Positions 1 to 64,000 of a stretch of 64,000 nt of DNA are shown here, one piece after another (positions within the stretch are counted from its first letter, which is position 1; each line of letters opens with the position of its first letter). Origin of the DNA: Pricia antarctica (GTDB lineage Bacteria; Bacteroidota; Bacteroidia; Flavobacteriales; Flavobacteriaceae). The stretch is from the NCBI GenBank assembly GCA_011050085.1, contig DRGL01000014.1:1-64000 (forward strand), given 5' to 3'. The notes beneath the pieces were generated by a model. It worked only from the letters and a program-made list of their open reading frames with translations, did no database searches and was not told where the DNA came from. The position numbers and the translations under genes are program-made.

Positions 1-405
1 GTAATGAAATGATTTTGCCAATCGCAAACGAAAGTTGGCATTGTCAACACAAGTGATGATAATGTTTGCCCGAATATCCTTGCCAGTTGCCAATGCATCC
101 ATCGGAATACCCTGCCATTGCAGACCAAAGGCCATGTTGACCTTATTGACCGCTTGGAAGACTTTATATTCCCCTACGTCAGATAGGGTGTACAACTGTC
201 GCCCGACATTGTTGGCTTCCACTCTATCGGAATCATAGGCGATTACATGAACCCCTGGGTGTCCTGTTTGTCGAAGGGCATAATCTATCCGTGCCAATCT
301 TGCGAGCATCAACGAACCTGTACCCCCTACTCCGATCAACGCTATCGTAATGGGATGTGTCGGGTTGTAAAAATAGTTGGGGGTAAAATGGATTCTAGTT
401 TTCAT
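1..405 (-). CDS. PRTRC system ThiF family protein (E1-like), partial at window edge
   Basis: The gene starts at 405 on the minus strand and runs off the left edge after 135 codons, so the C-terminus is missing. I translated it by hand from the complement. The N-terminal half shows a Rossmann nucleotide-binding loop GVGGTG at residues 25-30, an acidic pair D58/D60, and a downstream N65...R69-Q70 and D-V-G-E-Y-K block. This is the adenylating ThiF/MoeB/E1 pattern, which activates the C-terminal glycine of ubiquitin-like proteins with ATP. D120-N121 follows the next strand. The start overlaps the end of the protein B gene by 11 bases, so the two are translationally linked. It is the last visible gene of the PRTRC operon (E, C, F-like, B, ThiF). 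The family identity is well supported. Its substrate, presumably PRTRC protein C, is inferred from context. Confidence 0.88.
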   Translation of the reverse strand, partial: MKTRIHFTPNYFYNPTHPITIALIGVGGTGSLMLARLARIDYALRQTGHPGVHVIAYDSDRVEANNVGRQLYTLSDVGEYKVFQAVNKVNMAFGLQWQGIPMDALATGKDIRANIIITCVDNANFRLRLAKSFHY

Positions 406-1102
406 AAAGTTGGTTTAAGGTCATTTTGGTCGCTATCAATACCCTGTCATCGAAGGATGGTTTCCCGAAATTCTGTTTCATGACGTTTACGATATTGCCA
501 TCGACCAAACTAGTATGATGCGTTTCGGTAAAAACAGAGCGGAAAAACTGTTGTTCGACAAATCCCATAACATCCTCATAGTAATCAAAGCCGTCATAAT
601 CCATAGAAGCATTGCCCATACAAACATTGCCCTGCTTACCTGTATTCAGCATTGGGGCATGGTATAAGAATGTATCGTCCGTTAGGGTTTCCTTTCGTTT
701 TATGGCGAATACCTTTAATGAGTTTCCCTCTAGTTTAAAGACCAGTTTGGGCAAGGGGTATTTGCCTGACGGGATACCCGTTTTTGTCTCAAAATAGAGC
801 ATCCGTTGTTCGGGATGGGCGTACCATATCAATAGAAAATTGCCCTTGAAATCGAAGTGTATCAGATTTTTTGGAAGTATTCCCTTAAACCGGAATTTTA
901 TCAATTCCCCTTCCAAACAGGTAAAGATGTTTCGGGCGGTATCCTTTGTCAAGGGCATCCCTGCGGTCAACTTTGATCCTGCTACTTCGTGATACGAAAA
1001 ATAGTGGTCGTTGCGATAATAGTTATCTTCCTTGGTATGCCCGATAATGGCAAACTTTGGCAGAAAATGATCTGTTGCCTGTAATACTGCTATTCGTTCC
1101 AT
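395..1102 (-). CDS. PRTRC system protein B (prokaryotic E2-D-like)
   Basis: A 235-residue protein that matches the PRTRC protein B family, described as a prokaryotic E2-like fold (Prok-E2_D). The key region is residues 148-163: a His-Ala-Pro stretch, then Asn153 and a G-N-V-C-M-G motif with Cys161. This mirrors the His-Pro-Asn ... T-V-C-L-S arrangement around the catalytic cysteine of ubiquitin E2 enzymes, so Cys161 is the predicted thioester acceptor. A hydrophobic beta-rich segment (residues 84-125) precedes it, as in the E2 core. The start lies 3 bases after the stop of the upstream gene and the end overlaps ThiF. No signal peptide or membrane segment is seen, so it should be cytoplasmic. 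Activity as a conjugating enzyme is inferred. Confidence 0.85.
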   Translation of the reverse strand: MERIAVLQATDHFLPKFAIIGHTKEDNYYRNDHYFSYHEVAGSKLTAGMPLTKDTARNIFTCLEGELIKFRFKGILPKNLIHFDFKGNFLLIWYAHPEQRMLYFETKTGIPSGKYPLPKLVFKLEGNSLKVFAIKRKETLTDDTFLYHAPMLNTGKQGNVCMGNASMDYDGFDYYEDVMGFVEQQFFRSVFTETHHTSLVDGNIVNVMKQNFGKPSFDDRVLIATKMTLNQLYEN

Positions 1103-1105
1103 GTG

Positions 1106-2146
1106 TTAGAGTTCGTTTAAAAGTTCATTCAGATCGCTTATAAATTCTTCCAATCGGTCCAATCTATGGGGAATCGCTTCATCAAAAGGTTCGATATTGC
1201 CATCTTCGGCAATGGTATGTTGATAGGTGGATATGATATCGTAATCGCTGGAGCAATCGTTCAGCATTTGGATATACCCATTGGAAAATGCACTATCGGT
1301 ACGATCGACGACTAAAAACGATTCCCAATGCTCGAACATACAATCATACCCGTCCCTGACACTCAACTGAAAAGGCACTTGAAAATCAATGGTTTCTGCC
1401 TTTAGCAATAGTTCTTTGATCTGCTTGTTAATCCGTTTTCGGGGGCGGTATTTGTCCAATAAGGCTTTCCAGTCCCTGATTTCGTAGCCTTCCAAAAAGG
1501 TCTTGTACCTCGCATAGAATGTTGTGGAATGGTTCTTCATGATTTTCTTGTTGTCTCTGTAGTTCTCAACGTCCTCGAAAAGAAATTCCCATAACCAGTC
1601 AATCCTCGATTCATACTTTGGGAACAGACCCCCATAGGGCAGGCTCTTGATAAAGGATAGCAGGATGTGATAAAGTTTTCGGTTTCGACATCTCAGTTCG
1701 ATAACAGGGCGGATCGGAATCAAATACACCGTACTGCGGTTGGCGATGAACCGTTTCAGTATGAGTCGTAAATGTGCATTGTCCTGTAACACTTCGATAT
1801 GATCGATATTGCCCTTTATAGTAAGCCTGTTCGTACAACGAAGTATCAAATCGTCCAGACTATCGGAGACCGAGAATTGCCAATCGTCGATATTACCTGC
1901 AAAATTTCGGGTTATGTTTACCATTAATCGGGCAAGTGCCTTCTTGTCCAAGTCGTATTCTTCACTTACCAAAGGTTGGGCAAGAACTGGCGCAGCGCTT
2001 ATGTCAGAAATGGAAATACTTTCGGTTCTAGTACTTTGGGTCTTTGCGTTCTTCTTTGGTAATATTCCTGTTGTACCGCCCGAAACAATCGGTCGTGGAA
2101 CGGTGCGAGTTCTTTGGATGGGTTCGATCTGTATTTCGGAGTACAT
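1106..2146 (-). CDS. PRTRC-cluster protein in the protein F position
   Basis: A 346-residue soluble protein in the slot between PRTRC protein C and protein B, where other PRTRC cassettes encode protein F. I do not recognise a domain with confidence. The first 60 residues are rich in Ser/Thr/Pro/Arg and look disordered. From about residue 65 the sequence becomes regular (mixed alpha/beta, many aromatic and charged residues). The C-terminus is a predicted helix with repeated Leu (residues 325-346). No transmembrane segment or cysteine motif is visible. The chosen ATG lies 36 bases after the protein C stop. A competing frame, with its own ATG only 5 bases after that stop, overlaps the first 49 codons, so the true N-terminus is uncertain. 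Assignment as protein F rests on position only. Confidence 0.6.
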   Translation of the reverse strand: MYSEIQIEPIQRTRTVPRPIVSGGTTGILPKKNAKTQSTRTESISISDISAAPVLAQPLVSEEYDLDKKALARLMVNITRNFAGNIDDWQFSVSDSLDDLILRCTNRLTIKGNIDHIEVLQDNAHLRLILKRFIANRSTVYLIPIRPVIELRCRNRKLYHILLSFIKSLPYGGLFPKYESRIDWLWEFLFEDVENYRDNKKIMKNHSTTFYARYKTFLEGYEIRDWKALLDKYRPRKRINKQIKELLLKAETIDFQVPFQLSVRDGYDCMFEHWESFLVVDRTDSAFSNGYIQMLNDCSSDYDIISTYQHTIAEDGNIEPFDEAIPHRLDRLEEFISDLNELLNEL

Positions 2147-2182
2147 TGTTCTTGTCTTAAAAATTCGTCTACGTTCATTGGG

Positions 2183-2401
2183 TTATCCTTTTGTTCCTGC
2201 CAAGGTCTTAAAGTGGATTTCATGGTAGCCATCTACAATACCCTTGTCCATGATATTGGCATTGGTCAGTTCGGCATAGAGCTGTGCATAGTGTTCCATG
2301 ACCTGCTCGTGGCTCAATTCGTAATCAATGTCGTCCAACTCAATGGAGTTATTGTTCCCGTCTTGATAAACGTACTTTCGTGTGATAGTCGCTACTTCCA
2401 T
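2183..2401 (-). CDS. PRTRC system protein C (ubiquitin-like)
   Basis: A 72-residue protein with the signature of PRTRC protein C, a family classed as prokaryotic ubiquitin-like (Prok_Ub). Visible features are a short N-terminal beta region, the LSHEQVMEHYAQLYAELTNA helix block (residues 29-48) and the terminal G-T-K-G. The chain ends in a free glycine, so an E1-like enzyme could adenylate it without prior processing. Its ATG shares one base with the stop of the protein E gene (TAATG), giving tight translational coupling. It sits in one operon with E1-like ThiF and E2-like protein B. Family membership is strong; actual conjugation to targets has not been shown here and is inference. Confidence 0.88.
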   Translation of the reverse strand: MEVATITRKYVYQDGNNNSIELDDIDYELSHEQVMEHYAQLYAELTNANIMDKGIVDGYHEIHFKTLAGTKG

Positions 2402-2889
2402 TATCTGAACAGATTTGGGGATTCATACACTTCCATGTCCTTGACGACCTTCTGCGCTTCTTTGTGGTTTGGGTCTATCTTCAAAATTGCTTTGGCAAGG
2501 TCGGTCGCCTTTTTGTGGTCTTCCATCGGGTTAAAATCCTTCTTATTTAAAAGCTTTTTTAACTCGGTCGCCTTCTTGTAAACGGATTCCTTTTTCTTCT
2601 TGGCCTGTTGGGTCTTTTGTTCGGTTTCCTTCAATGCTTGCTCAAAGGCAACGGTATTTCTAAAAAGGGCTTGTGCCTTTTCCAAAGGTTTTTGGAGTAT
2701 TTGAAAGAATTTTTCGTCCACTTCTTCAATCGTTCCTCTAAGGGTAAGTGGTTTTAGGGTGTGGAGTGCCTTATCCTGGGCACTAGATTTAGGCAAAACA
2801 GATACGCTGACTGTAGCTCCATCGAACAAAATACTCATGCCGCACTGTTCGATACCCGTTTGCTGTAAGGTTGAAAAAAAGTTGTTCAT
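2401..2889 (-). CDS. PRTRC system protein E
   Basis: A 162-residue protein and the first gene of the minus-strand PRTRC operon. The N-terminal 70 residues follow the PRTRC protein E pattern: an opening M-N-N-F-F helix, a beta hairpin with V-S-V-S-V-L-P-K, then a leucine/threonine strand and an E-E-V-D-E-K-F helix. The middle (residues 85-125) is a lysine/glutamate/glutamine-rich predicted coiled coil. The C-terminal 35 residues (A-K-A-I-L-K-I-D-P-N-H-K-E-A) read like a TPR helix. No membrane segment is present. Its molecular role is unknown in the literature I can recall. It is always found with the C/B/ThiF ubiquitin-like set. Confidence 0.82.
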   Translation of the reverse strand: MNNFFSTLQQTGIEQCGMSILFDGATVSVSVLPKSSAQDKALHTLKPLTLRGTIEEVDEKFFQILQKPLEKAQALFRNTVAFEQALKETEQKTQQAKKKKESVYKKATELKKLLNKKDFNPMEDHKKATDLAKAILKIDPNHKEAQKVVKDMEVYESPNLFR

Positions 2890-3014
2890 CTCTAAAAGGT
2901 ATTAGCCTATTACACAATCACTTAACTACCTTCAAAATATGCACAAACCTCTGGAAAACCTCGCCAAATCGGGCTAAAAACCACCCCTGACTTCTTTCTC
3001 CCTATCCACAAAAA

Positions 3015-3033
3015 AACGCCCCGAAGGGGCGTT
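3015..3033 (-). terminator. Rho-independent terminator after the methylase/helicase gene
   Basis: Read on the minus strand, an 8-bp perfect stem (AACGCCCC / GGGGCGTT) with a 3-base TTC loop is followed by a run of T residues. It lies about 145 bases past the stop of the 1668-residue helicase gene and before the PRTRC operon. It should therefore end helicase transcription and leave the PRTRC genes with their own promoter in 2890-3010. Confidence 0.8.
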
Positions 3034-3176
3034 GGAACCGTGACCTGTATATTGGAAATGGGCAGGTTTGCCGAACTAGCCTGAATTTGAGTTACCTTTC
3101 AAAAATACTCGAAGTGATAGTTGACGATAGCCGTGTCTGGTTTAAAGAGGATTTTAGGCCTTGCATCATTTTATAC

Positions 3177-6100
3177 TTAACCCGCCCGTTTCCGTTTGAG
3201 CGTCTTAATTTCATGTTTTAACACCTGCATCTTAGCTACCTTCTCATCCGGGAAGCCAATGGCCGTTTTTTTACGATGAGTGTCCAAAGTACGTAGGTTA
3301 TAGTTTACATCAAATTTTTTCGATTTGATTTCACGCGCCACCTTTTGACATAACTTGATAAGTTGCATGGCCACTTTTTCAGGGTCGAAGCGCTGCTGCT
3401 TTCTACCTGAAATGTGTATATTTTTAAACTCCAATCTAAAAGAGTAAAGATAATGCTCGTTTGAAGGTACATAGTCCGCCTGAAAAGCGAGATTCGCATT
3501 TAACGATGGAAAATGGGCAACCCTCTTGTGCTTTTGAACGTTCAGATTTAGCTTTGACCGTTCTACGATCGAAAAACCTAAATACTTAATAAACTCCTTG
3601 GGTTCTTTGGTCACGAGTTCTTTGGATAAAAGAATGGAATTTGAAATTAGATTGTTCAGCCCGTCCTTTAATCGAGACGTATCCTCGAATGTATCTTCAT
3701 CTACCGGTAGGTTGAAAGTTTGTATTACTTTTTGTGCGCCTTCAAGCTCGACCAATTGTGAGATGATTTCTTTGTTCTCCTTTTCGATCCGTTCAACGGC
3801 CTTAAAGGAATTGGCCTTGTTGAGTTCGTGCAATCGTTTCTGTGATTGCAAAAACTTGAGATCGTCGGAAAGCTTTACCAATTGAAACTGGTCCATATCG
3901 CCAATAAGGGCGGCCTGCATCTGTTCATACGAAAGGCTTTTGTCATCGGGAACAAGGTCATCGTAAACACGTTTGTTCGGGTCGGCTTCCCTAATCTGTT
4001 CCCGAAACTTTTCTTTATGGGTATTGAGCGAATAGGAAAATATATCGGTGGAATCTTTTATGCCATAGAACCGTTCCACGACCGTATTGCCATAAACTTG
4101 TGCTACTTCATTGCCTTTTCGCAGACCGCGTCCTGCCCGTTGGTCAAAAGCATCGGGGGAATAGGGAATATCCATGTGAAATATACCCACCACCCTTTTC
4201 TGAATGTTGGTGCCCGTACCTAATACTTGGGTACTGCCCAGAGCCACCCGTATTTGGCCACTTCGGATTTTCTCCTGCATTTGATCGGTTCTGTTCCTTG
4301 CTTTTTCCTCTTGTGCCAAAGCAATTTTATTTACAGGGATGCCATATTCTTTATGAAGTATCTCACGCACTGTATCATAGGAATTGTACACGCCCGGTTT
4401 CCAAACGTTCAAGTCGGAGAATACCAGACATACCCCTTTGTGTTCCGATGTTTTTTTGTAAAGTTCTGCTACATCGCGACACAGCCTTTGCAGTTTAAAC
4501 TGGTCAAGTTCCGTAAATTTCACGGCCATGTTATCCTTGGCAAGTGGATCGATCAAAAGCGACCTATTGATGTTCAATGCGGTAATATGAGCGGATTTCA
4601 TTTGCTCATCATCATAAATGGGCAATTTGAAAAGCGCTTTTTGGTTCCGGTTCTTGGTAAATTCCAGGGATGCCTGCTTAAGTTCTTCATATGCCGGAGT
4701 GGACTCTAAAATCACAAACTCCCTATCGGCTTCCAAGTCATGTGTCTTGAAATGTTTGTCCCGGCAGATGTGCGTAAAGGAATTGTACATCTTGCTCAAT
4801 TCGGGGAGGTTGGTATAATATCGAAAACGGGCATGCATTCTAGGGTCCCCGAAGATATTGGGTTCAATACTTACACTTTGCTTCAAAAATATGGAGGCCC
4901 AGGCATCGAAATTAAAAATGTTCTTGCGTTTCAATGCCGATGGCGTCAGGTAGCGTTGATAGGCGTACAGTTCCGTTACGGAGTTTTTCAAAGGCGTACC
5001 GCTATAAAAAAAGATATTTTTGTCCGTTCCCATCCGCGTATGAACGGATTTGATACTGATTTCAAGGTCGAGGTTCCGTTGACTGTCCGAATGACTGTTA
5101 AGACCTGAAACGTTCTGATGCCGGGTCGTGAAACCGATATTTTTGAAATAATGTGCCTCGTCTATCATCAGGGCTTCGATACGCAAATCGGTCAAGGTAA
5201 TCTCGGTTTCCGTCGAACGCTCTTTCAACTTTTTTAGTGTGGCCTGTAGCTTGTCCTCCAAGTGTTCCTTTCTTTTGATCATCCCTTTGATCAATTTCTT
5301 GGATTCCTTACCATTTCCATATTGCTTTGCGGTTTCCAAATCCTGCGATATCATCTCGATTTTTTCCTCCAAGGTCTCCATAACAAAACTCCGCTCTTTC
5401 GGTATTTGCTTTAGATGTCCATGTTCGGCGATTATCAGGTCAATGGATTTATTGTCCTTTATAGTGCGCAGGGTTTTGGGGCGTTTGCTCTTGGCCATAT
5501 TCTTGGAACTCAACCGTAGGATGTTCAGTTCAGGAAAGTTGGCCCTGATTTCCGCCTCGATTTGCGGGGCTACACTTTTTAGCGTGAGTAGCATAGTACG
5601 CTCGCTTTTCCCGTGCTGTTTCAATTTATAGCCCAACATTGCCATAGAAAGGGTCTTGCCCTTGCCGACCTGATGGTCGTTCAGGGCACTTCCCTTTGTG
5701 AGACCGAACAACGTGGAATCGATTTGATGTTGATAGGGCGGGTACACCAAGGTTTCCGGAAACGTGAGCGAACCTTTGGGTACGGTAATGTTGATGTCGG
5801 CCAAAAAAGCTTGGTAGTAGTTATCCTCAATGGTAGCTTTCAGTTCTTGGCGCCCTTCGATAAAGGATTTGAAATGGAGCTGTAGTTCTTCGTACAGGTT
5901 TTGTGCCATCAAGGTAGCGTCCTTATCCAATTTTCTAACGGTCTTCCCTGAACTATCCTTGTAGGAAGAGAAAATGACAGGATACCTGTTTTCCGCGAAA
6001 TGTTGTAATATTCGTTTGTAACCGGCCTTGACCTCATGGTGCAGTACTACGCTAAAACGTTCATGGGCCTCCAGATTATAATCCCTTGGGAATAGGAGCG

Positions 6101-8183
6101 TCAAAGTTGAATTGAACTGACCTACGTTGATCCGCACTTTTTCGTTAATGAGTTCCTCTAAAAAAGATTCTTTCGCGGTAATGGGTATAAAATGGCTTTC
6201 GAAATTGAACTCGATGTCGTTCAGGTCCAATTTAACGGGTAACAGATCCGATAAGGCCCGTTCCATTTTAGCCGATTCGATTCCGTACGGTGGAGGATTG
6301 TTCTTGAGGTAATCGATCTTATCTTGGATGTAGCCGCTGGAAAAGAGAAAATAGGGAACCGTTCTATATCCGGTTTCGGACTGCGGATTGGGTTCCAAAA
6401 AAAACGAACGGGTTTCGAGCGCGGTAAGTAACAGGTCCTTTTCATTGGTCTTGAATGCTTCCGCTATTTCAGGTAAATCGATTATCCCATTTTGGTCGAA
6501 CTGGTAGCGCGCCATTTCTTCAGGATTCTCAAACCGCTTTTCTTCTGGCGTTGTATGTTGTTGCTCGCTTGTTTCCGATATTTGTTTCTCTACCCGTTCT
6601 ACGGGTTTCGATCGTAAAAATCGTTGCAGGGTAAACTCGGGGCTCTTGCCATAGCTTTGTCCCTCCAATTTTTTTTCGAACTGTTGACGAACTTGCTCAA
6701 AGTAATGGTCTTCTTTAAGGAAAATGAGGTGTTGTTTCAACGAACCCCATTTGAAATGGAAAGTGTCCAACTGGTAATCGATATCCTGAAAGCGTTGGGC
6801 AATATCCTGGACCGAAAGTCTGCCTTTATCTATATTCAGGTTTAAAAGCACCAGATTATTTCGCATCCGCGCGTAATCCTGTATCAGCTCCGTAATCTTG
6901 TTCGGCACCTTCCTAAAGCTATGGGGATCTGTGTAAAAGAGTACCGTTCCCTTTTCGTCAAAATTGTAGCTGCCAAAGAACAAGCGGGTAAATTGTTTGG
7001 CATCGTTGTCCTGCAATTTTATCGGGACGGGACCAATTTCCAATTCGGAGGTTTGGGATGCTATAGGTTCTTCTTTTTCGGGTGCCGATGGTTCGAGGAA
7101 AGTTTCCTGAACTTTTTGGATCGTTCGAATTGGAGCGATTTGTACAAAATCGAAGTTGTTGGACTGACGTTCCAAAAACTCCGACAGGGATGTACCATTA
7201 GGTTCTATGACCATACTCGGCCGGTTATGGAAAAAACCAAGTTTTGGACTGCCGTTGACCTGTTCGGTATGCACTTTAAAGAATTGATTGGTCTTAAAAC
7301 TTTGGCCTTCTATTTCAATGGTATCGGTTTCGACAAATTGCATTTCAATTTTGGAAAGAGCGTTTTTGTTCGTTGTCCTTCGATAGACCAATAAATCCGA
7401 TACGACCTTTGTCCCTTCTTCGGAGAACAAATCTGTGTTGAAACGATTGGCCAGGAGCAAATCGTTTTCCATTAAGATTCTTTGTCTAAAATCATTATAG
7501 GCACTTCGTTCGGAGAAGGCCGAAGAGATAATCAAGGCTGTAATGCCGCCTTGTCGAACCATTTTAGGTGCGTATACATTGAAATAATTACCAACGTTCT
7601 TAAGCGTAGGTTCGGTAAGATAATGGTGCTGGTAGGCCTTGGTAATCGGAATATCCCCAAAGGGAATATTGGTCATGACCAAATCAAATTTCCCCTGTTT
7701 TGCATGATTCAAATAGAATTCCTCGAAAGGGATGTTGAGCACCGTTACGTTCGGACTTTTAATATTATTGGCCTTTAAAATTTCAAAGGACAGTATATCC
7801 GGTTCTAGAGCGGTAATTCGGGCATTGGGAAATGCTTTTTTCAGTTCCTGAACATATGCCCCGTTGCCCGCCGAAGGTTCCAATATGGTCTTTGGATCGA
7901 AACCATTTCTTTTCAATAGATCGATTTTATACCCGATTATTTCTTTTGGCGTATAATAGCTGGTAAGGTGATACCGTTTTAATGAACCAAGGATTTCTTT
8001 CGAGGTTTCCGGAAATGTTTCTTCGATAGTTTGCAACAGATCATGTCCTACTTTCTCCTGTCCTTTTGGAGGATAGAACAACAGCTGCCCCAATTTTGCC
8101 AAGCCACCATTATTGATATAATAATTACCGGGATTGGCAGCTTTTATCGCCTCAAGAATACGCGTCAAAATATCGTTTTTCAT
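3177..8183 (-). CDS. Large N6-adenine methylase / SNF2-type helicase fusion
   Basis: A 1668-residue protein with an N-terminal DNA methyltransferase and a superfamily 2 helicase. Residues 100-109 carry the S-adenosylmethionine motif I (ILEPSAGNGAY), and residues 171-176 carry T-N-I-P-F-G, a variant of the adenine-methylase (N/D)PP(Y/F) motif. The helicase part has Walker A H-Q-V-G-K-G-K-T near residue 838, a DEAH box near 1006, and motifs V/VI ending Q-R-A-G-R-G-L-R-K-G-N near 1347. The remaining C-terminus is largely helical and highly charged. Such proteins are common on Bacteroidota conjugative elements and plasmids and are often annotated as helicase/methylase or BREX-like. Likely roles are protection or remodelling of the element's DNA, or anti-restriction. 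No nuclease motif was seen. Motifs are clear; the role is inferred. Confidence 0.88.
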   Translation of the reverse strand: MKNDILTRILEAIKAANPGNYYINNGGLAKLGQLLFYPPKGQEKVGHDLLQTIEETFPETSKEILGSLKRYHLTSYYTPKEIIGYKIDLLKRNGFDPKTILEPSAGNGAYVQELKKAFPNARITALEPDILSFEILKANNIKSPNVTVLNIPFEEFYLNHAKQGKFDLVMTNIPFGDIPITKAYQHHYLTEPTLKNVGNYFNVYAPKMVRQGGITALIISSAFSERSAYNDFRQRILMENDLLLANRFNTDLFSEEGTKVVSDLLVYRRTTNKNALSKIEMQFVETDTIEIEGQSFKTNQFFKVHTEQVNGSPKLGFFHNRPSMVIEPNGTSLSEFLERQSNNFDFVQIAPIRTIQKVQETFLEPSAPEKEEPIASQTSELEIGPVPIKLQDNDAKQFTRLFFGSYNFDEKGTVLFYTDPHSFRKVPNKITELIQDYARMRNNLVLLNLNIDKGRLSVQDIAQRFQDIDYQLDTFHFKWGSLKQHLIFLKEDHYFEQVRQQFEKKLEGQSYGKSPEFTLQRFLRSKPVERVEKQISETSEQQHTTPEEKRFENPEEMARYQFDQNGIIDLPEIAEAFKTNEKDLLLTALETRSFFLEPNPQSETGYRTVPYFLFSSGYIQDKIDYLKNNPPPYGIESAKMERALSDLLPVKLDLNDIEFNFESHFIPITAKESFLEELINEKVRINVGQFNSTLTLLFPRDYNLEAHERFSVVLHHEVKAGYKRILQHFAENRYPVIFSSYKDSSGKTVRKLDKDATLMAQNLYEELQLHFKSFIEGRQELKATIEDNYYQAFLADINITVPKGSLTFPETLVYPPYQHQIDSTLFGLTKGSALNDHQVGKGKTLSMAMLGYKLKQHGKSERTMLLTLKSVAPQIEAEIRANFPELNILRLSSKNMAKSKRPKTLRTIKDNKSIDLIIAEHGHLKQIPKERSFVMETLEEKIEMISQDLETAKQYGNGKESKKLIKGMIKRKEHLEDKLQATLKKLKERSTETEITLTDLRIEALMIDEAHYFKNIGFTTRHQNVSGLNSHSDSQRNLDLEISIKSVHTRMGTDKNIFFYSGTPLKNSVTELYAYQRYLTPSALKRKNIFNFDAWASIFLKQSVSIEPNIFGDPRMHARFRYYTNLPELSKMYNSFTHICRDKHFKTHDLEADREFVILESTPAYEELKQASLEFTKNRNQKALFKLPIYDDEQMKSAHITALNINRSLLIDPLAKDNMAVKFTELDQFKLQRLCRDVAELYKKTSEHKGVCLVFSDLNVWKPGVYNSYDTVREILHKEYGIPVNKIALAQEEKARNRTDQMQEKIRSGQIRVALGSTQVLGTGTNIQKRVVGIFHMDIPYSPDAFDQRAGRGLRKGNEVAQVYGNTVVERFYGIKDSTDIFSYSLNTHKEKFREQIREADPNKRVYDDLVPDDKSLSYEQMQAALIGDMDQFQLVKLSDDLKFLQSQKRLHELNKANSFKAVERIEKENKEIISQLVELEGAQKVIQTFNLPVDEDTFEDTSRLKDGLNNLISNSILLSKELVTKEPKEFIKYLGFSIVERSKLNLNVQKHKRVAHFPSLNANLAFQADYVPSNEHYLYSFRLEFKNIHISGRKQQRFDPEKVAMQLIKLCQKVAREIKSKKFDVNYNLRTLDTHRKKTAIGFPDEKVAKMQVLKHEIKTLKRKRAG

Positions 8184-8189
8184 CGTGGA

Positions 8190-8555
8190 CTATTGAAGGG
8201 ATTTGAGTATGGCCGCCCTTTTCTTGGGCTCTTTTTCATTGAGCGCGCAATAAATTTTTAACAGTTCGTCGTTGGCGTGTTCAAGGGCGATCGGCCCAAT
8301 ATGCCCATCGTCGAGAAACTGTTCCTGTAATCGGGCATGAAGGATATGGGCATTGATAGCGAAATCCAGTCGGTATTCGGTAGCGTCAAGATGTGCGATC
8401 AGGTTGGGGTATTCCTCCAGGGAATGATAGCAAAAATGAAGATCGGCGGCACATTCGTCCATTGCCAGTTGAAGTTCCCAGTTCTTGATGGTTTCAAAAT
8501 GTTCCGCTCTGAAAGCGATAACGCTACCGGTAAGTAAAAGTTCTCCTTGTGTCAT
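8190..8555 (-). CDS. Hypothetical protein, co-transcribed with the methylase/helicase
   Basis: A 121-residue soluble acidic protein that I do not recognise. It is rich in His, Glu and Leu and appears mostly alpha-helical, with no signal peptide, membrane segment or cysteine motif. It ends six bases upstream of the methylase/helicase ATG and begins ten bases after the stop of the next gene, so it sits in a tight minus-strand operon running from the M23 peptidase to the helicase. The context suggests an element-maintenance role, but nothing in the sequence indicates a specific one. Confidence 0.7.
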   Translation of the reverse strand: MTQGELLLTGSVIAFRAEHFETIKNWELQLAMDECAADLHFCYHSLEEYPNLIAHLDATEYRLDFAINAHILHARLQEQFLDDGHIGPIALEHANDELLKIYCALNEKEPKKRAAILKSLQ

Positions 8556-8565
8556 TGTTTTGATT

Positions 8566-8883
8566 TTATAAAGGTTCCTTTAATTTATAAGTTGATTCCA
8601 AATCGGTCTCTCGACTTGCCAGGGGACTGTTAAGCTCGATAAGGCAGTCGTAGAGAATATTCTTGAAAACCATTACCGTGCTCAATACAGCGAAACTGTA
8701 ATCGATATGACATTCTTTTTCGGATAGGATGGTGAGCTTAAAGGTCTTTTCATCCGGGTCTTCGGGGTCATGGATTACCATACCGGTGGATATGTCCATT
8801 AAATCCGTGATACTATCCATATAAAAAATATCGTTCAGCATAATATGCCCTAGCGGATCGGTAATCTTGATTTCAAATAGCAT
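8566..8883 (-). CDS. Hypothetical protein of the conjugative element
   Basis: A 105-residue unrecognised protein read from the ATG at 8883, five bases after the stop of the upstream gene. A start 93 bases further upstream (8976) is open in frame but would overlap that neighbour deeply, so I prefer 8883. The sequence is beta-rich and acidic (D-P-E-D-P-D-E-K-T-F-K-L-T-I-L) and looks like a small compact domain. There is no membrane segment. It belongs to the same tight minus-strand operon as the methylase/helicase. Confidence 0.65.
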   Translation of the reverse strand: MLFEIKITDPLGHIMLNDIFYMDSITDLMDISTGMVIHDPEDPDEKTFKLTILSEKECHIDYSFAVLSTVMVFKNILYDCLIELNSPLASRETDLESTYKLKEPL

Positions 8884-8887
8884 AGGT

Positions 8888-10147
8888 TCAAATTGAGATT
8901 TTAAAAGTTCTTTGTTTGTGCGACCTTTCAGTTTCCGATAGAATGGCACGTTTGCGGGATGCCCTATATTTTGCATAATAGTGAGGATAATTATCCTTTA
9001 GCGATGCAATCGGTCTATAAGCTTCCAGCTTTGGTCCGTGGCCATTTTTTATCAAGGCGTAAAATGTTTTGCCGGAACCATAGTGTTTTTTAAGCGCTAG
9101 TACTGTTTTCGTACCGTGAATAGGAATTTTATCCGTCATGACGAAAAAGTCCTTCTTCTTGATTACATCCTTTACAATCCTATATTTTAGAAGTTTGGAA
9201 ACGTTTTTGGAGTTCAAAAAATCGTCAAGCGCTGTCCATTGTTTGAGAGTGCCCTCATAATGTTGTCCCGCCGTCGCTTTTAAGAATAGTTTGTCATTGA
9301 AGGTTCCAAGTGATAAACCTATTTTAGTTTCGGCAAAAGGAGTAATCGATCTTTCCCCAAGAAGGGTGCGGAATTCTTCAGTTGAAAAGTAAACTCGGTT
9401 CCGGTCATTGCTCACGGCAAGATAGGGTGCCAAAATCACATAATCCTTCCGGATAACGGTCGGCACGAATAATCCATTCTTACCATCTTCAATACGTATG
9501 GGCAACCCACGGGATAACTGCTCGGTAAAATCGGTCGGTGGTGCAATGCTCTGAATTCCGTTTTGAACGAACTTATTCTGCAAATACATCGTTTGCAAAG
9601 CAGTATTGAAAAATGCTAGTGATTTCTTTTGGATGGTTTTATCCAGATACGCTACGTCTTTATGAAAATATCGATGTTTCATAAAGAGTTTATCGGATCG
9701 GGACGGATAAATACGTTCTACAAGTTTCACGTATTCCGAATTGTCATTGGCATACCAAACTGGACAATTGTTCACTTTGTTGTAGGATAGGTACTTTTTG
9801 CTTTCCGACTTGCAGTACCCTAATAGAATGGACATCAAAGCAGTATCGCCTTCCAAAATGGTTATGCGTCCTACCGGAGTGATCGTTCGGTCTTTTTGAA
9901 ACAATAGGTCTTTGCTCTTTAAGCGCGCTAATTGTTCTTTCAATGCTGTATTGATGAAACCGGAGTCGGCCAACTCAAGATTTCGAACATAACGTAACTT
10001 TTTCAAGTCGTTCAGATCATCGGTAGGATTGACCTTATATTCGAACTTCTGGAATGTATTGAAGCTAGGGTCAAGAAAACGGGACACCAAGTTTCGGACT
10101 TTGTAAAAAAGCTTGATCGGACTGCGTGGGTCAAGTTTTATTTTCAT
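8888..10147 (-). CDS. Hypothetical protein, 419 residues
   Basis: A basic soluble protein that I cannot place in a family. It shows alternating beta strands and helices, many Lys and Tyr, and no recognisable relaxase HUH motif, Walker motif or zinc site. Residues 345-372 contain a G-S-G-K-T string, but the required hydrophobic strand before it is absent, so I do not call it a P-loop. It sits between the M23 peptidase and small operon genes on the minus strand, with 13 bases to the peptidase. Since no relaxase was identified in this window, a divergent DNA-processing role is possible but unsupported. Confidence 0.65.
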   Translation of the reverse strand: MKIKLDPRSPIKLFYKVRNLVSRFLDPSFNTFQKFEYKVNPTDDLNDLKKLRYVRNLELADSGFINTALKEQLARLKSKDLLFQKDRTITPVGRITILEGDTALMSILLGYCKSESKKYLSYNKVNNCPVWYANDNSEYVKLVERIYPSRSDKLFMKHRYFHKDVAYLDKTIQKKSLAFFNTALQTMYLQNKFVQNGIQSIAPPTDFTEQLSRGLPIRIEDGKNGLFVPTVIRKDYVILAPYLAVSNDRNRVYFSTEEFRTLLGERSITPFAETKIGLSLGTFNDKLFLKATAGQHYEGTLKQWTALDDFLNSKNVSKLLKYRIVKDVIKKKDFFVMTDKIPIHGTKTVLALKKHYGSGKTFYALIKNGHGPKLEAYRPIASLKDNYPHYYAKYRASRKRAILSETERSHKQRTFKISI

Positions 10148-10160
10148 GGCTTTTAATCGC

Positions 10161-10955
10161 TTAAAGGTTCTTCAATTTCAGGTATACTTCATACTTCAAA
10201 TTGAATGAGCCTGTTGGGTCTATCCGCTTACCGTTCTTAATGATTTCGTAGTGAAGATGCGGACCGGTTGAAATACCGGTACTACCTACGGTTCCAATAA
10301 AATCGTGTGCGCCAATGGCCTCCCCTTCGGTAACCGAAACCGATTCCATATGGCCGTAAAGGGTTTGGAAACCATGGGAATGGGAAATCACGATATGGAG
10401 GCCATGACCTTTTGGGCTGTTTTCGATACGTATGACCCTTCCGGCAGCGGTAGCGTAAATCGGAGTGCCTTTTGGTGCGGCCAAATCGACACCAAAATGT
10501 TTTTTGGAAATCCGGTGTACAGGATGGTAGCGTTTACCATATGGACTCGAAAGAACGTAATGTTCACGAAACAAGGGAACTGATGAGGGAATACTATCCA
10601 GAATTTTTGGAAGCAACGGAAGGAAGGGCTTTATTGGTTCCATTTGTTGGAAATTCTCCATTTGGACGAACAGTTCGCTTAGTTTCAGATATACTATGTC
10701 ATCGGTCCGTGGCTCGTATTCAAAAATTTTGGGATGCTGCGACAGGGCACCAAGGTATTCCGGTCCTTGAACATCCCCATAAAAAAAGCGGTTTGCCATA
10801 TAACAGAGGAAGAACAATCCGACGAAAATCCAGTACGCGGCATTTTGTGGGGTAAAATGATCGACATCGTTTGAACTGGTCACCCCGCCCACTTTTAAAG
10901 TGTATCCCTTTAACCATTCGACACTTGTTTTCCTAATACTTTTCCACCAGGCCAT
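10161..10955 (-). CDS. Membrane-anchored M23 (LytM-type) metallopeptidase
   Basis: Read from the ATG at 10955, which has a GAGAAAC purine stretch just upstream, giving 264 residues; a longer in-frame start at 11003 is open. A single hydrophobic segment (W-I-F-V-G-L-F-F-L-C-Y-M, about residues 38-55) anchors the protein. The C-terminal half is a classic M23 zinc peptidase: H-F-G-V-D, the Y-G-H-M block, and H-L-H-Y-E, which supply the His/Asp/His zinc set, plus T-G-I-S-T-G-P. Such enzymes cut peptidoglycan cross-links. On conjugative elements they usually open the cell wall locally for the transfer channel. It is divergent from the transfer operon and leads the minus-strand operon. Confidence 0.9.
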   Translation of the reverse strand: MAWWKSIRKTSVEWLKGYTLKVGGVTSSNDVDHFTPQNAAYWIFVGLFFLCYMANRFFYGDVQGPEYLGALSQHPKIFEYEPRTDDIVYLKLSELFVQMENFQQMEPIKPFLPLLPKILDSIPSSVPLFREHYVLSSPYGKRYHPVHRISKKHFGVDLAAPKGTPIYATAAGRVIRIENSPKGHGLHIVISHSHGFQTLYGHMESVSVTEGEAIGAHDFIGTVGSTGISTGPHLHYEIIKNGKRIDPTGSFNLKYEVYLKLKNL

Positions 10956-10987
10956 AGTTTCTCTTTTATAAATTTTCGACCAAAAGT

Positions 10988-11017
10988 TTTGACACTTCAA
11001 CAAATTTATTATATTTG
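10988..11017 (+). promoter_or_regulatory. Bacteroidota-type promoter of the plus-strand transfer genes
   Basis: A TTTG at 10988-10991 and a perfect TATATTTG (TAnnTTTG, -7 element) at 11010-11017 are separated by 18 bases. This matches the housekeeping sigma consensus known for Bacteroidota. It points into the 11,054 gene with a predicted start of transcription near 11,022-11,024. The divergent M23 gene starts 33 bases upstream of it. Confidence 0.7.
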
Positions 11018-11053
11018 CTGTAATAATTGCAAATATATGTAATTTTTACACAC

Positions 11054-12265
11054 ATGAACAATAAGTGGCGAAAATTTGACGAATCCCTTGACTTGGTTTT
11101 CCTATTTGAACATTTTGGATTGGCCGAAAAGCGGAAAATGCGGAAGTATATCAGCTATGGCACCCATAGCTCCAGTTACATAGTCATCAGCACGGATTTG
11201 GGTTATCGGTACTATAGGCCGAGTGCACCTGAAAAAAAACTTACGGCTTTTGATTTTATATTGGAGCGTATTTCACGCGACGACGCAAATACCAAATTGG
11301 GGCTTTGGTCAAGGCTCGATGAGTTCTATACTTCCATAGATAAGAAACCGGACTTTTTTGTGAACGACAGATCGAAAAATACATTGGAGGCCGTTGCGCC
11401 CGATTACAACCATTTCAACGATTTCGAGTCGGAGTTTTCATTGACCGTGCAAACGGCTCGGTCGGCATCCTTGCAAATCTTCGAGGACAGGATTTTCGAA
11501 AATGCCAAGGGCCAATTATATTTTCCGTACCGAAATCTCGCAAACAACCTTACGGGGTATGTCACGGAAAAGGGAGGCAAGCTATCCTTGCTAGCAGAAA
11601 GTGCCATATTCGAATCGGTTTGGTTCAGTAAGGTGCCCAAGACCATAAAAAATCTGGTCGTTTTGCGAAACCCAATGGAGGCCTTGGCATTTCAAGGCAG
11701 GTTTGAACTTGAAGATGTGATTTTCCTGGCACTTTCCGACATCAATTATAGAAGTTCTAAAATACTCCTGCAAATCTTAAAGCGCACCAAATTGAAAAAA
11801 ATGGTGCTGAGCTTTACGGGTTCCTCCAAAATCGAAGGCTATATTCAGGATTTGATGCTGATCTCCTTTATCAACGATTCCCGCTTTTTGGTCAGGGTCG
11901 ACAAAGATCATCTTACGGTCAAATTCCACCCCGAGGGACAGAAACCTTTGGCGAAACTGCACAATGAAATCCTGAAATACAACAGCGGTCTGATGAAGGA
12001 ATACCTGAAGTTCAATAAAATTACCGACCAGTCCCTACTCGATAGAAAGAGTATCGTATTGAACCAGGAGAAGGAGTGGGTAGCTTGCCGAATTCCCTAT
12101 GAGGTAAATGCGCTCCGCTATTTTCTTTGGAGCTATTATCGTAATTACATGCATAAAATAATTGAAATAGTAAAACCGACAAACGCCAATTGGGCAATAG
12201 AGTATGAAGAAAACGGGGCCTATACCGGCACCGAAAAATTAAAGGCCTTTAAAATGGCCGTATAA
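11054..12265 (+). CDS. Primase-like protein with a degenerate Toprim-type region
   Basis: A 403-residue protein read from the ATG at 11054, since the longer in-frame TTG at 11027 lies only a few bases after the predicted transcription start. The architecture parallels the Toprim primase two genes downstream: an N-terminal region with a Y-R-Y-Y-R-P and phenylalanine-rich helix, then a central F-P-Y-R-N-L ... G-Y-V-T-E-K block, then alternating strands resembling a Toprim fold (L-V-V-L-R-N-P-M-E-A-L-A-F). The catalytic Glu of Toprim is replaced there by Asn and no clear D-x-D follows. It may therefore be a non-catalytic paralogue acting in plasmid-type replication or mobilization. This is an inference from pattern similarity only. 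Confidence 0.65.
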   Translation: MNNKWRKFDESLDLVFLFEHFGLAEKRKMRKYISYGTHSSSYIVISTDLGYRYYRPSAPEKKLTAFDFILERISRDDANTKLGLWSRLDEFYTSIDKKPDFFVNDRSKNTLEAVAPDYNHFNDFESEFSLTVQTARSASLQIFEDRIFENAKGQLYFPYRNLANNLTGYVTEKGGKLSLLAESAIFESVWFSKVPKTIKNLVVLRNPMEALAFQGRFELEDVIFLALSDINYRSSKILLQILKRTKLKKMVLSFTGSSKIEGYIQDLMLISFINDSRFLVRVDKDHLTVKFHPEGQKPLAKLHNEILKYNSGLMKEYLKFNKITDQSLLDRKSIVLNQEKEWVACRIPYEVNALRYFLWSYYRNYMHKIIEIVKPTNANWAIEYEENGAYTGTEKLKAFKMAV

Positions 12266-12270
12266 AAAAA

Positions 12271-12292
12271 GGGGGCGCTCCCGCCCCCTTTT
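12271..12292 (+). terminator. Rho-independent terminator
   Basis: A 7-bp stem GGGGGCG/CGCCCCC with a 4-base loop is preceded by A's and followed by TTTTAT. It lies five bases after the stop of the 403-residue primase-like gene. The A and T flanks make it usable from both strands. Confidence 0.85.
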
Positions 12293-12384
12293 ATCCTTAA
12301 TTCTGAACATGAAAAATGGAAATCTCATGCTTAGAATTGTAAAGTTAACAAATGTTTATTAATCCTTAATTTAAAACTTGAAAA

Positions 12385-13197
12385 ATGGAAAATCAAGCAG
12401 AAAAGGTTTACGTAAAGGTGAACCAAAAGTGGCAACGGGCCACGGTAACCGGAAAGCAAGACGGCAAGGTGTCCGTTATGACCAATGACGGGCAGTCGTT
12501 CAACCTGCCCAAAAACAGCAAGTATTTCGAACCTATCGTTTCCAAAGACCAAAAATTCGCTTATGGCGATGTCAAGGAACAGTTGGAGGGCCAATACATC
12601 AGCTACGCAAAGCTCCCAGAAAGCGTGCGGGATAACTTGGCCGAGGGGAAAGAATATTTTCATGAATCCACCTATATTTCGGAAGGGGAACTCAAAGAGG
12701 GCGCGAAAATGGTACAAATGGTATACGACCGTAATTTGGGTACTCGATTGGATGTTCAGTATCGAAGGAACGAGGTGGTTACTTTGGACAAGGCATCGGC
12801 TTACAACCATAGTTTTACCGCCGACGAATTCCGGCGTATGGTGGAGCAAAAAGAGTTCGTTGGATTTCAAGGAAGTACAAACGATGGGGAGGTCTTTCAA
12901 AAGCTGGCCTATTATGAACCGAGGGTACAGGACATTCGAACCAAATCGGCACTCTCTACCAACACGTATTTCTACGGAGAAAAGTTGACTGCAAAACAGG
13001 CCGATGCACTTAACAAGGGCCAAGAAATAGAAATGGTCATCAAGAGCAGAAAACATGGTGTCAAACCTTATTTGGTATCCTATTCTCCACGAAGGGAATC
13101 CTACATTACCAAAAATGTCGAGTTGGCGAAAGCCAAAACCATGGAGGTACATCAGGACGAAAAAAAAAAGCCGCGCGGCCGAAGCATGAAGGTCTGA
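12385..13197 (+). CDS. DUF3945-like conjugative element protein
   Basis: A 270-residue soluble basic protein. The C-terminal part (residues 195-240) has the pattern L-T-A-K-Q-A-D-A-L-N-K-G-Q-E-I followed by a K-S-R-K-H-G-V-K-P-Y strand pair. This resembles the repeat of DUF3945-type proteins found on Bacteroidota mobile elements and topoisomerase-associated proteins. A similar K-L-P-E-S-V-R-D-N-L-A-E-G-K pattern at residues 76-90 suggests two copies of that motif. The C-terminus is a lysine/arginine-rich tail. It has its own terminators on both sides, so it is a single-gene unit. Function is unknown. Confidence 0.65.
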   Translation: MENQAEKVYVKVNQKWQRATVTGKQDGKVSVMTNDGQSFNLPKNSKYFEPIVSKDQKFAYGDVKEQLEGQYISYAKLPESVRDNLAEGKEYFHESTYISEGELKEGAKMVQMVYDRNLGTRLDVQYRRNEVVTLDKASAYNHSFTADEFRRMVEQKEFVGFQGSTNDGEVFQKLAYYEPRVQDIRTKSALSTNTYFYGEKLTAKQADALNKGQEIEMVIKSRKHGVKPYLVSYSPRRESYITKNVELAKAKTMEVHQDEKKKPRGRSMKV

Positions 13198-13222
13198 TGG
13201 ACCGACTATAAATTAGGACATG

Positions 13223-13249
13223 GGCCGTTCATTCCGAACGGCCTTTTTT
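13223..13249 (+). terminator. Rho-independent terminator
   Basis: A perfect 8-bp stem GGCCGTTC/GAACGGCC with loop ATTCC is followed directly by six T's. It ends the DUF3945-like gene 25 bases after its stop. Confidence 0.92.
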
Positions 13250-13325
13250 CACAATCCAACTTAATGTACAAGAGATATACCGTGCTCCATCGGAGACATA
13301 TAGTGTCTCTGTATACCAAACTATT

Positions 13326-14615
13326 ATGATAAACTATTCCGAGGATCCCTTGCACTATAAAAAGTTGATAGCCCAAATCAATGAGGAGGTCGACTTTTCA
13401 GGCTATCTAAATGCCCAAGGGTATCAGCTCTTAAAGAAAAGTACAGGTTCGCAAGAATTCAAGAAGAATGACGAGCGTATCGTATTACAGACCAAACGTC
13501 ATCCCGTTACCTATTTTAATCGCAATGACGGTTCTGACAAGGGACTTTTTTTTAAGTTCATACATATGTGCTTCGGAAATTTCTATGAAGCCATAAAATC
13601 CGGATTAGAGGCCATAAGACGAACATATCCGGTTGCAAACACCGAAACGCATCGAAAGAGCGTCAAGACTTTCAAAAGCCTTGAGGAACGGTATAACATC
13701 AATCCTTTGACCAAGCCGATTTATTTGTCCGAGGTACGCCATCTGAGCCTGGCTACTCTCCGATCCGATGCCTTTAAGGGTAGAATCTTCAATGCCTTTC
13801 ATATCGATGACAGCAGGGGCCGTATTGCGAATATCGCCCTTCCGAAATATGGAACGGACGGCAATATCAAAAATTACACCTTATATAATCGACCGTACCG
13901 GGACAGAAAAGACGGTAAAATAAAGAAATTTCGATTATTCCTGAACGAGCGTTACGAATACCTTTTTGTTTCAAATCCAGAAGTCAAGGCGGACAAGGTG
14001 GTTTGCGTAGAGAGTGGTTTCGATGCTTTGGCGTATCATGAGCTACATGGGTTTCCAAAGGCCTTTTACATTTCGATGTCGGGCCATATAGATGATCGCA
14101 AGTTGGAGCAGTTTTTCCAATGGAATACCTTGGTAGGAGGGGCCACTAATCTACCGATTCATTTAGCATTTGACCATGATATCGAAGGAATGCGCTACGA
14201 TCTTATGGTTGTGAGGAGTTGGGTCAATCGACGGTCGGACCGCGTATTTATGGAACTTGATTGGAAGCGACCGAATATGCAAATTAAACTGAACTATCAT
14301 TCCGGCTCTCTGGCCGAAATGGAGCGTGATACAGATTTTATCAATGAACAGATCGCTGGTGGTCCGGAAGGGACGGCACAATTCTTTGAAAAGGCGATCT
14401 GTTTTAGGGATAAGGTAGTTTGGGAACTCGATCTTGACAAAATACAACGGTCTCCAAAAGCATCAAGGGACTATTGGAAGAGGGCAATCGGTATCCTATC
14501 CGAATGTTTTACAAGGGACACTATTAGAATAGATAAGTCCCCCTCCCAAAAGGATTGGAACGATGAACTGATTTCGGTAAAAAAAAAGTTTCATTGTCAG
14601 CTAGCTCATCTCTAA
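13326..14615 (+). CDS. Toprim domain primase-like mobilization protein
   Basis: A 429-residue protein with an N-terminal DUF3991-like region (aromatic strands and a K-G-L-F-F-K-F-I segment near residue 75) and a Toprim_2-type catalytic core. The Toprim residues are visible: Glu229 in C-V-E-S-G-F-D-A-L, Asp283 and Asp285 in F-D-H-D-I-E-G, and a C-terminal K-D-W-N-D-E-L (residues 409-415) typical of this primase class. Such proteins make primers or process DNA during conjugative replication. It starts 76 bases after the preceding terminator, following a small inverted repeat (GAGACA/TGTCTC, 13293-13309), and leads into the coupling protein gene. It appears fully intact. Confidence 0.85.
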   Translation: MINYSEDPLHYKKLIAQINEEVDFSGYLNAQGYQLLKKSTGSQEFKKNDERIVLQTKRHPVTYFNRNDGSDKGLFFKFIHMCFGNFYEAIKSGLEAIRRTYPVANTETHRKSVKTFKSLEERYNINPLTKPIYLSEVRHLSLATLRSDAFKGRIFNAFHIDDSRGRIANIALPKYGTDGNIKNYTLYNRPYRDRKDGKIKKFRLFLNERYEYLFVSNPEVKADKVVCVESGFDALAYHELHGFPKAFYISMSGHIDDRKLEQFFQWNTLVGGATNLPIHLAFDHDIEGMRYDLMVVRSWVNRRSDRVFMELDWKRPNMQIKLNYHSGSLAEMERDTDFINEQIAGGPEGTAQFFEKAICFRDKVVWELDLDKIQRSPKASRDYWKRAIGILSECFTRDTIRIDKSPSQKDWNDELISVKKKFHCQLAHL

Positions 14616-14660
14616 CGAACAAGATGGAAGAACAAGGGAAGAAACGCAAACGAAAAGGAT

Positions 14661-17126
14661 ATGCAAGATAAAAACAAAGGGTACATGGGCATGTACTTGT
14701 CAGCTTTCTACTTTGTCATAATCGTCTTTCACGAATATTATGCACTGTATGTTTATCACTATGGTCAACAACCTTTATTGGATAAGACCTACACGTATTT
14801 CGTTCGATCCGGGTTACCTACCAAGGGTATGATGGCCCGTGTGCTGTTATTGGGTCTTTTGATGGGCGGGATCATGATATACCGGCCCATCAAGAAGGAA
14901 AATATCGATCGCACAAAAAGTGTTGTAGGATTTACAATTTCCCTAAGTATTCTTTTTATATCGGGTCTTCCTTACGGAACCTCATTGAGCGGTATGTATA
15001 TCACTTTGATGCTTCTGACCTGTTCTTATCTTGGCCTGATGACCTATGGTATGCGTTTGTTCCAGTTTCTCGATTTTATGAACTTGGCCGAGAAAGACCC
15101 GTTCAATGATGCGAACGAAACTTTTAAGCAGACCGAAGAGCGAATCGATACGCCCCACTCCGTAAATATTCCGTATGCCTATACACATAAGGGGAAGCAA
15201 CGAAAAGGGTGGATTAATTTTGTAAACCTCTTTCGGTCTTTGCTCGTTATCGGAACTCCGGGCAGCGGTAAGTCTTTTTCGGTAATCGAGGAAATCATGG
15301 CGCAGTTCATCGATAAGAAATTCGCTATGGTCATCTACGACTTCAAGTTCGATACCTTGACCCGAAAAGCCAATGGATACTTGCAAGAAGCCAAGAAAAA
15401 GGAAGGGGACAATTCTGAAATACCTTTTCCAAAATTGTATCGAATTTGCTTTGACGACCTGAGAATGACCCATAAGAACAACCCTATGGATCCCTACAGA
15501 CTGACGAATCAATCGGATGCCATCGATACCGCCGCGACCCTTATGAAGAACTTGAACCCGGAATGGATCAAGAGGCAGGACTACTTTTCGCGAAGTGCCA
15601 TCAGTTATACCGGAGGCTGTATCTGGTATCTTAAGAAAAAATCCGAGGAGACTGGAAACTATATCTGTACCCCAGGCCATTTGACCATACTGACAACGGT
15701 CAAAATCGATATCCTAATGGAAATCATGACCAAGGATGTCGAAGTGCGACAAATACTTGTACCCTTTCGTGACGCGCTCGAAAAAGAGGCCATGGAACAA
15801 TTATCGGGTCAGACCAGTACCGTTCAGATAAGCCTTTCCAGTATGGCGACCAAAGAAATTTTTTATGTGATGTCCGGCAATGACTTTAGTCTTGATGTCA
15901 ATGAACCAAGATATCCTAAAATCGTATCGCTTCAGAACAATCCCGAGCGAAAGGAAGTCTACTCCGCTCCTTTGGGCCTGTATATGAACACCATTCTAAA
16001 ACAGGTCAACAAACCGGGCAAGCGCCCGATGGCCCTTATAATCGACGAGGTGCCGACACTGTTCATCATGTTGTTACGGACTATTATCGATACCGGTCGC
16101 GAGAACAAAATCGCTACAATCTTGGGCCTGCAAAGCGTTGGCCAGCTCATCTTGGACTACGGCAGGGAACTGGCCGATGTTATATACGCGAACTGCGCCA
16201 ACGTAATCTGCGGTGCCGCCAAAGGGGAGACCGCAAGACGATTGAGCGAGCTTTTCGGCAAAATACATCAAGAACGGATATCAAAAAATACGAGCAGTTC
16301 CGACGTGAGTACCAATTGGAGCACGCAGATGATGGAGCTTTTGCCCAAAAGCAAGATTGCTTCGATGTCGACAGGTCATTTTGCAGGTTTGTTGGCGGAT
16401 ACTTTCGAGCACCAGATACCGGAGAAAAAATGTTATGGTCAACTCCTTCCGGATATTGAAGGAAAAGAACGGGCCATGAAACATGAGCTGCCCATCGTCA
16501 ACGATTTCAGACCTGCGGATTACAAGGAACGTTTCGATGCGGAAATGAAACTCATCCGGGAACTGGAACTTGCGAAAAAAACCAGTCTACTTTTCGCGAG
16601 AGAAATCGGTTACATCGAGTTTTACGGAGCGCATCTGGACAAAGTGGGCAACAGTAGTTTTTCCAACGTTACTAAACGCAGAATCTTTAAAAGCGTGGTC
16701 AAGGAGCTTCGCCTTTTCGAATACAAGAGTTCAATTTTAGAACTTTTAAACGAAGGTGCCGGTTCCCTTAAGTGGGGAAAGCTGTTCGGACACATTATAG
16801 AAGAGTTTTTGGTGCAAACGGAAATGGACCGGGTAGCTCAGGCGAAATTTGATCAGATTATCAACGAAGTCGACGAATTGGTCAAGGAAGAGTATAAGCG
16901 CAGAACCGGAAAAGAACTGAAGAGTGCCATATTTGACGAAAAGAAAATAAATGGTGAAATTGCAAAGTCGTTAAATAATTCGGAGACGGAAGTTGCCGAG
17001 TTTATGGATAACTTTGAAAAAGAGCTGAAAGATTCCGAAATGAACTTTTTGGCCGACGTACAAGAAGAATCGCAAAACATTTTTGAGGAGAAATTTTCCT
17101 CTCATCCCATAGAAAATTTTGAATAA
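14661..17126 (+). CDS. VirD4/TraG-type conjugative coupling protein ATPase
   Basis: An 821-residue membrane ATPase that links the DNA-relaxase complex to the secretion channel. Four hydrophobic segments lie in residues 12-130. The nucleotide site is clear: Walker A G-T-P-G-S-G-K-S at residues 198-205 and Walker B A-L-I-I-D-E at 458-463, followed by the TraM-recognition type C-terminal domain. The C-terminal 100 residues are highly charged and probably coiled coil. It follows the Toprim primase by 45 bases. In Bacteroidota literature the coupling protein has been named MobC or TraG, so I give no symbol. Its stop overlaps the next start by one base. Confidence 0.92.
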   Translation: MQDKNKGYMGMYLSAFYFVIIVFHEYYALYVYHYGQQPLLDKTYTYFVRSGLPTKGMMARVLLLGLLMGGIMIYRPIKKENIDRTKSVVGFTISLSILFISGLPYGTSLSGMYITLMLLTCSYLGLMTYGMRLFQFLDFMNLAEKDPFNDANETFKQTEERIDTPHSVNIPYAYTHKGKQRKGWINFVNLFRSLLVIGTPGSGKSFSVIEEIMAQFIDKKFAMVIYDFKFDTLTRKANGYLQEAKKKEGDNSEIPFPKLYRICFDDLRMTHKNNPMDPYRLTNQSDAIDTAATLMKNLNPEWIKRQDYFSRSAISYTGGCIWYLKKKSEETGNYICTPGHLTILTTVKIDILMEIMTKDVEVRQILVPFRDALEKEAMEQLSGQTSTVQISLSSMATKEIFYVMSGNDFSLDVNEPRYPKIVSLQNNPERKEVYSAPLGLYMNTILKQVNKPGKRPMALIIDEVPTLFIMLLRTIIDTGRENKIATILGLQSVGQLILDYGRELADVIYANCANVICGAAKGETARRLSELFGKIHQERISKNTSSSDVSTNWSTQMMELLPKSKIASMSTGHFAGLLADTFEHQIPEKKCYGQLLPDIEGKERAMKHELPIVNDFRPADYKERFDAEMKLIRELELAKKTSLLFAREIGYIEFYGAHLDKVGNSSFSNVTKRRIFKSVVKELRLFEYKSSILELLNEGAGSLKWGKLFGHIIEEFLVQTEMDRVAQAKFDQIINEVDELVKEEYKRRTGKELKSAIFDEKKINGEIAKSLNNSETEVAEFMDNFEKELKDSEMNFLADVQEESQNIFEEKFSSHPIENFE

Positions 17127-17524
17127 TGGATATTGAATCGATCATTGCACTAGACTCCAAAGACCTCGGCTATATCGGGGAACGCTTAAGGGAAATACGA
17201 CTTGAACTCGTCGAACTCGACGATATAGAGGACAAACGGTTCAGCGCGTTCTCCATTACCAATTTGAGCGAATACCTGAACATGGACCGCGCCACTTTGA
17301 CCAATGTCGAGCGCGGCTCCTCCATGGTCAATTCCATAAAGATTATTCTATATTTCTATAGCCTAGGGTACAACCCCATATGGATTCTTTTGCCCGACAA
17401 TGAATTTATACAAAAGCGGAAGCTTGGGGAGAATATGGTCTATCAAGAAGGCCTTCAAGAGAAATTCCTTGAATTGGAAGAACGCGTATCGGATGCCATA
17501 AAGGATTTTAAATCCGAATTATAG
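17126..17524 (+). CDS. XRE-like helix-turn-helix regulator
   Basis: A 132-residue protein whose residues 10-90 fit a helix-turn-helix of the XRE/Cro type. They comprise an opening helix (I-G-E-R-L-R-E-I-R), a long insert, then S-I-T-N-L-S-E-Y-L-N-M-D-R-A-T-L-T-N-V-E-R-G-like recognition helices and a following hydrophobic helix. The C-terminal 40 residues form a charged coiled coil. It overlaps the coupling protein stop by one base and is followed by the palindrome array upstream of parA. It is a plausible regulator binding that array, though this is inference. Confidence 0.75.
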   Translation: MDIESIIALDSKDLGYIGERLREIRLELVELDDIEDKRFSAFSITNLSEYLNMDRATLTNVERGSSMVNSIKIILYFYSLGYNPIWILLPDNEFIQKRKLGENMVYQEGLQEKFLELEERVSDAIKDFKSEL

Positions 17525-17604
17525 CATCTTTTCGCAGCCCTTAAGTCGACTCGCTTTTAGTTTCTTATAACAGTATAATCCCCTCCTTCGAATACCTACA
17601 AAGC

Positions 17605-17747
17605 AATGGTCATTGCTATATAGCAATATAGGTTCAATGCGTTATAGCCATATAGCAACAATGCTATATAGCCGTATAGCGTCATTGTGCTATTGCATCG
17701 AATGCCCATAGTACCATATGGCCATATGACGCTATAACCATATGACC
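17605..17747. repeat. Array of short AT-rich palindromic repeats upstream of parA
   Basis: About 140 bases are packed with related short palindromes. They include a perfect 16-bp palindrome ATTGCTATATAGCAAT (17612-17627), GCCATATAGC (17647-17656), GCTATATAGC (17663-17672), GCCGTATAGC (17671-17680), CCATATGG (17714-17721), GCCATATGAC (17721-17730) and ACCATATGACC near 17738-17748. Two families can be seen: GCyrTATAGC in the first part and RCCATATGRC in the second. The array lies between the XRE-like regulator and parA. It is best read as a centromere-like partition site or an operator/iteron region. Confidence 0.8.
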
Positions 17748-17769
17748 ATCTAATTTTAAAAGTATACCT

Positions 17770-18444
17770 ATGGAAACTAAAATTATCTCATGTACCGGCG
17801 AAAAGGGCGGTTGTGGCAAAACGACCCTTAACATTATCCTGGCCACCAACCTTTTCCATTTGTACGATAAAAAGGTCGTATTGATCGATATGGACAATCC
17901 ACAATATTCGGTCTACAAAAAGCGGAAACGGGATTTATCCCAAATGGGCAACATGAAAACAAATGCCTTTCCCGTGGAACGGGCGACCATTCATACCTTG
18001 GAACCGTTGATCAAAAAATATTATGGTACCATGGATTTCATTATTATAGATTTTCCCGGAAACCTGAACGAAGAGATGGTAAGGGGCCTTTTGTATGTGG
18101 AACACATCTTTATTCCCTTTTTCCTCGACGAATTGGAAATCGATAGTACTGCTGTGTTCTACAAGACCTTACGGAAGAATTTTTTGGGCAATGATAATAG
18201 GGTGCTACGTTCCGTCAATCTTTTTTTTAACCGCTATGAACTTGTCAAGGTCAATAAGTTCAATGCGGTCCGGAATACCCTAGCGAGGGCAGGAATGCCC
18301 ATGATGCGACAAGTGGTCATGGAGCGAACCATTTACAGGGAGAGATATCGGAATACGCTCGTTCCCATCCCCTTATCTAAAGAAAACGGAGAACGGGGGC
18401 TTAAGCGATTTATGGAAGAAGTACTTGAAATATCAAAAAACTGA
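17770..18444 (+). CDS. traA: ParA family ATPase (TraA-like)
   Basis: A 224-residue ParA/MinD-type ATPase. The deviant Walker A K-G-G-C-G-K-T-T is at residues 12-19, the switch Asp pair is in L-I-D-M-D (D40, D42), and Walker B is F-I-I-I-D-F-P at 90-96. At 224 residues it lacks the N-terminal helix-turn-helix of plasmid ParA and is like the small ParA called TraA at the head of Bacteroidota tra operons. It probably positions the element DNA or the transfer apparatus. It starts directly after the palindrome array and is followed two bases later by its likely partner gene. Confidence 0.88.
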   Translation: METKIISCTGEKGGCGKTTLNIILATNLFHLYDKKVVLIDMDNPQYSVYKKRKRDLSQMGNMKTNAFPVERATIHTLEPLIKKYYGTMDFIIIDFPGNLNEEMVRGLLYVEHIFIPFFLDELEIDSTAVFYKTLRKNFLGNDNRVLRSVNLFFNRYELVKVNKFNAVRNTLARAGMPMMRQVVMERTIYRERYRNTLVPIPLSKENGERGLKRFMEEVLEISKN

Positions 18445-18446
18445 AT

Positions 18447-18887
18447 ATGGGAAAGAAGTTAAACGTCAAAGATTTGCTCGAATCGGCGATTTTGGACAAT
18501 ATGGATACACAAAAGGAAGTTAAAGGTCTCAGGGATGAGCGCGACCCGAACATCGAAGAGAACAAGTTGAAGGACAACGACTCTGAGAATATCGGTTTAC
18601 AGAGGTCGACCGTCGACAGTTTTCCCACGTCTAACTTAAATGAGAGTGAACGGATGGAGGTAGCGGATTTCGAAATGTTTCTTGAGCAGGATCGGTACAC
18701 CGATAAGAAGGAACAGTTCATCTTTCGGTTGAGCAAGACCTGTTTCGAAGATTACGAAAAACTGGCAAGTGCCTATAATTATAAGTTGAACAAAAAGGTG
18801 TCCCGAAACGACATTATGCGAAAGGCCCTGGAACTGTACCATGAAAAAAGCGTTATAAGATTAAAAGATATTATCGATAAGATTTGA
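18447..18887 (+). CDS. DUF3408-like partner of ParA (TraB position)
   Basis: A 146-residue protein. The first 85 residues are very charged and probably disordered. Residues 88-140 form a compact domain (F-I-F-R-L-S-K-T-C-F-E-D-Y-E-K-L then V-S-R-N-D-I-M-R-K-A-L-E-L-Y) that fits a ribbon-helix-helix DNA-binding fold like DUF3408 proteins. It follows parA by two bases, the place of the DNA-binding partner in ParA systems and of TraB in Bacteroidota elements. It is the likely ligand of the palindrome array, which is inference. Confidence 0.7.
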   Translation: MGKKLNVKDLLESAILDNMDTQKEVKGLRDERDPNIEENKLKDNDSENIGLQRSTVDSFPTSNLNESERMEVADFEMFLEQDRYTDKKEQFIFRLSKTCFEDYEKLASAYNYKLNKKVSRNDIMRKALELYHEKSVIRLKDIIDKI

Positions 18888-19240
18888 ATTGGCAATGGGA
18901 ACATATCGTCTATGTGGTCATCTGTACTTTAGGGTTACTTTGGTACATGATAGTCTTTGTCATACTCAAACGAAATAAAAAAGAAAAGAAAGTTCAGGAA
19001 AATGATTCATTTGTGCAAAAATCTTCTATATTTGTAAAAAATACATCTTTGAAGGAAAAAGATATGGACCAGTTACTCAACCGTGTCGATGAAAACGAAA
19101 CCAGCTCAGAGCTGTTGGATATTTTCAATGCTTCCGATAAGGATGTTCAGAATGAATCCTTAATTCCAGAACATGAAAAATTTAAGATTATCAAAAATTC
19201 CGAACCGCCGCCGGAAACGGAGGTGGACGATTCCGTGTAG
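18884..19240 (+). CDS. Small single-pass membrane protein of the tra operon
   Basis: A 118-residue protein starting at a TTG that overlaps the previous stop (TTGA). One transmembrane segment lies at residues 7-28, followed by Lys/Arg residues and a long acidic, probably disordered cytoplasmic tail. I do not recognise a family. It is in the TraC/TraD position of Bacteroidota transfer operons. Its 3' end overlaps the next reading frame if the ATG of that gene is used. The non-ATG start lowers confidence in the exact N-terminus. Confidence 0.6.
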   Translation: MNWQWEHIVYVVICTLGLLWYMIVFVILKRNKKEKKVQENDSFVQKSSIFVKNTSLKEKDMDQLLNRVDENETSSELLDIFNASDKDVQNESLIPEHEKFKIIKNSEPPPETEVDDSV

Positions 19241-19529
19241 TTATTTCTTGACTTTCCTCATTACCCTTGCCTTCCATCAGCTTGGCTATGCCCAAATCGA
19301 CGAACTTGTCGACCAGGTCAACCAAGCGGAACAGGGTACGGTCCAGATCGGCAACAGTATTTTCCGAATCGTTAAGGTTGCCGCTAGCGTTCTATTGGGA
19401 ATCGCGGCCATTGCCTTCCTGATCATCAGGGAACAGAATCAGGACATGGCACGTAAAGTGGGCAATGTTATTTTGGGGCTGGTCATTTTCTATGGTCTTA
19501 TCGAGATTGGGGAAAACTTGGCCGGGTAG
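19173..19529 (+). CDS. traE: TraE family (DUF4134) conjugation protein
   Basis: A small secreted/membrane protein matching TraE/DUF4134, a VirB2-pilin-like component. After a basic N-terminus comes a hydrophobic stretch ending G-Y-A-Q, a signal peptidase site, then I-D-E-L-V-D-Q-V-N, then two membrane helices (A-A-S-V-L-L-G-I-A-A-I-A-F and G-N-V-I-L-G-L-V-I-F). The only ATG is at 19173, overlapping the upstream gene by 68 bases. A TTG at 19248, just after the upstream stop, gives a more usual signal peptide, so the start is uncertain. It is followed two bases later by traF. Confidence 0.82.
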   Translation: MKNLRLSKIPNRRRKRRWTIPCSYFLTFLITLAFHQLGYAQIDELVDQVNQAEQGTVQIGNSIFRIVKVAASVLLGIAAIAFLIIREQNQDMARKVGNVILGLVIFYGLIEIGENLAG

Positions 19530-19531
19530 CG

Positions 19532-19855
19532 ATGGAAAACAAGCTGGTAAGAATCCCAAAGGCCCTTCAGAAGGATGTATTCTTCTTCGGGCTACGCGCT
19601 AAATATGTGGACCAAGCCTTCAAGGGAACGTTCCTCTCCTTGATGTTGGGGCTGTTCTTAAGTACGTTCATACCTACTTTTCTCAGTCTTTTACTTTCCT
19701 TCTGTGCAGCGGCAGTTTACGTCGGGCTGATGCTCTTCTATTCCAAAGCATACGGTGAAAACGGTTTCATTAAATCCCGAGCGGACAAGAAAGGCCCGGA
19801 TGCCATCAAAGGTCATGTGAACAAAAAACTCCTCGTGCTATGGAAAAAACGGTAA
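19532..19855 (+). CDS. traF: TraF family (DUF4133) conjugation protein
   Basis: A 107-residue protein with the VirB3-like TraF/DUF4133 layout: a short basic N-terminus (R-I-P-K-A-L-Q-K-D-V-F), the motif F-G-L-R-A-K-Y-V, and two adjacent transmembrane helices (about residues 32-72). A conserved-looking polar C-terminus follows. It probably docks the VirB4-type ATPase at the inner membrane. Its 3' end overlaps the traG start by 16 bases, so the pair is co-translated. Confidence 0.85.
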   Translation: MENKLVRIPKALQKDVFFFGLRAKYVDQAFKGTFLSLMLGLFLSTFIPTFLSLLLSFCAAAVYVGLMLFYSKAYGENGFIKSRADKKGPDAIKGHVNKKLLVLWKKR

Positions 19856-22431
19856 ATCTATTGGACACTTTTCCTATTTATGGGTACGAGGCCCCTATTC
19901 TGGTGTCGAAAGAAAAAGGTTGTATCAGTATTCCGTTGGAATTGGAGCTTCCGGAAATCTACACTATGGATGGAAAGGACTATATGAACCTGAACCGAAT
20001 AGTCTCCGGTATTCTGGAAATAATGGGGGAAAATTGCCTGTTGCACAAACAGGATCTTTTCTTCGGGGAAACCTATGCCGTTGATCCTTTGCGGATGAAA
20101 CGCGATTTTTTCGAAACGCAGGATGAACTCTACTTTAAGGAAAGACCTTTTTTAAGACACCGTTCCTTTTTGGCGATACACAAGGTACCCAAGAACTATA
20201 TCGGCCGAACACCTCTAGGTGTCAATTCTTTTTTAAAAAAGGAACGCGGTTTCTATGGGAAAAACCCATTACCCGCAGAATATCTGAACACCGAGGTCAT
20301 GGCCGATTTTGAGGCCCGTGTCGGGGCCGTAAACGACCTGATAAACGATTCCGGTTTGATAGGCTCGAAAATATTGGGGTATGAAGACCTTTTCGAATCG
20401 GCCGGGTACTACGATAATTATCTGGAAGCAAGCTACCAAGCAGGTGCTGGCAGGGATGTTGATTTTTCGGGGAACACCTTGCACATCGGGGACAAACAGG
20501 GGCAGTACTTTACGCTGGAAAACTTGGACCAATTTTCAAAAGAGGATATGGCCTTTCATGAGTATTTCGGAAAATACACCACCGGTGAAAACCTTTTCCC
20601 TATCAGCAATCTGTTCTCTTTGGGCTTTAAGATTCCGCACGAACATATCATCAACCAATACATCTATATCCCGGAGAAGGAAAAGGCCATGGGTAGGCTA
20701 AGGTCAAAGGCCAAACGCTTGAACAAATACGCCACCAATCGCAAAGGGGACAAAAACAGCACCTATCGGGACCAAATCTACGAGTTCCAACAATCGATAC
20801 TGAACGACCACAAAGAATTGGTGTATTACCACCTGAACGTACTGGGGTTGGCCGATTCCAAAAAGACCTTTCGGTCGATGTGCAACACCGTCAAATCCGC
20901 ATTCGGAAAATTGGGCATCCATGCCAAGGAAAATTCCGTGGATCGCAAAAAACTATTTTTCGGGGGCATTCTCGGTAACGGCATCGGTACGAGTATGGAA
21001 CTGTACAGTCCGTTTTCCTCCGAAATGGCTTCCAGTCTATGGTATTTCGAAGGAGGTTATAAAAACAGGCTTCACGGTCCACACGGGCTGCGTATGGTCG
21101 ATAGGGCCACGGGACAACCTTTATTGGTCAGTCTCTATCGCGAACCGGAGGAAAAGGATTGGATATTTAACCGGGGGATGCTCATAGCATCGGGATCGGG
21201 CGGAGGAAAGACCTTCTTTACAAACGCCTATCTGTACTCGGAATATCGTGAAGGTGCGGAAATTTTGATCCTTGAAAACGGAAACTCATATGACAAGCTA
21301 TTGGACCAACTGAACGGAGTCACAATAGCGAACGACGACCAAAACCCATTTACCTTCAATCCCTTTATACTCGATTCTATAGATGTTGTCGTTAAGGATG
21401 GCAAGAAAACCCTGACCGAACATAAACTGACCCAACTTATCGCTTTGGTGTATTTACTATATGGCCGTAAGGATAATGAAGCAGGGGATACCCATGATAA
21501 CACAGTAGTCCGTACGATTATCGAGTTCTTGGTTCAGGGATATTATCAACATCAGTTTTCAAAGGGTAGTTCCGACGATTCTTTTAATACGTTCTACGAC
21601 TACACACATCAAAATTTGAAAGCCCTAATGCAAACGAAGGGCATCCGAGATGAAATATTCGATCCCAATCTGTTCTTATTGTTGCTCAGCAAATACGCTC
21701 ATGACGGGCCGAGGGCGTACCTCTTGAATAGCAGGGATAAAAGAATAGCTCAACTGAGCCAGGAAAGACTGGTCTATTTCAAATTGGAAAATTTGGTCAA
21801 TAATGAAGAACTTTTCCCCATCGTGGCATTTTTGATGATCGATGTGTTCGACAAAAAGTTGAAGGACCCGAAGAAACTTTCCCTCAATAAAATATTGGCC
21901 GTGGACGAGGCATGGAACCTGTTCGACAACCCCATTATGGCCAACTATTTCGATGCCAAATCCAGGATGGCAAGAAAGTATGGAGGACAGCCCATATTCA
22001 TATCACAGAAGGTCGACGATTTCGTAAAATCAAAATTTATCGGCAAGACCATCGTGGTGAACAGTCATATCAAAGTGCTGCTCGACCTTGGTGAATTCGC
22101 CAACTCCTTTGATGAAATCCAGAACATATTAGGCCTGAACGCCAAACAAAAGCAACTGAACCTTTCCGTCAACAAGGATTTACCCATAGGCCGAAAACTA
22201 AGGGAAATGGCAATTTGTTGGAAGGAAAGGGTCAAGGTTTTTGGACTGGAAACATCCTTACCGACCAAATGCCTGTTCGAAACGAATCCGAACGAAAAAG
22301 CAAAAATCAATAGGCTGCATGAACAGCACGGTTATGATTGGGAACGAACCGCGATCGCCTATAAACAATTAGTGATGGAACAAACCGATAGGGATTTGAA
22401 AACCCTGAACGGAAATAGTAAGAACACTTAA
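19840..22431 (+). CDS. traG: VirB4-type conjugation ATPase TraG
   Basis: An 863-residue ATPase that powers assembly and transfer through the channel; called TraG in Bacteroidota elements although homologous to VirB4. Walker A G-S-G-G-G-K-T lies at residues 452-458. Walker B I-L-A-V-D-E-A-W-N-L-F is at 685-695, and the motif I-F-I-S-Q-K-V-D-D-F follows. The N-terminal half (residues 1-430) is the VirB4 N-domain. Length is normal for the family and no disruption is seen. It overlaps traF and is followed by traI after 12 bases. Confidence 0.93.
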   Translation: MEKTVNLLDTFPIYGYEAPILVSKEKGCISIPLELELPEIYTMDGKDYMNLNRIVSGILEIMGENCLLHKQDLFFGETYAVDPLRMKRDFFETQDELYFKERPFLRHRSFLAIHKVPKNYIGRTPLGVNSFLKKERGFYGKNPLPAEYLNTEVMADFEARVGAVNDLINDSGLIGSKILGYEDLFESAGYYDNYLEASYQAGAGRDVDFSGNTLHIGDKQGQYFTLENLDQFSKEDMAFHEYFGKYTTGENLFPISNLFSLGFKIPHEHIINQYIYIPEKEKAMGRLRSKAKRLNKYATNRKGDKNSTYRDQIYEFQQSILNDHKELVYYHLNVLGLADSKKTFRSMCNTVKSAFGKLGIHAKENSVDRKKLFFGGILGNGIGTSMELYSPFSSEMASSLWYFEGGYKNRLHGPHGLRMVDRATGQPLLVSLYREPEEKDWIFNRGMLIASGSGGGKTFFTNAYLYSEYREGAEILILENGNSYDKLLDQLNGVTIANDDQNPFTFNPFILDSIDVVVKDGKKTLTEHKLTQLIALVYLLYGRKDNEAGDTHDNTVVRTIIEFLVQGYYQHQFSKGSSDDSFNTFYDYTHQNLKALMQTKGIRDEIFDPNLFLLLLSKYAHDGPRAYLLNSRDKRIAQLSQERLVYFKLENLVNNEELFPIVAFLMIDVFDKKLKDPKKLSLNKILAVDEAWNLFDNPIMANYFDAKSRMARKYGGQPIFISQKVDDFVKSKFIGKTIVVNSHIKVLLDLGEFANSFDEIQNILGLNAKQKQLNLSVNKDLPIGRKLREMAICWKERVKVFGLETSLPTKCLFETNPNEKAKINRLHEQHGYDWERTAIAYKQLVMEQTDRDLKTLNGNSKNT

Positions 22432-22443
22432 AACCAAAAAAAA

Positions 22444-23073
22444 ATGAAAAATCGAATACTAAAAATGACCATGGCCATATGTTTTATAGGGATACTTCCT
22501 TGTTTGGCAACCGCGCAGATTCCGGTGACCGATGTAGCGGCGAACGCACAATTGGTACTGCTCAACTCAAATGTGGCGACGCTCAATTCGCAACTGGCCA
22601 CTTTGAACGCGACCATGGGCAAGCTATTGGCACAGATGGAACGCAACGTTACCGCCAACTCCAGTTCCTCCAAAATCTTAAGTCAAGACCTGAGCGCGAA
22701 AAGAACGCCAGCCAGCTATGTCATGGGAAGTCCTGAAATGAACGAACTCTACGAACTAAAGGATAAGATCTTAGCGGCATATAAGGGTACGCAAAAGAAC
22801 CTACGAACCTTTACCAACTTGGAAAAAGTGGAAAAGAAGAGGGCTGCCGAGACATTGGCGGATGCCGTCCTACAGGTATCCTCACTTGTTTCCCAAGGTT
22901 CACAAATTGCATCCACCGGTGAAATTATCGAATCGGCGGACAGGCTATCGGCGCTCAGATCAATCTTGGAAAAGATGAACGGGTTATTGGACGATGTCAT
23001 CAAAGTCAACACATCCCTTCTACAAAAAAACGAACACCGTAAAGCCGTCCATTCACTTATAAAAACAAATTAA
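22444..23073 (+). CDS. traI: TraI-like (DUF4141, VirB5/TrbJ-type) secreted protein
   Basis: A 209-residue protein with a clear signal peptide (hydrophobic core then A-T-A-Q at 22-25). The mature chain is nearly all helical with Asn/Leu/Ala heptads (residues 40-75) and coiled-coil segments to the end. This fits the TraI/DUF4141 family of Bacteroidota, which is comparable to VirB5/TrbJ minor pilus or adhesin subunits. It lies between traG and the multi-pass traJ, and its stop overlaps the traJ ATG. Confidence 0.78.
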   Translation: MKNRILKMTMAICFIGILPCLATAQIPVTDVAANAQLVLLNSNVATLNSQLATLNATMGKLLAQMERNVTANSSSSKILSQDLSAKRTPASYVMGSPEMNELYELKDKILAAYKGTQKNLRTFTNLEKVEKKRAAETLADAVLQVSSLVSQGSQIASTGEIIESADRLSALRSILEKMNGLLDDVIKVNTSLLQKNEHRKAVHSLIKTN

Positions 23074-23987
23074 TGTACGCCTTACAATCAAGTTCTGGCT
23101 TTCGGGTAACGGTCAATTCCATATTCGACCAGTACATCGGCGATGCTTTTGCCAGTTTGGGGCCTACGTTGAGCATCGGATTCGGAATGGCGAAAATCGG
23201 TTTGGGCATTTTTGCCCTTACACACTTTGCAGGTAATGATCGAGCGGATGTTATTAAGGCGTTGAAATGGTTTCCCTTAATGTTCATTTTGTTCAACTAT
23301 TCGGAATTCGCACACGCCATTTTTGAATTTTACAATAATCTAGGTTCATCGTTTGTCAGTACCCAAAAAAGTTGGGATACCATCGGCCAAAAAATAGCTT
23401 TGGCGCAGATCGATGTAGCGGCGAACAACCTTGTGGAATGGAACCTGTTGAGTATGGACATCGATGGCCTACAGTCGTTCGCCCTGACCGGACTGGCCGG
23501 TTCCATAACCGCGTTCGCACATATAATCTCTACCTTGATATTCATCGGCATCAAGGCATTGGCCACCATTTATCTTTTCATTCTCATCATTTTCGGGCCT
23601 ATCAATATTGGACTTTCGTTCATTCCCGCTATTTCGGGACTCTGGAAAGCATGGCTGCAAAAGTTCATGAGTATCTGTCTTTGGCTGCCCATGCTCTACG
23701 TGGTGGATATGTTCATGGTCAACCTTGTGGATAAGTTGGTCGATCATTTGCTTCGATACAGTTCCTATGATCTGGGACTGATCTTAAGTTCGTCCATGTT
23801 GATACTGATGACCTCGTTTTTTTATATCAAGGCACCTACTTTGGCAAATTTTGTGGTTCAAGGCCTTAATATTTCAGGAGGTGGCATTGTCGCCAAACCA
23901 AAACATTATAGTAAAAAAGCGATTCAAACGGCCATGGACGTTAAAAGTGGAGGAGCTACCAAAGCTGTCCGAACATTAATCCAATAA
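23073..23987 (+). CDS. traJ: TraJ-like (VirB6/TrbL-type) polytopic membrane protein
   Basis: A 304-residue inner membrane protein with about six to seven hydrophobic segments (near residues 25-50, 62-85, 130-150, 150-180, 185-215, 235-255). The I-I-F-G-P-I-N-I-G-L-S-F-I-P segment is typical of TrbL/VirB6-like channel proteins. A short basic C-terminal tail is cytoplasmic. It overlaps the traI stop by one base and precedes traK by seven bases, matching the order traI-traJ-traK of Bacteroidota elements. Confidence 0.85.
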   Translation: MYALQSSSGFRVTVNSIFDQYIGDAFASLGPTLSIGFGMAKIGLGIFALTHFAGNDRADVIKALKWFPLMFILFNYSEFAHAIFEFYNNLGSSFVSTQKSWDTIGQKIALAQIDVAANNLVEWNLLSMDIDGLQSFALTGLAGSITAFAHIISTLIFIGIKALATIYLFILIIFGPINIGLSFIPAISGLWKAWLQKFMSICLWLPMLYVVDMFMVNLVDKLVDHLLRYSSYDLGLILSSSMLILMTSFFYIKAPTLANFVVQGLNISGGGIVAKPKHYSKKAIQTAMDVKSGGATKAVRTLIQ

Positions 23988-23994
23988 TCAAATT

Positions 23995-24621
23995 ATGGAA
24001 GGAAAGTACGGGATTATCAATGACATTGCCCAGAGTAGAAGGCACAACAATAGATTGGTATATGGTTGTTTGGTAGTGGTCATTATGGTTTTTGGCATGG
24101 CTACCTATTATGTAATGAAGGCGGATCAGCGCGCCAAGAACAATGCATATCTGCTTCATGGAGGGCAAAGATTGCCCATGGCCCCCATTAGGGATGTCCA
24201 AGAAAATCTGGAAATTCTCTGCGAGGGCCATCTTTACAATTTTCATGAGCTGTTTTTCTCATTGGAGCCCAATTTGAAGCTAATTAAAAGAAACATTGAA
24301 GGAAAGGCATTACACATGGTCGACTGGTCAGGCAACCGCTTATACGCCCGTTTGGTCGAAAAAAAGTACTTCCATGATGTGGCAATGCGCGACTATCGCT
24401 ACTTTGTGGAACTTGATTCGATCCAAATCGACTATGGATCCTACCCGTTTCCGTTCACATTTTACGGCAAACAGGCCATAGAAAAAGGCAAATCAACAAC
24501 GTATAGAAACCTGATTACAAAGGGACAATTAAAAAAGGCGGGGGTTACCCCGAACAATTTGAACGGTATAAAGATTATCGACTTTCAGGTCGTAGACAAT
24601 TCCGACCTGGAGCGCATGTAG
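23995..24621 (+). CDS. traK: TraK-like (VirB8-type) conjugation protein
   Basis: A 208-residue protein, the normal size for TraK. A cytoplasmic N-terminus of about 20 residues is followed by one transmembrane helix (V-V-V-I-M-V-F-G-M-A-T-Y-Y, about residues 23-39) and a periplasmic alpha/beta domain of the VirB8/NTF2-like type ending at R-M. It bridges the inner membrane and the core complex. It sits between traJ and the VirB10-like traM. Confidence 0.85.
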   Translation: MEGKYGIINDIAQSRRHNNRLVYGCLVVVIMVFGMATYYVMKADQRAKNNAYLLHGGQRLPMAPIRDVQENLEILCEGHLYNFHELFFSLEPNLKLIKRNIEGKALHMVDWSGNRLYARLVEKKYFHDVAMRDYRYFVELDSIQIDYGSYPFPFTFYGKQAIEKGKSTTYRNLITKGQLKKAGVTPNNLNGIKIIDFQVVDNSDLERM

Positions 24622-24622
24622 T

Positions 24623-25630
24623 TTGAAATTAAAGGAACAAATACAAGTTGTGAAGAGATGGGTGGTCAGAAACCAAAAGGTTGCTATGGCTTTACCTCTC
24701 ATTCTGATAATGACCAGCTTTTTTGTCATCGAAAATCTAAAGGATTTTCAGATGGGCGGTAACAAGGCGGCAAACCTGAACGGGTTTAATACCGAATTGC
24801 CGGGCGAGACACCGACTTTGGATTCCGATACCGCAGGCCGGCAATGGAAGGTCAAGGATTCCTTGGAAAAGGAAGCTGCAACTAACCTAAAAGATTTGGA
24901 AAATTCCGAAAACGACTCGCTCCAACGGATTTTAAAACAACTGGAAGGTTTGTCCATGAAACCGAAAACTAAGGAAACCACTAGTGCAGAAATTCCGGAA
25001 ATCAAAAAATCGATAGATAGAAAGCGGCCCGAAATGACCGAAGATGAGAAAAAACAACAGTTCGTGGAGAACCGGTTGGCCTACCGCGAGAAGCTATTGG
25101 AGGGAAAAGAGAAAATGATAGGCGATTCCCAAACCAACCAAGGTTATTCGCCCGCTGAGCCGATTGTCGATATCGAGAAGTCAATATCGATTAGAGCTAC
25201 CGTATATGGCGACCAATTTATATTGCCCAATGAGAATGTCCGATTGCTGCTCATGGAAGATATGGTTCTAGAGAAGAAAAGGTTCAAGAAGAATACGTTT
25301 ATATACGCCATGGCCTCGATTAAGGGGAACAGGGTTTTTCTGGACATCGACAATATCGAACATCATCCAGTGAATCTATCTGTCAAAGATTTTAACGATG
25401 GTCGTGAAGGCATCTATAGCACAAGGGCTGGCGAACTATGGCGGGAATATAAAGCCAATGCGAGCAACGATCTACTGACCGGTGTGAGTGAAGAGTTGAC
25501 CAACGGTTCTCCCGATCTGGTGACCGATATAGTAAGAGGATTGGGATCCTTCCTTAGAAAGAAAAAATTACGGGAGAAAGAAAAGATTCTTTTGATGGAC
25601 GATTACGAACTTTTATTGGTAACGCAATGA
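24623..25630 (+). CDS. traM: TraM-like (VirB10-type) conjugation protein
   Basis: A 335-residue protein starting at TTG one base after the traK stop; an in-frame GTG at codon 10 is an alternative. One transmembrane helix (residues 21-36) is followed by a long charged, Pro/Glu-rich linker with coiled-coil character (residues 60-190). A C-terminal beta-rich domain (S-I-R-A-T-V-Y-G-D-Q, G-N-R-V-F-L-D-I-D) is typical of VirB10/TraM, with F-S at the G-V-S-E-E-L-T end region. It spans the periplasm to contact the outer membrane ring. The stop overlaps the traN start. Confidence 0.84.
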   Translation: MKLKEQIQVVKRWVVRNQKVAMALPLILIMTSFFVIENLKDFQMGGNKAANLNGFNTELPGETPTLDSDTAGRQWKVKDSLEKEAATNLKDLENSENDSLQRILKQLEGLSMKPKTKETTSAEIPEIKKSIDRKRPEMTEDEKKQQFVENRLAYREKLLEGKEKMIGDSQTNQGYSPAEPIVDIEKSISIRATVYGDQFILPNENVRLLLMEDMVLEKKRFKKNTFIYAMASIKGNRVFLDIDNIEHHPVNLSVKDFNDGREGIYSTRAGELWREYKANASNDLLTGVSEELTNGSPDLVTDIVRGLGSFLRKKKLREKEKILLMDDYELLLVTQ

Positions 25631-26610
25631 GAATAAAAACCTTCATATCATTGTTTGTGTTATTCAGTGCGCTTTTTGGAAATGCGCAAACGGACACCAT
25701 TCCGGTTTCCAGGGATTATAAGACAATACTCGTCCTGCCCGAAATTTTCGATTTCTCAATCAACGGGAAAGAACTCAATTTCATCGAATCCTTCCCTGTC
25801 AAAAATGCGTCCGACAATGCAAAGCGTATCGTCTTGCTAAGTTACAATGACGTGGCACCCGATACCGAAGATCATACCAATTACACGGTGTATACTAGGG
25901 ACGGTCTTACTTATGATTTTATCTTAAGACTGATTGAAGTTCCTGTTAAGAAAAGATGGCCGATTACCAGATCTATGGCCGAAAACCCAGAAGCATTCTC
26001 TGCGCTAGAAGAAAGTTCCGATGTCCCAACTTCGGTAGCTACGCCAAAACCTCCAATGGAGCGTTCCGATATCGCTACAAGGACAAAAGAAGAAGAATTA
26101 GGGGTCTCGCCAAATGAAGAAACGAACGGGGAGCCTTTGCCGCTCACTAGGGAACTCTATGTGCTCGACCGCATGGAATACGTTCGTCGGCGATGTTACT
26201 ATAATCAGTTCAACAAAGGCAAGGTCATTCGCTATTTCGCCAAATACGATGACGTGTTCCTATGGCTTGAAAATGTCTTTTATGAATACAACGAAATATA
26301 CCTGCAGTTTCGTTTGAAGAACAAAGCGCACATGCCCTACGATGTGAATTTCCTCAAATTCCATATCGCTTCCAATTATAGGAACAGTCCGAACAACATC
26401 GATAAAAAACACGAGCCCTTGTTCCGATATAAAGTTCCTAAAAGGGTCGAAGGGAATTCCGAAAACTACTTTATGGTGGTCTTCGATAAGTTCACATTGG
26501 ATCGAAAGAAAGTACTTATGGTCAATGTGGACGAGGATAAGGGCAATAGGAACCTATCCCTGGATATCGACCATAGCGTTATCAATAACCCGTTAGCCTT
26601 TAAATTATGA
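25627..26610 (+). CDS. traN: TraN family (DUF4138, VirB9-type) conjugation protein
   Basis: A 327-residue secreted protein with a signal peptide ending F-G-N-A-Q (residue 21). The mature N-terminal domain begins with the typical K-T-I-L-V-L-P-E-I and V-L-L-S-Y-N-D beta strands. A low-complexity linker follows (residues 120-170), then a C-terminal beta domain with W-L-E-N-V-F-Y-E-Y-N-E-I-Y-L-Q-F-R-L-K-N, which is diagnostic for DUF4138/TraN. It should form the outer membrane core with TraM. It overlaps traM and traO by four bases each. Confidence 0.9.
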   Translation: MRIKTFISLFVLFSALFGNAQTDTIPVSRDYKTILVLPEIFDFSINGKELNFIESFPVKNASDNAKRIVLLSYNDVAPDTEDHTNYTVYTRDGLTYDFILRLIEVPVKKRWPITRSMAENPEAFSALEESSDVPTSVATPKPPMERSDIATRTKEEELGVSPNEETNGEPLPLTRELYVLDRMEYVRRRCYYNQFNKGKVIRYFAKYDDVFLWLENVFYEYNEIYLQFRLKNKAHMPYDVNFLKFHIASNYRNSPNNIDKKHEPLFRYKVPKRVEGNSENYFMVVFDKFTLDRKKVLMVNVDEDKGNRNLSLDIDHSVINNPLAFKL

Positions 26611-27158
26611 GAAATGTTCGTTTTTGTCTAGCGATGGCATTATTGTTATCGGCTTCATTCTGCTTTGGCCAACTGAGAGGTAATCTGGCCTCATCGGTCG
26701 GTTTGAGCGGTGGGTATGTCGAGGATGGTTACGGTATCATGGGCACCTTCAATTTTCATCCCGACCGGTACCGGTATTTTCAGATAAGCATATTGGCCGC
26801 CATTGCCGAGGATAAAGGAAGTCAAGATATACCCTACAACATTTTTACTATTCAACCGGGAATCTATTACCGGGTATTCGTAGCACCGCGAAAGAGAAAT
26901 TTCAGCTTGTTTCTAGGCGGGGGCGGACTCTTCGGATACGAGGTCATCAACAATGGCAGTAATGAACTTCCAAGCGGAGCTTTGATAAACGCCAAAAGTC
27001 AATTCGTCTATGGCCTCTATGTCGGGGCGGAAGCGGAAGTAGGTATCAGCAATGATTTTTCCCTGCTCATAAAAGCGAACGAATACTACCATATCAATTC
27101 CGATGTTGGGAATTTTTATCCGTATGCCGGAGTCGGCCTACGTTATTTTTTGTTCTAA
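26607..27158 (+). CDS. traO: TraO family outer membrane conjugation protein
   Basis: A 183-residue protein with a signal peptide (L-L-L-S-A-S-F-C-F-G-Q) and a mature beta-barrel pattern of alternating aromatic/glycine strands ending in G-V-G-L-R-Y-F-L-F, whose final Phe is an outer membrane insertion signal. Its place after traN and its G-I-Y-Y-R-V-F-V strand fit the TraO family of Bacteroidota elements. The next gene starts ten bases after its stop. Confidence 0.85.
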   Translation: MRNVRFCLAMALLLSASFCFGQLRGNLASSVGLSGGYVEDGYGIMGTFNFHPDRYRYFQISILAAIAEDKGSQDIPYNIFTIQPGIYYRVFVAPRKRNFSLFLGGGGLFGYEVINNGSNELPSGALINAKSQFVYGLYVGAEAEVGISNDFSLLIKANEYYHINSDVGNFYPYAGVGLRYFLF

Positions 27159-27168
27159 AAACGATTGT

Positions 27169-30100
27169 ATGAAAATGAATGCCCCACAACGGATATTCGC
27201 GGTAACAACGCTATGTTTAGCTCTGATATTGGCATGTAGTAAGGACTTTGAGGATATCGTACAAGATTCCTTCGACTTTACGTTTGAAGGCACCAACGAA
27301 GAAAATGGATTTGTATTCGAAGCGACTAAAACGGATTTCATATTGGAACCCGAACGGATGGTTTCCAATGTTTCCTATTTCATGAAATACGATAATATTG
27401 ACGGAAAAGGATATTACATAGGAACCGAAAACGATACGGTCCATGCGAACGATACCATATCGGTCAAAAATTTCAATCTTTCATACCGTTATATGCCCAT
27501 TGATACAGGAATGCACAAGGTAAAAGTCTTGGCTTGGGATTCCAATAAAATTGAGAAAGAGCTGGAATTGGTATACAACGTCAAGTATGCGAGTTTTAGC
27601 TTTTTACTGGGAAAGGGTACCGATGATTTCATTATCAACAGTCAAAACCCAGTAACAGTTACCTTGCTCAGGGACAAGGAAACGTTGTCTCCCGATAGCG
27701 ACAGAAATCAAGACTTCGAGATAACCTACCAATTGGAGAACGGCTCGGGAAGACTTTATTTGGATGACGTTGTCCATGATGCGGGGGAGCCTTTCAAATT
27801 GCCCAAGGGGGTAACGGAATTTGGATATCTTCCCGAAACGTTGGGCGAGCATAAATTGACCATGACGGCGAAGGCTCCCGATGGAGCGACCATTTCAAAC
27901 GTACTCATCTTAAATATCGGCAATGTCAATTTCACATTCAGGGCAACAGCGGCTTCCTCACAGGTCGAATTGGATTCCAATTTGGCTCTGAATATCGATT
28001 TGCGAACGCAGGACGAGGAAAGTGAGGTAACCTACGACATAAGCCATTCCTTTTCAGCGGATAGCCAGGGGGCAGGAACCGTGCGCGACCAAAATGGTGG
28101 GGTCATGGATACCGGAACCTTTCGTGATATAGCACCTGGAAACTTTAATTTTACCTTCGAGGACGACGCATTGGGACAGCGGAAAATCTACTTTGATGTG
28201 CGGGACAGCAATGGTCAGATGAAAAGGGATAGTGTCGAAATCGAAGTGGCCAATATTCCGTTTACCTTCAGCGGAAATGCCGAAAGCAACCAAGTTTTCA
28301 TGAACCAACGTACCCAGCTTAATTTTAATATCAAATCAAGCGGTAATACGGATAACATCGAATACTTTTTGAACTACAACTTGGAAGAAGGAAATGGAAG
28401 GGTTACGGGAATCAATGGAAATACGATTACGAACAATACGGATTATCCCGTAAACTTGGGTAATTTCTCCCTTTTCTATACACCTGAAACGCTGGGCACA
28501 CATCGAATAAGTTTTTTGGTAACCGACAATTATGGGCAAGCGGTCGGACCGGTAGAAATCGATCTCGATACCGAAGAACTGGAACTGGAGTTCAATGCTT
28601 CCGCCAACAGCAGTGAGATATTGGTAGGCCAACGGGGTACCGTGGCCTTAAGCCTAATCGAAAAAGGGGACTATAATGGGGTATCCTATGAACTCAACTA
28701 TTTTATATCAGGAGGCAGTGCGGCATTGTATAATGGCAACTCCGAGATTACACAAAGTCGCTATTTTTCCGTAAATCCGGGCAGTTTCGCTTATGATTTT
28801 ATCGCTGAACAGGCTGGAACCTATGAAATTACGTTTCTTCTGCGTGATAGCAACGGCCAGATTTTGGAAGAAAAAGTGATTTTGGTAGTTGGGAACAATG
28901 ATTTTACGGTCAATATGACTCCTTCGAAGGCGACGGAGTTTTCCAACTTTCCGGTAGGCATCATCGTGGATATCGATGAAGTGCCCGAGGGAGCAAACGA
29001 CAGTTATACCGCATTTTTTTCCTCCAGCCAAAATGGTTCGATGTCGGTCAATGGTATCATTTATGGTCCGGGCGAGGAATTTCCGCTGGGCGCAGGAGTC
29101 AACAACATCTCCTACACGGGATTGGAACCGGGTCAGCATAACATCGTTATCAGTGTCGAATCGGGTTCCGATGTGACCCGAACCGCAAATACGGTTATCA
29201 CGTTCGATCAAGTGGATTTTATATTTACCGGCGGTAGTCAAAAATCGGATATATCGGTCGGTGAGACCACCAACCTCAATTTCAATATTTCGGAAAGTGT
29301 GGGATCTTCCGACTATACTATACGTTTCAGCATGAACGGAAACGCAAGACTTACCGATAGTAACGGTGCAGAGGTAAGTCCGGGCAACAGTTACGATGTA
29401 AATACGGGCAACTTTAACTGGACGCTTGAAGGTACCGATGAGAGTACCGTGAAAATGGTTTTTACAGTCCAAAATGATACAGGACTTGAAAAAACCGTAG
29501 ATATAACCGTAAACGTGGCGGCCAAAGATTATACCTTCAATGCATCCGCAACCTCACAGCAGGCCTATACCGACGAAATGGTCGATATGAACTTCAATAT
29601 ATCCGAAATTGGAATTGGCGGAGACACCTATGAAATGTATTTCTCGGCAGGTGGCAATAATGGTACGTTTGAATTCGGCGGTACCAACTACTCCGCCGGG
29701 GAAAGTTTTACGGTACCCGTTGGCTCGTTCTCCGGGAAGTATTCTGGTTCCTCGGAAGGTAGTCACAACATTACGTTCACGGTACGGTCATCTTCTGATG
29801 TGGAAAAAAGGGCAAACGTCAATATTAATTATACGGTATATGAGGAGGCGTTCACGTTGAACCTGAGTCAATCTTCCCAAGATAAATATATTGATGTTCC
29901 GTTCGATATAACTGCAATAACAAATGCTACTTCAGGGAATGATCCAAGTGTTACATACTCGATAACATTTACATTTATTGGTGCAAGCGCGGGTATGCTG
30001 CGTTATAAAAATGTTCTTTATGGAGAGGGTGAAATCATTCCTTTGGATTACGGAAGCGCCCCTATGCAGTTTACCCCTGAAACCGACGAGAACTTTACAA

Positions 30101-30525
30101 TAAACTTTTTAGTGGAAAACTCGACGGGACAGTCCCAGAGGACGAGTGAAAGTGTTGAGATGTTCAAACGGCCATTTGCCGTCGCAAAAGGCGAAAAGCG
30201 AAATGTGAGTTGCGGGGGTCTAAACGGATGTGACTATGAGGTGGGTATATATACCTGTTTTGAGGCGAATTGTTCAGAGGCTTATAACGGCGCCAATCTG
30301 CAGCAGGTCGAGATTCGTATATACAATGCCAAAGCTGGAAGATGGGACACTAAACTACTAAACTACAACAATGCGACCGGTACTGGTGTAGACCGTTATT
30401 TTCTTCTTGAGAAGGAGCCTAGCGAGGGAAAATTGAAATATCTAGATCAAGATTACGAACTGAGGGTTCGGGACAGTAACGGGCAATGGAGTGACTGGAC
30501 ATCGGGAACTATAGTCAGGGTGTAA
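27169..30525 (+). CDS. Giant TraQ-like surface lipoprotein with nine Ig-like repeats
   Basis: A 1118-residue lipoprotein read from the ATG at 27169, where the signal peptide begins; the frame is open further upstream. The lipobox L-I-L-A-C places the lipid-modified Cys at residue 23. The chain holds nine tandem beta-rich repeats of about 95-112 residues, beginning near residues 48, 143, 255, 365, 474, 579, 685, 788 and 895. Each has an opening aromatic strand (F-x-F-x-A), a G-N-G/N-G turn, an F-x-x-x-Y-T-P-like strand, and a closing I-x-F-x-V-x-D-S-x-G-Q strand. The single unit resembles the TraQ/DUF3872 domain that follows TraO in Bacteroidota elements, but here it is multiplied. A different C-terminal domain (1002-1118) has four clustered Cys (1015, 1021, 1030, 1035). 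Likely a long surface fibre used in mating contact or exclusion. Confidence 0.8.
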   Translation: MKMNAPQRIFAVTTLCLALILACSKDFEDIVQDSFDFTFEGTNEENGFVFEATKTDFILEPERMVSNVSYFMKYDNIDGKGYYIGTENDTVHANDTISVKNFNLSYRYMPIDTGMHKVKVLAWDSNKIEKELELVYNVKYASFSFLLGKGTDDFIINSQNPVTVTLLRDKETLSPDSDRNQDFEITYQLENGSGRLYLDDVVHDAGEPFKLPKGVTEFGYLPETLGEHKLTMTAKAPDGATISNVLILNIGNVNFTFRATAASSQVELDSNLALNIDLRTQDEESEVTYDISHSFSADSQGAGTVRDQNGGVMDTGTFRDIAPGNFNFTFEDDALGQRKIYFDVRDSNGQMKRDSVEIEVANIPFTFSGNAESNQVFMNQRTQLNFNIKSSGNTDNIEYFLNYNLEEGNGRVTGINGNTITNNTDYPVNLGNFSLFYTPETLGTHRISFLVTDNYGQAVGPVEIDLDTEELELEFNASANSSEILVGQRGTVALSLIEKGDYNGVSYELNYFISGGSAALYNGNSEITQSRYFSVNPGSFAYDFIAEQAGTYEITFLLRDSNGQILEEKVILVVGNNDFTVNMTPSKATEFSNFPVGIIVDIDEVPEGANDSYTAFFSSSQNGSMSVNGIIYGPGEEFPLGAGVNNISYTGLEPGQHNIVISVESGSDVTRTANTVITFDQVDFIFTGGSQKSDISVGETTNLNFNISESVGSSDYTIRFSMNGNARLTDSNGAEVSPGNSYDVNTGNFNWTLEGTDESTVKMVFTVQNDTGLEKTVDITVNVAAKDYTFNASATSQQAYTDEMVDMNFNISEIGIGGDTYEMYFSAGGNNGTFEFGGTNYSAGESFTVPVGSFSGKYSGSSEGSHNITFTVRSSSDVEKRANVNINYTVYEEAFTLNLSQSSQDKYIDVPFDITAITNATSGNDPSVTYSITFTFIGASAGMLRYKNVLYGEGEIIPLDYGSAPMQFTPETDENFTINFLVENSTGQSQRTSESVEMFKRPFAVAKGEKRNVSCGGLNGCDYEVGIYTCFEANCSEAYNGANLQQVEIRIYNAKAGRWDTKLLNYNNATGTGVDRYFLLEKEPSEGKLKYLDQDYELRVRDSNGQWSDWTSGTIVRV

Positions 30526-30555
30526 CACGAAGCCTATTCTCAACTTCTAAAACCC

Positions 30556-31035
30556 TTAACTTCGCTTGTAGGTATAAGTAATTACAACTTCTTGGCCGTC
30601 TACAAAGTCGTCTTGTTCCAATACTAATCTGTTCTTGTCAAATTCGATGATCCTCATCTCGTTACGGTTATCAAAACGAATGATTTTATCGTTCACAAGC
30701 TCGTATCTGTCGGATTCTACGGTTTCAAATGCATTAACTTCCCCACAACTCAGTCCGTTTTCATTAATACTGAAAGCATTTTTCTCTTCCCCTCCCCTCG
30801 AAGCGAAAAAGGTAAGGTTATCCTTTAGGCACTGGCGGATTTCATTGGTATTGTATAAATCGATATTTACCGTTCCGTCGCCATTGATATCTACAGCGGT
30901 GTCGGACATGATTGCTTCGTATTCCCATTGGCCGAACAAAGCTTCGTTTCTGTCATCTACGGAAACTTCATCATCCTTGTTACATGAGAGTATTACCAAC
31001 ATTATGGATATACAAATAATTTTAAAAATTTTCAT
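30556..31035 (-). CDS. Small lipocalin-like lipoprotein
   Basis: A 159-residue protein read from the ATG at 31035. It has a lipoprotein signal (I-M-L-V-I-L-S-C, lipid Cys near residue 18) followed by an acidic linker. The mature domain begins L-F-G-Q-W-E-Y, the opening of lipocalin-like lipoproteins common in Flavobacteriia, and ends in beta strands (V-V-I-T-Y-T-Y-K). A D-I-N-G-D-G-T-V string at residues 49-56 looks like a calcium-binding turn. It faces the TraQ-like gene tail to tail with 30 bases between and no obvious terminator. It may be the last gene of the element or the first outside it. Confidence 0.72.
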   Translation of the reverse strand: MKIFKIICISIMLVILSCNKDDEVSVDDRNEALFGQWEYEAIMSDTAVDINGDGTVNIDLYNTNEIRQCLKDNLTFFASRGGEEKNAFSINENGLSCGEVNAFETVESDRYELVNDKIIRFDNRNEMRIIEFDKNRLVLEQDDFVDGQEVVITYTYKRS

Positions 31036-31565
31036 CAAAATGATTTTAGCAAATAGTTCTTTAGCAAGTTATAGTTTGTATTACTTAATAACATATTAAT
31101 ATCCCAAAAAATTGTGCGGTGGCAAGATAAATGAGCAAGGGTATTTTTGTCCTTCGTGCGTTTATGAGCGGTTCCGAGGAGGTTGAAACCTTACGACGAC
31201 GAAGATGATCGATAGCTGACCAGCGACGTGCGTCCGCTATTTAGCGAGGTCTTGAAGGCCTAGGGTTTTTGGACTTCCGCTTTTAGGAATAATGAAAATT
31301 AAAGTGTCGTTTAAATATACTCTATGAGCCCAGTAAAAGGTAAATTAACGAAACTACTAAAAGAGACCAGAGATGGGACACGTTGTGGAAAGAGGCATAG
31401 TTTTGGAAAATTGTCTTATCAATCGGCCCTATTTTGGCACTTTCCCTATTTCCTAAATCAGTATCACTAAATGGGGGCTTTATAGGGCTATTATTATGAA
31501 ATAATGCTAATCTAACCATACAGTTGTGGCAATAAAGCATTGCAAAAAATTAATGGCTTAATACA
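31036..31565. other. 530-base gene-free stretch at the right side of the conjugative element
   Basis: No convincing gene is present. It contains dispersed repeat copy A (31143-31280, listed separately). The remaining parts, 31036-31142 and 31281-31565, are AT-rich. The only open frame, a 72-codon minus-strand ORF at 31322-31540, lacks protein-like composition. I found no tRNA or clean direct repeat that would mark an integration site. Confidence 0.6.
31143..31280 (+). repeat. Dispersed intergenic repeat, copy A
   Basis: This sequence shares an identical 15-base core GGTTCCGAGGAGGTT (31170-31184) with copy B. It also shares a similar right end (AGGTCTTG, TAGGGTTTTT, CTTCCGC, ending at 31280) and a similar left flank (TTTTTGTCC, GTTTATGA). 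The middle of about 55 bases differs, but the total length from core to right end is almost the same (111 versus 109 bases). No frame within it is conserved between the copies, so it behaves as a non-coding repeat element. Confidence 0.75.
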
Positions 31566-33623
31566 TTAAATGAGTTCGTTGTCCTCTAAAGTCTTTTTGA
31601 GCTTAGCATGATTCTCCCAAAACCTGTCGTTTATCTTTTGGATAGTTCCCTCATAGGCAGGATGACTTTTCATGAGTTTGATTAGCGGGTCTTTTTCCAA
31701 GAACAACAAAATCCAATATTGGTAATTATCCTGCAATGCGAAAAGTTTGAGCTGCTCCATACCCTTGTCCACTTTTCCCTCATAGGCATACTTTACGGCC
31801 ATGCTAGCGCCCTTGTAAATGGATTTGTCACTTGCTAAATATTCACTATACCACTTAAGAAATTCATTTGCTTCTTCTTCAAACCCCATTTTCTGATAGA
31901 CCAATCCAATCTTTATATCCTCATGGGGATATATATCCCAATTGAACTTTTTTCTAGCTTCTACGAATTTCTGGTAATAGGTAAAAGCACCTTGATAGTC
32001 TTCCTCGATATAATATAGTTTCCCTATATCCTGTAGAATATCCAAGCGGGTGCTATCCTTTTCGAACTCTTTTTTTAAGGTTGTTTTGAGCCGTTCCAAA
32101 TTTTCATCCACAACATACTGAATGAACGCTTTTAAATGTGGGGCATATAAGTTATTAGGGTCGTAATCTAGCGACTTGTTGACATATTTCATGGCCTCTT
32201 CGGTGAAACCACTTTGGGCAAGGGCATTGCTTAAATCCAAATAAATGAAACTTTGGCCCAGTGAGTCATTGGTTGCAACATCCAATTGTGCGCCTTTTAG
32301 AGCATTGGTTAGGTACTTTGCGGTATTAGGTATATAGATAGAATATAATCTAGAAAGCAGTTGAATAACATCGGCCGAATTAGGATTGTATTCCAGTGCC
32401 TTTTCCAAATGAGGTAGAGCCAATCGATATTCTTCGGTATGCATATAATATAATGCTTTGGATATAAGGCTTACATCATTCTTTGAATCATAGAGCAGTG
32501 CCTTGTCCGCATAATTGTTGATAAGGTCGGTATACCGTTTCTGTTTCTGGAAGATATCGAGATAATAATAAGATATGGCGAGATTGGCATAGGCGAGCGC
32601 GAATTGTTCGTCCTGCTGTACGGCCTTTTCAAATAACGGGATGGCCTTTTCCAAGCCTTGCGTAGTCCGCGAATAAAAAGGGTTCAATGCTTGGAGGAAA
32701 TAATCATAGGCCACCAGATTTTCAGTAGGCTTTTTTTCTATTTGCTCCAATTCGGCAGGGGTCACTACAGCTGCAATGGCATCTGCAATTTTCTTTGCAA
32801 CATCGTTTTGCAACCCAAAAATATCTTCTACTTCCCGACTGTACTGTTCCACCCAAATAGGGGTATCAGTCGAAGCGTTAATTAATTGTACGTTGAGCAA
32901 AACTTGATTGCCTACGCGTTGGCCACTACCTTCTACCAAATAGTTAACATGCAGTTCTTCGGCAATCTCTGGAATGCCCTTGTTCGTTTTTCTATATTTC
33001 TCTACCGAGGTTCTACTGATTACCCGTAAGTCTTCAATTTTCTGAAGGTTGTTCAATGCGGATTCCATCAACCCGTTCACGAAATAAAGATTGGTGGAAT
33101 CGGCACTTTCATTTTTGAAGGGCAACACGGCGATGGATTTTTCAACTTCCAGCTTCTGTACGGCAACCGTTTTATTGAAAATCAAAAATGCAACAATCAG
33201 CAATACTATGGATGTGCCCGCGATAATAGGCCATCGGTATATCTTCAAATAGTTCCGCTTAACCTTTTCGGTTTCCACTTCTATAGCACCTTTGCCAACC
33301 TCTCCGGGCGGATATCCATATTGTTCCCGAAAACATTTAATGAAGTAGGAAGTGCTTCCAAAACCCACTTGATACGAAATTTCGGAAACCGTCGAAGAAT
33401 CTTCCTTGAGCAGTTCCATAGCTTCTTTAAGACGGACTTGACGAATAAATTGACTTGCGGAAAGTTGTGTTTGTTTCTTGATTTTCCGAAGCAAGTTGGA
33501 CCGGCTCATATTCATGGCATCTGCCAATTCAGAAACCCCAAATTGGTCGTTACCCAAATTATTCATAATCAGGGCTTCCGCTTGTTCAATAAAGGTCGAT
33601 GTGTTGGCCGGTGTGTTTGACAT
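31566..33623 (-). CDS. AraC-type regulator with TolB-like and TPR sensor domains
   Basis: A 685-residue one-component regulator. Residues 25-108 form an AraC/XylS double helix-turn-helix (F-G-V-S-E-L-A-D-A-M-N-M-S-R-S-N-L and V-S-E-I-S-Y-Q-V-G-F-G-S). A single transmembrane helix at 131-150 follows, then a TolB-N/FlgO-like domain (K-S-I-A-V-L-P-F-K-N at 162-171) and about six TPR units to residue 650. The DNA-binding part is cytoplasmic and the TolB/TPR part should be periplasmic. It is divergent from the tandem peptide genes at 33860, with a 236-base region between, so it may regulate them. Its domain order is the reverse of the regulator at 43103. Confidence 0.87.
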   Translation of the reverse strand: MSNTPANTSTFIEQAEALIMNNLGNDQFGVSELADAMNMSRSNLLRKIKKQTQLSASQFIRQVRLKEAMELLKEDSSTVSEISYQVGFGSTSYFIKCFREQYGYPPGEVGKGAIEVETEKVKRNYLKIYRWPIIAGTSIVLLIVAFLIFNKTVAVQKLEVEKSIAVLPFKNESADSTNLYFVNGLMESALNNLQKIEDLRVISRTSVEKYRKTNKGIPEIAEELHVNYLVEGSGQRVGNQVLLNVQLINASTDTPIWVEQYSREVEDIFGLQNDVAKKIADAIAAVVTPAELEQIEKKPTENLVAYDYFLQALNPFYSRTTQGLEKAIPLFEKAVQQDEQFALAYANLAISYYYLDIFQKQKRYTDLINNYADKALLYDSKNDVSLISKALYYMHTEEYRLALPHLEKALEYNPNSADVIQLLSRLYSIYIPNTAKYLTNALKGAQLDVATNDSLGQSFIYLDLSNALAQSGFTEEAMKYVNKSLDYDPNNLYAPHLKAFIQYVVDENLERLKTTLKKEFEKDSTRLDILQDIGKLYYIEEDYQGAFTYYQKFVEARKKFNWDIYPHEDIKIGLVYQKMGFEEEANEFLKWYSEYLASDKSIYKGASMAVKYAYEGKVDKGMEQLKLFALQDNYQYWILLFLEKDPLIKLMKSHPAYEGTIQKINDRFWENHAKLKKTLEDNELI

Positions 33624-33859
33624 ATTGTTTATTACTAGCTCTAAATTAGGGAAAATTTAAAGAATTACGCGTTATCTCGAAGGCCATCTATTTATCGGAA
33701 AAGTCATCTTTTGCGTCATAATTTGCATCCCTGCGCCATAGTTTCTATGGCCTCCCGAAACCTTACATAGTTCTCCGCATAGCTCATATGGGTTGCTTCA
33801 AGTTCGATAGCATCTTTGTACCAACAAAAATCATAACAAAACAATTTAAAACTAAAATC

Positions 33860-33973
33860 ATGAAAGCATCGATTACAAGAACAGCAACGGAATCTAAAAT
33901 AGGTCAGTACTTCTCAACCTTTAGCAGTAGCAAAAGGGCACAGTGGGCCCAATACAGAAACTTCAGCAGATAA
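33860..33973 (+). CDS. Tandem micropeptide 1 (37 residues)
   Basis: A 37-residue basic peptide rich in Ser, Thr, Arg and aromatic residues, first of three tandem paralogues. Motifs shared by all three are T-E-S at residues 10-12, S-K-R at 24-26, Trp28 (29 in the third) and an Arg four residues later. The upstream frame stays open but only this ATG aligns with the second copy, so the start is set by comparison. It has no signal peptide, no Cys and no membrane segment. The peptide is nearly identical in sequence to copy 2 (33 of 37 residues by eye), showing selection at the protein level or recent duplication. I do not recognise the family. It could be a secreted signal, a modified-peptide precursor or a small regulator. 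Confidence 0.75.
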   Translation: MKASITRTATESKIGQYFSTFSSSKRAQWAQYRNFSR

Positions 33974-34017
33974 TTTGAAATAAAAGAACAGTAAACAATC
34001 TATAAAAACAAAATATC

Positions 34018-34131
34018 ATGAAGGCATCAATTACAAGAACAGCAACGGAATCAAGAACAGGACAGTACTTCTCATTTTTCAGCAGCAGCAAGAGAACCCA
34101 ATGGGCGCAGTACAGAAACTTTAGCCGCTAA
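34018..34131 (+). CDS. Tandem micropeptide 2 (37 residues)
   Basis: The second of the tandem peptides, 37 residues, 44 bases after the first. It differs from copy 1 at only four positions (residues 13, 14, 20 and 27), while the spacers between genes are unrelated in sequence. It ends in the same Q-Y-R-N-F-S-R. The conservation confined to the reading frame is the best evidence that these short frames are genes. It has a start context AATATC-ATG like neighbouring genes. Confidence 0.75.
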   Translation: MKASITRTATESRTGQYFSFFSSSKRTQWAQYRNFSR

Positions 34132-34169
34132 TCACGGTCAGTAAGAAAACATCAAAAAACAACACAGTC

Positions 34170-34292
34170 ATGAGAACAATCATCAATCACTCGCCAACGG
34201 AATCTAGAAGACTCACTTTCCTTACCCGTTTCAAGGACAGCAAGAGAATCCGCTGGTCAGAATTCAGACATTACCTTCATTTAGAAGCCTAG
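34170..34292 (+). CDS. Tandem micropeptide 3 (40 residues, diverged)
   Basis: The third, more diverged paralogue, 40 residues, 38 bases after the second. It keeps T-E-S (10-12), a Phe near 17-21, S-K-R (24-26) and W29, and replaces most other positions. It ends with a longer tail L-H-L-E-A. Divergence with the key motif kept suggests that T-E-S and S-K-R-x-x-W are functional. A hairpin at 34310-34341 follows the stop, so the three peptides may form one transcript separate from the downstream barrel gene. Confidence 0.68.
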   Translation: MRTIINHSPTESRRLTFLTRFKDSKRIRWSEFRHYLHLEA

Positions 34293-34309
34293 TCCGTAGG
34301 GTTGGAAAA

Positions 34310-34341
34310 AAGGGGTAGACCCTCATCAAAGTCTATCCCTT
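34310..34341 (+). terminator. Hairpin after the micropeptide genes (terminator or attenuator)
   Basis: An 11-bp stem (AAGGGGTAGAC with GTCTATCCCTT, one G-T wobble) with a 10-base loop lies 18 bases after the third peptide stop. There is no T-run, so it may be a partial terminator, attenuator or RNA-stabilising end rather than a classical terminator. Confidence 0.55.
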
Positions 34342-34379
34342 ATCATAACAAAATTATAACAACAATTAAAAATGTAATT

Positions 34380-35036
34380 ATGAAATCAAAGATTCACGAA
34401 TACCTATTAAAAATAAATAACAAAGGCATGAGTAAAACAATCAAAAAACAGATAATGTTAAAAATGACGTGTATTGCTTTTACTTTAATATCTACAATGG
34501 CATTTGCCCAAAACAATTCTAATGTCCAAAACAGTTTCAACCGAGAAGGTTTTATGTTTGAATTTGGTCTAGGTGGTGGTATAATTAGTATAGAAGATAG
34601 TGCTGGAACTCAAAGTTTAGATAATACCCAAAGCGGTGGCACTTTTCCTGAATTAAAGTTAGGCTATATGATAAATAACCGATTAGCCATTACCGTTTCT
34701 GCACCTGGAATGATTTACACGGTTAATGATAACGACAGACACTTTGGAGGCATTATACCTGCTGTTCAGTATTGGGTAAAAGACCGGTGGTGGATACATG
34801 GTGGTGCTGGTCTGGCCATCGATTCGCCTGCGTTATATGATATTAAAGACAATGTAAATGACGATTGGAATACAGGGATAGCAGCTATGGTGAGTACAGG
34901 TTATGAAGTGTACAGAAAAAACAAGTTTGCCCTAAACGTTCAATCTAAATTGCTCTTGGGTGGTGTGAAGCTGAATAATAATATTGACAGAGAGGTGGTG
35001 CAATTTAGTTTAGGAGTTGGCTTTAGCTGGTTTTAA
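34380..35036 (+). CDS. Outer membrane beta-barrel protein
   Basis: A 218-residue protein if read from 34380; an ATG at 34428 gives a more usual signal peptide (M-L-K-M-T-C-I-A-F-T-L-I-S-T-M-A-F-A-Q). The mature chain has glycine/aromatic alternating strands (F-E-F-G-L-G-G-G-I-I-S-I, W-W-I-H-G-G-A-G-L-A-I) and ends V-G-F-S-W-F with a C-terminal Phe, typical of an outer membrane barrel. The N-terminal extension resembles a small peptide (K-I-H-E-Y-L-L-K-I) and may be an artefact of the longer frame. It lies downstream of the micropeptide genes. Confidence 0.75.
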   Translation: MKSKIHEYLLKINNKGMSKTIKKQIMLKMTCIAFTLISTMAFAQNNSNVQNSFNREGFMFEFGLGGGIISIEDSAGTQSLDNTQSGGTFPELKLGYMINNRLAITVSAPGMIYTVNDNDRHFGGIIPAVQYWVKDRWWIHGGAGLAIDSPALYDIKDNVNDDWNTGIAAMVSTGYEVYRKNKFALNVQSKLLLGGVKLNNNIDREVVQFSLGVGFSWF

Positions 35037-35080
35037 TTATCAGAGAAAAAATAATATCAATAATCATAAAAAATATAATC

Positions 35081-35680
35081 ATGAAAACATTTAGAATTAA
35101 CACATTAAGAACCTTGGTGAACATGTCATTAGTGCTCCTTTTACTCACAGCGGCATGCGGTCAGTCGAGTAATAAGACAAAAGAACAAGCAAAAAGTGGC
35201 ACAGAAGTCAAGTCGGTAGTTGATGCTCCAGAAATCGACATTCAAGCAGCGATACTATCGGACAATCTTATAGCCGTTAAACAACACATTGAAGCGGGTA
35301 CTGACCTTAACATGAAAGACGCTATGAGCGGTTCCACGCCATTGATCACTGCGGCAAGTTTTGGAAAAATTAAGATTGCACAAGCCCTTATCGATGCCGG
35401 TGCAGATTTAACGGCTAAAAATAATGATGGCGCCACGGCCTTACATACGGCCGCATTCTTTTGTAGGGTCGAAGTCGTACAATCGCTTATCGATGCCAAA
35501 GCCGATAAAACTGCAAAAAACAACTTTGGTTTGACGCCAAGGGAAAGTGTTATGGGGCCTTTTGTAGAAATAAAGCCCATTTATGAAATGCTTCAGCAAC
35601 AATTAGGGCCGATAGGTTTACAAATTGACCTGGCAGAAATCGAAAAAACCCGTCCGGTCATCGCTATGATGTTGCAGTAA
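35081..35680 (+). CDS. Ankyrin-repeat lipoprotein
   Basis: A 199-residue lipoprotein. The signal sequence ends L-L-L-T-A-A-C (lipid Cys at residue 26), followed by a Lys/Ser linker. Residues 55-160 hold three ankyrin repeats (S-T-P-L-I-T-A-A-S-F-G-K, A-T-A-L-H-T-A-A-F-F-C-R, L-I-D-A-G-A-D pattern). Ankyrin domains bind proteins; here the domain would be anchored in the periplasm or at the surface. It lies 44 bases after the barrel gene and 21 before the acyltransferase, so they may be one operon. Confidence 0.88.
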   Translation: MKTFRINTLRTLVNMSLVLLLLTAACGQSSNKTKEQAKSGTEVKSVVDAPEIDIQAAILSDNLIAVKQHIEAGTDLNMKDAMSGSTPLITAASFGKIKIAQALIDAGADLTAKNNDGATALHTAAFFCRVEVVQSLIDAKADKTAKNNFGLTPRESVMGPFVEIKPIYEMLQQQLGPIGLQIDLAEIEKTRPVIAMMLQ

Positions 35681-35701
35681 TCGACCTAAATAGATATTCC
35701 A

Positions 35702-36793
35702 ATGATAACAACAGAAAGAAGATACGATATTGATTGGCTACGGGTAATAGCAATAGGCTTGTTACTTATCTATCATATAGCCATCATTTTTCAACCATGG
35801 GCCATGTTCATCGGTTTCATCAGGAGTGATGAATCCTTAGAAGGTTTATGGAAACCCATGACCATGCTAAACGTATGGCGGATTCCGCTATTGTTCTACG
35901 TATCCGGAATGGGACTCTATTTTGCCATGCGCAAGAGAAATTGGAAGCAATTGCTTCTTGAGCGTACTAAGCGGATTCTTTTACCTTTCGCCTTTGGCTT
36001 CGTGGCCATAACCACATTGCATATGTTTATTTTTCAGATGTACTACGAAATGCCCTTGGGCTATTATCCGCATGTAGGGCATTTATGGTTCTTAGGGAAT
36101 ATTTTTGCATACTTACTGCTGTTACTCCCCCTATTTTTCTATCTGAAAAAGAACGAGAATGGAAGATTTAAAAAAAGCTTGTCCAAATTCATGAGTAATC
36201 CTGTTGGACCTTTGTCGATTTCTATATTTTTTGTGCTTGAGGCCTTGGTGGTAAAACCGCAGCTATTTGCCATGTATGCAGAGACCTGGCATGGCTTCTT
36301 TCTTGGACTACTTGCCTTCTTTTTCGGTTTTCTTTTTGTGTACAGCGGTAAAACCTTTTGGCAGACCGTTTTGAAATGGAGGTACTTATACCTTGGTATA
36401 GCCGCCATTTTGTACGGTATAAAATACTTTGAGTTTGCAACGGAGGCACCGGGCTATCTAACGGCCATGGAATCCAATTGCTGGATTTTCGGGGTTTTTG
36501 GGTTGGGGTATAAATATTTGAACCGACCGAGTAAAACCTTAAGCTACTTAAATAAAGCTGCATATCCGGTATACATCATTCACATGTTCGTGCTTTATTT
36601 CGGTGCTATGCTCATATTGCCATTAAAGATGCCCATTGTACTAAAATTCATTGCTATTACTGCGTTCACGGGTATTTTTTGCTATCTTATATACGAGTTT
36701 ATTCTTAGGCGCACTATTTTCTTAAGGCCTCTGTTCGGATTGAAATGGACATCAAAGAAATTCGAAAAATCAAAACTCAATCCCCCGATATGA
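35702..36793 (+). CDS. Acyltransferase 3 family membrane protein
   Basis: A 363-residue protein with about ten transmembrane helices. The N-terminal R-Y-D-I-D-W-L-R-V-I-A-I and the F-Y-V-S-G-M-G-L-Y-F segment are hallmarks of the acyltransferase 3 / OpgC-type family, which moves acyl or succinyl groups onto glycans or other envelope molecules. The H-x-W-F-L region (G-H-L-W-F-L-G-N near residue 125) carries a likely active-site His. It is intact and co-directional with the genes around it. Confidence 0.88.
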   Translation: MITTERRYDIDWLRVIAIGLLLIYHIAIIFQPWAMFIGFIRSDESLEGLWKPMTMLNVWRIPLLFYVSGMGLYFAMRKRNWKQLLLERTKRILLPFAFGFVAITTLHMFIFQMYYEMPLGYYPHVGHLWFLGNIFAYLLLLLPLFFYLKKNENGRFKKSLSKFMSNPVGPLSISIFFVLEALVVKPQLFAMYAETWHGFFLGLLAFFFGFLFVYSGKTFWQTVLKWRYLYLGIAAILYGIKYFEFATEAPGYLTAMESNCWIFGVFGLGYKYLNRPSKTLSYLNKAAYPVYIIHMFVLYFGAMLILPLKMPIVLKFIAITAFTGIFCYLIYEFILRRTIFLRPLFGLKWTSKKFEKSKLNPPI

Positions 36794-36822
36794 AATAAAA
36801 TAAATTTGGCTCATGCCGAAAG

Positions 36823-36930
36823 GTTTGCAATGGGAAGAACTTTTGACTTCCATAAATCAAGATGAAAATCTTTCGGAAAATCAATTGAACTGATCGCCGA
36901 AAATTATCTAAAACACCCAATACTACAATA
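36823..36930 (+). pseudogene. Decayed short reading frame
   Basis: An ATG at 36823 opens a 26-codon frame (M-P-K-G-L-Q-W-E-E-L-L-T-S-I) that stops at 36903. Switching frame just before that stop continues with S-I-E-L-I-A-E-N-Y-L-K-H-P-I-L-Q and then TAA just upstream of the hydrolase ATG. The joined product would be a helical protein end. It may be the remnant of a frameshifted small gene. Evidence is compositional only. Confidence 0.3.
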
Positions 36931-37788
36931 ATGAATTCTCTTTATAAATCAGAAACAGGAAAAAAAGAAATCATAGGTCTTTACGACCTTAAAGTAAGAG
37001 ATTTGGCCATAGACTATTCGTACAGACTGATCGATACCAAATTTGGTACTACCAATATCATTATTACCGGAAATCCAACCAAACCACCAATACTATTGAT
37101 TCATGGTTCCAATGGGTGTGCACCGATAGCCTTAGAGACCTATCCTAACCTTTATAAATATTTTCGGGTATTTGCCATTGACGTTCTTGCACAACCAAAC
37201 AAAAGTGCTGAAACCAGATTGAGTATGAAAGACGACAGTTACGGCTTATGGATCAATGATATTATAAATCAACTTGACCTAAGGAACGTAACCATGGCGG
37301 GCTTCTCGTTCGGAGGATTGGTGATACTTAAAACGTTGATTCAGAATGAGGATAATATTAAAGAAGTGTTTTTATCCGCACCAGCTTTTATTGTCAATGG
37401 AAACCCGCTGACTTTACTATTTAAGGTATTCATACCTATGAAGCGTTATATTAAAACCCAAAATACCAAATACCTTGAAAAATTTTTAAAAACACTTTTT
37501 ACGGAACGTGATGAATTCGCACTGAGCTACTTGTCGAAGGTATTTCAATATTTCAGAATGGATTTTACCCCGGTACCAGTAATAAAAAAAGAGGAGGCTC
37601 AATTACTTAAAACCCCTATTACCATAATTGCGGCAAAGAAAGATATTATGTTTCCAGGCGTAAAAATGCTAAGGCGCGCAAAGAAAATTTTCCCATCATT
37701 GAAAGAGACGGTTTTGTTGGGGGAATCCAAACATGTTCAAAGTAGAAATGATAACCAGAGAATTGAAAAAATAATACTTCACGCTTAA
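36931..37788 (+). CDS. Alpha/beta hydrolase
   Basis: A 285-residue cytoplasmic hydrolase. The oxyanion-hole motif L-I-H-G-S-N-G is at residues 56-62 and the nucleophile elbow G-F-S-F-G-G at 124-129 (Ser126). The C-terminal part has the acid in A-A-K-K-D-I-M-F-P-G and a catalytic His in S-K-H-V-Q-S-R-N. The length and order are normal for the family. The substrate cannot be told from sequence. It precedes a beta-lactamase-like gene by 22 bases. Confidence 0.88.
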   Translation: MNSLYKSETGKKEIIGLYDLKVRDLAIDYSYRLIDTKFGTTNIIITGNPTKPPILLIHGSNGCAPIALETYPNLYKYFRVFAIDVLAQPNKSAETRLSMKDDSYGLWINDIINQLDLRNVTMAGFSFGGLVILKTLIQNEDNIKEVFLSAPAFIVNGNPLTLLFKVFIPMKRYIKTQNTKYLEKFLKTLFTERDEFALSYLSKVFQYFRMDFTPVPVIKKEEAQLLKTPITIIAAKKDIMFPGVKMLRRAKKIFPSLKETVLLGESKHVQSRNDNQRIEKIILHA

Positions 37789-37810
37789 CCAGTACGTCAA
37801 AAAAAGAAAA

Positions 37811-38842
37811 ATGAAACGAACCAAACAAATACTCAGAATACTATTAATTGTGGCGAGCATTGGCTCCTTATACTTCGTGCCATGGGTCTTGGTAAAAGCT
37901 TGGATTTTACCATTACCCGACACGGTGCAAGAACAAGTGGATGAAGCCATTGGCCACGGATTTGATGGCATGATTGTTTACGTGGACCAAGCAGGAAAAC
38001 CGCCAGCCTTTTATGCAGGCGGTTGGAAAGATCGAAAAAACGAAATACCTGCCGATCCTAAATCCTTGTTCAAGATTGCCAGCATTAGCAAATTGTATGT
38101 CGCGGTTGCCGTCACGAAATTGGTTCATGACAATCGTTTGTCCCTAAATGAAACGCTCGCTGATTACTTTCCGGAACTTGTGGGTAGAATCGAAAATGCG
38201 GAAAAAATTACGTTGAGAATGATGGTGCAACATCGGTCTGGTATTCCCAATTTTACAGATAATCCCGCGTATTGGGAAAATGAACAGGAAAATGGTACAA
38301 AAGCGCTGGAATTTGCCCTTGATTTGCCCGCCAATTTTGAACCGGATAAAGACTATGGCTATTCAAACACGAATTATTTATTGCTTCGCAGAATCATGGA
38401 TGATGTATTAGGCTATAACCACCACCAGTATATAAGGGAGAAAATCTTGATACCATTAAAACTAAAGCATACGTTTTTTTCGCTTGACGAGGTAGATTTA
38501 GATGATGTGATGAGCGGCTATTATGTGGGCTATGATGAAGATTTTAAAACTAGGGAATATGGGATGTTGGCTACAGCAGAAGATGTTGGTATTTTTCTTA
38601 GGGCATTGAACGACGGTTCCGTATTCCAAAAAGGTGAACAAGAAATCTATTCCTCCATTTATGAGTACGAACATGGCGGTCTAGTAGTAGGTTATCAGAG
38701 TCTAGCAGAATACCATGAGGATATCGATACCGTAGTGGTTCAATTCATAAATACAACCGATTTTGAGGGATACGAATGGAATTTATCGGAGATTGTAATT
38801 AATCGTATTGTAAAGATATTGAGAAGAGAAAAAAGCTCATAA
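37811..38842 (+). CDS. Serine beta-lactamase-like hydrolase (class C type)
   Basis: A 343-residue protein with an N-terminal signal anchor (residues 8-25) and a beta-lactamase/DD-peptidase fold. The active-site S-I-S-K is at residues 91-94 and the second motif Y-S-N at 184-186. The third (K/H)-x-G motif is less clear (E-H-G-G-L-V near 283). Proteins of this type are esterases, peptidases or beta-lactamase-related hydrolases in the periplasm. It is the first of four related genes in the window. Confidence 0.87.
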   Translation: MKRTKQILRILLIVASIGSLYFVPWVLVKAWILPLPDTVQEQVDEAIGHGFDGMIVYVDQAGKPPAFYAGGWKDRKNEIPADPKSLFKIASISKLYVAVAVTKLVHDNRLSLNETLADYFPELVGRIENAEKITLRMMVQHRSGIPNFTDNPAYWENEQENGTKALEFALDLPANFEPDKDYGYSNTNYLLLRRIMDDVLGYNHHQYIREKILIPLKLKHTFFSLDEVDLDDVMSGYYVGYDEDFKTREYGMLATAEDVGIFLRALNDGSVFQKGEQEIYSSIYEYEHGGLVVGYQSLAEYHEDIDTVVVQFINTTDFEGYEWNLSEIVINRIVKILRREKSS

Positions 38843-38900
38843 CGGTTTTTTTGACCGATAAACAACAAATGATAAAATCTTAAACAGTTTCTAAATCAAA

Positions 38901-41180
38901 ATGTCACAAAATTTAGCGGAACATAAAGAGTCTTGGCAAACAATCTTCATTTTTTTGGCCATTGTTACCATCACTAGTGCCTTATTTCACTATGCCATCG
39001 TCAACTTATACCCTTCTAGAATATACATTGGCGCACTTATGTGGTGTCCAGCGATAGCAGCGATGATTACGTTAGAATTAAAAGGTCGCCCCATTTCTTC
39101 CTTACATTGGGATTGGGGAAATTGGAAATATATCCGTTTATCGTATTTCGTCCCTGCCTTATATGTAGTGGTTACCTATATGCTCATCTGGCTTTTCGGT
39201 TTGGGAGGATTACCGAATGTGAAAATGGCTTTAGAATGGGCCGAAGAAATTAGATTGGTCGGAATAGGAACATTAAGCCCCACGATTTCAGTAATCGTGG
39301 CGGTTATCTTGTTAGGAACTGTCGGTGTTATTCGGGCAATGGCCACTACTCTGGGAGAAGAAATCGGTTGGCGGGGATTTTTCATCTATGAACTGAGAAA
39401 GCTATTGTCTTTTTCGGGTGTTTCCCTCTTTAGTGGAATTGTTTGGGCTTCTTGGCATTGGCCGTTGATCGTATATTACGGTGATAATATCCTTTTGGAA
39501 ATGACTACCTTTTTTATCGTTATTGTTTCCATGTCATTTATGATGACCTATTACACCTTTAAGTCGAACAGTCTTTGGCCGGCAGTGATCTTCCATGCGG
39601 TAAGCAATGTATATGTTCAGAAAATAATCACTAAAATTATGACAAAGACAAAGCGTGTGAAAAAACTTCAGTATAAATTAATTTTTCAATCCATTGTTTT
39701 GGTTTTTCTGGGTTCTTGTTCCAATCCATCCAAAAATTCCAACACCCAAAGTGTTGATTCAAATTGTATTAACGAAGAAGGATCAGTTGAAAAGAAAGTT
39801 CAACTAGAAGTTGGAATTCGTGGGCAAGTGATGTTTCTGGGAGAGTCGGATAATTTCAGCTCCATAGCAGATAAAATGTCAGAATACAAAATTCCGGCAT
39901 TATCCCTTGCGGTAATAAACGAAGGTAAAATTGAATGGGCAGACATGTATCAAAATGCGAATTTCCCCGAAGAACAAGAATTGGACTGTGCGAGTATTTT
40001 TCAGGCAGCCTCATTGTCTAAACCGGTAACGTTTCTGGCGGCACTACGTATGCATTCAGCTGGCGAAATAGATCTAGATAAAAATATCCAAAATTATCTG
40101 AAGGATTTTGAACTGCCCCAAGGAAAACAAACAGCGGAGAATCCGGTCACGTTTCGTAATATCTTCTCCCATACATCAGGAATCACTTCTGGCGGATATG
40201 AAGGATACGCTAAAGATCTTGCTTTACCCTCTGATTTAGATGTTTTAAAGGGTAGTGAAGGGGTAAATTCCCCAGCCATTCAAGTCATCACACCGCCCAA
40301 TGAAACACTGGCCTATTCGGGTGGTGCTTACACATTAGCCGAATTGGCCCTTCAAGACATATACAACGAAGAGTTCCCGAAAATTATGAAAAAATGGATT
40401 CTCGAGCCTGCCGGAATGGAACACTCGGATTTCACACAACCATTACCAGAATCAAAATCGAATCAGGTAGCCAAAGGTTACACGCAATCGGGGGATGTTT
40501 TAGATGGTGGCTGGCGAAATTATCCGGAGCAAGCCGCGGCAGGTCTTTGGAGCAACGCGGTTGATATGTCTAAATTCCTAATTGAAATTTATAACGCCTA
40601 TAACGGTAAAATCTCGCTGTTTTCCCAATCCGATATTAAATCGATGATAAGCCACGTACGGGATCGACAAGCGTACGGGTTCATAGTGAACCGGTCTGGA
40701 GAGGATATTGCCATTACGCACTACGGAGGTAATGCAGGGTATCGTACAGGTATGACAATAAGTCTAACGAACGGAAATGGTTTGGTCTATTTGATCAATT
40801 CGGACAATGGAGGGGCACTCGGGAATGAACTCCTTCTATCTGCCTCACAAGTATATAATTGGCAGCATTTTAAGCAAATCGATGCTCGGCGGAAAGAGGT
40901 TAGCTCAGAAGTTTTAAAAGGGTTGATAGGTAAATACAAGTGGAACGATCGAATAGACCTTAAAATCACATTTGATGAAATCAATGACCAAATTTCACTT
41001 TATTTCCCGAATGGTGATGAATATAAGCTTACGGCTATTGTTGGTGATGAACTTGATTTTATCCATCCAAATACTGGTGTAAAAGTTTCATTTTCAAAGA
41101 AAGACTACTTCCGGTCTTTCTCCCTCTACGGGCAGACTGCTGTTAAATTGAAACCCAGCACGGATGCCAACGAAAAGTAA
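38901..41180 (+). CDS. Fusion of CPBP intramembrane protease and beta-lactamase-like lipoprotein
   Basis: A 759-residue protein with two complete modules in one frame. Residues 1-245 are a CPBP (CAAX protease/bacteriocin-processing type) membrane protein: G-E-E-I-G-W-R (E153, E154, R158), W-A-S-W-H-W (H186) and F-H-A-V-S (H232). At residue 247 an internal Met (base 39639) begins what looks like an independent lipoprotein with lipobox F-L-G-S-C (Cys273). It is followed by a serine beta-lactamase-like domain with S-L-S-K (371-374), Y-S-G (472-474) and H-Y-G-G. The joint looks like a fusion of two adjacent genes by loss of a stop, or a genuine membrane-tethered two-domain enzyme; translation may also start at 39639. 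Confidence 0.85.
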   Translation: MSQNLAEHKESWQTIFIFLAIVTITSALFHYAIVNLYPSRIYIGALMWCPAIAAMITLELKGRPISSLHWDWGNWKYIRLSYFVPALYVVVTYMLIWLFGLGGLPNVKMALEWAEEIRLVGIGTLSPTISVIVAVILLGTVGVIRAMATTLGEEIGWRGFFIYELRKLLSFSGVSLFSGIVWASWHWPLIVYYGDNILLEMTTFFIVIVSMSFMMTYYTFKSNSLWPAVIFHAVSNVYVQKIITKIMTKTKRVKKLQYKLIFQSIVLVFLGSCSNPSKNSNTQSVDSNCINEEGSVEKKVQLEVGIRGQVMFLGESDNFSSIADKMSEYKIPALSLAVINEGKIEWADMYQNANFPEEQELDCASIFQAASLSKPVTFLAALRMHSAGEIDLDKNIQNYLKDFELPQGKQTAENPVTFRNIFSHTSGITSGGYEGYAKDLALPSDLDVLKGSEGVNSPAIQVITPPNETLAYSGGAYTLAELALQDIYNEEFPKIMKKWILEPAGMEHSDFTQPLPESKSNQVAKGYTQSGDVLDGGWRNYPEQAAAGLWSNAVDMSKFLIEIYNAYNGKISLFSQSDIKSMISHVRDRQAYGFIVNRSGEDIAITHYGGNAGYRTGMTISLTNGNGLVYLINSDNGGALGNELLLSASQVYNWQHFKQIDARRKEVSSEVLKGLIGKYKWNDRIDLKITFDEINDQISLYFPNGDEYKLTAIVGDELDFIHPNTGVKVSFSKKDYFRSFSLYGQTAVKLKPSTDANEK

Positions 41181-41247
41181 ACAGCATTAAAACTACTGTT
41201 TAACCTCATAGGGCTAAGGGCAAAATCACTTTGACTGCAAAATGTCT

Positions 41248-41685
41248 TTAAAAATAGTTAAAATAAAACTCAATGGCATTACCAAGCACAAAACTTGCTA
41301 TTGCCCATAAAAGGGTTATCCTTCCCAGATTAAATGCATTTGAAAAGGCTATCCATAGTGAGATTACGGCACAAACAAAGAACAGCACCATGGCATAATT
41401 GGGGACTCCGCTTATAAAGATGCCCGTTAGATTGAAAAAAATATCCGCCAATGCCGTAAAGGCAAATAAGGCCAAGGCAAAATTCGATTTTTTGTGCCCT
41501 ACATAAAGGTAGTATGCTGCAAATAATAATTCTACACAAATGGCCAAAGGCCCGAACTGTCCGTAATATGATTTCTTGAAATAGCCTTCAAAGTTTTCCG
41601 GGTAATCGGTTTTCAAATAGAAGATAACGCCAAGTATTACTGATAATACAATAAAGGCAACGGCAATAGTCTTTCTAGTTTTCAT
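41248..41685 (-). CDS. Small polytopic membrane protein
   Basis: A 145-residue protein read from the ATG at 41685; the frame is open to 41721, but that would overlap the upstream gene. Four hydrophobic helices are visible (about residues 8-25, 40-58, 65-85, 95-140). I do not recognise the family. It follows the sigma factor and membrane partner genes on the minus strand with a 25-base gap, so it is probably in their operon. Confidence 0.72.
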   Translation of the reverse strand: MKTRKTIAVAFIVLSVILGVIFYLKTDYPENFEGYFKKSYYGQFGPLAICVELLFAAYYLYVGHKKSNFALALFAFTALADIFFNLTGIFISGVPNYAMVLFFVCAVISLWIAFSNAFNLGRITLLWAIASFVLGNAIEFYFNYF

Positions 41686-41710
41686 TTTATTCGGATTAAG
41701 CAAAGCGGAA

Positions 41711-42370
41711 TTATTTTTCAAACTCCTCTATTTCATTTAAAAACTCCAAAGACTTCTTTGTTTTTGTCCCGGTAAAAAAGCCAATGGTCTTTCGCACCCA
41801 TTTGATATGCAAGTTTTTATAGCTCAATTTACTTAAAAACCAAACAAGCGGAAAAATCAACAAAGCATTGACCACGACATATTTTATCACAAAATCGGAA
41901 TCCATATTGGGATAGATATCGATATTGAAGAAATAGTTCAGGGCTACTAAGGGATAGGCCCACCATACCGGTGCCGAAAGAAATACCAGTTTTAAAAACA
42001 ACAAGGCATGTGAATTGATTAGTTCTATTTTTTTTCTTATTTCCACGATTGGCTTTGCGTAATCGATTTGTTGCAACAAAACCAATTGACCTATACTTCC
42101 GACAAGGGCGATCAACGTAAAAACATGAAGAATAATCCCGCTGACGGCCAAATGCGTAACGGCCCAGTTGTCGGCTATATAGCTACCGAGAATAACGGCC
42201 AATATCGAAAACGAGACGACCTCGATACTTCTTAGTACAGATATCCAGCGGGTCTGCTTTCGTATTTTGTCCAACTTTATCTTTTTCAGTGACCTTTCGT
42301 TCAATTGTAATACTCGATCCAGTTTGGCATCGTATGCCGCGAACAGTTCTTTTAATTCATTTGTTTCCAT
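41711..42370 (-). CDS. Membrane protein co-encoded with an ECF sigma factor
   Basis: A 219-residue protein with a charged cytoplasmic N-terminus of about 45 residues, then four hydrophobic segments (near 50-70, 78-105, 125-150, 165-185) and a basic C-terminal tail. It begins six bases after the sigma factor stop. In Bacteroidota this arrangement is common for sigma factors paired with small membrane proteins acting as anti-sigma or sensing partners. No zinc-binding anti-sigma motif is present, so that role is inferred from position. Confidence 0.75.
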   Translation of the reverse strand: METNELKELFAAYDAKLDRVLQLNERSLKKIKLDKIRKQTRWISVLRSIEVVSFSILAVILGSYIADNWAVTHLAVSGIILHVFTLIALVGSIGQLVLLQQIDYAKPIVEIRKKIELINSHALLFLKLVFLSAPVWWAYPLVALNYFFNIDIYPNMDSDFVIKYVVVNALLIFPLVWFLSKLSYKNLHIKWVRKTIGFFTGTKTKKSLEFLNEIEEFEK

Positions 42371-42376
42371 AGTTCT

Positions 42377-42883
42377 TTATTTTTTAAATTCCTTTTTAAG
42401 TTTTAATTTAATTCGGCCGATTTTGGTGCCCACATTAGTTTTTGTGATTCCCAGGATCTCGGCGATTTCCTCATAGCTCTTGTCCTCTAGATATAATAAC
42501 ATCAAGGCTTTATCAAGTTCCTTTAAATTATTGATGAAATCCTGCAACAGTTTGATATTCTGATTCAATGCTACTCCATCTTCATTGTCTTCATCCGCTA
42601 GGCAAAAAATGGAATCATCGCTTAAAAAGTCGGTTTTGGTATACCATTTCTTCTCTTTTCTATAAAAGGAGATGGCTGTATTCAAAGCGATGCGATACAT
42701 CCAAGTAGAATATTTATAATCTGGATCGTACTTATCGAATGCCTTCCATAGTTGAATAATGATTTCTTGCTCCAGGTCTTTCCGATCCGCTCTATTTGGG
42801 CAATACGAATTCACGATTTTATAGATGATCTTTTTATGCTCATCTATCAGGGTTATGAATCTGTCTTTTTTGTTTGCCTTCAT
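42377..42883 (-). CDS. ECF-family RNA polymerase sigma factor
   Basis: A 168-residue sigma-70-like factor. Region 2 is visible at residues 10-80 (I-Y-K-I-V-N-S-Y-C ... D-L-E-Q-E-I-I-I-Q-L-W-K-A ... Y-S-T-W-M-Y-R-I-A-L-N). Region 4 is at 115-165 (L-L-Y-L-E-D-K-S-Y-E-E-I-A-E-I-L-G-I-T-K-T-N-V-G-T-K-I-like helix-turn-helix). It leads a three-gene minus-strand operon with two membrane proteins. It is divergent from the TolB/TPR/AraC regulator at 43103, with a 219-base shared upstream region. Confidence 0.92.
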   Translation of the reverse strand: MKANKKDRFITLIDEHKKIIYKIVNSYCPNRADRKDLEQEIIIQLWKAFDKYDPDYKYSTWMYRIALNTAISFYRKEKKWYTKTDFLSDDSIFCLADEDNEDGVALNQNIKLLQDFINNLKELDKALMLLYLEDKSYEEIAEILGITKTNVGTKIGRIKLKLKKEFKK

Positions 42884-43102
42884 CCTTTACTCTATTATTC
42901 GCAACACTTTAAAAAAAATCACACTTTTTGGGATATTTTTTTGGATAATCTTTTCAAGCACTTGCAAGTTGGGAAGTTGAGCCACATCGAAAGTTCCGAT
43001 TATTATATAGAAGTCCCAAATCTCATCATACCGTGTATTTTCTTAAAATGTGGTATTTTTAGATGTGCTTTTGTTCCCTTCAGAAAAACCGATTTTTAGC
43101 CC

Positions 43103-44890
43103 GTGCAGCCCGTTTTCAATTCAAAATCCATCGCCGTACTCCCTTTCCTGAATATTGGGAAGGATGAAAACGAATATTTTGCAGATGGGATTTCGGAGGA
43201 AATCATCAACGCCCTGACCAAGATCGAGGGACTCAAAGTAACCGCACGCACCTCTTCCTTTTTTTACAAGAACAAACCTTTGGATGCCCGCCACATAGGA
43301 AACGAACTCGGCGTGGAAACCCTATTGGAAGGAAGCGTTCGCATCATCAAAGAACGGGTGCGCATTACCGCCCAATTGATACGCACCGATAACGGATTCC
43401 ATATTTGGTCCGAGAATTTTGACTGGGAACTTTCCGATATTTTTGAATTGCAGGATGAAATCAGTTTATTGATCGCCGATAAAATCCGGGAGAATTTCGG
43501 GCATTTTGATGTTCAGGAACACTTGGTGGCCACACCAACCAATAATATTGAAGCATACAAATTATTTCTTAGAGGTAGATCATTTCAATTAAATTGGCGC
43601 CTAGAAGATATTAGTACGGCTATAACTTTTTATAAAAAAAGTGTCGCTATTGACCCATTGTTTGCCGATGCCTATGTGGGCATAGGTTGGTGTTACGGAA
43701 TATTGGCAAGTTGGCAGTTCATTGACCTGAAGGAAGGGTTGGCAAAAGCAGCGGATTATCTCAACCAAGGGATTTCCTTGAATCCGGACTCTCATGTAGG
43801 CCATTTTGCAAAAGCTACTATAAGTTTTTGGGGAAATTGGAATTACGGCGAAGGCTTGGCCCATTTGGAAAAAAGTCTCGACCTTCTCCCAAAGTTTACG
43901 GAGGCACTAGAGGCAAAAGCAGAAATATTTACAGCTCTGGGTAAATTCGATTTGGCTATAAAAGCTATTGATGAAGCATTAGAAATTAATCCGCTATCTC
44001 CAAATCATCATTACACAAAGGCAAACTTGTATTATTTGCATGGGCAATATGCAAAGTCAATAATCTCTCTCGATGCTTCGCTGAAAATCGACCCTACATT
44101 CATTCTTTCGATTGAACTTAAAACGGCCTGTCTTATCTTGCAAGACGACTATGACGCTTTCCATAGGTATTTAGAACGAACACCACAGTTGGAAAGACCA
44201 AAAATATGCTCACAATTATTTGATCTGGTTAATGGTACGAATTACTTCGCCAATCAAAAGCGAAACGCAAATTATGATGAATTTCAATTAAAAAGCAGTC
44301 ATTTGCCTTGGGCGTTTTACCGAATGATTTACACGGGAGATTACAAAACGGCTTTGGCGAATTTGAAACAAAATACATTACTTCGAACTGGTCAGTATAT
44401 CAATTTTGCCAACGATCCCTTTTTGAATCCACTTCGTAAACATCAGGAGTATATCGATATTGAGACAACGGTCTTTAAAGATATTGCAATTCCACAAATA
44501 GAATCAACTCCAAAAAAACCTTCGAATTCGTGCCCGTTTGAAAAAGAAGAATTGGAAGAATTTGTTCAGCTGCTCGAAACGGATATGAACATAGACAAAC
44601 CTTTTCTGAATCCTGAACTTAGTTTGAAAAAGTTGGCCGCCGATATCAGTTTGCACCCCAACAAACTTTCGTGGCTGTTGAACAACCATTTTGGCAAGAA
44701 CTTCAACGACTTTATCAACCGGTACCGCATTAAGGAATTCCAACAACTGGCCGTTGCGCCCGAAAACAAGAACATCACGTTGCTTGGTCTGGCCTATGAT
44801 AGTGGATTTAATTCCAAGACCGTTTTTAATACGTTTTTTAAAAAGGAAACAGGTATGACGCCGAAGCAATGGGTCAAGGGGAATAGTTAA
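43103..44890 (+). CDS. TolB-like / TPR / AraC regulator (reverse domain order)
   Basis: A 595-residue protein starting at GTG. Residues 7-140 are a TolB-N/FlgO-like domain (K-S-I-A-V-L-P-F-L-N, G-V-E-T-L-L-E-G-S-V-R). Residues 155-470 hold TPR units (A-I-D-P-L-F-A-D-A-Y, E-I-N-P-L-S-P-N-H), and the last 100 residues are an AraC helix-turn-helix (L-S-L-K-K-L-A-A-D-I-S and G-L-A-Y-D-S-G-F-N-S-K-T). There is no transmembrane helix, so it is cytoplasmic, unlike the regulator at 31566. Its 3' end is duplicated as a remnant near 48842. It may control the barrel/DUF998 genes downstream. Confidence 0.87.
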   Translation: MQPVFNSKSIAVLPFLNIGKDENEYFADGISEEIINALTKIEGLKVTARTSSFFYKNKPLDARHIGNELGVETLLEGSVRIIKERVRITAQLIRTDNGFHIWSENFDWELSDIFELQDEISLLIADKIRENFGHFDVQEHLVATPTNNIEAYKLFLRGRSFQLNWRLEDISTAITFYKKSVAIDPLFADAYVGIGWCYGILASWQFIDLKEGLAKAADYLNQGISLNPDSHVGHFAKATISFWGNWNYGEGLAHLEKSLDLLPKFTEALEAKAEIFTALGKFDLAIKAIDEALEINPLSPNHHYTKANLYYLHGQYAKSIISLDASLKIDPTFILSIELKTACLILQDDYDAFHRYLERTPQLERPKICSQLFDLVNGTNYFANQKRNANYDEFQLKSSHLPWAFYRMIYTGDYKTALANLKQNTLLRTGQYINFANDPFLNPLRKHQEYIDIETTVFKDIAIPQIESTPKKPSNSCPFEKEELEEFVQLLETDMNIDKPFLNPELSLKKLAADISLHPNKLSWLLNNHFGKNFNDFINRYRIKEFQQLAVAPENKNITLLGLAYDSGFNSKTVFNTFFKKETGMTPKQWVKGNS

Positions 44891-45157
44891 TTGTTTTTAT
44901 TAGGAATTTGAGTAAAATGAGTTGTAAATCCAGTTTCGAAAAAGGTTAACCAACTAAAATCTTAAAAGGAACGACAAATGGAAATGTTGACACTATTTCA
45001 ATTATGAGACTTGAATAGTTCCCTAAAACTGCTTTTTTTTGGATACGCAAAACCGAGCGAATAAATTATCCGACCAGAAACTACGAAGATGATTTTTATC
45101 ATTTTATTTCCGAAGCCCACATGATACTTTTGAATCAAATTGTAAAATCAAATTGTC

Positions 45158-45748
45158 ATGAGAACTATTCAAAAAGGTATTATCGGAATTTCACTTTTCT
45201 GATTTTCCTACACATCATTTGCACAAGATAAATGGTCGGCAGAACTACGACCGGGTATCAATTTCGCCACCCAAGATTTGGCCGATGCCGAGCTTAAAAC
45301 CGGCTTCGGTGTCGAATTGGAAATCGGTTATCGTTTCATGCCCCATTTGGGTGCCTATGCCGGTTGGGGCTGGAACCAGTTCAAATCCGATGGCGCATCT
45401 TTTGCCGGCACCGGAGATACGGATTTTGAGGAGACGGGCTATACCGTCGGGTTGCAGTTCATCCATCCTTTGGGCACCTCCGAAAATTTGTCCTATCTGA
45501 TCAGGTTAGGCGGAATCTACAACCATATCGAAGTGGAGAATAGCGCAGGGGATATTACGGCGGACTCCGGTCACGGAATCGGTTGGGAAATTGGCGTAGG
45601 CCTTAACGTAGGCCTTGGCAGTAACTGGCATTTGCGACCGCAAGTCGGATATCGCGCCCTATCAAGGGATATCGAAATCGGAACGACAACTACCGATGTG
45701 GACTTGAACTATATTGCCGTGGGAGTCGGAATAGCAAAAGTATTCTAA
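45158..45748 (+). pseudogene. Outer membrane beta-barrel gene interrupted by a stop in the signal peptide
   Basis: An ATG at 45158 opens a typical signal peptide (M-R-T-I-Q-K-G-I-I-G-I-S-L-F) broken by TGA at 45200-45202 (codon 15). The frame then continues without another stop as F-S-Y-T-S-F-A-Q and a full barrel domain to 45748. The barrel has repeated glycine/aromatic strands and ends in A-K-V-F, an outer membrane insertion signal. An internal ATG at 45278 could make a 156-residue product but would have no export signal. Two direct 11-base repeats AATCAAATTGT (45133 and 45146) lie just upstream. It is either recently inactivated or misread at one base. The stop overlaps the next gene's ATG. 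Confidence 0.78.
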
Positions 45749-46347
45749 TGGAAAAAGGAAAAAACAGCCCTCTACAGTTCGGAGGGCTTTTGGCGTTCCT
45801 TGCGGGTTTCGTCATTTTCATGGGGATTATTACAGGAGAAATTTATTATCCTGAAGGTTATAATACCGCTGTCAACGATATTAGCGATCTCGGCAGTACA
45901 CGCCCTCCCAACACTATTATCCACCAACCTTCGGCAACCATTTTCAACATCGCGATGTTGTTAGCAGGCTTGTTGCTCTGTATTTCAAACTGGCCGCTGT
46001 ACCGTCATTTTAGAAATCTGTGGTTTACCATACCCTTTGCTCTTTTTGCAATTGGGGTATTCGGTGTAGGAGTGTTTCCGGTAAATATTGCGCCCTATCA
46101 CGGTATATTTTCCCTACTTATTTTTGTCATGGGGAGTTTTACCTGTATTCTCAGTTTTACGATATTAAAAAAGCCATTTGCCGTTGTCGGTATTCCCATT
46201 GGGGTTATGTCGTTGATTTTTCTGTTTGGAGCTCCATATTTTATTCCGTTTTGGGGTAGTGGCGGTACCGAACGTTGGGTGGCTTACCCTATCGTTATCT
46301 GGTTGATAGGCTTTGGAGGATACTTAATGTCAAATACGAAAAAATGA
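45748..46347 (+). CDS. DUF998 family membrane protein
   Basis: A 199-residue protein with six hydrophobic helices. The opening G-G-L-L-A-F-L-A-G and the segment Y-N-T-A-V-N-D-I-S-D-L-G-S are characteristic of DUF998 proteins. These are polytopic membrane proteins of unknown function, thought to be related to the TMEM/frag families. It overlaps the barrel gene stop and the following gene start (ATGA), forming a coupled set. Confidence 0.85.
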   Translation: MEKGKNSPLQFGGLLAFLAGFVIFMGIITGEIYYPEGYNTAVNDISDLGSTRPPNTIIHQPSATIFNIAMLLAGLLLCISNWPLYRHFRNLWFTIPFALFAIGVFGVGVFPVNIAPYHGIFSLLIFVMGSFTCILSFTILKKPFAVVGIPIGVMSLIFLFGAPYFIPFWGSGGTERWVAYPIVIWLIGFGGYLMSNTKK

Positions 46348-47450
46348 GAATACTATTTATAGTCATACTGATTATTCACGGCCTTATCCATTTTATGGGT
46401 TTCGCCAAGGCCTTTGATTTTGGGAATATTGCACAGTTTACCAAAGAAATTTCGAAACCTATGGGTCTGCTTTGGTTGCTGACGGGACTGCTTTTTTTCA
46501 TATCCGCCATCCTGTATCTAATGAAAAAGGATACTTGGCCTTTAATAGCCATTATTGCCGTTGTGCTATCCCAGCTATTAATTTTTATGGTCTGGAAGGA
46601 TGCCAAATTCGGTACTATCGCCAATATTATCATTCTATTTGTCGGAATTGTTGGCTTAGGTCATTATCAGTTCGATAAAATGGTCCGAGCGGAATCGAAA
46701 CAACTACTACAAAATGTTCAAACAGAAAATCATCCTGCAATTTCTAAAACGGCTATGGAACGTTTACCGGAAATCGTTCAAAAATCGATGCGAAGTTCTG
46801 GTGTAATTGGTCAAGATGAAATTGTTTCCGTCCGCTTACAGCAAAAAGGGGAAATGAAGACTAAGCCAGAAGGTAAATGGATGCCCTTTACCGCAACACA
46901 ATATTTTAATGTCGAAGATGCTGCGTTTATTTGGACCACAGAGGTCGATTTCATGCCGATGGTCAATATGGCAGGCAGGGATAAACTGATCGATGGCAAA
47001 GGCGAAATGCTAATCAAATTGGCGAACATGATTCCCGTTGTGGATGAAGGCAACAATGAAAAAGTAAATTCCGGTGCCATGCTCAGGTATATGGCCGAAA
47101 TGGTCTGGTTTCCATCGGCCATGCTGAATGATTATATAAAATGGGAAGCTATGGACGCAAATGCTGCCAAGGCCACTTTTACTTTAAAAGGAGAGTCAGT
47201 TTCAGGGATTTATACATTCTCCGATAAGGGAAATTTCAAATCCTTTGAGGCGAACCGCTATTATGGAGGTAAAATGGACTCAAAACTTGAAAAGTGGAAA
47301 ATAACAGCATCGGATTACAAAGAATTTAATGGTATTAAAATCCCAAATAAATGTAGCGTTATATGGAAACTAAGGGAAGGCGATTCCAATTGGTTGAACC
47401 TTGAAATTACGGAGTTGGAATATAATAGATCACAAAGTTTTGAAAATTAG
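46344..47450 (+). CDS. Membrane protein with DUF6544-like C-terminal domain
   Basis: A 368-residue protein starting at the ATG that overlaps the DUF998 stop (ATGA); the frame is open 69 bases further upstream. Four hydrophobic helices lie in residues 1-115. The C-terminal 240 residues are a soluble beta-rich domain (E-R-L-P-E-I-V-Q-K-S-M, F-T-A-T-Q-Y-F, R-Y-M-A-E-M-V-W-F-P) matching a conserved unknown family (DUF6544/DUF6920-like by memory). Function is not known. It is probably co-transcribed with the DUF998 gene. Confidence 0.78.
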   Translation: MRILFIVILIIHGLIHFMGFAKAFDFGNIAQFTKEISKPMGLLWLLTGLLFFISAILYLMKKDTWPLIAIIAVVLSQLLIFMVWKDAKFGTIANIIILFVGIVGLGHYQFDKMVRAESKQLLQNVQTENHPAISKTAMERLPEIVQKSMRSSGVIGQDEIVSVRLQQKGEMKTKPEGKWMPFTATQYFNVEDAAFIWTTEVDFMPMVNMAGRDKLIDGKGEMLIKLANMIPVVDEGNNEKVNSGAMLRYMAEMVWFPSAMLNDYIKWEAMDANAAKATFTLKGESVSGIYTFSDKGNFKSFEANRYYGGKMDSKLEKWKITASDYKEFNGIKIPNKCSVIWKLREGDSNWLNLEITELEYNRSQSFEN

Positions 47451-47493
47451 CAACGTATCGAATGGCATTTAAGCTTTTCGAAAAATAATCAGC

Positions 47494-47892
47494 GTGGAAA
47501 GGATTTACCGAAAAACTAAAAACCGAAATCCACTAACGAAATATTCAGGGATGAACACGGACGGCAAATTGTTACTGATCAAAAGTATTCACAGCCTCAT
47601 CTGGCTATTCTTTAATGTGGTCGTATTTTATCTGTTGTACGCCGTAGTCGCAGATAAAATCGACAAATGGGTATGGGTCTGTGTATGTTTGGTATTCTTG
47701 GAGGGAATAGTATTATTGGTATTTAAGTGGTTCTGTCCCTTAACGGTCATCGCACGAAAATATTCCAATTCTACCAAAGATAATTTTGATATTTTTTTAC
47801 CCAATTGGTTGGCAAAATTCAATAAACTTATCTCCACGACCATATTCGGTAATGCGGTTATTATGTTGATATTTAGACTTGTAAATCGATAA
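47494..47892 (+). CDS. Small membrane protein
   Basis: A 132-residue protein with a GTG start; ATG at 47551 (codon 20) is a possible alternative. Two or three hydrophobic helices (about residues 30-55, 60-80, 115-130) surround a W-F-C-P-L-T-V-I-A-R-K-Y-S segment. The F-D-I-F-L-P-N-W-L-A-K-F-N-K loop looks conserved but I do not know the family. It precedes a CPBP protease gene by 18 bases. Confidence 0.7.
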   Translation: MERIYRKTKNRNPLTKYSGMNTDGKLLLIKSIHSLIWLFFNVVVFYLLYAVVADKIDKWVWVCVCLVFLEGIVLLVFKWFCPLTVIARKYSNSTKDNFDIFLPNWLAKFNKLISTTIFGNAVIMLIFRLVNR

Positions 47893-47910
47893 AAAATTGG
47901 AAAAGTCATT

Positions 47911-48669
47911 TTGTTAAGGTTGTATCTCTTCATCGTGATTTTGCTTTCATGGCCTTTTCAGATTGCTTATATCTTTTTGGGCGAGAATTATAGGCCCATT
48001 TTGCTGTTGTCCATGATTATGGTGGCAGTGGCGACTTTCATCTGTGGAAAATGGATTTTTAAGGATGGATTCCAAAACGCAGGGTGGGGCTGGGGCAAAC
48101 CAAAGCACTATTTCTACGTGCTCATTTTGGCACTATTCCTCTGGCTATTTCCTAGTCTTATTGAAAGATCGGCAGGCTGGTATTTGGCGAAGGAAACCAC
48201 TATGGCAACGATAGCCATTACTTTTTCCACTAGTTTTTTGATTACCATTATTCCGGCTTTTAGTGAAGAATTTGGCTGGCGGGGCTATCTTCTGCCCAGA
48301 TTGCTCAAAAAATACAAATACCGAAAGGCGTTATTGGTGCATGGCCTGATTACTTGGGTTTGGCATTTACCTTTCGTATTCGCAATGGGGTTTGATGTTG
48401 GAAATAATCCTTGGGTCGATGTGCCACTTGTTCTAGCTGTTAGTTTTATCCCTACTATCCTGCACGCAGTTGTCTTTGCGTATATATGGTCTAGAACGGC
48501 AAGTTTAGCGGTTTCGACATTTTACTGTGTTTGTTTCGATGAAGTCCGGGACACTTTAGAAAATACCTTAGGTCTTGGAGGTCTTGGGCAGAATTGGCAA
48601 ATGTTGGTATTGACCGTTCTTGGGATTTGGCTTCTTTGGAAAGGAAAATGGGGGTTCATTGGTACCTAA
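47911..48669 (+). CDS. CPBP family intramembrane glutamic protease
   Basis: A 252-residue polytopic protein with a TTG start. The catalytic pattern is present: S-E-E-F-G-W-R (E119, E120, R124), W-V-W-H-L-P (H152) and L-H-A-V (H185). These conserved residues mark the CPBP/Rce1 type. Such proteases cut prenylated proteins, peptides or anti-sigma factors; some confer self-immunity to bacteriocins. Length and helix number are normal. Confidence 0.86.
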   Translation: MLRLYLFIVILLSWPFQIAYIFLGENYRPILLLSMIMVAVATFICGKWIFKDGFQNAGWGWGKPKHYFYVLILALFLWLFPSLIERSAGWYLAKETTMATIAITFSTSFLITIIPAFSEEFGWRGYLLPRLLKKYKYRKALLVHGLITWVWHLPFVFAMGFDVGNNPWVDVPLVLAVSFIPTILHAVVFAYIWSRTASLAVSTFYCVCFDEVRDTLENTLGLGGLGQNWQMLVLTVLGIWLLWKGKWGFIGT

Positions 48670-48841
48670 TGAAGTTTTGAATAAAAATAGACTAAAGCCT
48701 TTATTACAATATCATTTCTTTGAACTTTTGATATTGTTAGCTTCGACCCTTGTGGAGTTCCGCAAACGGAAGTTTTATAGAACTCTAATTTATTCCGAAT
48801 TTTATTGGTATTAAAGAAAACTATCATATCGGTTAGAAATA

Positions 48842-48925
48842 AATGACCATTTTTAATACGTTCTTTAAAAAGGAAACAGGTATGACATCTAAGCAATAGA
48901 TTAAGGCAAATGGTTGATTGTTTTT
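48842..48925 (+). pseudogene. Remnant of an AraC-type regulator 3' end (337-base gene-free stretch)
   Basis: Bases 48842-48925 repeat, with scattered changes, the last about 85 bases and 3' flank of the regulator gene ending at 44890, including its TTTAATACGTT and GGAAACAGGTATGAC stretches and the TTGATTGTTTTT downstream. Stop codons (TAG at the Q-W position) break it. The rest of the region 48670-49006 holds nothing I recognise, apart from a small GATAC/GTATC inverted repeat at 48963-48977. It is evidence of local duplication and decay. Confidence 0.7.
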
Positions 48926-49006
48926 AATTGGAATTTTGGTTTGAAAATCTGTTTCTCGTCTCGATACAATTAGTATCAATGATAATTATTAAATTTAGGG
49001 TACTGT

Positions 49007-49861
49007 ATGACCCGTGATTTTATCCATATCAACGACTTCGTAATTTTAGTTGAAGAAGCTAAAACAACAAAAGTAGAAATTGATGCTTGTCGCTTCGAAG
49101 AACCTTTGATCGCTGTTGCATTTTACGGCTCCGGGAATGTTGACTTATGTGTAAAATATGGTCAAACCAAAAAGGATTTTCACCACACAAAAGGTCTGGC
49201 ACTTTCTTTTCATGGCGATGAGAATGTGGAGTTTGAACATACCGTCAGTCCAGATAAAAGTTTACAGTGCATCGTAGTGGCTACTTCACTTCAGAACGTG
49301 GAACTACTGCCCAACCAAGAGGGCGAATTGTTTGCAGATTTACTGGAAGAATTGGTACGGCCTAATGACCACTACGTAGAAGGCCCCAGTTTTTTCATGA
49401 CGCCCGAGATGGAACGCATTGTGGATACCTTTTTCACGAATCAGTATCAGGGCAAGACAAAAATGATGTTCTATAGAAGTCAGATAACGGCTTTGTTATC
49501 CCACTTCTTCGGTCAGCTTGCGCTATTACAGGATAAAGATTCAAGACCAAATAACAGGGATCAGTTGAACAAGGTGCGGGATATTTTATTAAACAATATT
49601 GAAGACCCGCCCTCACTCACGGAACTTTCCAAACTAATAGGGCTCAATACTACAAAACTCAAAAAAGAGTTTAAGGCCATTTTTGGGGTGCCTGTTTTTA
49701 AATACCTCCAAAATGAACGGCTTTCTTCGGCCCATACGCTCATTAGCGAAGGTCAAGCTACCGTTCAGGAAGCTGCTTGGCAAGTTGGCTACGATAGTTT
49801 GAGTTCATTCTCCAATGCTTTTGCCAAAAAGTTCGGCTACCGTCCTAGTCAAATAAAATAA
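49007..49861 (+). CDS. AraC family transcriptional regulator
   Basis: A 284-residue cytoplasmic regulator. The N-terminal 170 residues are a beta-rich, cupin-like sensing domain. The C-terminal 100 residues are a double helix-turn-helix (L-T-E-L-S-K-L-I-G-L-N-T-T-K-L-K-K-E-F and V-Q-E-A-A-W-Q-V-G-Y-D-S-L-S-S-F) ending F-G-Y-R-P-S-Q, the standard AraC finish. It probably controls the small membrane/reductase genes downstream. A palindrome GATACaattaGTATC (48963-48977) lies before its start and may be an operator. Confidence 0.9.
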   Translation: MTRDFIHINDFVILVEEAKTTKVEIDACRFEEPLIAVAFYGSGNVDLCVKYGQTKKDFHHTKGLALSFHGDENVEFEHTVSPDKSLQCIVVATSLQNVELLPNQEGELFADLLEELVRPNDHYVEGPSFFMTPEMERIVDTFFTNQYQGKTKMMFYRSQITALLSHFFGQLALLQDKDSRPNNRDQLNKVRDILLNNIEDPPSLTELSKLIGLNTTKLKKEFKAIFGVPVFKYLQNERLSSAHTLISEGQATVQEAAWQVGYDSLSSFSNAFAKKFGYRPSQIK

Positions 49862-50074
49862 ACCACTTTAGGGAAAGTCCTTATAAAATTCGCAGGAAAC
49901 CATTTCTTCAAATTCTAGGCAAACTTGCCTGAACGGAACGGGCAGGCCTCGGAGTATTAAAATCTCGATTATCGAGTAGCGCACTTTTCGAACAAATCAT
50001 ACTTCCGCTCGAATAAATGATTCGGGCCGATACTGCGCAATTTTGTGTCATCATAATTAGTAAACCATACTGTG

Positions 50075-50422
50075 ATGACCATGTTAGCAAAAATTATTAT
50101 TGGAATTATTCTCTCTTTTCTGGCGGAACAGCATCCAAAAACAGATTTGGCGCAGAGCTACGTTCCCGCCAAATCAATGTATACAGTAGCCGAAGATTCT
50201 ATTCAACTCAGAGCCTATAAAATCCTTTCGAACAAATGCAACGTCTGTCAAGAAAAGCATAATCGCAGACGTGTTTTTACCGATGAGAATATGAACCCTT
50301 GGGCAAACGATATCTATAAACAGGTATTCATCAAAAAACGAATGCCGAAAGGAAAGAAAATCAAACTCACTAACGAAGAATATCAAGAATTATTAAAGTG
50401 GATAAGCCCCAAAAAAACTTAG
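50075..50422 (+). CDS. Small exported protein with a degenerate c-type heme motif
   Basis: A 115-residue protein with an N-terminal hydrophobic signal/anchor (A-K-I-I-I-G-I-I-L-S-F-L). Further in is the line I-L-S-N-K-C-N-V-C-Q-E-K-H-N, which resembles a cytochrome c C-x-x-C-H site but has Gln where the heme His should be and a His three residues later. The C-terminal Y-Q-E-L-L-K-W-I helix is like that of cytochrome c domains. It may no longer bind heme covalently. ATG choices are 50075 and 50081. Confidence 0.7.
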   Translation: MTMLAKIIIGIILSFLAEQHPKTDLAQSYVPAKSMYTVAEDSIQLRAYKILSNKCNVCQEKHNRRRVFTDENMNPWANDIYKQVFIKKRMPKGKKIKLTNEEYQELLKWISPKKT

Positions 50423-50426
50423 AACA

Positions 50427-50921
50427 ATGGAATTTAAAATCAAAGCAGTCGTATTGTTACTTGGCATCCTTTTTACAGGACTTACAGCAGGATTATGTTT
50501 TACTTGGTCAAATGCCATAACACCTGGCATCGGGAGATTGAACGACCTCACCTTCTTGCAATCCTTTCAAGCAATGAACCGCGCGATTCTTAACCCGAGA
50601 TTCCTTTTCGTGTTCTTTTCGCCCGTTGTATTGCTATCGGTAAATGCCTTTTTGCATAGAAATGCTAACCCTGCCACATTTTGGTCGTTCCTAATTGCCG
50701 CAATACTCTTTTTCGTAGGGGTAGGTCTTGTAACAATTTTCAAGAATGTACCGCTCAATGAAATGTTGGATAAAACCGTATTAGAAAATCTCTCAACCAT
50801 CGAATTAAAAGACTTGAGGGCCAATTTCGAACAGCCTTGGAACAGATGGCACATACAGCGAACCATAACCTCTTTCACAGCTTTCGCCTTGTTGCTAATC
50901 GGAATCATTTATAATAAATAA
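50427..50921 (+). CDS. DUF1772 family membrane protein (anthrone oxygenase-like)
   Basis: A 164-residue protein with four transmembrane helices. The pattern G-I-G-R-L-N-D-L-T-F-L-Q-S-F-Q-A-M-N-R-A-I and the closing N-x-W-x-x-x-R-T block (W-N-R-W-H-I-Q-R-T) are typical of DUF1772. It starts four bases after the preceding gene stop. Family function in bacteria is unclear; fungal members are anthrone oxygenases. Confidence 0.88.
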   Translation: MEFKIKAVVLLLGILFTGLTAGLCFTWSNAITPGIGRLNDLTFLQSFQAMNRAILNPRFLFVFFSPVVLLSVNAFLHRNANPATFWSFLIAAILFFVGVGLVTIFKNVPLNEMLDKTVLENLSTIELKDLRANFEQPWNRWHIQRTITSFTAFALLLIGIIYNK

Positions 50922-50938
50922 TCAAAAAACAAACAGTT

Positions 50939-51343
50939 ATGAAAACGGTAAGAGTCATCAGCATTGGATTAATTATTTGGATAATCGGCGTGAGCTTATA
51001 TGGATTCTCCTACTACGTGCCAATTTTGGAAAACGCTGAACAACAAGCTAATATATGGCTGTCAATAGTCATCATACCCGTGGTTTGGTTGGGAGCAAAA
51101 CTCTATTATGGAAAAAATATTGATACCCACGGACTTAGGGTAGGCCTGACTTTCTTCATCATCTCGGCCATTTTAGATGCGCTCATCACCGTTCCATTTA
51201 CCATACTACCCTACGGAGGCAGCTACTATGATTTCTTTGTCGATTTCGGCTTCTGGTTCATTGCACTAGAGTTTATAGCAACGGTAACTTTGTATTGGTA
51301 TCTCAAGGTTCATAGGGAAAGAAATACCACAATAGAATATTAA
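50939..51343 (+). CDS. DUF5367-like membrane protein
   Basis: A 134-residue protein with four transmembrane helices and a short basic C-terminus. The segments G-L-R-V-G-L-T-F-F-I and P-Y-G-G-S-Y-Y-D-F-F fit the DUF5367 family by memory. Function is unknown. It lies in the same run as DUF1772 and the NmrA-like reductase, 17 bases after DUF1772. A hairpin follows its stop. Confidence 0.75.
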   Translation: MKTVRVISIGLIIWIIGVSLYGFSYYVPILENAEQQANIWLSIVIIPVVWLGAKLYYGKNIDTHGLRVGLTFFIISAILDALITVPFTILPYGGSYYDFFVDFGFWFIALEFIATVTLYWYLKVHRERNTTIEY

Positions 51344-51362
51344 TAAAAAGTAAAATCAAAAG

Positions 51363-51382
51363 ATTTCCGCCTTCGCGGAAAT
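51363..51382 (+). terminator. Hairpin between DUF5367 and NmrA-like genes
   Basis: A perfect 8-bp stem ATTTCCGC/GCGGAAAT with a CTTC loop lies 20 bases after the DUF5367 stop and 21 before the next ATG. There is no T-run, so it may reduce rather than end transcription. Confidence 0.5.
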
Positions 51383-51403
51383 GAAAATTAAATCAATTAG
51401 AAA

Positions 51404-52243
51404 ATGAAAACAGAAAACATCTTAGTCATCGGAGGAACAGGAAAAACAGGAAGAAGAATTGTAGCACAACTTAAAGCCTTGGGGCACAACGTGCGCATCG
51501 GTTCTAGAAGTGCAACACCCGCATTCGACTGGCACCAACCTGAAGATTGGTCAAAGACAGTTGAAGGTATGGATAAGATTTACATTACCTATCAACCCGA
51601 CTTGGCGGTGCCAGGCGCTTTGGAAGCTATTGAAGAATTGGTCAAAGCCGCAAAGAGAGCCAATATCAAAAAGTTGGTATTGCTTTCAGGAAAAGGAGAA
51701 CGTGAAGCACAATTATGCGAGCAAGTCGTGATTCATTCAGGCATAGATTACACTATTGTACGTGCCAGTTGGTTCAACCAGAATTTTAGTGAAAACTTTT
51801 TGTTGGAACCTATTTTGGAAGGCGTGGTTGCATTGCCACAGGCGGAAGCTCAAATCCCTTGGGTGGATACCAATGATATTGCCGAGGTAGCTACTAAGGC
51901 TTTAACGGAGGAAACTCATAACGGACAAATTTATGAGCTTACAGGACCAAGAACCCTCACGTTCGAAGATGCCGTAGCTGAAATGGCCAAGGCGAGTAAC
52001 CGCGACATTACGTTTATCCCTATTTCAATACAGGAATATGGCGAAGGAATGCGCAAGGCTGGTCTCCCCGAAGATTTTATCTGGCTCATAGAATATCTGT
52101 TTACCGAAGTATTGGGTAATCCTGAACTAGCTGAAGTATCCCACGATATTGAAAAAGTATTAGGCAGAAAGCCAATCGATTTTTCAGACTATGCAAAAGC
52201 TACTGTAGCAACCGGAGTTTGGGACCCTAAGAGTTTAGCATAA
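51404..52243 (+). CDS. NmrA-like NAD(P)-binding protein
   Basis: A 279-residue Rossmann protein. The dinucleotide loop I-G-G-T-G-K-T-G is at residues 9-16, followed by an R-x-G-S-R segment (R35-R39 region) that can bind the NADP phosphate. The domain keeps the extended-SDR order but lacks the Tyr-x-x-x-Lys catalytic pair, as in NmrA/quinone-reductase-like proteins. It may act as a redox sensor or reductase. A strong hairpin follows the gene. Confidence 0.88.
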   Translation: MKTENILVIGGTGKTGRRIVAQLKALGHNVRIGSRSATPAFDWHQPEDWSKTVEGMDKIYITYQPDLAVPGALEAIEELVKAAKRANIKKLVLLSGKGEREAQLCEQVVIHSGIDYTIVRASWFNQNFSENFLLEPILEGVVALPQAEAQIPWVDTNDIAEVATKALTEETHNGQIYELTGPRTLTFEDAVAEMAKASNRDITFIPISIQEYGEGMRKAGLPEDFIWLIEYLFTEVLGNPELAEVSHDIEKVLGRKPIDFSDYAKATVATGVWDPKSLA

Positions 52244-52262
52244 AAATCATAAAATAAATCAA

Positions 52263-52294
52263 AGCCGTGTTGCACTTTTAAGTGCGACATGGCT
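52263..52294 (+). terminator. Long hairpin after the NmrA-like gene
   Basis: A 15-bp stem, with two G-T type mismatches and a two-base TT tip, lies 20 bases after the stop. It is followed by an A-run rather than T's, so on the plus strand it is a weak classical terminator, but the hairpin itself is very stable. Confidence 0.6.
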
Positions 52295-52400
52295 AGTTAA
52301 AAAAAGTTATATGAAATGAGCCATGACAGTTCTGGATACTAACCGAAATGTTGATTGGCGAATTACATCTGACGTTTGAAAAACAAATAGATATCAACAG

Positions 52401-52541
52401 ATGAAAAAGAAATTGATATTAGGATTAATTTTTGGAGCAGGAATCGGGCTTTGCATTGGTATCCTGACAGATAATGTAGCCCTTGGAATATCTTTAGGAG
52501 CTGGCGTTGGTTTGGTCCTTGGAGCTACAGTTAAAAAATAA
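52401..52541 (+). CDS. Glycine-zipper small membrane peptide (46 residues)
   Basis: A 46-residue frame with a basic start M-K-K-K and a long hydrophobic stretch holding repeated G-x-x-x-G spacing (G-L-I-F-G-A-G-I-G, G-I-S-L-G-A-G-V-G) and ending V-K-K. It is likely a single or paired membrane helix. The composition is that of a real small membrane protein. It stands alone between the NmrA-like gene and a minus-strand membrane protein. Function is unknown; similar glycine-zipper peptides occur in toxin and membrane-stress contexts. Confidence 0.65.
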   Translation: MKKKLILGLIFGAGIGLCIGILTDNVALGISLGAGVGLVLGATVKK

Positions 52542-52709
52542 ACCAATGAATAAGTAAAAAAACTTGAGATACGTATTTTTAGTAATAAACATTGACAATG
52601 GACACTTATTTTAATTTACTGGGGAGTACTTCCATTTAGATTATGGCATTAGAAAAGGCAGTAGGTAACAACGTATCCTATGAAAAGTCTTAGTCCATTT
52701 CACCAACCT

Positions 52710-53306
52710 TTAATAGGACTCACACCCTTTTTCTCGTTCAGTTCTTTTAACTGTTTTTCTAAAACTTTTAATGCCAAGGGTAAGCAAGACAAAGATAAAA
52801 ACGACAAAGCTTAGTGTGGTACAGGAACTCTTAAGCAGACTAAAACTATTGGTCATCGTTACGGTATTTTTCGATATTTCCGGATAGTCGTTCAGCAAAG
52901 TTATAATTCCAATATTCTCTGCATAGTCGGCCATGGCTGCCAACATGGGCAGAAGACACAGATAAAGAAATGGCGTTTTAAGCTTGTTCAGTTTGTTTAA
53001 AAAATAGGCGAGCAATAGGCTAAAACTAATTCCGAAGAGCAACGGATATATCATGTCCATGGGAATTTGACGGTACAAATAGGTATTGCGTCCCGTTTGG
53101 CCAAGGGTCCTGAACAGGGTATTTACATATTCCGCATCGTATCCCAGGGGCATCATATCCAAGAGCTTCATTCCTTCGGTATGCTCCATTACATTAGGAA
53201 TCGTAACAGTGAGCATAAGCACATAAACGATATTGGTTATTATAAATAGCAGTAGTACTTTCCTTCCTTGAAGATGGTTTCTGATAATTTTTTCGAACAT
53301 TTTCAT
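52710..53306 (-). CDS. Polytopic membrane protein
   Basis: A 198-residue protein with four transmembrane helices (about residues 18-38, 85-105, 110-130, 160-180) and a basic cytoplasmic tail. The central loop has conserved-looking polar residues (Y-R-Q-I-P-M-D-M-I-Y and D-Y-A-E-N). I do not recognise the family with certainty. It lies just downstream of the Crp/Fnr gene on the same strand, 72 bases apart. Confidence 0.72.
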   Translation of the reverse strand: MKMFEKIIRNHLQGRKVLLLFIITNIVYVLMLTVTIPNVMEHTEGMKLLDMMPLGYDAEYVNTLFRTLGQTGRNTYLYRQIPMDMIYPLLFGISFSLLLAYFLNKLNKLKTPFLYLCLLPMLAAMADYAENIGIITLLNDYPEISKNTVTMTNSFSLLKSSCTTLSFVVFIFVLLTLGIKSFRKTVKRTEREKGCESY

Positions 53307-53378
53307 TTCCCTTGGGTTTTATATAACAAAGGAACAGTGTAAAATTCGACGCTGCATTAACAAATGATAAAAAGCAAA

Positions 53379-53954
53379 TCAACCCCGTTTTCGCAATCGG
53401 CTAAGGGAAACGTTGGTAATACCCAAGTAGGAGGCTATCATAGGGTGGGGCACACGATTTTCGAGCATGGAAAAATCTTTACGGAACTGTTCGAGACGTT
53501 GTTTAGCCGTCCAAGAGGCCATTCTGATTTCTTTCTGAACCTTGTTTGCTAATTCTTGACGCAAAACGGAATTCCCAAATTCTCGAATTTCAAGATTAGT
53601 AATCATCAACGCCTCAAAAGCACTGGCATCCATCTTGGCGATAGTACAATCGGTCAAAGCTTCACAGTATAAAAGTGATTTCCCTTTTTCGGTACGAGTT
53701 ACGTGTGGGGGAATAATAGTATTCTCCTCGAAAAAATATAATGTTATTTCTTCCCCTTCAGTATTTATTAAAAAGGTTCGGACAGTCCCGTTTAACAGAA
53801 TGTATTCTGAGGTGTCGGTCTGATTGGGCTTCAATAGAATAGTTCCCTTTTTAAAAGTATGTTCATCACATAAATCAGCAAAAGCATTCCGCGATTTTTT
53901 AGTCAAATGGTCACTGTAATTATCGATGCATTTCTGTATCCGTAGTACTTCCAT
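53379..53954 (-). CDS. Crp/Fnr family transcriptional regulator
   Basis: A 191-residue regulator with an N-terminal cyclic-nucleotide-binding-like fold (K-K-G-T-I-L-L-K ... Y-I-L-L-N-G-T-V-R-T-F ... E-I-T-L-Y-F-F-E-E) and a C-terminal helix-turn-helix (P-H-P-M-I-A-S-Y-L-G-I-T-N-V-S-L-S-R-L-R). It lacks the Fe-S cysteines of FNR. This short form is abundant in Flavobacteriia, often next to the genes it controls, here perhaps the membrane protein downstream. Confidence 0.9.
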   Translation of the reverse strand: MEVLRIQKCIDNYSDHLTKKSRNAFADLCDEHTFKKGTILLKPNQTDTSEYILLNGTVRTFLINTEGEEITLYFFEENTIIPPHVTRTEKGKSLLYCEALTDCTIAKMDASAFEALMITNLEIREFGNSVLRQELANKVQKEIRMASWTAKQRLEQFRKDFSMLENRVPHPMIASYLGITNVSLSRLRKRG

Positions 53955-54080
53955 AGCCTTAAATTTTAAACAAAAGGTATACTATTTTCGCTTTTAGTTA
54001 TTGTTTCTTATTAGGTTTTTCAGTCTAATTTTTCCGAATTGCGTTCGAAAAAATATTCTCTGAAATCGTAAAAACAAACT

Positions 54081-55175
54081 TCAGTTCAAAGTTACCGTTG
54101 CCAAATCCAAAGCATCGATTTTACCCTTGAGCCGAGGTTTCCCTAAAATCTGAACGGAATATTTATCTCTAAAATCAAGTTGTTCTGTGAGATTTTTAGA
54201 GACAAGCAAGTTAACACCATATTCGTTACAAAGTCCCTGAATTCGGGCGGTGGTATTCAGAACATCGCCCGTAAAGAATATTTCCTTTTTTAAAGCTCCT
54301 ATTTCTCCTGTGGTGACTTCCCCAAAATGCAATGCGGCCTTAAAATCGGGAAATACGCCATATTTTTCCAAATAGGCATCCTTCCGTTTGATTAAATCCG
54401 ATTTCATATCGAAAAAACAACGGAGGCAATGGTTATTTTCGAGTCCGTTTTTCAGTTTCCATGAGATTACGATCTCATCCCCGATATATTGATAGACCTC
54501 TCCCGAGTTTTTGATAATGGCATCCGACAGGTCAAAATAGTACGAGCGAAGGAATTCAAAGTATTTGATATGTCCCAATTCCTCGGCGATCGTGGTGGAA
54601 GATTTCATGTCGGCAAACATAAAAATCCGGGTCTCCGCAACGGGGGTATGGTATTTTCCGGTAAAGAAATTCAGTAGAACGTTCTGCCCCAGATTCTCGC
54701 TGATTTCCGTATATAACAAGGAAATCAACAACTGAAACGAAAGCTGTATTCCGGCACTTAGGTTTGTAATGCTAAAAAAGAAGGCTTTGTATTTATCCCA
54801 GACCCGTTGGTCGAACAGGGAAGTATTTAGTTCAAGACTTGCCGCAATAGGGAAAGTAATAAAGATCACCACCAAAAAGAATATGGCGTAAATCAAAAAT
54901 TTTGAAGCGATTTTTACCGTAAAACTCTTCTTCTCGAACAAGCGGTTCAGAAATACCAATTCTATAAACCCGACCAATAAACCAATGAACGTAATTCCCG
55001 TTAGCGCAAAGACCAGCACATCGGCATCAATTTGAATAGCCGTTTCCGCTGCGTTAGCTTGGTCGCCCATAGCGGCATGTTCTACCCAAAGAAACACAGC
55101 ACCGCAGACCAACCAGATGATTCCGAAAGGAATGATCCGAAAGATATTTCTTTTTGTGATGGCGGACAGTTTCAA
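54081..55175 (-). CDS. Membrane adenylate/guanylate cyclase-like protein
   Basis: A 364-residue protein. The N-terminal part has four to five transmembrane helices (residues 10-170). The C-terminal 180 residues are a class III nucleotide cyclase domain: the first metal Asp in M-F-A-D-M-K-S-S-T, the second in Y-I-G-D-E-I-V, and a G-D-V-L-N-T-T-A-R-I-Q segment. It is intact. Its product, probably cyclic AMP, could feed the neighbouring Crp-type regulator, though that small Crp form often does not bind it. It is divergent from the barrel gene at 55379. Confidence 0.9.
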   Translation of the reverse strand: MKLSAITKRNIFRIIPFGIIWLVCGAVFLWVEHAAMGDQANAAETAIQIDADVLVFALTGITFIGLLVGFIELVFLNRLFEKKSFTVKIASKFLIYAIFFLVVIFITFPIAASLELNTSLFDQRVWDKYKAFFFSITNLSAGIQLSFQLLISLLYTEISENLGQNVLLNFFTGKYHTPVAETRIFMFADMKSSTTIAEELGHIKYFEFLRSYYFDLSDAIIKNSGEVYQYIGDEIVISWKLKNGLENNHCLRCFFDMKSDLIKRKDAYLEKYGVFPDFKAALHFGEVTTGEIGALKKEIFFTGDVLNTTARIQGLCNEYGVNLLVSKNLTEQLDFRDKYSVQILGKPRLKGKIDALDLATVTLN

Positions 55176-55266
55176 TTGATACGAGGTTTATTAATTGTTA
55201 CAATTTAATAATTCTTTTGAATAGCTGCGTTTCCCTATTCTGCTTAATTAGCCTGTATTCCTTTGC

Positions 55267-55299
55267 CTAAAAAGTTCCAAATCTCATCTAAAAAGTTCC
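55267..55299 (+). promoter_or_regulatory. Two identical 12-base direct repeats upstream of a barrel gene
   Basis: CTAAAAAGTTCC occurs twice, at 55267-55278 and 55288-55299, with a start-to-start spacing of 21 bases (two helix turns). The pair lies about 80-110 bases before the outer membrane barrel gene at 55379 and also upstream of the divergent cyclase. The spacing matches operators of dimeric or LytTR-type regulators. Confidence 0.6.
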
Positions 55300-55378
55300 G
55301 ATTCATAACTACGGGCGTTCGGCGCTTCCTTGATTTTCATCTTTGACCCATCATTAATCTTAAAATCAATCAAACAAG

Positions 55379-56071
55379 ATGAAAAAGCAATTTCTAACAC
55401 TTATGACAATAGGACTTATGACCATCAACGCCATTGCCCAAGAGACCTATTTATATGTGGTCATCAACTACACGCCAACAAGTATGAGTTTTGGCGACAA
55501 CAACAAAGCCATAAAGGATTTCAAAAAAGGTTATTGGGGGCTTCAAGCAGGCGCTTCATTTCAAATGGGCGTAACGGATTATTTTTCGGTTGTTCCCGAA
55601 CTCTATTTTGTAATGAAGGGAACGCGCTTGGAAAACGATAACCCTTTAACCGGGCAGGAAACGCGCATCAGGTTCAACACCCTTGACTTGCCTGTCTTGG
55701 CACGCTTACATCTTTGTGACCTGTATTTGAACGCGGGGCCTGTGGTCAGCTACAATTTGGGCGGAAGGGTAAAAACGGAGGCGAACGAAACCATGCCCGG
55801 CGGCAAGACCAAAATGGATTTCGGATCTGGCCCCGATGCATATAGTAGATGGGACGCGGGTGTACAATTCGGTCTAGGTTACGAGTTCCAGTTGAAAAAG
55901 GCAAGGCTCCTTTTGGACTTACGCTACCACTACGGTATGGTCGATATGGGCAACGGAACGGACATCTACAACCGCTATTTCAATATGAACATACTACTCT
56001 CCAAAAAGTGGAAAACCAATCCGCTTTCAAGCCAAGAAAAGAGACATGGCAATTTGGGAAGAAATCGATAA
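55379..56071 (+). CDS. Outer membrane beta-barrel protein (PorT-like)
   Basis: A 230-residue protein with a signal peptide ending I-N-A-I-A-Q. The mature chain is the beta-strand pattern of outer membrane barrel proteins of Bacteroidota (Y-W-G-L-Q-A-G-A-S-F-Q-M-G-V-T, L-D-L-P-V-L-A-R-L, Y-L-N-A-G-P-V-V-S-Y-N). The final residues (E-K-R-H-G-N-L-G-R-N-R) extend past the last strand without the usual terminal Phe, so the 3' end may be frame-altered. It follows the direct-repeat site. Confidence 0.82.
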   Translation: MKKQFLTLMTIGLMTINAIAQETYLYVVINYTPTSMSFGDNNKAIKDFKKGYWGLQAGASFQMGVTDYFSVVPELYFVMKGTRLENDNPLTGQETRIRFNTLDLPVLARLHLCDLYLNAGPVVSYNLGGRVKTEANETMPGGKTKMDFGSGPDAYSRWDAGVQFGLGYEFQLKKARLLLDLRYHYGMVDMGNGTDIYNRYFNMNILLSKKWKTNPLSSQEKRHGNLGRNR

Positions 56072-56120
56072 TCAACAATTTTTTATCGAATATCATTAAA
56101 ACAATACGAGTTTATTCATC

Positions 56121-56804
56121 ATGAAATCAATCAAAAACACAGCTAGAATCGCGGGCGTACTTTACCTCTTGGTCATTGTATTTGGAATTTTCGCAGAAAA
56201 GTACGTCCGCAATACTTTGGTCAATTTGGCCGATGGGCAGCAAACAATTGTAAGCATAACGCAGAACGAGTTTTTGTTCCGTTTGGGATTTGTAAGTGAC
56301 CTTTTAATGCAATTGGCCTATTTTTTATTGCCGTTGGTATTATACCGCATCCTAAAGAAAATCAACAAATGGTTGGCTCAAACAATGGTCTTAAGCGTTT
56401 CGGTTGCGGTGGCCATCATGTGTGTCAATATGTTGAACCATTATGCTCCTTTAGTACTAATTAACCATTCAATTCTTGATTCCAAGCAGTTGGAAAACAC
56501 GGTTCTGTTCCATCTTGATATGCATTCAAAAGGCTATCACATCGCCCAAATATTCTTTGGGTTATGGTTACTTCCGTTGGGCTATTTGGTTCTAAAATCG
56601 GGATTGTTCCCAAAACTTATCGGCATATTCCTAATGATAGGCTGTTTGGGGTATTTAACGGATTTTGTTTTGTATTTCCTGTTTCCTTCGGAAAATCAGA
56701 ACCTATCCGAATGGATAACCCTGCCTGCCGATCTAGGGGAGTTCTCGCTTAGTCTTTATCTGCTATTCAAAGGAGTCAAATCTCAAAAAAGTCCTAAATC
56801 ATAA
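56121..56804 (+). CDS. DUF4386 family membrane protein
   Basis: A 227-residue protein with six transmembrane helices. The N-terminal T-A-R-I-A-G-V-L-Y-L-L-V-I-V-F-G-I-F-A-E is the diagnostic opening of DUF4386 proteins. Function is unknown. It is 49 bases after the barrel gene and co-directional. Confidence 0.9.
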   Translation: MKSIKNTARIAGVLYLLVIVFGIFAEKYVRNTLVNLADGQQTIVSITQNEFLFRLGFVSDLLMQLAYFLLPLVLYRILKKINKWLAQTMVLSVSVAVAIMCVNMLNHYAPLVLINHSILDSKQLENTVLFHLDMHSKGYHIAQIFFGLWLLPLGYLVLKSGLFPKLIGIFLMIGCLGYLTDFVLYFLFPSENQNLSEWITLPADLGEFSLSLYLLFKGVKSQKSPKS

Positions 56805-56905
56805 TACCGAACGACTGGCGACATTAGTATTCAAATATTTGCATCAAATTAATTAATCATTAATCAGACCCTGAAATAAGTTCTGGGTAAAAAAAGAAAA
56901 ACATC

Positions 56906-58165
56906 ATGACAACATTAGTTAGAATCATCGGATTAAGCCTATTAAGCTTATTTATCACATTAACCTCCTGCTCAAGTGACGACAATGAGGTCGTCGTATT
57001 GCCCGAACCATCGGACACTATGACCGCTGCTGAATTGTCCACCTATTTTGAATCGGTGGTCGAAACGGAGAATATTCCTGGTTTTGCAGTAACAATAGTT
57101 AAAAATGATGCCATCGTTTTTCAGGATGGTTTCGGTTTTGCGGACGCACAAAACCAGAAAGCATATACCAATCAAACACAGAATGGAATAGGATCTTTAA
57201 GCAAAACTTTTGTTGGGGCCGCGACTGCCAAGGCAATGGAACAAGGGTACTTCACTTTAGAGACACCTATAAATGACGTATTACCTGTGGAAATCGTAAA
57301 TCTACAACGACCGGAGGCAGTTATATTGGTCAAACATTTAGTGACCCATACCTCCGGCATTGTTGATAATCCAACGAATTATGTTGTGGGAAATTATAGC
57401 GTACTACCTGGTCAAGATTTGAGTGGCGAGGGTGCGGATATTCTGTTAAACGGTCTTGGATTGGAAGTATCAAACCCCATACCGCTGGCTGATTATCTTG
57501 GGGAGTATTTCTCGGAAGAAGGTGTATTCTATGGAGATGATACCTATATCAATGTTGAGCCCGGAAGTACATGGTCTTATTCCAATGTAGCCACGTCATT
57601 AATGGGCTTTGTCATTGAGTCTGCCGCCGAACAATCTTTTGATGAATACGTTAAGGAGCATATTTTGATGCCCTTGCAAATGAATACTTCAACATTTAAC
57701 GTGTTGGAAGTGGATTTTAATAGAATGGCGATTCCCTATATTGATAAAGGTAAACTGCTTCCATTTTATGGGAATCATGGTTATCCCGAAGGGAGTATGC
57801 ACACCACAAATGAGGACTTAGGCAACTATTTATTGGATATGATGCGCGGCATAAAGGGTCAATCGGCTACATTATTTGCCCCTTCATATTATGAACTTCT
57901 ATTTATGGAACAACTTCCTGATGGAGTAGTACCAAATGCATTTGCGGAGAACCATGGTCTCTATTGGTATAACAAAAATGGCAAATGGATGCATGGCGGC
58001 AATAGTTTGGGGGTTTCATCGCAAATGGAAATCGCCCGTGACGGCAGTTTCGGGTTTGTAATTACAAGCAATATAGACGGAACTTTTGTAGAAAACGAAG
58101 GAAAATGGGAGGCCGTAAAGCAAAAAATTCAGGAAGGCATACAGGCTTTTTTGAGGGATAATTGA
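56906..58165 (+). CDS. Serine beta-lactamase-like lipoprotein
   Basis: A 419-residue lipoprotein with lipobox L-T-S-C (Cys22) and an acidic linker. The beta-lactamase fold follows: G-S-L-S-K (S97, K100), H-T-S-G-I-V near 150, Y-S-N in the W-S-Y-S-N segment near 225, and W-M-H-G-G as the third motif (near 365). It is one of four such enzymes in the window. A palindromic repeat follows its stop. Confidence 0.88.
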   Translation: MTTLVRIIGLSLLSLFITLTSCSSDDNEVVVLPEPSDTMTAAELSTYFESVVETENIPGFAVTIVKNDAIVFQDGFGFADAQNQKAYTNQTQNGIGSLSKTFVGAATAKAMEQGYFTLETPINDVLPVEIVNLQRPEAVILVKHLVTHTSGIVDNPTNYVVGNYSVLPGQDLSGEGADILLNGLGLEVSNPIPLADYLGEYFSEEGVFYGDDTYINVEPGSTWSYSNVATSLMGFVIESAAEQSFDEYVKEHILMPLQMNTSTFNVLEVDFNRMAIPYIDKGKLLPFYGNHGYPEGSMHTTNEDLGNYLLDMMRGIKGQSATLFAPSYYELLFMEQLPDGVVPNAFAENHGLYWYNKNGKWMHGGNSLGVSSQMEIARDGSFGFVITSNIDGTFVENEGKWEAVKQKIQEGIQAFLRDN

Positions 58166-58184
58166 TTTTCAGCAAGGAAATTAA

Positions 58185-58267
58185 TGGAACGCTGATGACG
58201 CGGATTAAGCGGATTTACACAGATAAAATCATAACTTATCATAAAGATCAGCGTCATCTGCGTGCCA
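58185..58267. repeat. Imperfect inverted-repeat element (REP/MITE-like)
   Basis: Two 21-base arms, 58185-58205 and 58247-58267, are inverted copies matching at about 18 of 21 positions (core GATGACGC / GCGTCATC). They enclose 41 bases with a smaller GATAA...TTATC pair. It sits between two beta-lactamase-like genes. The form matches small palindromic intergenic repeats that recur in many Bacteroidota genomes. Confidence 0.7.
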
Positions 58268-58304
58268 TTGTACAGCAAGTAAGAACGACCTAATTATTAG
58301 AAAC

Positions 58305-59468
58305 ATGAATCTTAAAACAATCATCATTATGTGGCTTTTTGCAAGTAGTATGACATATGCACAACAATTGGAAAAGGCAAAGAAAAAAGTGGATTCCCTC
58401 TTTCAAAAACAGTTGGCACAAAAGAATGTCCATAACGCTTTCTTGACGGTTTATTCCGATAAGCTGGGCATCGATTGGAACTATGCAAAAGGAAGTTTTA
58501 AGGACGGTACTCCCGTAACCGATAAAACCCCCTTTCATTCCACTAGTGTTGCGAAGACCTTCACGGCTACTTTGATTATGCTATTACAGGAAGAAGGAAA
58601 GTTGGATGTTGGCGACCCTTTGACCGAGTACCTTTCTTCGAAAATAATAGATGGACTGCACATTTTTAAAGGGGTGGATTATTCCAAAGAAATTCTAATC
58701 AAACAATTGTTGCAACACACTTCTGGATTGCCCGATTTTTTTGAGGACGCCCCGAAAGAAGGCCCAACTTTTATGGAACTCTTGTTTACCGGTAGCGATA
58801 AAATGTGGCAGCCGCTGGAAACCATCGATTTTGCGAAGTCCAAGTTAACGCCCCATTTCCCTCCCGGAAAAGGCTATCGCTACAGCGACACGGAATACGT
58901 TTTATTGGGACTTCTAATCGATGAATTGACCGGAAAGCCCTATCATGAAGTACTCGCTGAGAAAATCTTTCATCCCTTGAAAATGAAAGACTCCTATATG
59001 CATTTGCGTTCAAAACCAAGTGATAGCGGAACACGACAATTGGCTGAAATTTATGTGGACGATACCGACATTAGCACTTTCAAAAGCCTAAGTGCAGATT
59101 GGGCAGGCGGCGGCTTGGCGACTACTTCCAAAGATTTGTTGAAATTTCACAAGGCTTTGAACGAAGGTAGATTGCTGTCCAAAAAAAGTTTGGGACAAAT
59201 GCAACAATGGACTAAAGAGTCCTTTGGATTGGATTATGGCTTTGGCCTACGGAAATTTCAACTGAAAAAATTGAATCCGCTACTTGGCAATCTTACACTT
59301 ATAGGACATTCCGGAACTTCTGGAGCCTTTATGTACTTCTGTCCAGAAATAGATGTCTATCTAACGGGCACCTTTAATCAAACCGCCTATCAAAGAAAGC
59401 ATGTCGTTTTTATGGTTGAGGTACTCGCTCAACTAAAAAACCTATCGAAAGCAAAAAAAAAAGAATGA
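58305..59468 (+). CDS. Serine beta-lactamase-like hydrolase
   Basis: A 387-residue exported protein with a signal peptide ending M-T-Y-A-Q. The active-site motifs are S-V-A-K (81-84), Y-S-D (second motif, Asn replaced by Asp, near 190) and H-S-G-T-S-G. The changed second motif suggests a narrower or altered activity than true beta-lactamases. Its stop overlaps the following gene by four bases, so it is coupled to the NAD(P)-binding protein. Confidence 0.88.
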   Translation: MNLKTIIIMWLFASSMTYAQQLEKAKKKVDSLFQKQLAQKNVHNAFLTVYSDKLGIDWNYAKGSFKDGTPVTDKTPFHSTSVAKTFTATLIMLLQEEGKLDVGDPLTEYLSSKIIDGLHIFKGVDYSKEILIKQLLQHTSGLPDFFEDAPKEGPTFMELLFTGSDKMWQPLETIDFAKSKLTPHFPPGKGYRYSDTEYVLLGLLIDELTGKPYHEVLAEKIFHPLKMKDSYMHLRSKPSDSGTRQLAEIYVDDTDISTFKSLSADWAGGGLATTSKDLLKFHKALNEGRLLSKKSLGQMQQWTKESFGLDYGFGLRKFQLKKLNPLLGNLTLIGHSGTSGAFMYFCPEIDVYLTGTFNQTAYQRKHVVFMVEVLAQLKNLSKAKKKE

Positions 59469-60343
59469 TGGAGAAGGATAGAACAGTTTTATTAGCAGGA
59501 GCGACCGGATACCTGGGAAGCTATATCGCCAAAGAATTGGCCGCACGACAGATTCCTACCAAGATATTGGTCAGGAATACTGAAAAAGCAAAGGATTTGA
59601 AATCCGATTGCACCGAAATAATCAAGGCCGAAGTGACCAAACCCGAAACCTTGAACGGACACTTTGAAGGCGTAGATACTGTGATTTCAACGGTAGGCAT
59701 TACCCGTCAAAAAGACGGACTTACTTATATGGATGTGGACTACCGAGCTAATAAAAACCTATTGGAAGAGGCCAAAAAAGCAAGAGTGCGAAAGTTTATT
59801 TATATTTCCGTATTGAACGGAAACCTCCACCGAAACCTGAAAATTCTGGCTGCTAAAGAAGCCTTTGTTGATGAATTATCGGCATCAGGATTGGAATATA
59901 CCATCATTCGACCCAACGGTTTTTTCTCGGACATGAAAGACTTTTTGGATATGGCCAAAAAAGGGAAAATATATCTTTTTGGAAATGGCGAACAAAAGTT
60001 TAATCCTATCCACGGAAGGGATTTGGCGATTGCCTGTGTTGATGCCATTGAATCCGAGAAGACCGAAATCAATATCGGCGGACCTGATATCCTAACCCAG
60101 AACGAAGTGGCTGAATTAGCACTTTTGGCCTGCGGGAAACCCATCAACATCATTCATCTTCCGCATTGGTTGCGAAAGTTTGTTATCTGGGTACTGCGTA
60201 CTTTTACCTCCTCCAAAACCTATGGACCTGTTGAATTTTTCCTGACACTTTTGGCTGATGATGCGATTGCACCAAGATGTGGTGGTCATCGGTTGGCTGC
60301 TTTTTTTCAAAAGGAGGTTGATAGCTTAACAGCGACATCATGA
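59465..60343 (+). CDS. SDR-type NAD(P)-binding protein (NmrA/atypical SDR)
   Basis: A 292-residue protein with A-G-A-T-G-Y-L-G-S at residues 11-19 (dinucleotide loop) and a following basic site (V-R-N-T). The middle has Y-I-S-V-L-N-G in place of the usual catalytic Tyr-x-x-x-Lys context, as in atypical SDRs. The C-terminus has R-P-N-G-F-F-S and hydrophobic helices near 240-265. It is translationally coupled to the beta-lactamase-like gene. Confidence 0.86.
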   Translation: MMEKDRTVLLAGATGYLGSYIAKELAARQIPTKILVRNTEKAKDLKSDCTEIIKAEVTKPETLNGHFEGVDTVISTVGITRQKDGLTYMDVDYRANKNLLEEAKKARVRKFIYISVLNGNLHRNLKILAAKEAFVDELSASGLEYTIIRPNGFFSDMKDFLDMAKKGKIYLFGNGEQKFNPIHGRDLAIACVDAIESEKTEINIGGPDILTQNEVAELALLACGKPINIIHLPHWLRKFVIWVLRTFTSSKTYGPVEFFLTLLADDAIAPRCGGHRLAAFFQKEVDSLTATS

Positions 60344-60488
60344 GCGTGAGCAATTTTTTTATGTATTTCTGAATCTCTACAAATTGGGTCAAGAGATTTT
60401 TATTTAAATTAATGTAACCATCAATTCCCTTTGCCAAACGGAGGGTGGGTTTGGGTACTTTATTCAGTAGACTATTTAATTAAAACTT

Positions 60489-60994
60489 ATGGAAATACCA
60501 GATAAGAACACCCCGTTTCCTTTAGAAAGCTACAATCGTCTTTTTTTTTAAAGAATATTGTAAAGAACCCTAATATCATTGTAGGAGACTTTACCTACTA
60601 TGATGATTTTGAGGATGTGGCCAATTTTGAAAAAAATGTAAAGTACCTTTTTGACTTTGTAGGCGATAAATTGATTATCGGAAAGTTCTGTATGATCGCC
60701 TCTGATGTAACTTTTATCATGAACGGGGCCAATCATCTGACCAATACCATTTCCTCTTATCCATTTGCGATTTTCGGCAAGGATTGGAAAAATGCAATGG
60801 ATGGGAAGTCGTACCCCATCAAAGGGGATACGGTTATTGGGAACGATGTTTGGATTGGATACAACGCTACCATTATGCCCGGGGTACAGGTGGGAGATGG
60901 CGCTATCATTGCCAGCCATACAACGGTCACAAAAAAGGTAGAACCTTATTCAATTGTAGGCGGCAATCCGGCCAAAGTAATATGTGAAAAATAG
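60489..60994 (+). pseudogene. Vat-type (hexapeptide) acetyltransferase, frameshifted and truncated
   Basis: An ATG at 60489 opens the usual start of xenobiotic acetyltransferases (I-P-D-K-N-T-P-F-P, then E-S-Y-N-R). The frame is broken at a T9 run (60541-60549), where a tenth T would restore it. After the run the second frame continues with F-L-K-N-I-V-K-N-P-N-I-I-V-G, G-K-F-C-M-I-A-S-D-V-T-F and the hexapeptide turns I-G-N-D-V-W-I-G and V-G-D-G-A-I-I to N-P-A-K-V-I. A GTG at 60617 could start a shorter product. The normal C-terminal helical domain after N-P-A-K-V is missing, so the gene is damaged at both ends. Confidence 0.8.
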
Positions 60995-61012
60995 CATCAG
61001 TTAAACAACCTT

Positions 61013-61525
61013 TTGAAAAGTGATTATGAAAAGAGAATAGCTTCCCTGAAGAACAATCTCGAAAATTTGAAGGACGACAACTCCTTATTGAAAGATGTCA
61101 TAGAAAACGAAATTGAAATTTTATCTTTTGCAAACGTGTTCGGTTACCACTGGCCCAAGGCAAAACGCAAAATTTTTCTAAAATTCTTTGATAAGGTAAA
61201 GGATGAAGTTTCACTGCGATCGTTCAAACTGTTATTTGCCAATTCTACCATTATCGATGACGGGGTAGCCGTAGAACCGAGCAAACGAATGAAAATTGAC
61301 CTATTTTGTGAATATTTTTTATCGTCGTTAATAATTTTAGCTTTCTTCATGCTATTCTTCCTTTCGTTCTATTTACCCGACAAAGGGTTCGGTGCAAAGT
61401 TCGTTTACATGGTTGTAGTGGTTTTCATGTTTTTCCTCGGATTTGTTCCTTTTGTTTTGACCATTGGAAAGCAAAGGAACCTGAAACGGATGAAGGTTAA
61501 ATACAACGGTTTAAAACTAAAATAA
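61013..61525 (+). CDS. Coiled-coil membrane protein
   Basis: A 170-residue protein with a TTG start. The N-terminal 30 residues are a predicted coiled coil (K-R-I-A-S-L-K-N-N-L-E-N-L-K). Two transmembrane helices follow (about residues 103-123 and 132-152) and a basic tail. The family is not recognised. It begins 18 bases after the damaged acetyltransferase. Confidence 0.65.
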   Translation: MKSDYEKRIASLKNNLENLKDDNSLLKDVIENEIEILSFANVFGYHWPKAKRKIFLKFFDKVKDEVSLRSFKLLFANSTIIDDGVAVEPSKRMKIDLFCEYFLSSLIILAFFMLFFLSFYLPDKGFGAKFVYMVVVVFMFFLGFVPFVLTIGKQRNLKRMKVKYNGLKLK

Positions 61526-61572
61526 ATTTCAAAAACTTGATGATTTAAGCCGCTGGCTAAAATAAATTCAAG

Positions 61573-61715
61573 CGGACGCTTTTTTCGTCCGTTTGAGTTT
61601 ATTCGGGGTTCCGAGGAGGTTCGGAAAACCTGAAACGGAAAGACTCCCGAAAGCGGGCGGGCGAAGGTCGACCGCTCGGGTGGTCTTGGAGTGTAGGGTT
61701 TTTTTGAACTTCCGC
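61573..61715 (+). repeat. Dispersed intergenic repeat, copy B, with adjoining hairpin
   Basis: A CGGACG/CGTCCG hairpin with a T-rich loop (61573-61591) is followed by the repeat proper: GGTTCCGAGGAGGTT at 61607-61621, a variable GC-rich middle, and TGGTCTTGGA, TAGGGTTTTTTT and CTTCCGC ending at 61715. It matches copy A at both ends. The 327-base region 61526-61852 contains no supportable gene besides this; the two overlapping ORFs across it follow the repeat and are not conserved in copy A. Confidence 0.75.
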
Positions 61716-61852
61716 AGGAGCGTGGGTTATAGATGGAATAAATCTACTTTTAAAGTAAATTTGGAATCCACATAGTCCATTCTCAGAAGTGATTGTTTGC
61801 ATACCCTTAACAATTCCTAAACCCAATTTTTCCTATATTGAAATAAAAAAAT

Positions 61853-62077
61853 ATGAAGGATTCAGCAATGTTCTGGGTAGCGGCGACCACTTTGGTCTTA
61901 TTGACCGTTACGATTATGGCGGCCATGAATTTTCCGTTCAATTGGGTGTTCTATGTTACCGTACTAGGGCAAATAATGATCGTTTTTATGGTCTACAGGG
62001 TTTTGACCGATCACTACAGTACCGATAAGACTTTTTCCGATTTTTACGAGGACAACCCGATAGGCAGGCAAAATTAA
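61853..62077 (+). CDS. Small two-helix membrane protein
   Basis: A 74-residue protein with two transmembrane helices (about residues 7-25 and 30-50) and an acidic C-terminus. No family recognised. It ends tail to tail with the universal stress gene, overlapping by four bases. Small proteins of this kind are often found with oxygen- or stress-related genes in Flavobacteriia. Confidence 0.68.
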   Translation: MKDSAMFWVAATTLVLLTVTIMAAMNFPFNWVFYVTVLGQIMIVFMVYRVLTDHYSTDKTFSDFYEDNPIGRQN

Positions 62078-62976
62078 TGCGTTACGGCGTTTTCCTTCGA
62101 CATCTTTCGTCGGGGAGAAACACCCATTCCCAGCTCCGGAATGACCAACAGCGGAATCTGCGTATGAAAGGCTACCCTTTTTACCACAGGTTCGCGGGTC
62201 ATACGCTCCATATGGCTATGTTGGTAATTGAGCATGGCGAGCAAGTGGATATCCAGTTCGTTGGTAAAAATCTCCAAGGTTCTTGACACCGAATTCAGCT
62301 CCGTTACCGTATGGACGTAATGCTCCACATCTTTCAAATACTTACGGAGCATACCTAAATTAAATTGCTGTAGTTCCGTCAACGCCTTGATCTCGTATTG
62401 CACGTGAACGATTCGTATGACCGCGTCGTAAGCATTTGCCATATCAATCAAGGGCTGTAGTTCAGATGTTGTATAGAATCTATTAAAATCCGTTGCAAAA
62501 GCGATTTCCGAAGGTGTGCTAAATTCAAAATGTTGGGGAATGGCCAAGACCGGACAGTTCTTGATCGACTTGATGATGCGTACCGTATTGCTTCCCATAA
62601 AGACTTCCTCGGTACCCGATGCACCCTTGGTGCCGGTTATGATCAGATCGATGTCATCGTTTTCGATAACCTCCTTGATTTCATCCACCAACAAACTGAA
62701 CGAAGAAATGGTCTTAAAACTATGGTCGGGATTGTCAAAGGTCTTTTTAATCCGCCTTACGGACTCTTTTAAACCGCGTTCGGAATGCATGTGTGCACCG
62801 TCCTCCAAAGAGCCTCCATCTAGGGTAGCGGCCAAGAAGCGGCTACTCGCTATCGCCGGAGTATAAACGTTCAATAAGTGAAAGGTACATTTTTCATTAT
62901 TGAAAAGTTGTATCGCATATCGTGTCGCGTTCCAGGCGTTCTCGGAAAAATCCGTAGGTATCAAAATGTTCTTCAT
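62074..62976 (-). CDS. Universal stress protein (two UspA domains)
   Basis: A 300-residue protein read from the ATG at 62976, where the typical M-K-N-I-L-I-P-T-D-F-S-E-N-A begins. Two UspA-like domains are present. The first carries the nucleotide loop G-T-K-G-A-S-G ... G-S-N-T (about residues 122-142). The second (residues 150-295) is diverged, starts A-F-A-T-D-F and lacks a clear loop. It is a cytoplasmic stress protein, commonly FNR-controlled; it lies next to an FNR-type gene on the same strand. Confidence 0.9.
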   Translation of the reverse strand: MKNILIPTDFSENAWNATRYAIQLFNNEKCTFHLLNVYTPAIASSRFLAATLDGGSLEDGAHMHSERGLKESVRRIKKTFDNPDHSFKTISSFSLLVDEIKEVIENDDIDLIITGTKGASGTEEVFMGSNTVRIIKSIKNCPVLAIPQHFEFSTPSEIAFATDFNRFYTTSELQPLIDMANAYDAVIRIVHVQYEIKALTELQQFNLGMLRKYLKDVEHYVHTVTELNSVSRTLEIFTNELDIHLLAMLNYQHSHMERMTREPVVKRVAFHTQIPLLVIPELGMGVSPRRKMSKENAVTH

Positions 62977-63062
62977 AATTCCAATGCTAATGGGATATAT
63001 GCACAAAATTAGAAGAAGCCAATAACGGAAACTATGATATTTATCAGGTTTTTAAAGAAAAA

Positions 63063-63764
63063 TCAAAACCCTTCCACCACCTCTTCAAGTCCTTTTTCGT
63101 CGGCGATGGCCACTTTTTTACCGGAAGTTTCCAGCAGTCCCTTTTTCTTGAATTCGGAAATGATGCGGATACACGATTCGGTGGCCGTACCGACCACGTT
63201 GGCAATATCTTCACGGGAAAGGGTCAAGGTAAGAAAACCATCCTTGTCCTCTCCAAAGTTGGATTTCAAATAAAGAAATGCCTGCGCAATACGCTGTTTG
63301 ACCGTTTTTTGGCCCATATTTACGATAACATCGTCGGCCTCCTTAAGGTCGTGGGCCATATGGCGAAGGACTTCAACGCCAAAATTGGGATTGGTGTTCA
63401 GCGTGGTCGTAATGATATCCTTGGGAATAAAACAGATTTCCATATCATCTACGGCCTTGGCACTCAGGTTCGAAAACTCTTCGGCGATTACGGAGCGTTG
63501 GCCGATAACTTCGCCCTTGGTCGCCAACTTTACGATTTGGTCCTTTCCGTTTTCGCTCAGCTTTGAAAGTTTCGACACGCCGCTACGCACACAAAACACA
63601 CCGTCAAGCTTTTCCCCCTCCTCAAAAATAGTCTCGCCCTTTTTAACGGTTTTGGTAATTTTTGAATCGGAGACCTTTTTTAGTTCTTCCTTGCCCATTG
63701 CACGTAAGGCATTGAACTGCCTTACAATACAACTTTCACAACGGGTACGCATTCCCTCTTTCAT
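63063..63764 (-). CDS. FNR-type Crp family regulator
   Basis: A 233-residue regulator read from the ATG at 63764. The N-terminus has C-E-S-C-I-V-R-Q-F (two Cys), typical of the Bacteroidota FNR-like group tied to low oxygen. A cyclic-nucleotide-like sensory domain (K-K-G-E-T-I-F-E-E-G-E) and a C-terminal helix-turn-helix (S-R-E-D-I-A-N-V-V-G-T-A-T-E-S-C-I-R) follow; E-S-x-x-R is the DNA-reading motif of FNR/Crp. It probably controls the adjacent universal stress gene and the divergent gene at 63976. Confidence 0.9.
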   Translation of the reverse strand: MKEGMRTRCESCIVRQFNALRAMGKEELKKVSDSKITKTVKKGETIFEEGEKLDGVFCVRSGVSKLSKLSENGKDQIVKLATKGEVIGQRSVIAEEFSNLSAKAVDDMEICFIPKDIITTTLNTNPNFGVEVLRHMAHDLKEADDVIVNMGQKTVKQRIAQAFLYLKSNFGEDKDGFLTLTLSREDIANVVGTATESCIRIISEFKKKGLLETSGKKVAIADEKGLEEVVEGF

Positions 63765-63914
63765 TTTTCTGTTTTTTGCTGTTGTCCTGTGCTTGCTTTG
63801 CCTGAGTTGCATTTATTCCGCTCTTTAATTCGAGTATTTTTTTAATGAAAATATTCTTTTTGGCCTATTCGCATAATGTTAATGTAAAAATACAAATAAC
63901 AAAAACAGCCCAAC

Positions 63915-63958
63915 ATGACATTTATCATATTTTAGATTGTGCATCGGCCGCATATTTG
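63915..63958 (+). promoter_or_regulatory. FNR-box-like site with downstream -7 element
   Basis: ATGAC-ATTT-ATCAT at 63915-63928 matches seven of ten positions of the FNR consensus TTGAT-N4-ATCAA. A CATATTTG at 63951-63958 matches the Bacteroidota -7 element at seven of eight positions. The predicted transcription start near 63963 puts the FNR box at about -41.5, the classical activating position. Confidence 0.5.
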
Positions 63959-63975
63959 CATCAGGTATAAGCAAA

Positions 63976-64000
63976 ATGTGTATGGATACGGTCAACTGTT
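63976..64000 (+). CDS. Start of a gene cut by the window edge, possibly a CcoI-type copper ATPase
   Basis: Only the first eight codons are visible (M-C-M-D-T-V-N-C). The M-D-T-V-N-C start fits the N-terminal C-F-H-C-G segment of cbb3-oxidase copper transporters (CcoI/FixI), and an FNR gene divergent to it is the common arrangement in Flavobacteriia. The call is a guess from context; the next bases would settle it. Confidence 0.35.

Follow-up and report, generated by a model that had tools for sequence, protein, structure and literature searches.

A PRTRC-type operon for a predicted ubiquitin-like conjugation system, without a JAB protease gene and linked to a conjugative element in Bacteroidota

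Gene content, copies and selection

We analyzed a window of 64,000 nucleotides that begins at the first base of contig C14 of a Pricia antarctica genome (5.48 Mb in 84 contigs). The operon occupies window positions 1-2889 on the minus strand, with its genes in the order E, C (the ubiquitin-like modifier, Ubl), a 59-aa open reading frame (ORF), F, B and ThiF:

1..405, minus strand: PRTRC ThiF, an E1-like adenylyltransferase, N-terminal 135 residues (TIGR03736 3e-34, PF00899 2e-10)
395..1102, minus strand: protein B, E2-like (Prok-E2_D), with putative catalytic Cys161 (PF14460 1e-26)
1106..2146, minus strand: F-position protein, 346 aa, assigned by its position in the operon, without a Pfam or NCBIfam match
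1999..2178, minus strand: 59-aa ORF (MNVDEFL...FLT), unannotated, with position and length kept in the clade
2183..2401, minus strand: protein C, ubiquitin-like modifier, 72 aa, C-terminal GTKG (PF14454 1e-13)
2401..2889, minus strand: PRTRC protein E, 162 aa (PF19556 1e-21; TIGR03741)

In Pfam and NCBIfam searches, E, C, B and ThiF are recognized as PRTRC proteins. Protein E belongs to its PRTRC family outright (56 bits to TIGR03741, cut-off 38). Protein B scores 94 bits against PF14460 (cut-off 25) and 90 bits against TIGR03737, under the cut-off of 131; protein C scores 51 bits against PF14454 (Prok_Ub, cut-off 25) and 38 bits against TIGR03738, under the cut-off of 46. A first-pass annotation made from the DNA alone had described a three-gene cassette of ThiF, B and Ubl. 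All three genes are present, but they are not the whole set: F lies between C and B, protein E lies upstream of the Ubl, and the 59-aa ORF overlaps F. Most commonly, across 80 Bacteroidota loci, the genes run E-C-F-B-ThiF and B overlaps ThiF.

The same genome carries two further copies of the operon, one intact (contig C6) and one degenerate (contig C45), in which deletions have fused E, C and F, and B is 74 residues shorter. The plain degeneracy of the C45 copy, together with the E1 gene being cut at the contig end, raises the question of whether the window copy is itself decaying or non-functional. We consider this very unlikely, since every visible gene of the window copy is intact (dN/dS 0.04-0.22 against the closest relative, locus L044) and since the shared breakpoint of C14 and C45, at one and the same base of ThiF, points to a collapsed assembly repeat rather than a truncated gene. 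Compared with close relatives, C, B and ThiF have dN/dS values of 0.04-0.11 and are under strong purifying selection. The fastest-evolving protein of the operon is F (0.18-0.31).

Conserved residues of the E1-like enzyme

The window's ThiF stops at the contig end after 135 of about 259 residues, before the catalytic Cys, and the remainder of this copy was not found in the assembly. The GVGGTG loop of a ThiF/E1-like enzyme, reported from the DNA alone, is real, but the catalytic Cys lies outside the window. Full-length homologues are 259-262 aa long, and ThiF is full length both in the C6 copy and in L044. These two score 199 bits against TIGR03736 (cut-off 145), placing them in the PRTRC ThiF subfamily; the truncated window protein scores 118 bits. 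We compared 28 full-length E1s spanning Bacteroidota, Pseudomonadota and Cyanobacteriota, and they keep GxGGxG, D, RQ, K, DxGN and a later G/S-Cys, the Cys being invariant (28/28) and followed by a conserved Gln and Asn.

Conserved residues and predicted fold of the E2-like protein

An alignment of 71 B proteins (the window's own and 70 relatives) shows ten positions that never change: W93, P150, N153, V160, C161, G163, F186, F187, S189 and F191. The catalytic-type motif proposed earlier thus holds for Cys161 and not for the His of its His-x-Pro, since position 148 is His in 35 of the 71 proteins and Tyr in 32. N153 stands eight residues before C161. The same spacing separates the Asn of the His-Pro-Asn motif from the catalytic Cys in canonical E2s (Ubc13, Ubc9, UBE2D), and N153 is likely the counterpart of that Asn. 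Iyer et al. (2006; PMC1779556) called a His downstream of the E2 Cys absolutely conserved in operon type 6d. At this alignment position the window has E193 and 55 of the 71 rows have His; H195, two residues further on, is kept through the window's clade.

Structure prediction of B, one part of the check that had been proposed, gives an E2-like fold around Cys161 with moderate support. The AlphaFold2 model has a pLDDT of 81, and nearly all of the 50 matches listed by VIA-align are UBC-family or E2-complex entries, with Z scores of 4-5.8 over residues 64-222. We grade the support as moderate because the best Z is only 5.8 (rmsd 4.3, 123 residues aligned) and the Foldseek statistics are not significant (no PDB match at E <= 0.001; E2 chains at E about 1). 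The case for the fold comes from the uniformity of the match list together with the Pfam assignment. Profile searches with B and C against solved structures returned nothing meaningful, and no relative of B was found in the viral contigs searched.

Ubiquitin-like proteins encoded in mature form

The 72-residue Ubl ending in glycine, as first described, is borne out by its Prok_Ub match, and its C-terminus is characteristic of the whole branch: in 78 of 78 Bacteroidota C proteins, GxKG (GTKG, GHKG or GFKG) is followed directly by the stop codon. PRTRC-A, the JAB protein of PRTRC operons, is absent from the window and from the 80 related Bacteroidota loci and had no match over cut-off in 23 whole Bacteroidota genomes; Prok-JAB likewise had none over cut-off in the window's own genome.

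We compared these loci with plasmid loci of other phyla by HMM searches of the fetched stretches near each locus. Among those with a readable C, 16 carry PRTRC-A and seven do not. The Ubl extends 3 to about 80 residues past KG in 10 of the 16 JAB-bearing loci and in none of the seven non-Bacteroidota loci lacking JAB (Fisher p 0.0075, from a small sample in which related plasmids are treated as independent). Because the Ubl is extended only where JAB is present across PRTRC loci, this pattern supports JAB as a maturation protease; an archaeal JAMM protease, Rpn11, matures its ubiquitin precursor (PMC6043591). Six A-bearing loci have no Ubl extension, and their A proteins keep the H[ST]H...S..D motif, so A probably has a deconjugating role as well. 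Read most simply, only a Ubl that is born mature allows a locus to do without the protease.

A tree of B and ThiF places A-less loci in at least three groups (support 97 for Bacteroidota, 100 for Pseudomonas/Halopseudomonas and 100 for Alteromonas/Shewanella); it is midpoint-rooted with weak deep nodes and does not fix the order of gains and losses. Deinococcus, left out of this tree, is also A-less. Several plasmid loci annotated as PRTRC in their records also have no PRTRC-A, so usage of the PRTRC name does not require JAB.

An overlapping reading frame and the F-position protein

The 59-aa ORF starts four bases past the Ubl stop codon and, in a different frame, runs through the first 49 codons of F. 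Start, stop and length agree in every one of the 20 members of the window's clade. Changes within the overlap fall preferentially on the third codon position of the small frame. When the synonymous codons of F were randomized, the small frame stayed open in a mean of 3.3 of 10 diverse rows, compared with 10 of 10 observed, and its identity fell from the observed 53% to 19% +/- 1%. The converse randomization indicated constraint on the F frame too (34% versus 22%). With both frames constrained in these tests, both appear to be translated. This conserved, unannotated ORF is one of two new points of our analysis. We also considered that a programmed frameshift might join the 59-aa ORF to F. This is disfavored: every one of the 20 sequences has F's own ATG, at a place where the small frame alternates between Cys and Trp codons, and both frames are constrained.

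The F-position protein has no Pfam or NCBIfam match and no profile similarity to proteobacterial F (hhalign probability 3%). Its AlphaFold2 model (pLDDT 75) is disordered over residues 1-63, including the stretch that overlaps the 59-aa ORF, and then forms an alpha/beta domain, for which a fold search gave no clear match.

Linkage to a conjugative element

Two further genes of the window are assigned to the element that carries the operon:

3177..8183, minus strand: methyltransferase-helicase fusion, 1668 aa, with Eco57I-like (under cut-off) and Helicase_C domains
19840..22431, plus strand: TraG/VirB4-type conjugative transposon ATPase of the same element (TIGR03783 6e-108)

Of 18 clade loci, 12 have the methyltransferase-helicase no more than 10 kb from the operon. 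The first-pass annotation had the operon traveling with a complete transfer system. Transfer genes are indeed present (MobC, TraG, J, M, N and a Q-like gene); completeness is not supported, as a PF03432 relaxase was absent from the window's contig and found elsewhere in the genome. The association itself is supported. In 11 clade genomes, 11 of 14 copies of B have a cognate TraG, defined as at least 51% identical to the window's TraG, at a distance of 19-45 kb; for the other three copies TraG is at 86 kb, at 147 kb or off the contig. In the other Bacteroidota clade, Tra genes are found within 10 kb of 24 of 62 loci.

The PRTRC genes of proteobacterial plasmids adjoin ParB. In the window's genome no PRTRC ParB was found over cut-off, and two ParB-like matches under cut-off lie on other contigs; the listed neighbors of plasmid-borne Bacteroidota loci likewise include no ParB.

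Proposed mechanism and alternative explanations

We interpret the operon as a ubiquitin-like conjugation system of the PRTRC/type 6d kind on a Bacteroidota conjugative element, with a probability of roughly 0.66. What our data support directly are the gene content, the conserved residues, the E2-like fold, the mature Ubl end, the absence of PRTRC-A, the selection and the linkage. Under this interpretation, ThiF would adenylate Gly72 of the Ubl, the conserved ThiF Cys would take the Ubl as a thioester and hand it to Cys161 of B, and B would then attach it to an amine of a target protein with the help of N153. Choice or presentation of the target may fall to proteins E and F and perhaps to the 59-aa protein, with F the best candidate because it evolves fastest.

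The Ubls of the Bacteroidota branch are born mature, with no JAB/JAMM protease of the system to mature or remove them; this lack of a dedicated eraser, together with the link between JAB and Ubl extension, is the second new point. The tag would then either stay in place for good or be taken off by unrelated enzymes. A more specific proposal, that tagging on Bacteroidota conjugative elements is eraser-free, with a mature Ubl, no JAB and, in the window's clade, an added protein from an overlapping frame, is one we hold tentatively and at slightly under even odds. It is stated for the Bacteroidota branch, in which every locus without a Ubl extension also lacks JAB.

Because transfer and plasmid partition genes accompany the operon in several phyla, the tagged protein probably belongs either to the element or to host DNA maintenance. 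A narrower version of the conjugation reading, in which a partition, replication or transfer protein receives the Ubl and has its stability or timing set in this way, is plausible enough to keep in view, at perhaps one chance in three. It is favored by the position of PRTRC genes beside ParB on proteobacterial plasmids and their link to the Tra region in Bacteroidota elements, but function does not follow from linkage, and the window's genome has no PRTRC-type ParB over cut-off.

The system could instead serve anti-phage or anti-plasmid defense in the manner of Bil or type II CBASS, attaching the Ubl to an invader or effector protein. Related E1/E2 systems are anti-phage (Cap2, PMC10097602; Bil, cited in PMC13373217), Iyer et al. 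suggested protection against invasive replicons (PMC1779556), and the adjoining methyltransferase-helicase is weakly similar to defense proteins. PADLOC models, however, match none of B, C, E and F and match ThiF only weakly (E1-E2 models, E no better than 5e-4), the neighbors in several phyla are transfer and partition genes, and no effector gene is apparent. We therefore regard a defensive role as unlikely.

A role for C as a sulfur carrier is also very unlikely. ThiS and MoaD carry sulfur as a thiocarboxylate; by analogy, ThiF would adenylate C, a C thiocarboxylate would serve a small molecule or tRNA, and B would be a scaffold. ThiF family membership and a mature Gly end that suits ThiS and MoaD equally well are consistent with this, as is the absence of JAB, shared with thiamine and molybdopterin operons (PMC1779556), but an E2-like B with an invariant Cys under strong purifying selection in every complete locus, and the lack of any sulfur-donor or metabolic gene noticed beside the operon in Pfam and NCBIfam scans of the window proteins, make it improbable.

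Comparison with known systems

Families, fold, invariant residues and selection give good support to the E1-E2-Ubl conjugation reading of the first-pass annotation, which is not new. Operon type 6d was described in 2006 by Iyer, Burroughs and Aravind, with a Bacteroides member, and they already gave its mobility and likely conjugation chemistry (PMC1779556). The window operon is essentially type 6d, hence not a new kind. For such mobile operons generally, the same authors predicted a role for JAB in processing and removal, and they stated that where the E1 is not fused to JAB, a JAB gene is always adjacent (PMC1779556); this rule does not hold for the Bacteroidota branch. Their old prediction is now directly testable, as JAB is expected to cut the extended proteobacterial Ubls exactly after the Gly, and the JAB-less branch is expected to conjugate without Ubl processing. 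The 59-aa protein and F become testable candidate specificity factors. In the literature searched we found no experimental or biochemical PRTRC paper; a "PRTRC" text match in a Rhizobium tropici paper was only the plasmid name pRtrCIAT899.

Among more distant systems, Cap2 of type II CBASS joins E1 and E2 in one protein and conjugates the cyclase itself, with no separate Ubl involved, and the JAB-type Cap3 removes the modification. Type II CBASS shares bacterial E1/E2-type conjugation chemistry with the PRTRC operon (PMC10097602), which has none of these Cap2 features. The other bacterial Ubl systems compared here have a DUB/JAB partner, and their proteins are members of other families. Those systems, named in PMC13373217, resemble the window operon in having separate Ubl, E1 and E2 genes and differ in that the window proteins fall in PRTRC families. 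In the Caldiarchaeum operon of Ub, E1, E2 and Rpn11, the JAMM protease matures the Ub precursor after its C-terminal Gly-Gly (PMC6043591). We take this maturation as a model for the link between JAB and Ubl extension, and no counterpart protease was found in the Bacteroidota branch.

The closest relatives are the PRTRC/type 6d operons themselves, which are found on large plasmids of Pseudomonas, Burkholderia and Cupriavidus and at hundreds of loci on Bacteroidota elements (359 relatives of B confirmed by scan). The window operon differs from them in having no JAB (protein A) and, in its genome, no PRTRC ParB over cut-off, in an F without detectable similarity to proteobacterial F, in B and C proteins that fall under the NCBIfam cut-offs, in a downstream His shifted by two residues in its clade, and in the extra overlapping 59-aa ORF. 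It shares with them a Ubl, an E1-like ThiF, an E2-like protein with a conserved Cys, an extra, largely helical protein, and mobility.

Further observations within the PRTRC operon and its copies

An unannotated, conserved ORF of 59 aa lies on the minus strand of the window (1999-2178), overlapping the start of the PRTRC F gene in another frame, and was found in 20 of 20 members of the window's clade. The same genome carries a third, degenerate PRTRC copy on contig C45 (8472-10467 of stretch L007), with E and F fused and B shortened, whose ThiF is broken at the same base as that of the window contig.

Other genes of the window

The window also encodes a 1668-aa methyltransferase-helicase fusion (3177-8183) weakly matched by the DISARM DrmD and BREX PglX models. 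A 429-aa gene (13326-14615), whose sole match, to Toprim_2, is weak, occupies a position upstream of MobC at which one might expect a relaxase. At 37811-41180 and 56906-59468, in a part that looks chromosomal, lie several genes with a beta-lactamase fold (PF00144), a fusion resembling CAAX proteases, and AraC regulators that carry TPR repeats.

A second Ubl system and a possible PRTRC system on plasmids

One Tunicatimonas plasmid (stretch L041) carries a second Ubl system, different from PRTRC:
15450-17259: multiubiquitin protein, ThiF-family protein and DUF6527 protein

On a Subdoligranulum plasmid (stretch L148, 4113-6256), ThiF follows a protein of 463 aa that gives a PRTRC_A-like match; the pair may be a PRTRC system of Bacillota that has diverged or become fused.

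Follow-up and report, generated by a model that had tools for sequence, protein, structure and literature searches.

The gene at positions 27,169 to 30,525 of the analyzed window encodes an apparently undescribed multi-unit form of the known TraQ family, which probably acts as a lipid-anchored surface contact fibre of an MPF_B conjugation machine, that is, as a mating adhesin, its roles in adhesion and mating being what we infer. The window is the whole stretch analyzed, 64,000 nt of Pricia antarctica (GCA_011050085.1, contig DRGL01000014.1, positions 1 to 64,000). The observation made in the original prediction is confirmed and its interpretation partly supported, and the model that follows from it is testable.

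A nine-unit TraQ-family protein closing a transfer operon

Judged by its gene content, comprising a TraG ATPase, traJ, traK, traM, traN, traO and a coupling protein, the window element is an MPF_B conjugation system; several of its tra genes score under NCBIfam cut-offs, making it a divergent member. The transfer operon runs in the order traG, a weak traI-like gene, traJ, traK, traM, traN, traO and traQ, with traQ closing the operon and beginning 10 bases after the end of traO, which bears out the TraQ position originally given to the gene.

14661-17126, forward strand: type IV coupling protein (PF02534)
19840-22431, forward strand: traG, VirB4-type ATPase (TIGR03783, 361.7 bits)
22444-23073, forward strand: probable traI-like T4SS protein, a weak assignment (PF07996, E 0.018; position)
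23073-23987, forward strand: traJ, TrbL/VirB6-like (PF04610)
23995-24621, forward strand: traK (TIGR03781, 137 bits, under its cut-off of 152)
24623-25630, forward strand: traM (PF12508, 103.5 bits)
25627-26610, forward strand: traN, DUF4138 (PF13595, 70.8 bits)
26607-27158, forward strand: traO (PF10626, 75 bits)
27169-30525, forward strand: traQ-family fibre gene, an intact open reading frame of 1118 aa (PF12988, 116.3 bits; nine units)
27169-27237, forward strand: signal peptide and lipobox ILAC with lipidated Cys23, followed by SKDFE, which resembles an export signal (sequence)
27271-27885, forward strand: base units u1 and u2, which the 4-, 8-, 9- and 11-unit forms all retain (unit mapping)
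27925-29793, forward strand: stalk units u3-u8, partly lost or amplified in relatives (unit mapping)
29851-30129, forward strand: u9, the most variable unit, 46-53% identical between two allele classes (sequence comparison of relatives)
30130-30522, forward strand: C-terminal domain (CTD), predicted beta-rich, with Cys1015, Cys1021, Cys1030 and Cys1035 and motif CGGxNGCDY (alignment; model pLDDT 92)
30556-31035, reverse strand: small convergent lipoprotein, lipocalin-like, with mature start CNKDDE (gene linkage, model, lipobox)

An alternative longer start of traQ at 27103 overlaps traO, and aligned relatives start at 27169. An iterated profile search resolves exactly nine units, at residues 35-126, 142-239 and 253-349 (u1-u3), 364-456, 472-563 and 577-665 (u4-u6), and 682-772, 787-875 and 895-987 (u7-u9), with a start-to-start spacing of 105-111 residues (mean 107.5), so that the nine tandem units and the period near 106 of the original prediction hold, as do its lipobox and its Cys-containing C-terminal domain, the latter occupying residues 988-1118 (131 residues) with four Cys and a CGGxNGCDY motif common to the aligned relatives. 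Windowed self-comparison gives scores of 60-81 at lags of about 107, 209-214, 319 and 423, against a maximum of 49 in 20 shuffles. Pairwise identity among the nine units is only 9-30%, for which reason the DNA-level repeat search of the gene returned chance pairs only; by these sequence identities, the units are old and divergent.

Against Pfam TraQ_transposon (PF12988; cut-off 27), the full protein reaches 116.3 bits (E 1.3e-33), and four stretches of it each exceed the cut-off alone. A PDB sequence search retrieves the three solved TraQ lipoproteins 4lba, 2l7q and 2l3b, with unit 4 matching best. In a model of u8-u9-CTD (pLDDT 92), u8 superposes on 4lba with Z 13.5 and an rmsd of 2.3 over 102 residues and on 2l3b with Z 13.4, the next unrelated rows standing at Z of about 10; comparison of the repeat fold with TraQ, which the original prediction had proposed as a check, thus returns a TraQ fold and not an unrelated one. 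By family score, by fold and as a lipoprotein encoded after traO, the protein belongs to TraQ_transposon. Foldseek places adhesin stalks (SiiE, RTX adhesin) at the top of the matches of the three-domain model and also lists Ig domains of PrgB, but on the modelled structure these matches appear generic for Ig tandems, Ig and FN3 domains dominating. No ligand-binding fold was recognized for the CTD in this search, an absence that is uninformative because the CTD was modelled only together with u8 and u9.

CTnDOT-type TraQ (PF12988; 4LBA, 2L3B, 2L7Q) shares unit family, fold, lipobox and the position after traO with the window protein, but consists of one domain of about 130-170 aa, whereas the window form has nine units, a Cys-containing CTD and a linked lipocalin-like lipoprotein. 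PrgB of pCF10 (8BEG), a mating adhesin with an Ig-like stalk, likewise combines a multi-Ig stalk with a distal domain on a conjugative element, but is Gram-positive and cell-wall anchored, and its structural match is of the kind that Ig tandems give in general.

Elsewhere in the window, a protein of 1668 aa that combines Eco57I-like methyltransferase and helicase domains (3177-8183, reverse strand) lies upstream of the transfer region, and a 685-aa protein with an AraC-type DNA-binding domain and TPR repeats (31566-33623, reverse strand) lies beyond the lipoprotein. A similarity to BSAP-5i immunity was also recorded (E 1e-4), far below the BSAP-5i cut-off.

Length variation, the exchangeable tip and two-unit relatives

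The TraQ survey sampled 395 genomes from across the phylum, 397 from the family and 40 from relatives. Two populations emerge. Single-domain proteins score high and have frames of mostly 140-180 aa, while long forms score low per unit and have frames of mostly 800-2400 aa. Single-domain TraQ of about 130-170 aa occupies the same operon position in most one-unit comparison loci. Conjugation-type long traQ has 4, 7, 8, 9 or 11 units in the named-genome survey and the earlier loci, 18 units in one genome, and 27 units in 3016 aa on the complete Flavobacterium plasmid NZ_AP027044.1. The comparison of repeat number among related elements, another check originally proposed, therefore spans 1 to 27 units, and the carriers of multi-unit traQ are related Flavobacteriaceae elements and plasmids.

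Mapped onto the units of the window protein, u5 is missing from the 8-unit form, four u8-like copies occur in the 11-unit form, and the 4-unit form corresponds to u1, u2, u8 and u9; units are lost and gained mid-stalk with both ends kept, so the stalk behaves as a spacer. Longer stalks arose by amplification of triplets: in the 18- and 27-unit forms, lag-3 identity is 43% and 56% versus 22-24% at lags 1 and 2. Multi-unit proteins carry the NCBI/RefSeq-style name 'TraQ conjugal transfer family protein', so automatic annotation already knows the TraQ family link. The original remark that no description of this form is known stands as regards the open-access literature, in which no description of the fibre form was found (subscription papers lay outside the coverage), but in databases it is no rarity.

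The variation at the distal end follows a different pattern. In seven 9-unit proteins that do not differ in length, identity is mostly 64-99% over u1-u8, but u9 splits into two classes that are 46-53% identical, and the CTD splits with it. The window element and locus L124 share 93% identity in TraG, 96% in TraJ, 95% in TraO and 90% in the stalk but only 60% in the tip, with dN of 0.02-0.09 in u1-u8 and 0.46 in u9, where synonymous change is saturated; conversely, L124 and L086 share 95% in the tip and only 84% in the stalk. The wider set contains 16 pairs with stalks above 85% and last units below 65%, and 12 pairs with the opposite pattern, and two 18-unit proteins of one genome are 70-94% identical over u1-u16 and thereafter 58, 55 and 33%. 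On these comparisons, the last unit and the CTD behave as an exchangeable tip.

A second class of fibre carries two N-terminal TraQ units followed by stalks of PKD, HYR, cadherin-like or tandem-95 domains and lies behind TssB, TssC (PF17541, E about 1e-237) and in some cases Hcp (TssD), with homologues of TraN (DUF4138) and TraO (PF10626) between the T6SSiii genes and the fibre (L048 at 4985-11733; L044, L046, L085, L105 and L107, with Hcp in the last three). TssC occurs in 14/14 genomes with the two-unit type versus 2/11 with only the conjugation type (Fisher p 2.7e-5, an optimistic value since the genomes are related; G541 is grouped with the two-unit type because the lipoprotein is absent, although its units are many). 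These loci resemble the window in the two N-terminal units, the lipobox and the upstream TraN and TraO homologues, but differ in their stalk domains and TssB-TssC-Hcp neighbours, the window having a TraQ-unit stalk, traG-K neighbours and a lipocalin partner. The window fibre is not a T6SSiii component: the only TssC of its genome lies on another contig (C53), next to a separate fibre of the two-unit type. The paper defining TssNQOPR as the membrane complex of T6SSiii (PMC10781749) mentions neither TraO nor conjugation in its text.

Several individual loci extend this picture. L107 (6726-18898, parts N-masked) holds four tandem fibre genes with a common first 256 residues, mostly 80-85% alike and 58-67% for the fourth, and with differing stalks and tips. 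At L106 (5681-15809), two traO-traQ pairs follow one another, with 4 and 18-19 TraQ units; the lipoprotein is absent, further transfer genes were not recognized, and the next gene is convergent and murF-like by eye. The window's own genome (G000; C14, C84, C74, C53) encodes three conjugation-type fibres (9, 11 and 11 units), whose lipoproteins share 49-62% identity, alongside a single fibre of the T6SSiii type. An identical TraQ protein accession occurs on plasmids of Arenibacter and Flagellimonas, an indirect sign of DNA transfer; across the compared part of the transfer region of these two plasmids, from Flagellimonas in China (NZ_CP092416.1) and Arenibacter in Sweden (NZ_CP022516.1), the protein accessions are identical, TraQ and lipoprotein included, and the Flagellimonas plasmid additionally carries erm(F).

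A convergent lipoprotein linked to the fibre gene

The small lipoprotein gene converging on traQ adjoins conjugation-type multi-unit traQ in 18 loci of the first set, in the complete plasmids examined and in 52/52 loci with an intact traQ array in the named-genome survey, covering several genera and stalk lengths; it also stands beside the 18- and 27-unit forms, which have different tips. Across 397 family genomes, strong lipoprotein matches (179-256 bits) adjoin multi-unit traQ except for one intact orphan, the next match scoring 58 bits. The linkage of lipoprotein and traQ is strict.

The intact orphan (G773:C68; L148, 7732-8217) is 80% identical to the traQ-linked copy of the same genome, and no transfer genes were found within the 20 kb read around it. 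At L203 and L204 (about 6001-6809), 12-kb loci that are 99.99% identical and titled as two species, a traQ CTD remnant lies beside an intact lipoprotein. These were set aside as proof of independent selection: a live element has a lipoprotein identical to the one at L203, so traQ may have been truncated recently.

The model of the window lipoprotein (pLDDT 78) matches 4qrl with Z 10.3 and an rmsd of 1.9 over 91 residues, and its score against Pfam Lipocalin_4 is weak (17.2 versus a cut-off of 22.4); as modelled, it is a lipocalin-like barrel. No Pfam match to TraT was obtained at E up to 1. Its N terminus CNKDDE fits the surface-export signal C-X-K-(D/E)2-X of C. canimorsus (PMC5080379), and 45/51 lipoprotein partners match C.[KNSD][DE] after the lipobox. 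From the lipobox and the NKDDE sequence, the protein is predicted to lie at the cell surface.

Over 55 elements, lipoprotein similarity correlates with that of the CTD (r 0.80), and a partial r of 0.58 persists with stalk and TraO controlled (0/2000 permutations); the last unit adds nothing once the CTD is controlled (partial r -0.04). An earlier reading from seven elements, in which the lipoprotein tracked the hypervariable u9 (r 0.80 with u9 plus CTD), was overturned by the 55 elements, the adjacent CTD being tracked instead. Since the CTD is the nearest DNA to the lipoprotein, their co-exchange is explicable by linkage alone, and functional coupling of lipoprotein and tip is only suggested. 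Among same-genome coexisting elements, none of 11 pairs has lipoproteins more than 80% alike, but since only about 5% of random pairs pass that level, the result is not significant. The M23 peptidase gene lying past the lipoprotein is present in too few loci for a cis-bounded cassette test to succeed.

It is worth weighing whether lipoprotein and tip have any functional tie, or simply co-travel as neighbours at the end of a conserved transfer module. Idle neighbours would fit the homology between elements, which ends just past the lipoprotein and before the AraC/TPR gene, the correlation being strongest with the adjacent CTD, and the discordant pairs, such as L160 and L163 of one genome (tips 86% alike, lipoproteins 55%) and L161 and L163 (last unit 84%, lipoprotein 52%). 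Such neighbours would, however, be expected to part somewhere, whereas the linkage holds in 52/52 loci over several genera, stalk lengths and different tips. This reading is possible, if on balance doubtful.

A proposed contact mechanism and its alternatives

In the proposed mechanism, the traQ fibre would be held by its lipid anchor and displayed on the donor surface, where base units u1 and u2 would join it to the portion of the outer-membrane apparatus formed by TraN and TraO. The stalk of tandem Ig-like TraQ domains would determine reach, and the last unit with the CTD would form the exchangeable tip contacting the recipient. The convergent lipocalin-like surface lipoprotein would be the likely recognition partner of the tip, and in the model we favour it would block the matching tip when the recipient has the element already, producing surface exclusion as Sfx does against IncC TraN.

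In IncC plasmids, sfx adjoins the gene of the adhesin TraN; its product, the lipoprotein Sfx, reduces conjugation selectively, depending on which TraN the donor has, and orphan sfx genes that are functional also occur (PMC11493245). This is the nearest experimentally proven arrangement: in both cases, a donor surface protein, predicted as such in the window, neighbours a small outer-membrane lipoprotein and orphan lipoproteins occur, but the T4SS classes differ and the likeness is one of arrangement. TraT of F-like plasmids (PMC11733297), a plasmid-specific outer-membrane surface-exclusion lipoprotein, has its candidate counterpart in the window lipoprotein, which is unlike it in being lipocalin-like and without a TraT family match. 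By analogy with Sfx, an exclusion role for the lipoprotein is a quite possible, tentatively held candidate.

Hypervariable tips and strict linkage would fit any surface target under attack, and a partner in cis as well as one in trans, so the tip might instead vary to escape tip-binding phages or grazers, with the lipoprotein shielding, chaperoning or capping the tip of its own cell. The conserved operon position and the analogous T6SSiii fibre point to cell-cell contact, making such an escape function unlikely.

Surface display of the window fibre is itself supported indirectly. Export signals of the forms C-X-K-(D/E)2-X (C. canimorsus) and SDDFE have been described, and Lys stands at +3 after the lipid Cys in 71/71 scored traQ copies with at least four units, the commonest sequence, CSKDFE, being near these signals (PMC5080379). 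Single-unit TraQ carries similar signals, so surface position alone would not imply fibre function. From the export-signal match, the stalk length and the exchangeable tip, we infer a surface location. At an estimated length of roughly 4 nm per Ig domain, nine units would span about 35-40 nm and 18-27 units about 70-110 nm, too long for the periplasm. A periplasmic scaffold, hanging inward from the outer membrane and bracing the transfer channel while unit number drifts, would accord with known TraQ proteins being small lipoproteins of the transfer apparatus and with a surface location that is only predicted, but is distinctly improbable given this length estimate, the +3 Lys with its acidic export-like motif and the exchangeable distal end.

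The original prediction offered a surface-exclusion fibre as one interpretation, and the chain is indeed a predicted surface lipoprotein encoded within the transfer operon, but its gene runs in the same direction as the transfer genes and, like that of apparatus TraQ, comes after traO, and the separate small lipoprotein at 30556-31035, absent from that prediction, suits exclusion better, so that exclusion was probably assigned to the wrong part and the chain is very unlikely to be the exclusion factor. The accompanying comparison with a pilus tip has nothing behind it beyond analogy.

Returning to the contact fibre, TraN-TraO-TraQ might constitute a portable outer-membrane contact-fibre module of two unrelated injection machines, MPF_B conjugation and T6SSiii, with an exchangeable tip and a cognate lipocalin-like lipoprotein for self-recognition and exclusion in conjugative elements, a generalization that is conceivable but doubtful. 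If the module serves both machines, the function common to both is cell contact, and its presence in T6SSiii would link DNA transfer and toxin delivery through one contact mode; the T6SSiii link deserves separate study. To our knowledge, the conjugation machine of Bacteroidota has neither a pilus nor an adhesin assigned to it with which a donor would first grip a recipient. The traQ fibre provides a named candidate for this first donor-recipient contact, and its natural length variants (1 to 27 units), tip swaps and linked candidate exclusion gene make contact distance, mate choice and exclusion testable.

Follow-up and report, generated by a model that had tools for sequence, protein, structure and literature searches.

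SRA/bS22 is a small basic ribosome protein of the stationary phase: short, strongly basic, and leaderless. The Ldr/Rdl type I toxin loci of E. coli carry a gene of about 35 aa in tandem copies. In Staphylococcus, the phenol-soluble modulin operons (psm-alpha and psm-beta) are likewise made of tandem, leaderless genes, for peptides of 20-44 aa. AgrA, a LytTR regulator, directly activates psm genes, and its binding site upstream of the agr promoters consists of two direct repeats (PMC4227749). As for promoters, a CGT box in the -10 region marks an ECF-type class in Flavobacterium psychrophilum (motif SM6; PMC9723704).

Here, we describe an array of three small genes in a window of 64,000 nucleotides (the whole stretch of DNA analyzed) from Pricia antarctica, together with its relatives in other Flavobacteriaceae. 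By analogy, the peptides may be likened to SRA/bS22 in being short, strongly basic, and leaderless; unlike it, they match no family library, come in tandem multicopy form, and stand under several regulatory inputs. The tandem copies recall Ldr/Rdl, but here no hydrophobic segment is present, one promoter serves several copies, and distinct peptide types follow one another in a conserved order. With the psm operons the arrays share tandem, leaderless, small genes, and LytTR-like repeats before some arrays may be a further parallel, all of this a likeness of description; in contrast to the modulins, the present peptides combine a basic charge with weak amphipathicity, most arrays have a different, dedicated promoter of their own, and no exporter recurs beside them. 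The window copies are not strongly amphipathic (maximum hydrophobic moment about 0.34, maximum windowed hydrophobicity 0.44), and the amphipathic helix of high hydrophobic moment that typifies modulins was not found in them. The putative dedicated promoter resembles those of the SM6 class in its CGT box, yet its upstream part is long and invariant (TGTTAAA..., dyad AGTAC-N13-GTACT), and it belongs to this peptide gene family only.

Results

A sequence-only reading of the window had proposed three consecutive small genes, and the ORFs (37, 37, and 40 aa) are real and lie where it placed them (table 1). Copy 1 could be read from further 5', its frame staying open to an ATG at 33788, but all relatives back the start at 33860. 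The motif T-E-S-x(11)-S-K-R-x-x-W is found in the window peptides and, again as first read, four residues in all distinguish copy 1 from copy 2 (K13R, I14T, T20F, and A27T). Their frames carry 15 synonymous differences over 21.8 sites and 6 nonsynonymous ones over 89.2 sites (pS 0.69, pN 0.07); by our own arithmetic, a synonymous count this high has a binomial probability of about 4e-7. With most synonymous sites changed and only four residues altered, the encoded peptide is therefore what selection keeps, as the reading had argued. Its companion claim, that the spacers differ completely, holds but for an A-rich leader before each ATG: they are 44 and 38 nt long and otherwise unrelated. The window gave no match in Rfam. 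Elsewhere in its genome (5.5 Mb), contig C30 bears a further array of three copies (24692-25151); a match on C81 (E 0.6) was taken as chance.

Table 1. Features of the Array and Its Surroundings in the Window
Feature	Position	Strand	Details
AraC-type HTH, transmembrane, TPR regulator	31566..33623	-	Pfam HTH_18 3.4e-21, TPR matches
Putative operator/promoter block, regulator to first peptide, TTTGCGTCATAA...GCGCCATAG...CATAGTTCTCCGCATAGCTCATA...ATCTTTGTACC	33710..33822	+	Alignment of 12 arrays
A-type peptide copy 1	33860..33973	+	37 aa
A-type peptide copy 2	34018..34131	+	37 aa
B-type peptide, terminal copy	34170..34292	+	40 aa
Conserved 3' hairpin, GGGGTAGAC-cctcatcaaa-GTCTATCCC	34312..34339	+	Pattern search; two genome matches, each after an array
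OMP-barrel-like protein	34380..35036	+	Pfam OMP_b-brl E 2e-4, below cut-off
Ankyrin-repeat probable lipoprotein	35081..35680	+	Ank_2 7e-16

Conservation of the frame in relatives, on which the sequence-only reading had staked its proposal, is what a profile search found: the family is present in 66 of 397 Flavobacteriaceae genomes and 44 of 237 genera (E <= 0.01, best 2e-21), a cut-off at which the weakest matches may be chance. The 73 named loci fall in Maribacter, Pricia, Arenibacter, Pseudozobellia, Croceitalea, Croceivirga, Muriicola, Allomuricauda, and related genera. Marine flavobacteria are major polysaccharide degraders, and genes this short are often missed by standard annotation. Outside Flavobacteriaceae, profile searches of phylum and order samples yielded chance-level matches alone, and a core-only profile gave nothing above that level. 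No relatives of the peptides were found in the plasmids, phages, and viral contigs searched, and a phage or plasmid origin is therefore not supported (in one row of the alignment behind the named-genome and viral-contig scans, SRR had been mistyped as SKR at a single residue; other searches were unaffected). The reading had not recognized the family, and the libraries agree: scanned singly at E 0.01, none of 129 members matched a Pfam or NCBIfam family, and PHROGs returned just two single weak matches (0.0018 and 0.0027). A profile search of the PDB gave chance matches only, and literature searches on the family and on comparable tandem arrays turned up nothing relevant. These peptides look like an unrecognized class of bacterial small protein. 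Their frames are under purifying selection, with pS 0.61 versus pN 0.14 for A-type copies compared between loci and 0.34 versus 0.05 for copies inside arrays; the lower synonymous divergence within arrays is as repeated duplication or gene conversion predicts.

Across loci, 275 peptide matches resolve into 90 arrays, six duplicate loci having been taken out. These follow a common order: an optional C-type gene, then one to four A-type copies, then usually one B-type, which is last in all 64 arrays holding one and never internal. The A-type consensus is MKASITKTATESKTGQYFSSFSxSKRAQWAQYRNFNR, whereas the B-type is more divergent (consensus MKTFINQSPTESRRFTFFTNFKDSKRIRWAESRQYLH). The third peptide, C-type (MRTLHPHLxRPKIYFRIGFGWNTDRWYDQKIKN), looks unrelated to either and has no match in Pfam; it occurs in 17 arrays, ahead of or among the A copies, and all 11 whole-genome matches to it lie in or beside A arrays. 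Its core, RPKIYFxIGFGWNTDR, can be read in L067, L041, L057, L117, and other loci. One genus (g26) has a 24-aa short form, MRTTIFNNSKRVRWSAHRNYAIKS, in near-identical tandem copies; what it keeps is mainly SKRxRW(S/A)xxRNY, which marks this part as the core. Short-form arrays stand behind the dedicated element described below; L139 (G314) has four copies and, in addition, a divergent fifth one, and L140 (G028) has three. A-type peptides have a mean net charge of +6.4 and rarely contain Cys (14 of 182 copies), and their sequence properties revealed no signal sequence, hydrophobic segment, or membrane segment. AlphaFold2 models the A-type as two short helices at low confidence (pLDDT 67, pTM 0.23) and the C-type, also at low confidence, as a small beta-hairpin plus helix; thus, no fold supports a partner.

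Upstream of 67 of the 90 arrays lies an almost invariant block of about 60 bp, TGTTAAATATTaTATAAAATAGTACCTTTTTATaCATAGTACTGTAACAAAAt-N11-TCGTCTA. Nearly all 67 elements contain GTAAC-N16-CGTCT, which fits the -35/-10 form of ECF-sigma promoters with a spacing of about 16 bp, and the element is probably a promoter of this type; the dyad AGTAC-N13-GTACT directly upstream suggests a further regulator. A 29-bp core of the block has 36 matches in 33 array-bearing genomes, one or two per genome, against 0 for the reversed control. Peptides stand just downstream in 31 of 31 loci read, the C30 match of the window genome included, and six further core matches lie beside known array coordinates. An adenylate/guanylate cyclase-domain membrane protein is recurrently divergent from arrays with this element (L040, L062, L069, L072, L109, L116, and L122). 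A different signal, the direct repeat ACAATTGAG-N13-ACAATTGGG, occurs at 22 sites in the 90 arrays, mostly in long spacers and, at all sites but one, about 99-122 nt upstream of a copy. These putative regulatory repeats resemble LytTR sites; none is found at the window array. Among 116 neighbors, in which 129 Pfam families were seen and the commonest only 6 times, no exporter or modifying enzyme recurs, the leading families being cyclase-domain membrane proteins and AraC-type regulators.

At the other end, many arrays carry a hairpin, GGGATAGAC-cttcatcaaa-GTCTATCCC, some 20-30 nt past the last stop and usually followed by T-rich sequence. An ATC-type loop is common to 43 arrays (conserved loop TTCATCAA), and the stem varies on both sides with compensatory changes, in a script-based comparison without phylogenetic control. 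The pattern of the window hairpin has its two matches in the window genome after arrays and none in array-less genomes, while for a second variant 24 genomes gave four matches, each of which follows an array, judging by the coordinates. With its short T run, the window hairpin escaped the terminator scans and was picked up by the pattern search.

Twelve arrays, the window's included, are divergent from an AraC-TPR regulator, from which they are separated by a nearly constant gap of about 236 bp with a conserved block of about 110 bp. At its end, this block is similar to TAnnTTTG, the sigma-A -7 box of flavobacteria (PMC9723704). Where the sequence-only reading named an AraC-TolB-TPR neighbor, the AraC-type HTH, the TPR part, and the divergent orientation stand, but no TolB family match was obtained; the segment after the transmembrane helix matches a CadC model in NCBIfam. 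Downstream, its ankyrin protein is borne out by a clear family match, whereas its barrel protein has only a weak OMP-barrel match that is subthreshold in Pfam (22.1 bits, cut-off 28.7). The barrel protein is absent from some arrays in the AraC-TPR context. Most arrays have no AraC-TPR neighbor, and the link is local. In many relatives, AraC-TPR orthologs stand directly divergent from the ankyrin gene and no peptides are present; most orthologous pairs are in fact peptide-free, the window genome itself keeps an empty paralogous site on C30, and the block in table 1 aligns with empty AraC/ankyrin loci as well. The divergent gap between regulator and ankyrin gene is similar with or without peptides. 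AraC-TPR and ankyrin are, by this comparison, an older pair, with the ankyrin gene as the ancestral divergent partner. In the window alignment, the array follows the promoter and leader of the regulator-ankyrin pair, with the junction right at the start codon, and between hairpin and ankyrin gene of species G002, operator plus leader are partly duplicated (L202, 4120-4254). From the empty orthologous and paralogous sites, this junction, and the G002 duplicate, the array appears to have joined a pre-existing regulated promoter at the window locus, one of which the AraC-TPR protein is the probable regulator.

Discussion

The account toward which we lean, tentatively, is that of a self-contained array cassette with several inputs, encoding leaderless basic small proteins that are probably intracellular, dosage-amplified effectors. 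With a little more reserve, we regard as possible the broader proposal that such cassettes form a plug-in class: up to three micro-protein types in fixed order, a variable dosage of A copies, an own promoter and 3' RNA element, and the capacity to be placed behind regulated promoters too, giving one intracellular effector several inputs. A dedicated ECF-sigma-type promoter would drive most arrays, and LytTR-type repeats and the AraC-TPR site would act as alternative inputs, so that the same peptide product might be made upon several envelope or nutrient signals. Less certainly, the products would be intracellular effectors amplified by dosage and not secreted signals or toxins, an intracellular location being the most likely one. 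They may act via the basic-aromatic core SKRxxW(A/S)xxRN(Y/F), which would bind a partner, anionic or protein, that is conserved throughout the clade. Small regulatory proteins, one option of the sequence-only reading, thus named, are a possible description of them. A strongly conserved, multicopy, separately regulated micro-protein family in marine flavobacteria points to an unrecognized function in regulation or stress. Through the dedicated promoter one can look for the sigma factor in control, and the action of the peptides is open to genetic tests in arrays that differ in their inputs.

Tandem leaderless genes of 24-44 aa would also suit peptides exported through an unlinked exporter, whether as signals or as surfactant-like or antagonistic agents in the style of phenol-soluble modulins, and the direct repeats of LytTR type ahead of some copies recall the control of psm by AgrA (PMC4227749). 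We find this unlikely: hydrophobicity and hydrophobic moment are low at a net charge of +6, no exporter recurs beside the arrays, LytTR-like sites occur in a minority of them, and A-type peptides hardly vary from genus to genus, whereas pheromones and bacteriocins of the diversifying kind would. That conservation could, for its part, be strong enough for a shared extracellular role. If instead the RNA were the active molecule, with promoter and hairpin defining a regulatory RNA whose small frames are translated as a secondary matter, one could understand why the promoter is almost invariant and why the loop is conserved over a covarying stem, which is unusual for a plain terminator. The strong synonymous excess, with synonymous divergence in the frames near saturation, speaks against it, as do the A-rich, variable spacers and the window's lack of an Rfam match, and we rate it as improbable.

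Precursors of RiPPs, cut and modified to a small product, correspond to the modified-peptide option of the sequence-only reading. No RiPP enzyme, protease, or exporter recurs among the 116 flanking proteins, Cys is rare, and the A-type is conserved in both halves; on the strength of short repeated precursor-like genes, a conserved C-terminal core, and a g26 form holding mainly that core, we grant it a slim chance. Slimmer yet is that of tandem toxic peptides from type I toxin-antitoxin modules: genes of about 37 aa in tandem bring the Ldr peptides of E. coli to mind, but the products have no membrane-spanning hydrophobic segment, and several copies share one promoter where each would have its own. 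The least probable proposal is the one first made for this locus, in which the neighboring AraC regulator would sense a peptide signal with its TPR domain. The nearly constant gap and conserved operator seemed to favor it, yet this spacing belongs to the regulator-ankyrin pair itself, which is mostly peptide-free, even at the paralogous site of the same genome. Furthermore, the regulator is missing beside most arrays, and the predicted topology puts its TPR part probably across the membrane from a peptide without signal sequence. The preferred reading, of intracellular effectors under several inputs, treats this regulator as one input among others.

The surroundings of the window array deserve a final word. 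Transfer genes of a conjugative transposon (TraG P-loop, TrbL, TraM, DUF4138, and TraO) occupy 19840-27158 and stop a few kb short of the AraC-TPR gene, which places the array locus close to a conjugative element that has integrated. On the other side of the array, the barrel protein shares an N-terminal stretch, MKSKIHEYLLKxNNKxxSKT (34380-34450), with the ankyrin protein of G002 (L202, near 4254), which points to duplication within this locus.
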